From: a virus
Length of the DNA stretch: 27,784 nucleotides
Virus record (IMG/VR): IMGVR_UViG_3300024346_000400
Span: 1-27,784 of that record
Reading direction: 5' to 3' (one strand)
Shown: positions 1 to 27,784 of the stretch, piece by piece
Numbering within the stretch: the first letter of the stretch is position 1
Layout of the letters: the number at the start of each line of letters is the position of its first letter
Made by a program: the position numbers and the translations under genes
The notes under the pieces: model-generated
Told to the model about the DNA's origin: nothing
Seen by the model: the letters and a program-made list of their open reading frames with translations, nothing else
Databases searched by the model: none

Positions 1-1
1 T

Positions 2-580
2 ATTATTGAAACATTTTCAAGGTCAACACGTTTTATTTTAACTTGTAACTATATTGAACGTGTTATCGACCCTCTACAATCTCGTTGCCAGGTATTAAAA
101 ATCGTACCTCCATCTAAACAAGAGATTGCTTATCATATTATGGATGTCCTTAAACAGGAAGAAGTTAATTGTAGTGCTGAGGATTTAAAATCAGTTATCA
201 ATCAATATTATCCTGATATTCGTAAAATGCTAAACACACTACAAATGAGTGTTAACGGCGATGAAATAGTTGTAGATAAGAGTATATTAGTGTCTAATAG
301 CTACAAAAACAAGGTACTCGCGGAACTATGTAAACCAACATCCAAATCGTTTAATAACATTAGACAAATAATTGCTGATTCAAATGTAAGTGATTTTGAA
401 GACATGTTTAGGTACTTATACGATAATGTAGAAAAGTATGCTCCATTAAGTGTAGGTGAAGTAGTGATTTATATTGAAGAGTATCAATATCATTCTAACT
501 TTAGAATTGATAAAGAAATTAATTGTGCTGCTCTTATTAGTAGGATTTTATCTTTAATTCTTCCAAAAAGAATTTTGTAA
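2..580 (+). CDS. 44: Sliding-clamp loader large subunit, T4 gp44-like (5' partial)
   Basis: This is the C-terminal 192 residues of an AAA+ clamp-loader ATPase; the reading frame is open to the left edge, so Walker A and B are outside the window. In the T4 family gp44 forms a complex with gp62 and uses ATP to load the gp45 sliding clamp at primer-template junctions. The visible part begins with sensor 1 (RFILTCNY), followed by the SRC arginine-finger motif in DPLQSRCQVL. A helical lid then contains YYPDIRKMLNTLQ, which matches the T4 NFPDFRKTIGEL region. A C-terminal collar domain ends in EYQYHSNFRIDKEIN, resembling ENNQYHGIAANTELH of T4 gp44. An internal Met at 140 is not the true start because the conserved sensor motif lies upstream in frame. 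The gp62-like partner lies at 2385, separated by a homing endonuclease and three other genes. Confidence 0.92.
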   Translation: MIETFSRSTRFILTCNYIERVIDPLQSRCQVLKIVPPSKQEIAYHIMDVLKQEEVNCSAEDLKSVINQYYPDIRKMLNTLQMSVNGDEIVVDKSILVSNSYKNKVLAELCKPTSKSFNNIRQIIADSNVSDFEDMFRYLYDNVEKYAPLSVGEVVIYIEEYQYHSNFRIDKEINCAALISRILSLILPKRIL

Positions 581-584
581 AAGA

Positions 585-632
585 TTATTTCTTTATCTAT
601 TTTGATAATATTTATAATAGATAAGGAAATAA
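585..632 (+). promoter_or_regulatory. 17-bp hairpin covering the start region of the homing endonuclease
   Basis: The arms 585-601 and 616-632 pair over 17 positions with one G-U wobble (592/625) around a 14-nt loop. The right arm contains AAGGA (623-627), the only Shine-Dalgarno-like sequence before the ATG at 639, so a transcript reading through from the clamp-loader gene would hide it. A TATAAT-like sequence (613-618) sits in the loop and right arm, so a transcript starting there would lack the left arm. No U-tract follows, so a terminator is unlikely. Pairing is read directly; the regulatory role is inferred by analogy with T4 I-TevI. Confidence 0.6.
606..617 (+). repeat. Intergenic 12-mer TAATATTTATAA, copy 1
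   Basis: The identical 12-mer recurs at 17667-17678 and 20758-20769, each time just before a gene start. This copy lies in the loop and right arm of the hairpin upstream of the homing endonuclease. It may be a promoter core or other start-proximal element; the function is unknown. Confidence 0.45.
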
Positions 633-638
633 CTCATT

Positions 639-1283
639 ATGGTAATATATTTAACTACAAATAAAATAAACGGTAAAAAATATTTAGGAAAAGATGTACA
701 AAATAATCCCAAATATTTAGGAAGTGGTTTAGATTTAAAAAAGGCCATTAAAAAATATGGTGCTGAAAACTTTAAAAAAACTATTTTAGAAGTTTGTAAT
801 AATAAAGAAGAACTTTGGAAAAGAGAAGAATATTGGTTAAATTATTATGATGTCAAAAATAATAAAGAATTTTATAATAGAACCAATAAAGCATTTGGGT
901 CTTGGGAAGGAAGAAAATTTGATCCAATTACTGAAGAAACAAAACAAAAAATGTCTATGGCACATAAAGATATTCCTTTAAGTAAAGAACATAAACAAGC
1001 TATTAGTGATGCTATGTTAGGGCATTCTAAAACAGAAGAATGGAAGAAAAATTTAAGTAAATCTTCAACAGAATCTTTTGGTAGAAAAGTTCTCCAAAAG
1101 GATTTAGAAGGTAATATAATTAAAGAATGGAATAGTGGAAAACAAGCATCCCAAGAACTAAACTTAAATTATACAGCTATAAATAATTGTTGTAGAAATA
1201 ATGCTAAAAATATTTCTCGTCAAAGAGATAAAAGTAAATTTGGAAAATACACCTCTCAGTCGTATATTTGGGAATATAAATAA
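639..1283 (+). CDS. GIY-YIG homing endonuclease, Seg-like, with NUMOD3 and NUMOD1 modules
   Basis: This 214-residue free-standing homing endonuclease would cleave phage genomes that lack it and promote its own copying. The GIY-YIG core is at the N-terminus: VIYL (2-5) and KYLG (14-17) are the two signature strands, followed by YLGSG (26-30), AIKKYGAENF (36-45) and the Glu-containing REEYWLN (62-68). Residues about 95-140 hold NUMOD3-like DNA-binding repeats (LSKEHKQAISDAMLG). Residues about 150-186 form a NUMOD1 helix-turn-helix module (VLQKDLEGNIIKEWNSGKQA). It sits directly behind the clamp-loader gene, a typical place for T4-family seg genes. One sampled line in the gene has 20% G+C, unlike core genes. 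The hairpin at 585-632 probably represses its translation from read-through mRNA. Confidence 0.93.
   Translation: MVIYLTTNKINGKKYLGKDVQNNPKYLGSGLDLKKAIKKYGAENFKKTILEVCNNKEELWKREEYWLNYYDVKNNKEFYNRTNKAFGSWEGRKFDPITEETKQKMSMAHKDIPLSKEHKQAISDAMLGHSKTEEWKKNLSKSSTESFGRKVLQKDLEGNIIKEWNSGKQASQELNLNYTAINNCCRNNAKNISRQRDKSKFGKYTSQSYIWEYK
1240..1270 (+). promoter_or_regulatory. Bacteroidota-type promoter inside the 3' end of the endonuclease gene
   Basis: TTGG (1240-1243) and TCGTATATTTG (1260-1270) are spaced so that the TTG and TATATT starts are 23 nt apart, exactly as in the five other sites of this class in the window. TATATTTG fits the Bacteroidota -7 consensus TAnnTTTG. The next start codon is at 1291, 28 nt after the TATATT start. 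Confidence 0.6.
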
Positions 1284-1290
1284 GAATAAT

Positions 1291-1908
1291 ATGGAAAAAA
1301 GTATCGGAAAAAAATCACCTTCTTTTGAAGAAGTAGCTATTATTGAAAAAATTACTGGGGGTAAAATTGGAATTCATGAATGGTGGGTTGTTAAAGGAAC
1401 AGAAGGTTCATTTACTAGTAGAATAAAACCTTCTAATGAAGATGATATCATTTCCCATGGTGTATTAGAAAATTCATTTATGAGCCAAGGAGGTGAGTAT
1501 ATTGGTGCTTTTGATAGGGCGGAATGGTATAAAAAACATAAACTGAAAGTATATGAGCCTTATCCTCATGGGGTAGCAGAATCATATAATGAAGATGGAG
1601 AATTAGAAGGATATTGTGGATATACACATAGAGGAGCCCAAATATTTAAAATAGGAGATAGATTATTTGATAAAAATTATGAACCAAATAAAGAAGACTA
1701 CACTCCAGAACAGTGGGGCAGTTGGGTAGAAGAATATAATAAGGGAATTGATGAAGCAGAGTCAGAAGGAGATACATGGTGGGCAGAAGATATTCGTAGA
1801 GACGGTATTAGTAGGTATATTCCCTTTAAGTTAAAAGGAAAAAAAACAATTGAAAACTTAAATGAAGCAGCTTTAGCAGCAAAAAATCTTTCAAACTATT
1901 TAAGTTAA
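1291..1908 (+). CDS. Hypothetical phage protein, 205 aa
   Basis: The function is not recognised. The frame is open further upstream, but the ATG at 1291 is chosen because it follows the stop of the endonuclease by 7 nt and lies just behind a promoter-like site. The protein is rich in aromatic and acidic residues. A central block, YCGYTHRGAQIFKIGDRLFD (residues 108-127), followed by an acidic stretch and paired Trp residues (QWGSW), has the look of a conserved domain; no catalytic motif is evident. The C-terminus is a short helix (NLNEAALAAKNLSNYLS). The gene lies between the two clamp-loader genes, downstream of the homing endonuclease, and is probably accessory cargo. Confidence 0.75.
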   Translation: MEKSIGKKSPSFEEVAIIEKITGGKIGIHEWWVVKGTEGSFTSRIKPSNEDDIISHGVLENSFMSQGGEYIGAFDRAEWYKKHKLKVYEPYPHGVAESYNEDGELEGYCGYTHRGAQIFKIGDRLFDKNYEPNKEDYTPEQWGSWVEEYNKGIDEAESEGDTWWAEDIRRDGISRYIPFKLKGKKTIENLNEAALAAKNLSNYLS

Positions 1909-1927
1909 TTTCAAGTAAAAGAGTAAT

Positions 1928-2128
1928 ATGAAGAAATTCATAATGTTCTTTATAGTGTGGGTAGCTAGTAATTTGTCTATACCGTTTTGGGCAGTAGGAC
2001 ATATTCACTTAACTATGAACGTATATGAGGACATTTATGAAATATTAGCTTCAGTTGGTATGAATATATTAGTAGCAACTGGATTTTGGATTGAATGGAA
2101 AAAACATAATAAAGAAAACAATGAATAA
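1928..2128 (+). CDS. Small two-helix membrane protein, 66 aa
   Basis: Two hydrophobic stretches, residues about 3-22 (FIMFFIVWVASNLSIPFW) and 38-57 (YEILASVGMNILVATGFWI), predict two inner-membrane helices with a basic C-terminal tail (EWKKHNKENNE). The start at 1928 follows the previous stop by 19 nt. The 3' end overlaps the next gene's ATG at 2121. The size and topology are compatible with a holin, an antiholin or a superinfection-exclusion protein, but the position inside the clamp-loader block gives no support for any one of these. Confidence 0.7.
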   Translation: MKKFIMFFIVWVASNLSIPFWAVGHIHLTMNVYEDIYEILASVGMNILVATGFWIEWKKHNKENNE

Positions 2129-2381
2129 TAAACCACAAATGAATGTCAATATTGACATTAAAAACACTAAAGCAATTACATCACCTCAAGGCAATCACGT
2201 TTTTGCTGAAGGAGTTATTTTACGTAAAGTATCTCGTTTTGTAACAGGTACATCAGAAGACGGAGTTATTCCAGTCCCAGTATTTTATGATGTAAAAACA
2301 GGAAATGTATTAGTAGAATTGCTTCCTAAAGAATTAAGAGCCGAATTTGGAGATGAGTCAACAGACCATTCAATGGACTAA
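2121..2381 (+). CDS. Small conserved phage protein, possible degenerate zinc ribbon, 86 aa
   Basis: The chosen start is the ATG at 2121, overlapping the preceding stop; an in-frame ATG at 2091 would extend it into the preceding coding region. The protein starts MNNKPQMNVNIDIKNTKAI, continues with VFAEGVILRKVSRFVTGT, then VIPVPVFYDVKTGNVLVELL. From memory, proteins of similar pattern in T4-like marine phages carry CxxC pairs where this one has SPQGN and DVKTGN, so it may be a zinc-ribbon fold that has lost its cysteines. That comparison is inference. The gene is just upstream of the gp62-like gene and probably transcribed with it. Confidence 0.7.
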   Translation: MNNKPQMNVNIDIKNTKAITSPQGNHVFAEGVILRKVSRFVTGTSEDGVIPVPVFYDVKTGNVLVELLPKELRAEFGDESTDHSMD

Positions 2382-2384
2382 CAG

Positions 2385-2804
2385 ATGACAATATTTGATT
2401 GGCTTAAAGAGATAACAACAACGAAAACCGCTTGGTCTTCTTTTACAGAAGACCAGCAAAATTCGTTTAATTCTTACATGGTTCATCGATTTGTTAGTAT
2501 GTATGAGGAGTATACTGAGGTTGCTAATTATGGCCAAAGGATACCATATCCCGAAAAAGAAAAAACCTATAAATATTACTGCCATATGTTACCTAAGAAA
2601 AATGTTTTCCTAAAATACGTGAAAGGATCACGTAAGAAATCAAACGAACAATTGTTACATCACATTGCTAATCATTTTACAGTATCATTAGGTGAGGCAG
2701 AAGAATATATTGAGCTATTAAAAAAATCCGGAGTAGAACAAATCCTTGAAAAATCAGGGATTGACGAAAAGGAAATAAAAAAGTTATTAAAAGAAGTTAA
2801 ATGA
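2385..2804 (+). CDS. 62: Sliding-clamp loader small subunit, gp62-like
   Basis: This 139-residue protein resembles the short gp62 of cyanophage-type T4-like viruses, not the 187-residue T4 protein. The start FDWLKEITTTK parallels the xDWLNSINxTK opening of those proteins. It is followed by FNSYMVHRFVSMYEEYTEVAN (residues 28-48), LPKKNVFLKYVK (69-80) and a C-terminal segment ending in a long basic helix. In the family gp62 binds the gp44 ring and completes the clamp loader. The presence of gp44 two kilobases upstream supports the call. A perfect 8-bp hairpin (2433-2440 with 2448-2455) lies within the coding region. The assignment is by remembered family pattern and would need a profile search. 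Confidence 0.72.
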   Translation: MTIFDWLKEITTTKTAWSSFTEDQQNSFNSYMVHRFVSMYEEYTEVANYGQRIPYPEKEKTYKYYCHMLPKKNVFLKYVKGSRKKSNEQLLHHIANHFTVSLGEAEEYIELLKKSGVEQILEKSGIDEKEIKKLLKEVK

Positions 2805-3052
2805 CAAAAAACAGCGATTTAGGAATTGTAGGGGAACACCCTGAAGTAAGAACAGTTTTAAAAACAGATTCAGTAGTAGATACTATTGTTGATAGTTTTA
2901 TTTCAAGAGCAGCTCAAGGTAAAACCAAGTATGGACATACCCTTGATAGACAAGATTTATCAGTACTAGACTGGATTGATCATGCTCAACAAGAACTTCA
3001 AGATGGTATTTTATATTTAGAAAAATTAAAACAAACATTAAAAGGAAAATAA
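2801..3052 (+). CDS. Small phage protein with MazG-like acidic helix, 83 aa
   Basis: The ATG overlaps the stop of the gp62-like gene (ATGA), implying translational coupling. The segment SRAAQGKTKYGHTLDR (35-50), followed by DLSVLDWIDHAQQELQDGILY, is a pattern common in phage proteins. It resembles small all-alpha nucleotide pyrophosphohydrolases of the MazG type, in which an ExxxD helix binds metal (here QELQDG, one acidic residue short). It could be a nucleotide-pool enzyme or a non-catalytic relative; the catalytic motif is too incomplete to decide. Confidence 0.6.
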   Translation: MTKNSDLGIVGEHPEVRTVLKTDSVVDTIVDSFISRAAQGKTKYGHTLDRQDLSVLDWIDHAQQELQDGILYLEKLKQTLKGK

Positions 3053-3055
3053 ATT

Positions 3056-3661
3056 ATGGAACCAATAAATAGAAGAATTGTTGACGAAAAATATTACTAT
3101 TTGAGTAATACTCACTCAGATATTAATGAACACATGCCTACATTTAGGCGTTATGCTAGAGAGTGTGATGTTATTGTTGAAATGGGAACTCGTTTTGGAG
3201 TAGGTGTTTGGGGATTTTTAATGGGATTATCTGAAGATGCTAGGAATGATTGGTGGACTAGACCTTTAAATAAAAAGATGATTTGTATTGATATTGATAA
3301 TCCAAACATATGGGGTGAAGGTGTTTTAGAAGAATTAGAAAAAGGATGTCAACAATGGGATCTTCAGTTTGAATTTAGACAAGAAAATACTTTAGAAAAT
3401 GAAATTGAAGAATGTGATTTCTTGTTTTTAGATACTTGGCATTCATACGATCAAGTAAAAGGCGAATTATTACGTCATGGAAACAAATCAAGAAAATATA
3501 TTGGTTTTCATGATACTGAATTGTATGGTTTTAGAGACATGAGTAATACTCAAGGTATATGGCCGGCAATTGATGAATGGTTAAGAGCTAATCCACATTG
3601 GTACATTCATGAAAAATTTGCTAACAACAACGGAGTTACTATTTTAAAAAGAAAAGATTAA
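3056..3661 (+). CDS. Class I SAM-dependent methyltransferase (CmcI / Methyltransf_24-like)
   Basis: This 201-residue protein has a Rossmann-fold methyltransferase core. Motif I is VIVEMGTRFGVGVWG (39-53). The acidic end of strand 2 is ICIDID (76-81). DFLFLDTWHSYDQV (121-134) is the DxxHxY metal-binding pattern of cephalosporin-hydroxylase-like and macrocin O-methyltransferase-like enzymes, and YIGFHDT (148-154) completes the site. Such enzymes often methylate sugar hydroxyls in glycan loci. It overlaps the following glycosyltransferase by one base (TAATG), which points to a role in glycan methylation. The acceptor is unknown. Confidence 0.85.
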   Translation: MEPINRRIVDEKYYYLSNTHSDINEHMPTFRRYARECDVIVEMGTRFGVGVWGFLMGLSEDARNDWWTRPLNKKMICIDIDNPNIWGEGVLEELEKGCQQWDLQFEFRQENTLENEIEECDFLFLDTWHSYDQVKGELLRHGNKSRKYIGFHDTELYGFRDMSNTQGIWPAIDEWLRANPHWYIHEKFANNNGVTILKRKD

Positions 3662-4326
3662 TGATTAGTTTTATTATACCAACAATATATAGATCTGAAC
3701 GATTAATATCTTTATTAAGAAGTTTAGATGTTCATTCTTTAGTTAGTGAAATTTTACTAATTGAGGATTGTCCTTATACAGGAATGTTGGATGGTTATAA
3801 TTTTAACAAACTAACTATTATACCTTTTCAAGAAAGAAAATTTTGTAATGGGGGTTGGAATTTAGGAGTATCATTATCAAAAAATTATTATTATGCTTTA
3901 TGTTCTGATGATATTTTATTTCCAACCTCTGTTATAGATGATGTAATTCATTTTTATAAACTAAGACCCAAATCAGGAGTAATAGGAATGCATCCTACTC
4001 AATATAATGTATTTAGTGATAAACCCTTAGTTTATGGGTTTGTTGAAAGAGAAGTATGGCATATGGATGGAGGATGGGGTGCATTACAATTTAACCATAA
4101 AGACAATCTAATCCTAATTCCAGAAGATTTAAAACACTGGTGTGGAGATACTTATAACGTTTATTATAGTAAATATCCTTGTTATAATTACTTTGGTGAA
4201 AAATTTTATACTGGAAATAAAGATCATGGAACTTCTACTAATGAGGAAGTATTAGAAATATGTCTTAATGATCAAAGAGTTTTTGAAGAAAAATATAAAT
4301 TGGAAAAACCAATTTGGAAAAAATAA
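3661..4326 (+). CDS. GT-A glycosyltransferase, family 2-like
   Basis: The 221-residue protein begins with the typical GT2 strand ISFIIPTIYRSERLISLLRSL. LLIEDC follows (33-37 region), then NGGWNLGVSLSKNYYYALCSDD (63-84), where the NxGxxxA-like segment leads to the nucleotide- and metal-binding Asp pair D83-D84. The C-terminal half (WGALQF, HWCGDTYN) probably forms the acceptor site. It would transfer a sugar from a nucleotide-sugar donor in the cytoplasm. It starts at the stop of the methyltransferase and likely acts with it. The donor and acceptor cannot be read from the sequence. Confidence 0.82.
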   Translation: MISFIIPTIYRSERLISLLRSLDVHSLVSEILLIEDCPYTGMLDGYNFNKLTIIPFQERKFCNGGWNLGVSLSKNYYYALCSDDILFPTSVIDDVIHFYKLRPKSGVIGMHPTQYNVFSDKPLVYGFVEREVWHMDGGWGALQFNHKDNLILIPEDLKHWCGDTYNVYYSKYPCYNYFGEKFYTGNKDHGTSTNEEVLEICLNDQRVFEEKYKLEKPIWKK

Positions 4327-4329
4327 GTT

Positions 4330-5283
4330 TTGGCTAAAAAGAAAAAAATACCTGCTATTGTAAAACAGATACAAAAGCAACCTGTTAATGAGGTTAACTA
4401 TGCGACTCAAAAATCAATTTCGTATAGTCAACTTTCTATGTATACTAACTGCCCACGCAAATGGTCTTTACAGTATAAAGACGGTCACTACACGTCTGAA
4501 GCGTCGATTCATATGACATTTGGGACGGCATTACACGAAACCTTACAACATTATATAACAACTATATACGAGATAAGTGGTGCTGAAGCAGACAGAATTG
4601 ATTTAGAGGCTTATTTTGAGGAACGTTTTAGGGAAACTTATTTAAAAGACTATAAGTCAAATAAAAAAGTTCACTTTAGTGACCCTGTTCAAATGAAAGA
4701 ATTCTTTGAAGATGGACTTGAAATTATTAAAGTTGTAAAGAAAAATAGAGGTGGCCATTTTGGTAAACGAGGTTGGTATTTAGTTGGATGTGAAGTACCT
4801 ATTATTTTAACTCCACTACCCCAATTTAATAATGTTTTATACAAAGGTTATTTGGATGTTGTTTTATATCATGAACCAACTAATAGTTTTAAAATCCTAG
4901 ATATTAAAACATCTACTAAAGGATGGAGTGACTATGAGAAAAAAGATGAAACAAAACAATTCCAATTAATTCTCTATAAATACTTCTTTGCTAAACAATT
5001 TGGAGTTGAAATTGATAAAATTGATATTGAATTCTTTATTGTTAAACGCAAATTATGGGAAAACTCTCCATACCCATTATCCAGAATACAAGAGTTTACT
5101 CCAGCATCTGGTAAAGTAAAAGTAAATAAAGCAGTAAACGCTGTAACAAGTTTTATAGAAGGTGTATTTAACACAAACGGTTCTTATAAAGATATAACTC
5201 ACGAGCCAAATCCTTCACTTAATGGTTGTAAATTTTGTCCTTTTAAAGAAAATAAAGAACTATGCAGTAAGGGGTTAATTTAA
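4330..5283 (+). CDS. PD-(D/E)XK nuclease, RecB/Cas4-like with Fe-S cysteines
   Basis: This 317-residue nuclease has the full RecB-family core: H69-E70 in GTALHET, D176 in GYLDVV, D191-I-K193 in ILDIKTS and the QxxxY motif at 212-216. Four cysteines fit the Cas4/AddB iron-sulfur arrangement: C41 in YTNCPRKW and C300, C303, C312 in the C-terminal CKFCPF...LC. The start is a TTG at 4330, four bases after the previous stop. The first in-frame ATG lies within the conserved YTNCPRKW region and would destroy the fold. Members of this group act as DNA exonucleases in recombination and end processing; similar proteins are common in T4-like marine phages. It sits between glycosyltransferase genes, though it is more likely a core replication/recombination gene. 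Confidence 0.88.
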   Translation: MAKKKKIPAIVKQIQKQPVNEVNYATQKSISYSQLSMYTNCPRKWSLQYKDGHYTSEASIHMTFGTALHETLQHYITTIYEISGAEADRIDLEAYFEERFRETYLKDYKSNKKVHFSDPVQMKEFFEDGLEIIKVVKKNRGGHFGKRGWYLVGCEVPIILTPLPQFNNVLYKGYLDVVLYHEPTNSFKILDIKTSTKGWSDYEKKDETKQFQLILYKYFFAKQFGVEIDKIDIEFFIVKRKLWENSPYPLSRIQEFTPASGKVKVNKAVNAVTSFIEGVFNTNGSYKDITHEPNPSLNGCKFCPFKENKELCSKGLI

Positions 5284-5325
5284 AAGAATCCCAATATATG
5301 TATATATAACAAAATAATAAAAGCT

Positions 5326-5520
5326 ATGACAAATAAAAAGGATATGACATTAACCTCTGTAAAAGTACAGAGCGAGTTATTCGAGGATTTCAAGATTGCC
5401 TGTGTTAAGTACAAATTTTCTTTACAAAAACTTGCCGACCGCACTATTCATTTGTATCTTACAGATGATGATTTTCGTAAAAAAGTTCATTCACACAACA
5501 ACCTAGAAATTAAAAACTAA
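5326..5520 (+). CDS. Small ribbon-helix-helix-like DNA-binding protein, 64 aa
   Basis: The sequence MTLTSVKVQSELFEDFKIAC (7-26) reads as a short beta strand with alternating residues followed by a helix. A turn (KYKFS) and a second helix (LQKLADRTIHLYLTD) follow, the order expected of MetJ/Arc ribbon-helix-helix repressors. It may be a phage transcription regulator, but no operator was identified. The upstream 42 nt contain an AT-rich TATATATAAC stretch (about 5301-5310) and the leader AATAAAAGCTATG, related to the leader motif used by several genes near 18-23 kb. Confidence 0.65.
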   Translation: MTNKKDMTLTSVKVQSELFEDFKIACVKYKFSLQKLADRTIHLYLTDDDFRKKVHSHNNLEIKN

Positions 5521-5529
5521 AAAATACAC

Positions 5530-6966
5530 ATGAATTCAAGTTTTGCTTACATTCCTCCACAGGATAGGAAAAAGATTATGCTTATTTGTGACGACATTAG
5601 AGTTCACTCTGGTGTAGCAACAGTAGCAAAAGAAATTGTAATCCACACTGCCCAACATTTTAATTGGGTGAATTTAGGAGGAGCAATAAACCATCCTGAA
5701 CAAGGTAAACGTTTAGATTTATCTCAATCAACAAATGAGACTACAGGGTTAACAGATTCATCTGTTATTATGTACCCAGTACATGATTATGGTAATCCGG
5801 ATATTTTAAGACAATTAATAGCTATTGAAAAACCAGATGCTATTATGTTGATTACAGATCCTCGTTATTTTGTATGGTTATTTGCTATGGAAAATGAAAT
5901 TCGTAAAACAATTCCAATTTCCTATTTAAATATTTGGGATGATTATCCTGCTCCTATGTACAATTTACCGTTTTATGAGGCCTGTGATTTATTAATGGGA
6001 ATTTCTAAACAAACAGTTAATATTAACAAATTAGTATTAGAAGACAAAGCAGTTAATAAAGTTATTCGTTATATACCTCACGGATTAAATTCAGATTTAA
6101 TTAAACCTTTAGATAAAAATGATGAAAAATTATTAGAATTTAAAAAACATTTATTTAAAGGAAAACAATATGACTTTGCTTTGCTTTTTAATTCTAGAAA
6201 TATTAGACGTAAACAAATCCCCGATACATTGTTAGCTTATAGATATTTTATTGATTCATTATCAATTGAACAAGCTAAAAAATGTTGTTTAGTATTACAT
6301 ACTGAGAGAGTATTTGAACATGGTACTGATTTAGATGCAGTTATTGAATTAATATTAAATGGAGAACAATATAATGTCATCTTTACAGATGCTAAATTTG
6401 ATCCCTATAATATGAACTTATTATATAACAGTACAGATGCTCAGATATTATTAACATCTAACGAAGGTTGGGGATTAAGTTTAACTGAAGCTATTTTAGC
6501 CGGTAATCCTATCATTGCTAACGTAACAGGTGGTATGCAAGATCAAATGCGTTTTGAATTTGAAGATGGTACTTGGATTGATTTTGATGCTGATTTTCCT
6601 TCAAACCACAGAGGCACAATTAAAAAACATGGTAAATGGGCATTTCCCGTTTATCCATCATCTCGTACAATGGTAGGTTCACCAGCTACCCCTTATATTT
6701 GGGATGATACTTGTCGTCCTGAAGATGCAGCCGAACAAATTGCTAAAGTATATAATTTATCTTCATTAGAACGTAAGTTAAGAGGATTAGCAGGTAGAGA
6801 ATGGGCTATTAGTGAGGAAGCAGGATTTACAAGTGAGTGGCAAGGTGCTAGAGTAATTGAAGCCTTTGATACTTTATTTTCTACATGGAAACCAAGAGAA
6901 AAATTTGAATTAATTAATGTTAATGAAGTAAAAGATAGAATTGTAACCCATAAATTGTTATACTAA
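5530..6966 (+). CDS. GT-B glycosyltransferase (GT4-like), 478 aa
   Basis: A large two-domain glycosyltransferase. The N-terminal domain opens with KKIMLICDDIRVHSGVATVA (14-33), a strand and glycine loop typical of GT4 acceptor domains. The C-terminal donor domain contains FNSRNIRRKQIPDTLLAY and the hallmark E-x7-E motif EGWGLSLTE (312-320), followed by AGNPIIANVTGG. Such enzymes transfer hexoses from nucleotide-sugar donors with retention of configuration. The long insertion after the motif (about residues 345-400, with SSRTMVGSPATPYIWDD) is unusual for short GT4 proteins. The stop at 6966 is one base before the ATG of another GT-B gene, so the two probably act in sequence. Confidence 0.86.
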   Translation: MNSSFAYIPPQDRKKIMLICDDIRVHSGVATVAKEIVIHTAQHFNWVNLGGAINHPEQGKRLDLSQSTNETTGLTDSSVIMYPVHDYGNPDILRQLIAIEKPDAIMLITDPRYFVWLFAMENEIRKTIPISYLNIWDDYPAPMYNLPFYEACDLLMGISKQTVNINKLVLEDKAVNKVIRYIPHGLNSDLIKPLDKNDEKLLEFKKHLFKGKQYDFALLFNSRNIRRKQIPDTLLAYRYFIDSLSIEQAKKCCLVLHTERVFEHGTDLDAVIELILNGEQYNVIFTDAKFDPYNMNLLYNSTDAQILLTSNEGWGLSLTEAILAGNPIIANVTGGMQDQMRFEFEDGTWIDFDADFPSNHRGTIKKHGKWAFPVYPSSRTMVGSPATPYIWDDTCRPEDAAEQIAKVYNLSSLERKLRGLAGREWAISEEAGFTSEWQGARVIEAFDTLFSTWKPREKFELINVNEVKDRIVTHKLLY

Positions 6967-6967
6967 A

Positions 6968-8260
6968 ATGAAACCGTTATTTATTATAAGCTCAGCTTTT
7001 GACACCTATAGTGGCTATGGTGCTCGTTCAAGAGATTTAATTAAAGCCATTATTGCTACTGAAAAATATGATGTTAAGCTATTGTCCCAAAGATGGGGAA
7101 ATACACCATTTGGCTTTTGTAATGATAATCCTGAATGGAAGTATTTATATGATCTAGCATTACCTAACAATCAATTACCTAAAAAACCAGAAATTTGGAT
7201 GCAAATCACAGTACCTAATGAATTCCAATCAGTAGGAAAATATAATATTGGTTGTACAGCAGGTATTGAAAGTACCATTTGTCCACCAGAATGGCTTGAA
7301 GGTATTAACAGAATGGATTTAACTTTTACCTCATCAGAACATTCTAAAAAAGTATTTGAAGAATCAAAATTTGAAGTAAGAAATAAAGAAACTAATGTTT
7401 TAGAAAAAAATGTAAAACTAGAAAAACCAGTAGAAGTATTATTCGAAGGTGCTAACACAGACATCTATAAAGTAATTAACACACCATGTTCATTGGATAT
7501 TCAAATTAAAGAAAAATTTGCTTATTTGTTTGTTGGACATTGGATGGCAGGTGATATGGGTGAGGACAGAAAAAACGTAAGTTTATTAGTTAAAGCATTT
7601 TATGAAACATTTAAAAATAAAACTAACAAACCCGCTTTAATTTTAAAAACATCTCAAGTAGGTTCGTCTTATGTTGATAGAGAAGAAATATTAAAGAAGA
7701 TTAAACAAATCAAAAAAACAGTTAATTCAAATAATTTACCTAATGTTTATTTACTTCATGGTGAATTTACAGACGAGGAAATGAATGAATTATATAACCA
7801 TTCTAAAGTAAAAGCTATGATTAGTTTAACTAAAGGTGAAGGTTTTGGTCGTCCGTTACTTGAATTTACATTAACTAAAAAACCATTAATTACCTCAGGA
7901 TGGAGTGGACAAATAGATTTTTTAAATCCTGAATTTACTAATTTAATTAGTGGTCAGTTAACTCAAGTTCATCCTAGTACCTTAAATCAATTTTTAATTC
8001 CTGAATCTCAATGGTTTTCTCCTGATCATGGTCAAGTAGGACATTATCTTAAAGATGTATTTGAAAACTATAAAAATTATACTGAAAAGGCTAAACGTCA
8101 AGCATTTAAAAGCAAAAACGAATTTAGTTGGGATAAAATGAAGGAGAAAATAGATATACTTTTAACCCAATTCATTCCCGAATTTCCTAAAGAGGTAAAA
8201 TTAGCACTACCTCAACTTAACAAAATTCAATTACCAAAATTACAAAAAACAAATGGATAA
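6968..8260 (+). CDS. GT-B glycosyltransferase (GT4-like), 430 aa
   Basis: The N-terminus has SSAFDTYSGYGARSRDLIKA (8-27), the acceptor-domain glycine loop of GT4-type enzymes. The donor domain contains FVGHWMAGD, a lysine-rich stretch and the E-x7-E motif EGFGRPLLE (291-299), then TSGWSGQIDFL. It is a probable sugar transferase using a nucleotide-sugar donor in the cytoplasm. It follows the preceding GT-B gene by one base and overlaps the next gene by 8 nt, so it belongs to a continuous operon. The C-terminal 30 residues (LALPQLNKIQLPKLQKTNG) look like a flexible tail. Confidence 0.86.
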   Translation: MKPLFIISSAFDTYSGYGARSRDLIKAIIATEKYDVKLLSQRWGNTPFGFCNDNPEWKYLYDLALPNNQLPKKPEIWMQITVPNEFQSVGKYNIGCTAGIESTICPPEWLEGINRMDLTFTSSEHSKKVFEESKFEVRNKETNVLEKNVKLEKPVEVLFEGANTDIYKVINTPCSLDIQIKEKFAYLFVGHWMAGDMGEDRKNVSLLVKAFYETFKNKTNKPALILKTSQVGSSYVDREEILKKIKQIKKTVNSNNLPNVYLLHGEFTDEEMNELYNHSKVKAMISLTKGEGFGRPLLEFTLTKKPLITSGWSGQIDFLNPEFTNLISGQLTQVHPSTLNQFLIPESQWFSPDHGQVGHYLKDVFENYKNYTEKAKRQAFKSKNEFSWDKMKEKIDILLTQFIPEFPKEVKLALPQLNKIQLPKLQKTNG

Positions 8261-8708
8261 TCTAATTAGTTGTGCTCGTTGTGGGTCAGATGCCTGTTAC
8301 GTAGACGAAGTAAACCAAGACATTAAAACCCAATTCTGTTATGGTTGTGGTTTTCAGACTAACTCATTAATGAAAGTAGGGGAAGAATTTTACGAACAAC
8401 AAGTAGCAATGTTACCTGAACTTTATAAAGACTTACTTTTAGAGGATCATGAAAATCAAATCTGGATGCCTTCTTCAATCAATATCCCAACTCAGGGAAT
8501 GGTATTTGCTAATGGACCCTCTTCATCAGATTGGGGATGGGCTGCTGTAAAGGCTGTTACTGTAACAGATGAAGAAAAATCTAAATACCCAATTCCCGGA
8601 AAAAAGGGACAATACTATGAATGGAGAATGGATATGACTACTCTTCAAATGTTCCATGAACGTGATTTTATGGAAGCCCTTTCATATATTGGAGTTATCC
8701 CAGAATAA
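8253..8708 (+). CDS. Zinc-ribbon phage protein, 151 aa
   Basis: The N-terminus holds two CxxC knuckles, C7/C10 (CARC) and C29/C32 (CYGC), forming a probable zinc ribbon. The rest contains VAMLPELYKDLLLED, IPTQGMVFANG and a C-terminal YEWRMDMTTLQMF...DFMEALSYIG. From memory this pattern is found in conserved hypothetical proteins of T4-like marine phages. No enzyme motif is visible. It may be a nucleic-acid-binding or regulatory protein and need not belong to the glycan pathway although it lies within it, overlapping the preceding glycosyltransferase gene by 8 nt. Confidence 0.78.
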   Translation: MDNLISCARCGSDACYVDEVNQDIKTQFCYGCGFQTNSLMKVGEEFYEQQVAMLPELYKDLLLEDHENQIWMPSSINIPTQGMVFANGPSSSDWGWAAVKAVTVTDEEKSKYPIPGKKGQYYEWRMDMTTLQMFHERDFMEALSYIGVIPE

Positions 8709-8718
8709 AAATAATAAC

Positions 8719-9861
8719 ATGAAAAAAATATGGTATGCTCCTTATAAGTTTGAATCTTATGGGGAAGAAGAAATTAAAGCAGTAGAAGAATCACTTCGTT
8801 CGGGTTGGTTAGGTGGACAAGGTCCTAAATCTGTTGAGTTTGAAGAAAAAATATCAAAAAGTTTTGGTAAAAAATATGGTGTATTTGTTAACTCAGGTTC
8901 ATCAGCATGCCTGTTAGCTATTGCTGCTTTAGATTTACCTAAAGGATGTAAAATTATTACTCCTGCTTGTACGTTTTCAACTACATTAGCTCCTATTATT
9001 CAATTAGGTTATAAACCTAAATTTGTAGATGTAGGGTTAAATGATTATGTAGCTGATATTGATCAAGTAATTGAAGCAATTACCCCTGATGTAAAAGCAA
9101 TTATGTTACCTAATTTAATTGGTAATAAACCAGATTGGAAACGTTTACGTCAAGAAATTAAATTGTTAGGCAGAACAGATATTATTTTAATTGAGGATTC
9201 AGCTGATACAATTACTGAAACCCCAGAAAGTGATGTAGCTACAACTAGTTTTTATGCTTCACACGTAATTACAGCAGGTGGTGTTGGTGGTATGGTAATG
9301 TTTAATGATAAAAAACACGTTACTAAGTGTCTACAATACAGAGACTGGGGTAGGTTGGGTGATGATTCGGAAATTATGGATGATCGCTTTAATCACATTG
9401 TAGACGGTATTCCTTATGACCATAAGTTTTTGTATAGTGTATTAGGTTATCATATGAAAGCTTGTGAAATGAATGCTGCTTTTGGATTAGTTCAGTTACA
9501 CCGTTTTGAAAAATTCTCACAAATTAGAAGAGAAAATATTGAACGTTATATTGAAAACCTTCAAGGTGTAGGAGATATTATACTACCAGATGATTCTATT
9601 CAACCAAACTGGTTAGCTATTCCTTTACAAACCGAAAAACGATTTGAATTGCTTAATTTCCTAGAAGACAATAACATTCAAACACGAGTAACATTTGCTG
9701 GAAACGTAACACGTCATCCTGTTTATAGAGAGTATCTACAGTCATTTGAAAATGCTGATACTATTATGAAAAATGGTTTCTTATTAGGTGCACACCACGG
9801 AATGACTATTGAGGACGTAGATTACGTTTGTGATAAAATTAAAGAATTTTTCATAAAATGA
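8719..9861 (+). CDS. DegT/DnrJ/EryC1-fold sugar enzyme with His replacing the PLP lysine (3-dehydratase-like)
   Basis: This 380-residue protein has the fold and motifs of PLP-dependent sugar aminotransferases: LRSGWLGGQGPK (26-37), the cofactor loop NSGSSACL (58-65), PACTFSTT (82-89) and IEDSAD (158-163) with D160 for the pyridine ring. Where aminotransferases have SFHxxK, this one reads SFYASHVIT (177-185) with H182. A His for Lys at this site defines the PMP-dependent 3-dehydratases ColD and RfbH/E1, which remove the 3-hydroxyl of 4-keto-6-deoxy sugars. The start at 8719 is preferred over an in-frame ATG at 8656 inside the previous gene because the family opening (WYAPYKFESYGEEEIKAV) begins here. 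The next gene encodes a reductase, a logical partner. Confidence 0.85.
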   Translation: MKKIWYAPYKFESYGEEEIKAVEESLRSGWLGGQGPKSVEFEEKISKSFGKKYGVFVNSGSSACLLAIAALDLPKGCKIITPACTFSTTLAPIIQLGYKPKFVDVGLNDYVADIDQVIEAITPDVKAIMLPNLIGNKPDWKRLRQEIKLLGRTDIILIEDSADTITETPESDVATTSFYASHVITAGGVGGMVMFNDKKHVTKCLQYRDWGRLGDDSEIMDDRFNHIVDGIPYDHKFLYSVLGYHMKACEMNAAFGLVQLHRFEKFSQIRRENIERYIENLQGVGDIILPDDSIQPNWLAIPLQTEKRFELLNFLEDNNIQTRVTFAGNVTRHPVYREYLQSFENADTIMKNGFLLGAHHGMTIEDVDYVCDKIKEFFIK

Positions 9862-10547
9862 AAATAGTTGTATTAGGGGATGGGTTATTAGGTAAAGAAA
9901 TTATCAAACAAACAGGATGGGAATATTACTCCAGAAAAAAAGATAATTTAAATATCAATAATATAGTTACTTGGTCTCATCTCCTATTACCCTATGATGT
10001 TATAGTTAATTGTATTGCTTATACTAAAACATATGATGATAATAAACAACAACATTGGGATGTAAACTATAAAGCAGTAGCAGAATTAGTAGATTATTGT
10101 AATAACCATAATAAAAAATTAATTCATATATCTACTGATTATATTTATGCTAATTCCTTTCAAAATGCAGATGAAGAAATTACAGTTCCTGCTCAAATAG
10201 AAACTTGGTATGGTTATACAAAATTATTAGGTGATGCTTATGTACAATTAAAATCAAAAAATTATTTAATATGTAGAGAATCACATAAACCATTTCCCTT
10301 TCCTTATAAAGAAGCTTGGGATAATGTGGAAACTAATGGAGATTTCGTTAACGTTATAGCAGAATTAATTATTAAATTAATTAATAAAGAAGCAAAAGGA
10401 GTATTTAATGTAGGAACCGAACCAAAAACAATATATGATTTAGCAGTTTCAAAAGGATTTAATGTAAAATCTATAAACTCTCCATCTAATGTTCCTATGA
10501 ATACTACAATGAATTTAAACAAATTAAAAAAATTTTTAAATGATTAG
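9858..10547 (+). CDS. Short-chain reductase, dTDP-4-dehydrorhamnose reductase (RmlD)-like
   Basis: This 229-residue extended SDR protein has a GxGxxG dinucleotide-binding loop in VLGDGLLGKE (5-14). NCIAYTKTY (51-59) follows strand 4, ISTDYIYA (91-98) supplies the catalytic Thr/Ser, and Y118-G-Y-T-K122 is the YxxxK pair. The order is that of RmlD-like enzymes, which reduce the 4-keto group of a nucleotide-bound sugar. It is shorter than typical RmlD (near 290-300 residues), mainly in the C-terminal substrate domain. The ATG overlaps the stop of the His-type dehydratase gene (ATGA), so the pair probably performs deoxygenation followed by 4-keto reduction, as ColD and ColC do for colitose; the actual sugar is not known. 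Confidence 0.82.
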   Translation: MKIVVLGDGLLGKEIIKQTGWEYYSRKKDNLNINNIVTWSHLLLPYDVIVNCIAYTKTYDDNKQQHWDVNYKAVAELVDYCNNHNKKLIHISTDYIYANSFQNADEEITVPAQIETWYGYTKLLGDAYVQLKSKNYLICRESHKPFPFPYKEAWDNVETNGDFVNVIAELIIKLINKEAKGVFNVGTEPKTIYDLAVSKGFNVKSINSPSNVPMNTTMNLNKLKKFLND

Positions 10548-11148
10548 TATAGCAATAACGGTTTGTAATGAATATAAGGAGTTAGAGACTCTATTAGATT
10601 ATTTATCTGAACGGGCTTTATCTCCTGATTATGAAGTAATTGTTCAAATTGATGAACAAAACCATACACCTGAGATAATTCATGTTATTTTAAATAAAGG
10701 TATTAAACATCATTTTTATCCACTAAATAAAGATTTTGCGTCTTACAAAAATGAATTAATTAAACACTGTTCGGGAGAATATATCTTCCAAATAGATGCT
10801 GATGAATTACCTAATGTTGATTTACTTGACATGTTACCTGGTATTTTGAAAGCTAATCCTGAAGTGGATGTATATTTAGTTCCTCGAATTAATACTGTAA
10901 GTGGTATCACCGAGGAACATATCCATAAATGGAAATGGAATGTTGAAGGTGATAGAATTAATTTCCCTGATTATCAATGGAGAATATATAAAAATATTCC
11001 TACAATTAAATGGATAAACAAAGTTCATGAGCGTTTAGGTGGATTTAAAACATATGCTCCATTACCAGCAGAAGATGAATTTTGTTTATTGCATCCAAAA
11101 ACAATAGAACGACAAGAAAAACAAAACGAATTTTATAATAGTATATGA
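10540..11148 (+). CDS. GT-A glycosyltransferase, family 2
   Basis: The 202-residue protein opens with MISIAITVCNEYKELETLLD, the usual GT2 nucleotide-binding strand and helix. YEVIVQIDEQ (31-40) follows, then the D-x-D metal site I85-D86-A87-D88-E89. Later PDYQWRIYKNIP and WINKVHERLGG match the RLF...hE.l.G segment of small GT2 enzymes that elongate lipopolysaccharide cores or modify proteins. It overlaps the reductase gene by 8 nt and the next gene by 4 nt. Confidence 0.85.
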   Translation: MISIAITVCNEYKELETLLDYLSERALSPDYEVIVQIDEQNHTPEIIHVILNKGIKHHFYPLNKDFASYKNELIKHCSGEYIFQIDADELPNVDLLDMLPGILKANPEVDVYLVPRINTVSGITEEHIHKWKWNVEGDRINFPDYQWRIYKNIPTIKWINKVHERLGGFKTYAPLPAEDEFCLLHPKTIERQEKQNEFYNSI

Positions 11149-12011
11149 ATATCATCCCTGTAGCTCGATTGTGGCATAAAAAAGGTAAATTGGAATATTA
11201 CACAATGCTACAATTACAAAAATATTTTCCTGATTTAGAATTTGAATATCATATTGTATTAGACCAATTTGATTATCAAGATGAATGGTCTAAAAAAATA
11301 GATGAATTACCTGTTAAAACTTTTTGGTATTCTAAAGATGACATGCATAACTACTTAAAAAATAGTGGTTATGGAAGTAAGGATTTAATATCTCAAATAC
11401 CTAATTTTGTTCATTTTTATCATATTTTAATTAATCATTATATTAGAAGAACTTATAGATATGACTATAGTTTAATGATTGAATATGATGTTATTTTTAA
11501 TAATAGTTCTTTAGACCAATTAAAAAATTGTTTAGAAAATAAAATACCTTTTGGAATAGTAGAACCCAAAAATCAATGGTGCGATAAAGCTTTAGCTGAG
11601 CAATTATCTAATTTATTCGGAGAGAATATTATTAGATATCCTGAAATTGGAATTAATGCTGGTTTTAAAGGATTAAATTTAAAAATATTTGATGAATTTT
11701 TAAACCCATCTACTTTTAATTTACTATTAAATGTATTTGATTTTTCAGGAATATCTTATGAAGATGGTAGTGAAAAAACAGGATGGGTCAGAACTATTAT
11801 TGATACCCAAGAACAATCATTTCATTCTTTAATGAATACTTTAAGTCCCGATTATGAATTATTAGATCCTAAAGATTATTATGTTTATCCTTATTGGGTA
11901 AATATGGATCACTTAATGAAATCTAAGGTTATTCATTTTATAGGCCATGAAAAACCAGAAGCAATGATTAATATTATTGATAACAAATTAAAACAATGGA
12001 ATAATGATTAA
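11145..12011 (+). CDS. GT-A-like glycosyltransferase, 288 aa
   Basis: Weak but consistent features of a nucleotide-diphospho-sugar transferase are visible. There is an N-terminal strand with RLWHKKGKLEYYTMLQLQKY, an acidic site E113-Y-D115 in SLMIEYDVIF that may replace DxD, then EIGINAGFKGLN (about 167-178), which resembles the NAG motif of GT8-like enzymes, and a terminal SKVIHFIGHEKP (about 260-271) with the His expected to bind the donor diphosphate. The family cannot be fixed from sequence alone. It lies in frame-overlapping order between a GT2 gene and a methyltransferase gene, which supports a role in the same glycan. Confidence 0.7.
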   Translation: MNIIPVARLWHKKGKLEYYTMLQLQKYFPDLEFEYHIVLDQFDYQDEWSKKIDELPVKTFWYSKDDMHNYLKNSGYGSKDLISQIPNFVHFYHILINHYIRRTYRYDYSLMIEYDVIFNNSSLDQLKNCLENKIPFGIVEPKNQWCDKALAEQLSNLFGENIIRYPEIGINAGFKGLNLKIFDEFLNPSTFNLLLNVFDFSGISYEDGSEKTGWVRTIIDTQEQSFHSLMNTLSPDYELLDPKDYYVYPYWVNMDHLMKSKVIHFIGHEKPEAMINIIDNKLKQWNND

Positions 12012-12699
12012 AGAATTTTTAAATGATTTAAATTTAGATAAAACTGGAAGAAAATATTATGATAATTTTGATACATCAATATATGGTGATTCTTTAGCTC
12101 CTGGTTCTGCCCCTGCAGACGAATTATATAAACAATGGATTAGTCTGTATAAACCTAATTTAGTAATAGAAGTAGGCTCATTTCTAGGATACTCAGCTAT
12201 TAATATGGCTAAAGAAATTAAAAAATTAAATCTAGATACTAAAATAATATGTGTAGATACATGGTTAGGAAGTCCTGAACATTATATTAATTTTAAAGAA
12301 ACAAATAATGATGTTTTAAATTATACAAATGGGTATCCTACTTTATATCATAAATTTATATCTAATGTTATATTAAATGATGTACAAGATATTATATATC
12401 CTTTTCCCTTTCCTTCTTCTATCGCCTTTAAAATTTTAGACAAATTATTTAATAAACATAATATTAAAGCGGATTTTATTTTTATAGATGGGTCTCATGA
12501 AGAATTAGATGTACATTTAGATTTATACTATTACTATCAACTATTATCAGATAAAGGAGTTATGTGGGGTGATGATTGGGGATGGGATATGGTTAAAAAT
12601 GGAGTTAATAGTTTTTTACAAGAAAATAAACTTGAATATAACTTTAATTTATTAGAAAATAAAATACATTGGTTTATAGAAAAAAATAATTTAATATGA
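12004..12699 (+). CDS. Class I SAM-dependent methyltransferase (Methyltransf_24-like), second copy
   Basis: Motif I is LVIEVGSFLGYSAINMA (53-69), strand 2 ends in IICVDTW (81-87), and FIFIDGSHEELDV (158-170) gives the D-x-x-H metal-binding signature. GDDWGW (189-194) completes the active site. The same type of enzyme is encoded at 3056, but the two share only the family motifs. It probably methylates a hydroxyl of a sugar made or transferred by the neighbouring enzymes. It overlaps its upstream neighbour by 8 nt and its downstream neighbour by 4 nt. One sampled line in this gene has only 18% G+C. Confidence 0.84.
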   Translation: MIKEFLNDLNLDKTGRKYYDNFDTSIYGDSLAPGSAPADELYKQWISLYKPNLVIEVGSFLGYSAINMAKEIKKLNLDTKIICVDTWLGSPEHYINFKETNNDVLNYTNGYPTLYHKFISNVILNDVQDIIYPFPFPSSIAFKILDKLFNKHNIKADFIFIDGSHEELDVHLDLYYYYQLLSDKGVMWGDDWGWDMVKNGVNSFLQENKLEYNFNLLENKIHWFIEKNNLI

Positions 12700-13688
12700 T
12701 TAAAATAACAAAAAATTCAATAGTTTATGTTTTTGCTCCCTCAGACATAGAAGCTGGAGGTATTGAATGTTCATATAGTTTAGCCGCTGCTTATAAGAGC
12801 TTAGGATTAAATATAAAAATGGTATTAATTCATCCTACACTTCATTGTCAGCATCAACCTAACTGGAAAGAAATTATTAGTGATCCTAAACATTTAGAAG
12901 CAGTTAAAATTCCAGAAGCATATTCTAAATATATTACAAAAGAAGATGTAGTAAATGTAGTTGAAGATAAACCTGAAAACTTAATTATTCTACCTGAAAT
13001 ATGGCCTGATGCTTTAGATAGTTATGTTAATGTCCAAAAAGTAATTTGGTGGTTAAGTGTTGCTAATGGATTAGGTACAGACCAGAAAAACTTTCATTTA
13101 AAATTAACACAACCCCAATATTTAGGAGTTCATCATTTTTATCAATCTCAATATGCTTATTGGTTTTTACTAAATCATGGAGCTCAATATACTTACCCAT
13201 TATTTGATTATATTAATAGGGACTATGTTAATGATGAGTTAACTTTTAAAAATAGAAAAGATGTTGTTTTATATAACCCTAAAAAAGGTATTGAAATAAC
13301 TCAAAAATTAATTGATAAAAATCCTAACATTGAATTTATTCCTTTACAAGGAATGAATAGAGAACAACTTAAAGAATTAATGACCCAAAGTAAAATTTAT
13401 ATTGATTTTGGACATCACCCAGGTAAAGATAAATTTCCTAGAGAAGCAGCTTCCTGTGGTTGTGTTATAATAACATCGTTTGAAGGTAGTGCTCAATTCT
13501 TTAATGATGTTACTATTGATCCTAAATATAAATTTGATAATACAATTGATGGAGTAAGTGATTTAATTCAAGATGTATTTACTAACTACGAAAGTCATTT
13601 TAACAATTTTAACTTATATCGAAAAATAATTAATACTGAGGTTGAAACTTTCAATACTCAATTGAAGAATACTTATTATGAAATATGA
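12696..13688 (+). CDS. GT-B-like glycosyltransferase, 330 aa
   Basis: The N-terminal domain has YVFAPSDIEAGGIECSYSL (10-28), a GT-B acceptor-domain glycine loop. The C-terminal domain has NPKKGIEITQKLI, IPLQGMNREQLKELM and YIDFGHHPGKDKFPREAASC. That last stretch, with the acidic residue before FPREAAS and GCVIITSFEGSA after it, occupies the position of the E-x7-E donor motif. The second acidic position is E in REAA, so the motif is a variant. The product probably transfers a sugar in the island pathway. It overlaps the UDP-galactopyranose mutase gene by 11 nt, suggesting it may use galactofuranose, but that is inference from order only. Confidence 0.78.
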   Translation: MIKITKNSIVYVFAPSDIEAGGIECSYSLAAAYKSLGLNIKMVLIHPTLHCQHQPNWKEIISDPKHLEAVKIPEAYSKYITKEDVVNVVEDKPENLIILPEIWPDALDSYVNVQKVIWWLSVANGLGTDQKNFHLKLTQPQYLGVHHFYQSQYAYWFLLNHGAQYTYPLFDYINRDYVNDELTFKNRKDVVLYNPKKGIEITQKLIDKNPNIEFIPLQGMNREQLKELMTQSKIYIDFGHHPGKDKFPREAASCGCVIITSFEGSAQFFNDVTIDPKYKFDNTIDGVSDLIQDVFTNYESHFNNFNLYRKIINTEVETFNTQLKNTYYEI

Positions 13689-14775
13689 TTATTTAATTGT
13701 TGGTAGTGGTTTTTTTGGTTCAATATGTGCTTATGAATTAAATAAAAAAGGTTATAAAGTATGTGTTGTTGAATCTAGAAATCATATTGGAGGCAATTGT
13801 TATACTTCTAATAAAGAAGGAATAAATGTTCACGAATATGGTCCTCATATATTTCATACTTCAAACGAAGAAGTATGGAAATGGATAAATCAATTTACAA
13901 CTTTTAATAATTTTACTTTACGTCCTGTAGCTAATTACAAAGGTGAAATATATTCATTACCTTTTAATATGTGGACATTTAATAAATTATGGAATGTTAC
14001 TCATCCTCATGAAGCTAAAAAAATAATTGAGGAACAAAGTAGTGAAATTGGTAAACCTAAAAATTTAGAGGAACAAGCAATTAAATTAGTTGGTAAAGAT
14101 GTTTATGAAAAATTAATTAAAGGTTATACTGAAAAACAATGGAGAAAACCAGCTACACAATTACCTAAAGAAATTATTAAACGATTACCTGTTAGATTTA
14201 ATTATGATAATAACTATTTTAATGACAAATACCAAGGAATACCTATTGGAGGTTATACTAAAATATTTGAAAAATTATTAGAAGGAATTGATGTCAAATT
14301 AAATACTAACTACTTTACAGATGAATTACCTGAATACAATAAAGTAATTTATACTGGACCTATTGATAAATTTTATAATTACCAATTTGGTGAATTAGAA
14401 TATAAAACTACCCGTTTTGAACATTTTGAAATGCATAAAAGCAATTATCAAGGTACAGTTATGATGAATTATACTGATAGTGAAACTCCTTTTACTAGAA
14501 TTATAGAACATAAACATTTTGAACCTATAGATTCTGAGTATACCTATGTTACTTTTGAATATCCAACAGAATACAAACCAGAACTAACAGAACCTTACTA
14601 CCCAGTCAATGATGAAGAAAATAATAAAAAATATCTTCAATATAAAAACTTGGCAGAGCAAGAAAAAAATATTATATTTGGAGGAAGATTAGCCGAATAC
14701 AAATATTATGATATGCATCAAGTAATTGAATCGGCTTTAAATAAAATAGAAGAAATATATGAAAATAATATATAG
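13678..14775 (+). CDS. glf: UDP-galactopyranose mutase
   Basis: This 365-residue flavoenzyme is close to the usual length (about 367 in E. coli). It converts UDP-galactopyranose into UDP-galactofuranose through a flavin-sugar adduct with reduced FAD. The FAD-binding loop is LIVGSGFFGSICAYELNKKG (6-25), with the Glu at the end of strand 2 in VVESRNHIGGNCYT. Other conserved segments are HEYGPHIFHTSNEEVW (52-67), YSLPFNMWTFNKLW (94-107) and GYTEKQWRKPATQLP (around 148-162). GGYTKIFEKLL and the C-terminal IFGGRLAEYKYYDM complete the FAD site. All key blocks are present, so it is probably active. The phage would thereby supply UDP-Galf to neighbouring transferases. Confidence 0.95.
   Translation: MKYDYLIVGSGFFGSICAYELNKKGYKVCVVESRNHIGGNCYTSNKEGINVHEYGPHIFHTSNEEVWKWINQFTTFNNFTLRPVANYKGEIYSLPFNMWTFNKLWNVTHPHEAKKIIEEQSSEIGKPKNLEEQAIKLVGKDVYEKLIKGYTEKQWRKPATQLPKEIIKRLPVRFNYDNNYFNDKYQGIPIGGYTKIFEKLLEGIDVKLNTNYFTDELPEYNKVIYTGPIDKFYNYQFGELEYKTTRFEHFEMHKSNYQGTVMMNYTDSETPFTRIIEHKHFEPIDSEYTYVTFEYPTEYKPELTEPYYPVNDEENNKKYLQYKNLAEQEKNIIFGGRLAEYKYYDMHQVIESALNKIEEIYENNI
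14650..14680 (+). promoter_or_regulatory. Possible internal promoter within glf
   Basis: TTGG (14650-14653) and TATATTTG (14673-14680) have the same 23-nt start-to-start spacing as the other promoter-like sites. It lacks the TTCG extension and lies 86 nt upstream of the next start, inside a conserved FAD-site coding stretch, so chance agreement is quite possible. Confidence 0.25.
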
Positions 14776-15445
14776 AATATCAGATGCCGGTTATAGTAAA
14801 GTAAAACCAGATTATATCAATAATGAAAACTGTTTAAAGAATGCCTTAGGAATATTTCCTTGGACTAGATATGATTGGTATGTTATAGCAGATAATATTT
14901 CAGAAGAAACAAATAATATGATTCAAAAATATATTCCTAGGAATCATATTAATTATGTTTCTGTAGGAAATGGAGCTGGAACTTTCAACCTAGCTCTAGA
15001 TGAAGCATTACAATCAGCAGATGATGAGATTATTTATTTTTTAGAGAATGATTACCTACATAAACCAGGAGCAGATAAAATATTAAAAGAAGGATTTAAT
15101 GTTGGATATAGTTACGTAGCATTATATGATCATCCTGATAAGTATATTGATGGAGCAAACCCACTTGTTGAAGATGGTGGTGAGGTAACTAGAGTTATGA
15201 TATCTAAGTCATGTCACTGGAAAATAACTAATTCAACAACAATGACATTTGCCGCTCAAGTTAAAACCTTAAAGAAAGATGAATCAATTTTAAGAAAATA
15301 TACATCTGGTTCATATCCTAGAGATTTTGAAATGTTTCTAGCTCTAAGAGAAAAACAACACGGATTAATAACACCAATACCTGGATATTCAACACATGGG
15401 GAAACAGCATGGTTATCACCTTTAACAGATTGGAGTCAAATATGA
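14759..15445 (+). CDS. GT-A-like glycosyltransferase, 228 aa
   Basis: The protein starts KIIYRISDAGYSKVKPDYIN, a strand and loop seen in some phage and capsule transferases. YDWYVIADN and AGTFNLALDEAL follow, with an acidic metal site E96-N97-D98 in IIYFLENDYLHKPGA. The C-terminal YSTHGETAWLSPL carries His and Glu residues placed as in the donor-binding end of GT-A folds. The segment RDFEMFLALREKQHG may be the ED-type acceptor helix. It overlaps glf by 17 nt and the following GT2 gene by 4 nt. The donor is unknown; UDP-Galf is a reasonable guess from adjacency only. Confidence 0.72.
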   Translation: MKIIYRISDAGYSKVKPDYINNENCLKNALGIFPWTRYDWYVIADNISEETNNMIQKYIPRNHINYVSVGNGAGTFNLALDEALQSADDEIIYFLENDYLHKPGADKILKEGFNVGYSYVALYDHPDKYIDGANPLVEDGGEVTRVMISKSCHWKITNSTTMTFAAQVKTLKKDESILRKYTSGSYPRDFEMFLALREKQHGLITPIPGYSTHGETAWLSPLTDWSQI

Positions 15446-16197
15446 TTAGTGTAATTATACCTACATACAAATCACCAGAAGTACTTGATGTTTGTTTAAG
15501 ATCAGCTATCATCGGTCAGAAGCTAAATAATCAAATTATAGTAGTAGTAGATGGGTTTTACGAGGTTAATAAAGAGATTCTTAATAAGTATGAAGACTCT
15601 ATTGAGATTCTAGTTTTAGAAGAGAATGTTGGGCTTTGTAGAGCAACTAATTTAGGAGTTTACAATGCTAAGTTTGATAAGATCTTAATTGTAAATGATG
15701 ATAATGTGTTTCCGGAAGCATGGGATCAAGTGTTACTTGAAGAATATAAACCCGGATATGTACTAACTCCAAATCAAATTGAACCTACTCCCTCTATATT
15801 TAGACAATTCAACATTAAGGATTTAGGTAAAGACCCTAAAACGTTCAACATAAATGATTTTTGGGAATATGAATTTGAAGTTACTGAAGATAAGATAGAA
15901 GAAACAGGATCTACTTTACCCATTTTTATGAATAAGTATGATTACATAAGATTAGGTGGATGGGATGAAAATTATGAAGCGGGGATGGTAGCTGATTGGG
16001 ATTTTTTCCTAAAATGTACTCTATCAGATTTAAAAATGATTAGAACATACAATTGTCATTTTTACCATTTTGCTTCAATTTCAACTAATGGTGAAAAAAG
16101 ACAGCAGGCAGAACAAAAAGGACATGAATATGCAAAATACAAATGGAATAGTAATATTTATTCCCATCCCGAAAATAATTTAAAATTTATATTATGA
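15442..16197 (+). CDS. GT-A glycosyltransferase, family 2
   Basis: MISVIIPTYKSPEVLDVCLR (1-20) is the standard GT2 start. IIVVVDG (32-38) and NVGLCRATNLGV (62-73) follow, then the DD metal pair in VNDDNVF (D86, D87). Further on GGWDENYEAGMVADWDFFLK is the GG(W/F)de...eDwDf acceptor and catalytic segment. The start at 15442 overlaps the previous stop (ATGA) and begins exactly at the family start; an in-frame ATG at 15409 would add 11 residues unlike the family. It is the last transferase of the island. Confidence 0.88.
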   Translation: MISVIIPTYKSPEVLDVCLRSAIIGQKLNNQIIVVVDGFYEVNKEILNKYEDSIEILVLEENVGLCRATNLGVYNAKFDKILIVNDDNVFPEAWDQVLLEEYKPGYVLTPNQIEPTPSIFRQFNIKDLGKDPKTFNINDFWEYEFEVTEDKIEETGSTLPIFMNKYDYIRLGGWDENYEAGMVADWDFFLKCTLSDLKMIRTYNCHFYHFASISTNGEKRQQAEQKGHEYAKYKWNSNIYSHPENNLKFIL

Positions 16198-16352
16198 TAT
16201 TTAAGTTTTATAGCAGAATCGATAAAGACCAAGAAACAATTGGTCGTATAGTTACAACCTCAAGGTTACAAGCAGCTAAATTGTTTGCCGAACGTAAACA
16301 ATTACCTTTAAAAGAATTCTTAAAAGTATTTGGTGTAACAACTATCCTATGA
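16194..16352 (+). CDS. Small phage protein, 52 aa
   Basis: This short reading frame overlaps the previous stop and the next start by four bases each (ATGA at both ends), which strongly supports its being translated. It reads MIFKFYSRIDKDQ, then TTSRLQAAKLFAERKQLP and LKEFLKVFGV. The pattern, a beta hairpin followed by a helix with AAxxFAxxKxLPL, resembles small conserved proteins of T4-like phages as far as I recall. No function is recognised. Confidence 0.72.
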   Translation: MIFKFYSRIDKDQETIGRIVTTSRLQAAKLFAERKQLPLKEFLKVFGVTTIL

Positions 16353-16726
16353 AAAATTTTGGTAAAAATTTAAAAGTTCAACCTAAAAAACGGGTAATGA
16401 ACGAAAAAGATACGTTTATTGACCTTATCGATATTTTTGATAATTGTAATATGCGTACTGAAGAATTTGAAGGTAGTTTTATGTTTAATATTTCATCTTA
16501 TGATGAGCCATTTTATATAATGATAGAAAATTTATTTTTGCTACATTACGGTGAATGGAAAACAGATATTATTCTATGGTGGATTTATGATAGATTTGAT
16601 GAGGAAGGTAATATATCACCTATTGAATTTAATGACCATGATACAGAATCACAAGAACAAGTATTAGTAGAAACCCCAGAACAACTTTGGAATTTTTTAA
16701 AACGACTTGATAAATTAAAAAAATAA
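16349..16726 (+). CDS. Conserved hypothetical phage protein, 125 aa
   Basis: An acidic, aromatic-rich protein. Residues about 20-60 contain DTFIDLIDIFDNCNM and FMFNISSYDEPFYIMIENLF. WKTDIILWWIYDRFDEEG (70-87) is the most family-like segment, and the C-terminus TPEQLWNFLKRLDKLKK is a helix with a typical LW pair. Similar proteins occur in T4-like phages, in my recollection, without a known role. It overlaps the small upstream gene by 4 nt. Confidence 0.75.
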   Translation: MKNFGKNLKVQPKKRVMNEKDTFIDLIDIFDNCNMRTEEFEGSFMFNISSYDEPFYIMIENLFLLHYGEWKTDIILWWIYDRFDEEGNISPIEFNDHDTESQEQVLVETPEQLWNFLKRLDKLKK

Positions 16727-16729
16727 AAT

Positions 16730-17035
16730 ATGGTTATAAGACATTGTACAGGGTGTGGAGAGCAAATCCACCCCAAACGTTTAGAAATTATGCCTACAAC
16801 AACTCGTTGTGTTGCTTGTTCAACAGTACAGAAAAAGGGAGCAGTAACAGTAATGAAGGGAACAGGTGATCATACTTGGGTAGAAACAATTCATTTAGAA
16901 CATGATGAATTTAAAAAGTATATGGAGGCAGAAAACAAGTTACGTAAAAACGGAACAGTATTGTTAGAAGATCCTGAAACATCTACAGATATTCCTTTTG
17001 GATTCAGCGAAACTAAAATAGAAAAAGATGCCTAA
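16730..17035 (+). CDS. DksA/TraR-type C4 zinc-finger protein, 101 aa
   Basis: CTGCGEQIHPKRLEIMPTTT (6-25) followed by RCVAC contains C6, C9, C27 and C30, matching the C..CG..I...RL...P....C..C finger of DksA/TraR proteins, which act in the RNA polymerase secondary channel. Here the finger is at the N-terminus and the DksA coiled coil with its acidic tip is absent, so the polymerase-binding mode of DksA is unlikely to be kept. The remainder, including VETIHLEHDEFKKYMEAENK, is of unknown function. It overlaps the next gene by 8 nt. Confidence 0.8.
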   Translation: MVIRHCTGCGEQIHPKRLEIMPTTTRCVACSTVQKKGAVTVMKGTGDHTWVETIHLEHDEFKKYMEAENKLRKNGTVLLEDPETSTDIPFGFSETKIEKDA

Positions 17036-17669
17036 AGCAAAACCACTATCCAAAGAAATGATAGTGGCGGCAATGAATAAAACTAAGTCTAACAAAGCCG
17101 CCGCTCGTTACTTGAATGTATCCTACATTCACTTTAAAAAATGGGCTAAACTTTACAATGATATCCAAACGGGTGAAGTATTGTTTGATAAGCATAAAAA
17201 CCAATCAGGTAAAGGTATACCTAAATTTTTAAGCAATGGTAACCCAAGAAAAGATTTTGCTTTATTAGATTTAATTGAAGGTAGAATCGACCCATCCTCA
17301 TTCAACCCAGCTAAAATTAAGTATCGCTTAATTCAAGAGGGTTATATACAAGAGGAATGTACATCGTGTGGTTTTCATGAACGTAGGGTATTAGACTATA
17401 AAATGCCCTTAATAATGAATTTTAAAGATGGTAATAAACAACATTATCGACTTGAAAATATTCAATTATTATGTTACAACTGTTATTATCTTCAGATTGG
17501 GGATTTATTTACAGGTAAACAACTTGAGGGAATGGAAGACCACGTATCTAAAAATGAATCTAAAGTTGATTGGGAGGTAGATGATTATACTGCTCAACGA
17601 TTAAAGGAATTAGGATTATATGATTCTAAACCAGTTGATGATGGAAGTGAATATATTTCTCGTTTTTAA
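17028..17669 (+). CDS. HTH protein with degenerate HNH/zinc domain, 213 aa
   Basis: Residues about 10-42 form a Fis/HTH_8-like helix-turn-helix (NKTKSNKAAARYLNVSYIHF, then KKWAKLY). A second domain has C111/C114 and C149/C152 around MPLIMNFKDGNKQHYRLENI, QLLCYNCYY. This is the HNH frame (CxxC ... H-H-x-D-G-N ... N ... LCxNC), but the His residues before the DGN are replaced (LIMNFKDGN). Zinc binding should remain while nuclease chemistry is doubtful, so a DNA-binding or regulatory role is more likely than a homing nuclease. A perfect 8-bp hairpin (17043-17050 with 17060-17067) lies just after the start codon. Confidence 0.8.
   Translation: MPKAKPLSKEMIVAAMNKTKSNKAAARYLNVSYIHFKKWAKLYNDIQTGEVLFDKHKNQSGKGIPKFLSNGNPRKDFALLDLIEGRIDPSSFNPAKIKYRLIQEGYIQEECTSCGFHERRVLDYKMPLIMNFKDGNKQHYRLENIQLLCYNCYYLQIGDLFTGKQLEGMEDHVSKNESKVDWEVDDYTAQRLKELGLYDSKPVDDGSEYISRF
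17043..17067 (+). promoter_or_regulatory. Start-proximal hairpin in the HTH/HNH gene
   Basis: CCACTATC and GATAGTGG pair perfectly over 8 bp around a 9-nt loop, beginning 15 nt after the A of the start codon at 17028. A stem at this place can slow initiation or serve as a binding site for the encoded protein. This is inferred from position only. Confidence 0.35.
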
Positions 17670-17678
17670 TATTTATAA
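17667..17678 (+). repeat. Intergenic 12-mer TAATATTTATAA, copy 2
   Basis: Begins with the stop codon of the HTH/HNH gene and ends 2 nt before the start at 17681. It is identical to the copies at 606 and 20758. Confidence 0.45.
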
Positions 17679-17680
17679 GC

Positions 17681-17866
17681 ATGGTTAAAAAAATACCATT
17701 GCTAAAAAAGAGTAAGCACAAAAAACATGATGCTATTGTAAACGATTTTGAAAATCAAAAAAACAAACATCTTGAAAAACTTGCCACAAAGAGTTTGGTT
17801 GAGCAAGAGAAACTTAGTAAATTAAAGGAAAAGAACATTAAAACAGATTTTTTTAAATTATTTTAA
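17681..17866 (+). CDS. Small lysine-rich helical protein, 61 aa
   Basis: The protein opens MVKKIPLLKKSKHKKHDAIV and continues with a long charged helix (ENQKNKHLEKLATKSLVEQE, KLSKLKEKN) that may form a coiled coil. There are no cysteines or membrane segments. The strong positive charge suggests nucleic-acid or protein binding; no family is recognised. The spacing to both neighbours is short, so it is probably cotranscribed. Confidence 0.65.
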   Translation: MVKKIPLLKKSKHKKHDAIVNDFENQKNKHLEKLATKSLVEQEKLSKLKEKNIKTDFFKLF

Positions 17867-17869
17867 ACC

Positions 17870-18202
17870 ATGGTAGCAGAAATCACAGTAAACAATTCAG
17901 ACGAATTTCAAGAGTTAGTAGACCAAAAAGATTTTAGAATATCTAAAGCAATTGTAGAGGGTATTTTAGATAATGTTAATTCAAAGAAAAAATACGTACA
18001 TGTTTTATCTGTCACTTGTCTTGAAGACGATCAGATATATGATATTACAGTCGAACGTAAACACTTTGCTGAAACATTAGAGGAAAATTTACCTTACTAC
18101 ATTAGAGAAGAACAATATGAGGATTGTCGACGTATTGTAAGCACAATTAATGAGTTAAAAAATCCTATTGTTAAACAAAGAGGTAGACCAAAAAAATCTT
18201 AA
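17870..18202 (+). CDS. Hypothetical phage protein with C-terminal AT-hook-like tail, 110 aa
   Basis: The N-terminal 95 residues (EITVNNSDEFQELVDQKDFR, AIVEGILDN, KKKYVHVLSVTCLEDDQIYD, ITVERKHFAETLEEN) look like a small alpha/beta domain. The protein ends VKQRGRPKKS, where RGRPKK matches the GRP core of an AT-hook that inserts in the minor groove of AT-rich DNA. A similar RRGRP occurs near the N-terminus of the protein at 20335. A DNA-binding role is plausible; otherwise the function is unknown. Confidence 0.7.
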   Translation: MVAEITVNNSDEFQELVDQKDFRISKAIVEGILDNVNSKKKYVHVLSVTCLEDDQIYDITVERKHFAETLEENLPYYIREEQYEDCRRIVSTINELKNPIVKQRGRPKKS

Positions 18203-18208
18203 TTTAAC

Positions 18209-18239
18209 GTGGCAAGTCAAAATCTTGTCATTATATTTC
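18209..18239 (+). promoter_or_regulatory. Bacteroidota-type promoter with overlapping hairpin
   Basis: GTGG (18209-18212) and TATATTTC (18232-18239) show the same 23-nt spacing as the other sites of this class; the gene start at 18257 is 25 nt after the TATATT start. A 7-bp stem with one G-U pair (18210-18216 with 18224-18230), followed by a T-rich stretch, overlaps the spacer and could also act as a weak terminator of the upstream operon. Confidence 0.5.
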
Positions 18240-18256
18240 ACTCAAAAATAAATGTT

Positions 18257-18559
18257 ATGAAAAATTTAATCACAGAAGAGTTTAAGACAAAATTTAAAGC
18301 AGGATTTGCTCGCTTTATGAACATTACAATTGTAGCATCAACTTTGATTGCTGGTTTTGGTTTAGGTTATTACTTTAATGAATTAAAAATGAAACCTAAA
18401 GCTGTTAATGAAACTATCCTAAATAAAGAAGTTAGGATTGCTATTGACAGTGAAAATAAGCTTATTGTTATGGATAGAAAAACTGGCCAGTATGTTATTT
18501 ATAGTGATTCTGTTGGTAAAGCTATCTTTAACATGTATGCTACTAAAATAGCTCAATAA
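18257..18559 (+). CDS. Single-pass membrane protein, 100 aa
   Basis: The ATG at 18257 follows the leader AATAAATGTTATG, related to the leaders of five nearby genes; a GTG at 18209 in the same frame lies within the promoter and is rejected. A basic amphipathic N-terminus (KTKFKAGFARF) precedes a membrane segment at about 21-40 (MNITIVASTLIAGFGLGYYF). The following soluble part (RIAIDSENKLIVMDRKTGQY, VIYSDSVGKAIFNMYATKIAQ) is probably periplasmic. It overlaps the transglycosylase gene by one base, so a role in lysis or cell-wall access is plausible. No spanin lipobox is seen. Confidence 0.72.
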   Translation: MKNLITEEFKTKFKAGFARFMNITIVASTLIAGFGLGYYFNELKMKPKAVNETILNKEVRIAIDSENKLIVMDRKTGQYVIYSDSVGKAIFNMYATKIAQ

Positions 18560-19098
18560 TGAATATGTTCGCTAAACTAAAAAGTTGGTATTTCATGATT
18601 ATCTTAGGTATTATGGTACTTATGTACCTTAATCTTAATAGAAGGATTGATGATTTTGAAAACAAATTAGATTTAGCAGCTGGAACTACATCACTCCAAA
18701 TGTATGAATCAATTGAACATTGGAGTGATAGTTTTGGTATTCCAAAACATATTGCTTATAACGTAGCTTATTTAGAAACACGTTATCAAGGTCCGTTTGA
18801 TTTTGATTATAACCATAAACAAACGTCGTCTGCTGGTGCTGTGGGACCTATGCAAATCATTACGAGGTGGGCGCAACCATACGTTAGAAAACGCGTTACT
18901 GCCAAAGAATTACGTAATAATATCGATTTGAATGTTATGATTAGTATGAAAATGCTTCGTAAATGGTATTCAATTCATCACGATTGGACATTAGCTTGTG
19001 GTGCTTATAATTCAGGCCAACCAATTAGAAACGCATATGCTGTTTATGCTACAACTAATAAAGATTATAAAGAAAAGTGGGATCGAATCTATGAATAA
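18559..19098 (+). CDS. Membrane-anchored lytic transglycosylase (SLT fold)
   Basis: This 179-residue protein would cleave the glycan strands of peptidoglycan between N-acetylmuramic acid and N-acetylglucosamine. An uncleaved signal anchor is predicted at about residues 10-26 (WYFMIILGIMVLMYLNL). The SLT domain follows: AYNVAYLETRY (67-76 region) supplies the catalytic Glu E73, SSAGAVGPMQI (90-100) is the motif II loop, and ACGAYNSGQ (146-154) is motif III. All three motifs are intact. Anchoring in the inner membrane with the domain in the periplasm fits a signal-arrest endolysin or a DNA-entry function. It is paired with the membrane protein at 18257. Confidence 0.88.
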   Translation: MNMFAKLKSWYFMIILGIMVLMYLNLNRRIDDFENKLDLAAGTTSLQMYESIEHWSDSFGIPKHIAYNVAYLETRYQGPFDFDYNHKQTSSAGAVGPMQIITRWAQPYVRKRVTAKELRNNIDLNVMISMKMLRKWYSIHHDWTLACGAYNSGQPIRNAYAVYATTNKDYKEKWDRIYE

Positions 19099-19119
19099 GT
19101 TGCCGTATGTATTGGCATC

Positions 19120-19275
19120 ATGGCAGCAGCAAAATCTAAAAAAACAACAGTAAGTGCATCATCACTTTACAAAGCAAAACCTAAAAAATCAAGAAAAGGT
19201 ATCGTAGCTAAAACAAAAACAAGTAAAACAAAAACATCTAAGTTATATAAAAAATTATCAGTAGGACAAGGTTAA
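19120..19275 (+). CDS. Small highly basic Lys/Ser/Thr-rich protein, 51 aa
   Basis: The reading frame begins MAAAKSKKTTVSASSLYKAK and contains KPKKSRKGIVAKTKTSKTKT, ending KLYKKLSVGQG. Lysine, serine and threonine make up most of it and there are almost no acidic residues. Such composition is typical of histone-tail-like or DNA-condensing proteins; it may bind phage or host DNA, or RNA. It begins 21 nt after the transglycosylase stop and is followed by another tiny gene 7 nt downstream. The function is inferred from composition alone. Confidence 0.65.
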   Translation: MAAAKSKKTTVSASSLYKAKPKKSRKGIVAKTKTSKTKTSKLYKKLSVGQG

Positions 19276-19282
19276 AACATTT

Positions 19283-19405
19283 ATGAGCAAAACAAGTAAC
19301 AATCAAAAGTTAGCAGTTCTAAAAATTTGGTTAGAAGAACAAAAACGCAAAGGAAGAATCAAAAAACAACCAGCTTGGTTAAAAGAAATATTGAATGAAG
19401 ATTGA
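19283..19405 (+). CDS. Tiny basic protein, 40 aa
   Basis: It opens MSKTSNNQKLAVLKIWLEEQ, continues KRKGRIKKQPAWLKEILNED, and appears to be two short helices with a basic linker. Support for translation is the tight packing: it starts 7 nt after one gene and overlaps the next by 11 nt. No family is recognised. Confidence 0.55.
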   Translation: MSKTSNNQKLAVLKIWLEEQKRKGRIKKQPAWLKEILNED

Positions 19406-19583
19406 TGGAGGTGCTCTAGAATTTTTTCAAACTATACCTGATGATATGCTTACACAAATAGCATTACATGATAGGGATTCTTTAGAAAGATTATGTGTAG
19501 CACTTACATTAGACGTTCAACTTATAATTGAGGAAGCCGAGCGAAAAAATTCAAAGAAAAAGAAGAAAAACTTGGCTTCCTGA
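19395..19583 (+). CDS. Small hypothetical protein, 62 aa
   Basis: An acidic helical N-terminal part (GALEFFQTIPDDMLTQIALH, DRDSLERLCVALTLDVQLII) is followed by a basic tail (AERKNSKKKKKNLAS). The last 12 bases of the gene overlap the upstream element of the next promoter at 19572. No known family is recognised. Confidence 0.6.
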   Translation: MKIDGGALEFFQTIPDDMLTQIALHDRDSLERLCVALTLDVQLIIEEAERKNSKKKKKNLAS

Positions 19584-19604
19584 ATTCCTGTTCGTATATT
19601 CACG
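19572..19604 (+). promoter_or_regulatory. Bacteroidota-type promoter, class representative
   Basis: TTGGC begins at 19572 and TTCGTATATTCACG spans 19591-19604; TTG and TATATT starts are 23 nt apart. The start codon at 19619 lies 15 nt after the motif, behind the leader AATAAAGGTTATGG. Two other sites, at 20285 and 22223, share the 14-base core exactly. Confidence 0.72.
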
Positions 19605-19618
19605 TCATAATAAAGGTT

Positions 19619-20068
19619 ATGGCATTACACAGAATAATTCAAACACACAAAGTAAATATTTTAGATCAAGAAATTACCTATACTAATAAATTTCTTAAGT
19701 ATTCTGAAACTACATCTTATGGTTTTAAACCATCTAAAAGTATTATTAGTAATGGTGTTTATGTATTTAAATACACTTATGAACATCATTCATTACCTCC
19801 AACATTAGTTGTTTTATCAGGTCAAAAGTATATTGTACCTACTTGGCAGAAAGTACATTCACAAACCACATTAGCTGATATTGAGTGGATTAAACCAGTT
19901 AAAATAGAGGTTCCAGTTGAGAAAAACACTTGGACATTTGAATCATCAAGCGATCCAGGACATTTTTATACAGTTAAACAATCAGGTTTTAAATACAGTT
20001 GTAACTGTCCTGGTGTTTGGAGATCTAAAGAACGTAAATGTAAACATATTAAACAATTAACAAAATGA
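19619..20068 (+). CDS. SWIM-type zinc-finger protein, 149 aa
   Basis: The C-terminal segment FYTVKQSGFKYSCNCPGVWR, SKERKCKHIKQL has the SWIM pattern CxC-x10-CxH with C128, C130, C141 and H143. SWIM fingers bind DNA or proteins and occur in transposases, bacterial SNF2 helicases and phage accessory proteins. The first 100 residues are mostly beta strands (GFKPSKSIISNGVYVFKYTY, TLVVLSGQKYIVPTWQKV) of unknown fold. It is the first gene behind a strong promoter-like site and overlaps the next gene by 4 nt. It may be an early host-takeover protein, which is inference from its promoter. Confidence 0.82.
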   Translation: MALHRIIQTHKVNILDQEITYTNKFLKYSETTSYGFKPSKSIISNGVYVFKYTYEHHSLPPTLVVLSGQKYIVPTWQKVHSQTTLADIEWIKPVKIEVPVEKNTWTFESSSDPGHFYTVKQSGFKYSCNCPGVWRSKERKCKHIKQLTK

Positions 20069-20283
20069 TAACAAGTAAACGTCCTAAAAAAACTAAAATC
20101 GAAATCGATTTGTTGGGTCCTGAAGGTAATGCTTTTGCTTTACTAGGTATTGCTAAGGATTTATGTCACAAAACAGGTATTGAATGGGAACCTGTTAAAA
20201 ATGAAATGACAAGTAGTGATTATGAAAATCTAATCAATGTTTTAGACAGACATTTTGGTGATATCATAGTCATGTATCGGTAA
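20065..20283 (+). CDS. Small conserved phage protein, 72 aa
   Basis: The block KTKIEIDLLGPEGNAFALLG, IAKDLCHKTGI followed by NEMTSSDYENLINVLDRHFG is a recurrent pattern among small phage proteins as I recall; its function is not known. It has an alpha/beta arrangement with no metal-binding motif. It is translationally coupled to the SWIM gene through an ATGA overlap. Confidence 0.72.
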   Translation: MITSKRPKKTKIEIDLLGPEGNAFALLGIAKDLCHKTGIEWEPVKNEMTSSDYENLINVLDRHFGDIIVMYR

Positions 20284-20284
20284 T

Positions 20285-20317
20285 TTGGCTTTTTAAAATA
20301 TTATTCGTATATTCACG
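20285..20317 (+). promoter_or_regulatory. Bacteroidota-type promoter
   Basis: TTTGGC (TTG at 20285) and TTCGTATATTCACG (20304-20317) are spaced exactly as at 19572. The downstream leader AATAAAGGTTATGG places the start codon at 20335. Confidence 0.72.
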
Positions 20318-20334
20318 GAATGGAAATAAAGGTT

Positions 20335-20760
20335 ATGGAAAAAACAGAACGTAGAGGTAGACCAGCAGAGTCACCATCAGTATTATTAGACAAGTTTGAA
20401 AGAATATTTCATGAAGTGCCTACTAAACCTGAATTAGGTTGGAAAATGACTTGGCATTATGATATAAATAAAACCGCTAATGGTCCTTATAAAACCGAAG
20501 TAACTTATCCTAAAGGTTATAAACACGATAAGGTTAAAGCCGAAAAAGGTAAAGCATATAATAACCAACCAGTAGTAATGGTGTTCAAATCATCTGAACG
20601 TTCAAATGCTAAATTCAAAATTAAAGTATGGAATAATGAAAATATTGATTACATTATTACAGCTCCAACACTACCAGGTGTTCCTGATAATGCTATTATT
20701 TTAGAAATCGGTGTAGGTGAAAGTTTTATTGATTCTTTTAAATCTAAATACAATTTGTAA
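20335..20760 (+). CDS. Hypothetical protein with N-terminal AT-hook-like motif, 141 aa
   Basis: The start at 20335 is chosen because the 14-base leader AATAAAGGTTATGG, shared with two other genes, ends there; an in-frame ATG at 20320 would add five residues and lies only 3 nt behind the promoter motif. The protein begins MEKTERRGRPAESPSVLLDK, with RRGRP resembling an AT-hook. The rest appears to be mainly beta structure (WKMTWHYDINKTANGPYKTE, VVMVFKSSERSNAKFKIKVW). No family is recognised. Confidence 0.7.
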   Translation: MEKTERRGRPAESPSVLLDKFERIFHEVPTKPELGWKMTWHYDINKTANGPYKTEVTYPKGYKHDKVKAEKGKAYNNQPVVMVFKSSERSNAKFKIKVWNNENIDYIITAPTLPGVPDNAIILEIGVGESFIDSFKSKYNL

Positions 20761-20769
20761 TATTTATAA
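20758..20769 (+). repeat. Intergenic 12-mer TAATATTTATAA, copy 3
   Basis: Begins with the stop codon of the preceding gene and ends 10 nt before the start at 20780; identical to the copies at 606 and 17667. A TATAAATTATG follows. Confidence 0.45.
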
Positions 20770-20779
20770 CATATAAATT

Positions 20780-21325
20780 ATGGGAACAAGAGCACTTATT
20801 GGATATCTAGACACAGATCAATCCCCAGCTAAATTAACTTCAACATACAATCATTACGATGGTTATCCTTCAAACTTAGGTAAAGGTTTAGAGTCATTCT
20901 ATGATAGTGATGCTAAAGCAGAAGAAATCTCAAACGCAGGATACATCAGTTACCTAGATCCAGAAACAGGTGAAATCGAGGCAGCAAACCAACAAAAACC
21001 TTATGTAACTACATTACCAGATAATTTCAATGAAGCTATGATGGAAATAGCATCTCAAATTGATAGAATAGGTGGTGATTATGGTTATATTTGGGATAAT
21101 GAAAATGAGGAATGGATTACTGTTAAAAATGAAGGCATCAGAAGTATGGCTGAGGATTTAGAAATGAATTTGGCTCATTTGAAAGATAAATTCGCTATGA
21201 TGCCTGAACGTCCTGATCAAACTATGGAGGCTTATCACATTGGTAATGATAATGAAATGATTTCTAAAGAATTAGAAGAGGAATTTGTTCGCCAAATGAA
21301 ATATAAAGCAGGAATTATAAAATAA
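20780..21325 (+). CDS. Conserved phage protein with GTR-(x)-IG ... HYDGYPS motif, 181 aa
   Basis: The N-terminus MGTRALIGYLDTDQ followed by TYNHYDGYPSNLGKGLESFY (22-41) is a recurring signature in phage and plasmid hypothetical proteins, in which a GTR start precedes an H-x-DGYPS segment. The biochemical role is unknown. Later parts are acidic and helical (FNEAMMEIASQIDRIGGDYG). The short spacing to the next gene (5 nt) implies cotranscription. Confidence 0.78.
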   Translation: MGTRALIGYLDTDQSPAKLTSTYNHYDGYPSNLGKGLESFYDSDAKAEEISNAGYISYLDPETGEIEAANQQKPYVTTLPDNFNEAMMEIASQIDRIGGDYGYIWDNENEEWITVKNEGIRSMAEDLEMNLAHLKDKFAMMPERPDQTMEAYHIGNDNEMISKELEEEFVRQMKYKAGIIK

Positions 21326-21330
21326 ATAAA

Positions 21331-22029
21331 ATGAAAAAAGCAGATAATTTTGACTCAAAAAAGTGGTTAGTAGAAAACAAAATCACTTTTCAATCTCGTT
21401 TAAATGAAGAATATTCAAGTGAAAGAACAAACCAACGTGATGTAGAAATAGCAGGTGGAGAAGTTATTAATCATACCTTTGATACTATTGATATGATTGA
21501 TCTTGATAATGGATATAAAGTAAAAATAACTACAACTTATTACTTTAGAGATCCAGGAGTAAAAGGATACAGTGATACTGCTAGTGATGAAAATCCTATG
21601 TTAAGTGGTGTAAAAACCACATTAATAGATCCATCAGGTAAACCAATGAAAAACCATAATTTTACAGGTTCTAGTCAATGGATGATGCTTCAAGGAGGAA
21701 AAGAATATTTTATGCCACAAATTAAAGCATGGTGGGAAGATAAAATGGGTAAGTTAGGTTTAAGTGAATCTAACTTAAACGAAGATTTAACAGACGAAAT
21801 AGCAGCATTACCAAATCACCACACAGCAGAAGATACAGAAGAAGCTACATTAGTAGTTGGTAAATATGCTGTTGTTCATTATGATGAAAGTGATGAAGGA
21901 GGTGAAAATATGTACGTAGTGTGGGACAATACTGTTAATCAAGACGAAATTGGTTCATATGATGATGAACCCGAATTTGAATCAACTAATCCAGCTGAAG
22001 TAGCTGCTTTCTTGAAGAAAAATTCATAA
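21331..22029 (+). CDS. Hypothetical phage protein with repeated LNE-type segments, 232 aa
   Basis: The N-terminal helix FDSKKWLVENKITFQSRLNE (7-26) and a second segment LGLSESNLNEDL (about 147-158) divide the protein into two parts. The first is a beta-rich domain (VINHTFDTIDMIDLDNGYKV, KITTTYYFRD). The second is acidic (ATLVVGKYAVVHYDESDEGG) and ends in a helix (PAEVAAFLKKNS). Helices of the KWLVENK...LNE kind occur at the ends of several T4-like marine phage proteins, in my recollection. Packaging or capsid targeting is conceivable but not shown. A terminator-like hairpin follows. Confidence 0.7.
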   Translation: MKKADNFDSKKWLVENKITFQSRLNEEYSSERTNQRDVEIAGGEVINHTFDTIDMIDLDNGYKVKITTTYYFRDPGVKGYSDTASDENPMLSGVKTTLIDPSGKPMKNHNFTGSSQWMMLQGGKEYFMPQIKAWWEDKMGKLGLSESNLNEDLTDEIAALPNHHTAEDTEEATLVVGKYAVVHYDESDEGGENMYVVWDNTVNQDEIGSYDDEPEFESTNPAEVAAFLKKNS

Positions 22030-22054
22030 TTTAGAATTATTCTAAATGAAAGAA

Positions 22055-22079
22055 AGGGGTGGCTTTGTCACCCCTCTTT
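22055..22079 (+). terminator. Rho-independent terminator-like hairpin
   Basis: GGGGTG (22056-22061) pairs with CACCCC (22069-22074), extended by A55-T75, around a short loop, and is followed by a T-rich stretch (TCTTT). It ends the operon from 20780 and overlaps the upstream element of the promoter at 22059. Confidence 0.6.
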
Positions 22080-22091
22080 CGTATATTGACG
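22059..22091 (+). promoter_or_regulatory. Bacteroidota-type promoter overlapping a terminator
   Basis: GTGG (22059-22062) and TTCGTATATTGACG (22078-22091) keep the class spacing of 23 nt. The core differs from the consensus at one base. The ATG at 22094 is only 2 nt downstream, so the mRNA would be nearly leaderless. Confidence 0.62.
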
Positions 22092-22093
22092 AC

Positions 22094-22234
22094 ATGATGA
22101 AAGAGCAAGACAAATTTAATGGTTTATCAAGAGGTCAAGTGAAACAAATCATTAGACGTAATATGATAACACGAGTTAAGAGCAGTAAAAAGGTTTACGA
22201 TAGAAAGAAAGAAAAAAGAAATTTGGAATCCTAA
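22094..22234 (+). CDS. Small basic protein, 46 aa
   Basis: The sequence MMKEQDKFNGLSRGQVKQII, RRNMITRVKSSKKVYDRKKE is strongly basic, with a likely helix-turn-helix-sized core. The frame remains open to an ATG at 22046, but that start would translate through the terminator hairpin and lies upstream of the promoter, so 22094 (or 22097) is preferred. No family is recognised. The promoter of the next gene begins within its 3' end. Confidence 0.6.
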   Translation: MMKEQDKFNGLSRGQVKQIIRRNMITRVKSSKKVYDRKKEKRNLES

Positions 22235-22255
22235 AAGAGGGTTCGTATATTCACG
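22223..22255 (+). promoter_or_regulatory. Bacteroidota-type promoter
   Basis: TTTGGA (TTG at 22223) and TTCGTATATTCACG (22242-22255) match the sites at 19572 and 20285 in sequence and spacing. The gene start at 22280 follows the same AATAAAGGTTATGG leader. Confidence 0.72.
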
Positions 22256-22279
22256 GTATAGAGATAAAAAATAAAGGTT

Positions 22280-22552
22280 ATGGAAAAAATAAAAATAAAC
22301 TCAAATTTTAAATTCACTTTCGATAGTGATGTTGAACTTAGAAGAGCTGAATTATCAGGTTACATTGAATCATATGATATGGTTCGTATCTGTGTTAAAC
22401 AAATAGACAATGGAAACCAAGTTGATTTCCCAATTAAAACTAGAGAGGATTATTTTGAAACAGTTGCTAGTTTAAATGAAAGATCTAACGAGTATGATAT
22501 GGTAGAAATTTACCCATCCACTCATTCGTTTGACATGTACGATTATATTTAA
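22280..22552 (+). CDS. Hypothetical protein, 90 aa
   Basis: The sequence alternates beta-prone and acidic stretches: NSNFKFTFDSDVELRRAELS, YDMVRICVKQIDNGNQVDF, YETVASLNERSNEYDMVEIY (approximate order). There are no membrane segments or metal ligands. It is the first gene of a short cluster behind a strong promoter-like site, which suggests early expression. The function is not recognised. Confidence 0.68.
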   Translation: MEKIKINSNFKFTFDSDVELRRAELSGYIESYDMVRICVKQIDNGNQVDFPIKTREDYFETVASLNERSNEYDMVEIYPSTHSFDMYDYI

Positions 22553-22565
22553 TAAAAATAAAGTT

Positions 22566-22631
22566 ATGATAATTACAATAATAGTAGCAGCAGCTTGGAC
22601 CGGATGGACAATTCACTTAATAAAAAAATAA
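22566..22631 (+). CDS. Putative 21-residue membrane peptide
   Basis: The frame encodes MIITIIVAAAWTGWTIHLIK plus a final Lys, essentially one transmembrane helix with a basic end. The upstream leader AATAAAGTTATG matches that of neighbouring genes, which is the main reason to accept such a short frame. Phages often encode such peptides; the role is unknown. The following gene has an almost identical leader. Confidence 0.5.
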   Translation: MIITIIVAAAWTGWTIHLIKK

Positions 22632-22636
22632 AAGTT

Positions 22637-22873
22637 ATGAAAAAAACAAATGTAATTACCCCAATGTGGCTTAAATGTCAGGAAATCCTTAAATCAGGTG
22701 ATTTAGAACTTGCCGATAACAAATTAATGGAATTTGTATGGAAACTAGCCGATTACACAATGGAAGGTTTTAAAGATGCCGACAAAATTGAAGGTGTAAA
22801 GCTCGAAACATGGAAAGAGCGTGTATGGTTTGCTATTGAAAATGCTGGTTTGTTACCCGAATTGAATGACTAA
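22637..22873 (+). CDS. Hypothetical helical protein, 78 aa
   Basis: The start at 22637 is preferred to an in-frame ATG at 22595 because AATAAAAGTTATG precedes it and the upstream ATG lies within the membrane-peptide gene. The protein is helical and acidic (NVITPMWLKCQEILKSGDLE, ADNKLMEFVWKLADYTMEGF, WKERVWFAIENAGLLPELND). No family is recognised. It overlaps the next gene by 8 nt. Confidence 0.65.
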   Translation: MKKTNVITPMWLKCQEILKSGDLELADNKLMEFVWKLADYTMEGFKDADKIEGVKLETWKERVWFAIENAGLLPELND

Positions 22874-23006
22874 CGAGGAACGAGATACGTTATACACTAA
22901 GCTAATGAGTATTCTAATGCTTATGGAGGATAGAGATAACAATAGAGGAGCTATATTAGAGTTGGAGAACCTAATTGAATATATTAAATTTGGACAAGTA
23001 AAATGA
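22866..23006 (+). CDS. Small acidic helical protein, 46 aa
   Basis: It reads MTNEERDTLYTKLMSILMLM, then EDRDNNRGAILELENLIEYI and KFGQVK. It overlaps the upstream gene by 8 nt and the downstream gene by 4 nt (ATGA), which supports translation. A related opening (MTNEELIEELY) occurs in the protein beginning at 23320. The function is unknown. Confidence 0.6.
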   Translation: MTNEERDTLYTKLMSILMLMEDRDNNRGAILELENLIEYIKFGQVK

Positions 23007-23314
23007 GCGAAAAAAAAGGTTTAACAGGTAAATTGCTTTATGATTTTAATACTGCTAAAGCAGTATATGTTAAAAATAAAGACGGTAGATTCGTTAGAGT
23101 TACTGAACGTGATTTTAGATCATATAATGGTGATAGATGGATATTTGAAAAGGTAAATGATGAATGGCAATATACACCATACAATGGACCTCTTTATTTC
23201 CACAACACAAATAGAAAATGTAAATGTCCTGTTGGTGAAGGTAAAATTCAATACATGGTTAACAAACCTTGGGTATCTGTGCGTAGACCTCATGAACGTT
23301 ACTTAGAGGATTGA
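23003..23314 (+). CDS. Hypothetical protein, 103 aa
   Basis: The protein contains KLLYDFNTAKAVYVKNKDGR, FVRVTERDFRSYNGDRWIFE and a C-terminal part with NTNRKCKCPVGEGKIQYMV. The closely spaced C-x-C could bind metal, but a full set of ligands is not seen. It is likely beta-rich and basic. It is coupled to the upstream gene by an ATGA overlap. Confidence 0.65.
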   Translation: MSEKKGLTGKLLYDFNTAKAVYVKNKDGRFVRVTERDFRSYNGDRWIFEKVNDEWQYTPYNGPLYFHNTNRKCKCPVGEGKIQYMVNKPWVSVRRPHERYLED

Positions 23315-23319
23315 TATTT

Positions 23320-23514
23320 ATGTCTATGACTAACGAAGAGCTAATCGAAGAATTGTATCATAAAGCTCATGCAAAGGGTTTCTTTCATGAGTTACACGAT
23401 AGAGTAAAAGAAGTAAAACAAAACGGAATAAAAGAGTGCGAACATAGATTAGTTCAAAAAGCATATAGTGAGCTTAAAAAAATTAAGCTTGCACAACCCG
23501 CCTCGCAAAATTAA
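23320..23514 (+). CDS. Small helical protein, 64 aa
   Basis: The ATG at 23320 (or 23326) is preferred over the in-frame TTG at 23311, which lies inside the preceding gene. The sequence MSMTNEELIEELYHKAHAKG continues as amphipathic helices (FFHELHDRVKEVKQNGIKEC, EHRLVQKAYSELKKIKLAQP). A 7-bp inverted repeat (AGCTTAA/TTAAGCT) lies near the 3' end with no T-tract. It is the last gene before the surface-module region. Confidence 0.62.
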   Translation: MSMTNEELIEELYHKAHAKGFFHELHDRVKEVKQNGIKECEHRLVQKAYSELKKIKLAQPASQN

Positions 23515-23516
23515 TC

Positions 23517-23551
23517 CGTATATACGAACCCACACAAATAAGTTATAAATA
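23517..23551 (+). promoter_or_regulatory. Palindrome CGTATATACG and TATAAATA box upstream of the surface module
   Basis: CGTATATACG (23517-23526) is a perfect palindrome resembling the core of the promoter class, but neither strand has the matching TTG element at 23 nt. TATAAATA (23544-23551), identical to the T4 late-promoter box, lies 20 nt before the start codon at 23572. An AT-rich genome produces this 8-mer by chance several times per window, so the call is tentative. Confidence 0.35.
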
Positions 23552-23571
23552 TAAAACCAAAAGTTTTTATC

Positions 23572-24267
23572 ATGAATATAAAAGATGGAATATTATTAAT
23601 GCTAGCAAGTCTAGTATTCGGTTGGTTATTATTAAAAGCCCACCCAACAATCAAGGACCCAATGGCATTAGGTGAAATTGCGGTAATAGACACTATTAAA
23701 CCGATTATCAAACAAGACACAATCGTATCCGTTAAAGGTAAAAACGTACTGTTTATAGGGGATTCACACACTGCCGCAGACTATGGATGGCAATACCAAC
23801 TATGTAAAAAAACACAAATGAAGTACTTAAACACTGCCGTTGGAGGTAAACAAACAGCTTGGATGTTGGAGGTAGCCAAATTGAATATAAACTCGGGGTA
23901 CGATTATTGTTTTATATATGGAGGAGCAAACGATATGGCAGGCAACAGAGCCCCAATTAAATCAGTTAAAAACATACAAAAGATTGTAAACATGTGTTTG
24001 GCTAAACAAGTAACTCCAATTGTGTTAACTGGATTTGATCCGTTAACGTGTGTTAATGTTGCCGGCCGAGATATATACAAAGGGTATCCACAACGCTACG
24101 CTAAGTTTCAACAAATGTTGATTGATTCAATTCAGGGGGCCAAAGTGTTGAAAACACATTGTATTTCGAGGACCGATTGTGGAGATTATTTATGTCATAT
24201 GACAGGCTCGGGCCATAGGAAAATGTGTAATTTTATTGTCTCAGCGTGTAGGTTTAAGGTCTATTAA
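23572..24267 (+). CDS. Membrane-anchored SGNH/GDSL-family hydrolase
   Basis: This 231-residue protein starts with a hydrophobic segment (GILLMLASLVFGWLLLKA, 6-23) that acts as a signal or membrane anchor. Block I is VLFIGDSHTAAD (59-70) with nucleophile S65. Block II Gly is in AVGGKQ (89-94), and block III is YGGANDMAG (116-124) with N120. The block V His is probably H209 in DYLCHMTGSGH, spaced one residue wider than the usual DxxH. SGNH enzymes deacylate or deacetylate lipids and polysaccharides, so an exported enzyme acting on surface glycans is likely. Several Cys residues lie in the C-terminal part. It precedes a small membrane peptide and a large secreted protein. Confidence 0.82.
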   Translation: MNIKDGILLMLASLVFGWLLLKAHPTIKDPMALGEIAVIDTIKPIIKQDTIVSVKGKNVLFIGDSHTAADYGWQYQLCKKTQMKYLNTAVGGKQTAWMLEVAKLNINSGYDYCFIYGGANDMAGNRAPIKSVKNIQKIVNMCLAKQVTPIVLTGFDPLTCVNVAGRDIYKGYPQRYAKFQQMLIDSIQGAKVLKTHCISRTDCGDYLCHMTGSGHRKMCNFIVSACRFKVY

Positions 24268-24280
24268 TTATATTTAAGTT

Positions 24281-24427
24281 ATGTGGTTACAAAATAATTT
24301 TAAATCGATTATGAATGTTGGATTGGCTTTAATTTTAGGTTTGAGTTTTATGGAGGCAAGACAAACTCATAAACAAATTAAGAAAGGTGAGGCCCAATGG
24401 TTATTAAAGAAAAAGAAAAAGAAATGA
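24281..24427 (+). CDS. Small membrane peptide with lysine tail, 48 aa
   Basis: MWLQNNFKSIMNVGLALILG, LSFMEARQTHKQIKKGEAQW and a run of lysines make up the frame. A single hydrophobic helix is predicted at about 9-24. The stop overlaps the ATG of the adhesin-like gene (ATGA at 24424), and it begins 13 nt after the SGNH gene, so the three genes are probably one transcription unit. The function is unknown. Confidence 0.6.
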   Translation: MWLQNNFKSIMNVGLALILGLSFMEARQTHKQIKKGEAQWLLKKKKKK

Positions 24428-27400
24428 AAAAACTACTATTATTATTTACATTTTTGTTTAGTTTTTTAACTATTCAAGCTTCTCATATGATGGGTGCGGA
24501 TGTTTCTTATAAATGTTTAGGAAATGGTAAATATAAAATAACCGCTAAGGTATATCGAGATTGTCGAGGTATTCCAATGGGTATTGTCTCGTTTGGAGCA
24601 TATGCTGGAACAAATGGTGGAAACGGTTGTGGTAGTTATACTTTAAGTGGATTATCAAGAGTAAAAATTACTGATATTACGAGCCGATGTTCGACTGCAA
24701 GCTCACCTTGTTCACCATCTAATTCAACAACTGGTAATCAGGGAACCGAAGAACATACGTTTGAGGCTACAGTTGATTTTAATGCATCGCCGTTAAATAA
24801 TTTTTTAAATAAATCAACGTGTTGTGAGGTTACATTTTATGTAAATGAAAATGCTCGTAATGGGGCTATTACTACAGGTGCTTCGGGACAAAACTTTTAC
24901 TCTACTTGTATGATTAACATTTGTAATCTAAAAAAGATGAAGGACAAATGTAATAACTCACCACAATTGAGTAACCCACCGTTTGCAATCCTATGTTGTA
25001 ATCAACCTTGGTATTTTAATAACGGTGCGATTGATACATTAGATTATGATTCAATTTCATATAGGTTAGTAGATGGGCTACAAGGTATACCAAATACTTC
25101 AATTACATATACATCTCCATTTTCATCACAATATCCGATGACCCCGTTTTGTGTGCCGCCAACAACAATTAAGTGTGCTCCAAATCCAAAAACATCGCCT
25201 CCTCGAGGTTTTTATTTTGATACTGCTAATGGTGATGTAATTGTAACACCCACTAAATGTGATGAAGTACCTGTGCTTTGTATTGAACAGACTGAGTGGC
25301 GAAAAGATACATCAGGAGTTTATAGAATTATAGGTAAAACAAGAAGGGATATGCAGCTATGGGTTAGGGATGATTGTGGTTATAATAAGAGTCCTGTAAT
25401 CAATGGACCATTCTCATATAAAGTGTGTGAGGGTGAGAAATTATGTTTTAAAATTAAAATAACTGATGAAACTTTTACACCGTTTCAAACAACACCCGAT
25501 ACTGTTTTAGGTAAATGGAATGCTGGTATTCCAGGAGCAACATTTAAAGTTGTTGACCCAAAATTACGTGAAAAAGAATATGAGTTTTGTTGGACACCAC
25601 CAATTGGTTCTGCGTCTGATGTGTTGTATTCATTTACTGTTACGGCAACGGACCAACACTGTTCACCACCAGCAAACTCCATTCGTTCATTCAAGGTTAA
25701 GGTAAATCCAAAACCAACGTCTAAACGTAGATACACTCAATTAAAGTGTGGAAGATTTGCTATGGAATCGTATAACATATATGCTGCCAATAGTTACTCT
25801 TGGAGCGTGAGAGATACCTTGGCAAAAGAATTATTTTATTCAACCAAGAAAACAGATACGATGAATTATTACTATGGTGGAAAATACATCATAGTTCATA
25901 AGTTAATCAGTTCAAGTTCATGTGTTACCATCTATAGTGATACGGTAATCTTAACTCAACCACCAAAAGTAATTTTGGCTAAGGCGGATAGTTTTGCTTG
26001 TTATGGTGCAACATTCACATTAAAGGCAAAAGTTATCGCAGGTAAACCCACATTGAAATACAAGTGGAACAACGGTGATACTTTGGATTACACTACCGTT
26101 AAAAACTTTAAGAAAGATTCAACTTTGATGTTGGAGGTTACTGACGGGGATGGTTGTAAATTCCGTGACACAACTTATACATTTGTTAAACCATTACCTG
26201 TAATAAATTTGGGTTCTGATAAAGTCATTTGTACGTATGAAACAAATACATTTGATGGTCAGAACAATGATACTGTAAAGTATTTGTGGAGTAGAGGTGA
26301 TACAACTCGTTATATCACAACCAATCTAAAAGGATTGTATTGGGTAAAAATTACTGATAAAACATTTAAATGTATTAAATACGACACAGCATTACTTGTT
26401 GTTAATGATACTGTAATATCAAATGCGGGACTAAACCAAGCAATATGTGATAAAGACACATTCACCTTGACTGCTAGTCATAGACCACCACTATTAAGTC
26501 CTACATATACTTGGGGTGGATTGGGTAATTTATCAACCTATAAGTTAAAATCTGATATCACAAAATCAGCCTATAGGTTTACTTTAAAAACGGTACTAAC
26601 TCAAAACGGACATGCATGTGAAAGCATGGATACAATGTTTGTAAGGGTTAAACCATTACCAAAAATTAGTTGGAGTCCAAAACCATTGAAACCACAATGT
26701 TATTCTTATGGTAGTATATGGTCAGAAACATTCTTGGTTAAACCTCATAATCTTGGAACATATGATGTTTGGAATGGAGACAAGTTCAAAAAATCAGGTA
26801 ATATAACTTACGGATATATTCCTTATAATGGAAGATTTTTATTCAACACAACCTTACTTGACAATACCAAACTACAAGGTGGTAACAATTACACCACAAA
26901 AATGTATGTTAAGTTCAACGACACAAATGGTTGTTCTAATATAGATTCAACAACTCAAACCATATATGGTACACCATTAATTACATTGGTTCCAAAAACT
27001 ATTTGTCAGGATATTGGGTCAATGATGATGGATGTGTTAAGAACCAAACCAGCAACCAAATCAGGTGTATACATGAGATGGGATGTTGTAAGAGCACCAT
27101 CAGGAATTGATACATCAAAATTATTGTATGATATTTCAGGTGGGAATACACCAAACATTAAATTTAATTTTGGTTTATCGTTCCAAGATGAATATCAAGG
27201 AAAATACACATTCAAACTTATTGTTAGAGATTTAGTTACAGGATGTCAAAGTACAGATACTGTTGATGTAAATGTAATTGCAGAACCAACAGTTATTATT
27301 AAAACAATTCCTGATTATTGTGTGAACTCAGGTATTAATGTTAATATGTTTGACTACATAACCGTTAATGGTGTTAAACCAACAGGTGGAACAATTTACA

Positions 27401-27784
27401 TTCAAGATGTTAATGGTGATAGAGGTCATCCAAAGGTAACAACAAACATCTCAACAGGGGTATTCAAAACAAGTACGGGACCTGGTGTATACAACATAAA
27501 ATATGTGAGTTCACAATTTGGTTGTACAAGGATTGATAGTTTCAATATTATAGTTCATGATACATCTGACCTTAGGGTTAAAGATACCACAATATGTGCA
27601 TCGGCAATTCCTTTGGACGTGTTAAAGTTGGCTGTAAGTAATAAAGGTGGAACCATTGTAAGTTATCCTGATGGTAGATTCTTCAACGGAACAACAACAC
27701 CAACAGGTTATGTACCAGGTCCATACAAATGGATGATGATTGGTCTTACACCATATAACTGTCAAGATACTGAATACGCTAAAA
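24424..27784 (+). CDS. Large secreted PKD/Ig-like surface protein, Bacteroidota gliding-motility-associated type (3' partial)
   Basis: The frame stays open to the right edge, giving at least 1,120 residues. MKKLLLLFTFLFSFLTIQA is a Sec signal peptide with likely cleavage before SHMMGA. SHMMGADVSYKCLGNGKYKI (20-39) and KVYRDCRGIPMG are the hallmark of Bacteroidota secreted proteins often annotated as gliding-motility-associated. The first about 430 residues are rich in cysteines. From about 510 onward PKD-like modules repeat a pattern of Gly-x-x-x-x-Ile-Cys, a strand pair with Y-x-W, then C-x-x-x-DT and a PLP linker (for example KPLPVINLGSDKVICTYETN and FVRVKPLPKISW). In bacteria such proteins are usually exported by the type IX system through a C-terminal domain, which lies beyond the window. 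A signal peptide is not expected for a virion part. Confidence 0.9.
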   Translation, partial: MKKLLLLFTFLFSFLTIQASHMMGADVSYKCLGNGKYKITAKVYRDCRGIPMGIVSFGAYAGTNGGNGCGSYTLSGLSRVKITDITSRCSTASSPCSPSNSTTGNQGTEEHTFEATVDFNASPLNNFLNKSTCCEVTFYVNENARNGAITTGASGQNFYSTCMINICNLKKMKDKCNNSPQLSNPPFAILCCNQPWYFNNGAIDTLDYDSISYRLVDGLQGIPNTSITYTSPFSSQYPMTPFCVPPTTIKCAPNPKTSPPRGFYFDTANGDVIVTPTKCDEVPVLCIEQTEWRKDTSGVYRIIGKTRRDMQLWVRDDCGYNKSPVINGPFSYKVCEGEKLCFKIKITDETFTPFQTTPDTVLGKWNAGIPGATFKVVDPKLREKEYEFCWTPPIGSASDVLYSFTVTATDQHCSPPANSIRSFKVKVNPKPTSKRRYTQLKCGRFAMESYNIYAANSYSWSVRDTLAKELFYSTKKTDTMNYYYGGKYIIVHKLISSSSCVTIYSDTVILTQPPKVILAKADSFACYGATFTLKAKVIAGKPTLKYKWNNGDTLDYTTVKNFKKDSTLMLEVTDGDGCKFRDTTYTFVKPLPVINLGSDKVICTYETNTFDGQNNDTVKYLWSRGDTTRYITTNLKGLYWVKITDKTFKCIKYDTALLVVNDTVISNAGLNQAICDKDTFTLTASHRPPLLSPTYTWGGLGNLSTYKLKSDITKSAYRFTLKTVLTQNGHACESMDTMFVRVKPLPKISWSPKPLKPQCYSYGSIWSETFLVKPHNLGTYDVWNGDKFKKSGNITYGYIPYNGRFLFNTTLLDNTKLQGGNNYTTKMYVKFNDTNGCSNIDSTTQTIYGTPLITLVPKTICQDIGSMMMDVLRTKPATKSGVYMRWDVVRAPSGIDTSKLLYDISGGNTPNIKFNFGLSFQDEYQGKYTFKLIVRDLVTGCQSTDTVDVNVIAEPTVIIKTIPDYCVNSGINVNMFDYITVNGVKPTGGTIYIQDVNGDRGHPKVTTNISTGVFKTSTGPGVYNIKYVSSQFGCTRIDSFNIIVHDTSDLRVKDTTICASAIPLDVLKLAVSNKGGTIVSYPDGRFFNGTTTPTGYVPGPYKWMMIGLTPYNCQDTEYAK

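Follow-up and report, generated by a model that had tools for sequence, protein, structure and literature searches.

The right end of the viral sequence analyzed here (the window, which is an entire linear IMG/VR virus record of 27,784 bp with genes nearly all in the same direction) is best explained as encoding a phage version of an order-specific host surface protein, probably displayed on the infected cell, where it may alter adhesion or phage adsorption. Beyond a domain match, phylogeny indicates that phages, among them several large viruses of freshwater Bacteroidota, capture and re-capture parts of this host surface protein, repeatedly its front third, and keep the secreted version under purifying selection. 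The features of the window are collected in Table 1. Small phage genes come after the sugar-gene run and are followed by the SLT gene, the SGNH/GDSL gene and the surface gene, and an SGNH/GDSL gene also adjoins or lies near the surface gene in five related contigs (L005, L054, L055, L056 and L057). The presence of sugar genes, a secreted protein and an SGNH hydrolase in the window suggests a surface-remodelling programme. Translation of the 48-codon open reading frame and the surface gene is possibly coupled via their ATGA overlap.

Table 1 Positions of features in the window and of secretion cargo genes in the related phage contig L002
Feature	Position	Strand	Remarks
Phage clamp loader	window left end		phrog_168, E 4e-33
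GIY-YIG (SegE-like) endonuclease, likely homing endonuclease	639-1283		directly after clamp-loader gene
Sugar-gene run	3056-16197		several GT2/GT4 glycosyltransferases, DegT aminotransferase, RmlD-type reductase, UDP-galactopyranose mutase, methyltransferase
SLT-type transglycosylase with N-terminal hydrophobic segment	18559-19098		among small phage genes
SGNH/GDSL hydrolase with N-terminal hydrophobic segment	23572..24267	+	Lipase_GDSL_2 E 1.5e-9; synteny
Hydrophobic open reading frame, 48 codons	24281..24427	+	stop overlaps surface-gene start (ATGA), read from sequence
Secreted surface protein gene	24424..27783	+	1120 codons present, cut by contig end; ~1512 expected from relatives
Sec-type signal, residues 1-19	24424..24480	+	by eye; similar starts in every complete homolog
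N-terminal domain region (SHMMG...), residues 20-459	24481..25800	+	modelled chain of beta-sandwich modules; portion exchanged with host alleles
PKD/Ig-like repeat region, residues 460-1120	25801..27783	+	phage-specific in trees from ~residue 700
L002 T9SS cargo genes	4983-6734, 9938-14479, 16550-18439		three within 14 kb: one type A, two type B

The reading frame of the surface gene (24397/24424..27783, + strand) is open to the contig end and gives 1120 aa when counted from the ATG at 24424. Its product begins with MKKLLLLFTFLFSFLTIQA-SHMMGADVSYKCLGNGKYKI, in which a basic start, a hydrophobic core and an AxA-like end were recognized by eye. The signal is followed by a domain of the form SHMMG...YKCLGNGKYKI, with the motif SHMMGADVSYKCLGNGKYKI in the window protein. 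Further downstream, residues 592-634 (nt 26197-26325) matched PKD_4 (PF18911) with an E-value of 6e-6 and 26.6 bits at a cut-off of 27, and the same family was found with 55.5 bits in the complete relative L002. The Sec signal, SHMMG start and PKD-like repeats reported in the initial annotation of this DNA were all seen in the window reading frame. Its description of the protein as giant was generous, given that complete relatives have ~1,512 residues. A search against PHROG profiles produced no match for the window surface protein.

Proteins 54-75% identical to the window protein are encoded in independent viral contigs (L002, L003 and L053-L057) and measure 1511-1513 aa when complete, so the window gene is not a chance occurrence. 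The surface gene lies among phage genes on contigs of 295 kb (L002), 233 kb (L004), 74 kb (L053), 134 kb (L055) and 107 kb (L056), and a T4-type major capsid gene, gp23, was identified on four contigs (L002, L004, L055 and L056). Phage genes flank the surface gene on both sides in these relatives. Furthermore, the genes found between 16.3 and 24.6 kb of the window are colinear in the independent contigs L003 (39 kb) and L005 (18 kb), both of which include the surface gene and the latter also the SGNH gene. A chimeric join near 23.5 kb was ruled out by these two colinear contigs. The claim of the initial annotation that the gene is phage-borne was borne out by a search in related phages, which located it on several phage contigs. 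Its reference to lysogenic cells went unsupported, as no tyrosine integrase was detected in the ten phage contigs searched, all of which may be fragments, and the capsid-bearing relatives are T4-type.

In complete relatives on other phage contigs, the C-terminus consists of a type B sorting domain for the type IX secretion system (T9SS; CHU_C / TIGR04131). In the three relatives tested (L002, L003 and L005), matches to CHU_C and TIGR04131 (TIGR04131 / PF13585) scored 40-42 bits, above the curated cut-off of 35, and CHU_C was present in 9/9 related phage records. The window contig stops before the gene ends, which would account for the absence of the sorting domain. From about residue 720 onwards (the last 400 residues), the window protein is ~95% identical to that of L002, which continues into the sorting domain, and over the last hundred window residues it is ~93% identical to that of L005. 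The assembly may plausibly have stopped at the window end because several phages are nearly identical there. The type IX C-terminal domain that had been predicted for the protein was therefore found in complete relatives, while the window's own end lies past the contig. The type A domain (PF18962) was not found on the complete relatives of the surface protein, which carry type B there, and occurs on a separate 583-aa protein of L002. The full-length architecture is kept in all complete phage copies save the shortened copy of L005.

Searches with the N-terminal domain identified 39 bacterial loci (L014-L052) with up to 72% identity, nearly all in Bacteroidota assemblies, which agrees with the earlier assignment to a Bacteroidota-type surface protein. 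Several of the assembly titles point to lakes or ponds. A scan of the genome collection with the full-length alignment returned no bacterial matches, its patterns having been derived from the C-terminal region, a part not shared with hosts. Complete bacterial copies have 1493-1572 aa and the same ending as the phage copies, and two of them (L039 and L041) share a conserved chromosomal neighbourhood, judged by eye, of aminopeptidase, isoaspartate methyltransferase, sugar kinase and aminotransferase genes. In one Bacteroidota order, the N-terminal domain was detected at E<=1e-80 in 100 of the 108 genomes, with 1-10 copies each. When a phylum sample of 395 genomes was analyzed, only the centre genome itself reached E<=1e-80, with nine others at ~1e-11 to 3e-20. 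Close family members are thus almost confined to one order, in which the phage hosts are predicted to lie. These bacterial homologs have the same architecture and a similar length, and most are 54-72% identical to the phage N-terminal domain. In contrast, their C-terminal two thirds form a clade apart from all phage copies, to which they are ~20-60% identical. We also observed that 25 of the 39 bacterial contigs end inside the surface gene; among those with a length of 20 kb or more (19 contigs) the number was 11, compared to ~1.6 expected by a rough estimate, which suggests strain-level variation or several similar copies.

Phylogenetic trees of separate segments revealed a mosaic history. 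In the N-terminal tree, phage copies occur in three places: the window groups with L053-L057, L003 lies beside the bacterial L018 and L022, and L002 falls inside a bacterial group (L030, L041 and others), with the starred branches forcing at least three changes. Monophyly of the phage copies was rejected for this segment (p-AU 5e-5), also after removal of L002 (9e-4) or L003 (2e-4). For the three later segments, all phage copies formed one clade apart from the bacterial copies (support 99/99, 100/99 and 100/100). Nucleotide comparisons located one of the exchanges. L002 and the bacterial L041 are mostly 83-93% identical (77-79% in two intervals) up to about codon 675 and ~50% identical past codon 700, whereas L002 and the window are 53-73% identical before and 86-100% identical after the same place, defining a sharp breakpoint near codon 680. 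On the strength of these trees and identity profiles, the N-terminal ~420-670 residues of the phage copies are judged to be repeatedly of host origin. With respect to auxiliary or moron-type genes, both a host-derived N-terminus and a phage location were seen for the surface gene. Simple counting gave dN/dS values of ~0.04-0.27 in nearly all phage-phage segment comparisons, values that are rough, given near-saturated synonymous distances in some comparisons and noise in very short segments. The surface protein appears to be under purifying selection, and neutral decay is unlikely.

From its domain composition, the phage product is very probably a type B T9SS cargo that is displayed on the cell. 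It resembles the Bacteroidota type B cargo SprB (with SprF) and PG1035 (with PorP) in its Sec start, its predicted extracellular location and, in complete relatives, its TIGR04131/CHU_C C-terminus (PMC9143113, PMC12618676). In Flavobacterium johnsoniae, type B cargo needs PorP/SprF-like shuttles, one of which is shared by three orphan cargo proteins that lack a neighbouring shuttle (PMC12618676), and binding of type B cargo at the surface has been described for PorP and SprF (PMC9143113). Because SprB and PG1035 need such a partner, SprF or PorP, the phage protein is expected to need one as well. Unlike these cargo proteins, it is encoded by a phage, and no PorP/SprF shuttle (PF11751) was found in the ten phage records; each of five host-type genomes contains 4-6 copies of PF11751. 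Following this reasoning, the phage-made protein would enter the host Sec pathway and be exported by the host T9SS during infection. As orphan type B cargo, it would then be passed to a PorP/SprF-like shuttle of the host and end up displayed on the infected cell. The displayed phage copy would then replace, or stand beside, the homologous adhesin-like proteins of the host.

The retention of phage-specific C-terminal two thirds together with the uptake of host alleles at the N-terminus suggests that the N-terminal domain has a host-specific surface partner, which it most likely needs to match, mimic or compete with. The benefit would most likely lie in surface remodelling, by which a structure that competing phages use is hidden or replaced (superinfection exclusion), or in a changed stickiness of infected cells. 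We favour a look-alike that masks a host structure or competes with it. As to the single functions, surface masking or superinfection exclusion is a possibility that falls short of being probable, and adhesion or aggregation of infected cells, which we propose tentatively, is nearly as likely as the look-alike or masking reading. More doubtful is a specific form of mimicry, in which a phage-specific stalk would carry an N-terminal face renewed from the alleles of the current host, and the resulting look-alike coat, exported via the host type IX system, would block rival phages. If it were true, the 189 stretches encoding type B sorting domains found in a scan of viral contigs would make the strategy widespread.

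A neutral account of the exchanges, under which the gene was captured once for a general role and N-terminal segments have since been swapped through similarity alone, with no selection for host matching, is likewise possible without being the probable one. Nucleotide identity between phage and host copies peaks in the N-terminal part (~65%, compared to ~50% beyond), so homologous recombination is easiest there, and the bias of the swaps may simply mirror the most conserved, best-recombining part of the gene. However, in the locus shared by L002 and L053 the surface protein is just 62% identical, while several neighbours are 89-93% identical (others 48-77%), a divergence far exceeding that of several neighbouring genes that suggests variants are kept, and the selection acting on the whole protein also argues against neutrality. 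An adhesin of the infected cell, sticking to particles, algae or other such cells and aiding phage spread without masking of receptors, is a tentative alternative. A model of the N-terminal domain built from 44 sequences was of fair to good quality (pLDDT 81, pTM 0.81), while prediction from three sequences reached only pLDDT 41.7. Its last module (residues 301-412) resembles the cadherin/Ig-like modules of the adhesins SraP and GspB (Z ~10 over ~100 residues), the stalk is PKD-like, and the gliding adhesin SprB is an example of type B cargo (PMC9143113). The useful structural match is confined to this module, as Foldseek searches with the whole N-terminal model gave poor TM-scores (~0.15-0.2 on the query) that reflect single Ig/cadherin modules. 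As modelled, the cadherin/Ig-like fold of the module is a widespread one that says nothing certain on function, and adhesion alone does not explain the repeated uptake of host N-terminal alleles. A sequence search of the PDB returned no relative of note for either the N-terminal domain or the full protein; one match of the full protein to isochorismate synthase (E 0.004) was weak and taken as chance.

Ig-like and host-derived domains are known from phage virions, and the nearby SGNH hydrolase matches PHROG tail-fibre profiles, both of which would fit a tail or head fibre derived from a host adhesin. Yet a Sec start and a T9SS sorting domain would be pointless for a virion assembled in the cytoplasm and the window protein had no PHROG match, making this origin very unlikely. 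Even less credible is the alternative put forward in the initial annotation, namely that an assembly error or an integration event fused host DNA to phage sequence. It could appeal to the identity of the N-terminal domain with chromosomal proteins, which reaches 72%, and to the G+C content of the surface gene (0.34, compared to 0.30 for the rest of the contig), but it was rejected given the common gene order of L003 and L005, the phage genes on either side in relatives and the phage-only clade of the C-terminal part. Display of a phage-encoded type B cargo by the infected cell is the reading we prefer. It predicts changed adsorption or adhesion of such cells, which is testable in laboratory Flavobacterium, and for uncultured phages the N-terminal allele may mark the host.

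Phage-encoded T9SS cargo has already been published. The 76-kb genome of Cryophage contains three type A T9SS cargo genes, which were called a unique occurrence and for which a hijack of the host system was proposed (Bellas et al. 2020, PMC7468147). As in the present phages, T9SS sorting domains are found there in a Bacteroidota phage, highly variable between variants and perhaps serving superinfection exclusion, and a GDSL lipase domain is among the variable regions (PMC7468147). The Cryophage cargo differs in that its type A domains are attached to an endoglucanase, a glycoside hydrolase 39 and a PA14 protein (PMC7468147), whereas the phages described here have a type B domain on a PKD/adhesin-like host homolog, contigs of up to 295 kb, T4-type gp23 and exchange with host alleles. 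T9SS sorting domains have also been noted in crAss-like phages of Bacteroidota; in the parts of that report available to us, they go with BACON repeats near head genes, and exchange with host surface proteins is not described (PMC6949934). In the open-access literature searched, no paper was found on type B adhesin-like phage cargo exchanging host alleles. What is new is the type B, adhesin-like cargo with an order-wide host homolog and the exchange of host alleles. Phage use of type IX secretion, described for type A cargo in a phage of 76 kb, thereby comes to include large T4-type phages whose cargo is of type B.

Additional cargo and structural variation were observed at the loci of related phages. 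Besides the surface protein, two more cargo proteins are encoded in L002: one of 629 residues that combines CHU_C with a weak RCC1-like match, and the 583-residue protein with a type A Por_Secre_tail, for which L053 encodes a 77% identical partner. With this further cargo in the L002 and L053 phages, the export route may serve several ends. In L005 (6117-7895), ~890 residues of the surface protein have been lost in frame; the signal, the beginning of the N-terminal domain and the C-terminal sorting domain are retained, and the flanks of the deletion junction share just a short imperfect match. We take this loss, without proof, as a real deletion and not an assembler join. As L005 lost most of the N-terminal domain and keeps the signal and sorting domain, the domain would not be indispensable in every phage. 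L004, which is otherwise 99.9% identical to L002, has a direct duplication of ~1.1 kb just downstream of the surface gene (~15232-17400). Among the contigs behind 80 of the 189 viral loci with type B sorting domains (L084-L163), which represent putative phages, 21 have a length of 100 kb or more, and 11 of 200 kb or more. Several places with type B sorting domains also occur in the huge, unannotated phage records LR745206 and LR756502, with four in a record of 635 kb and three in one of 642 kb.
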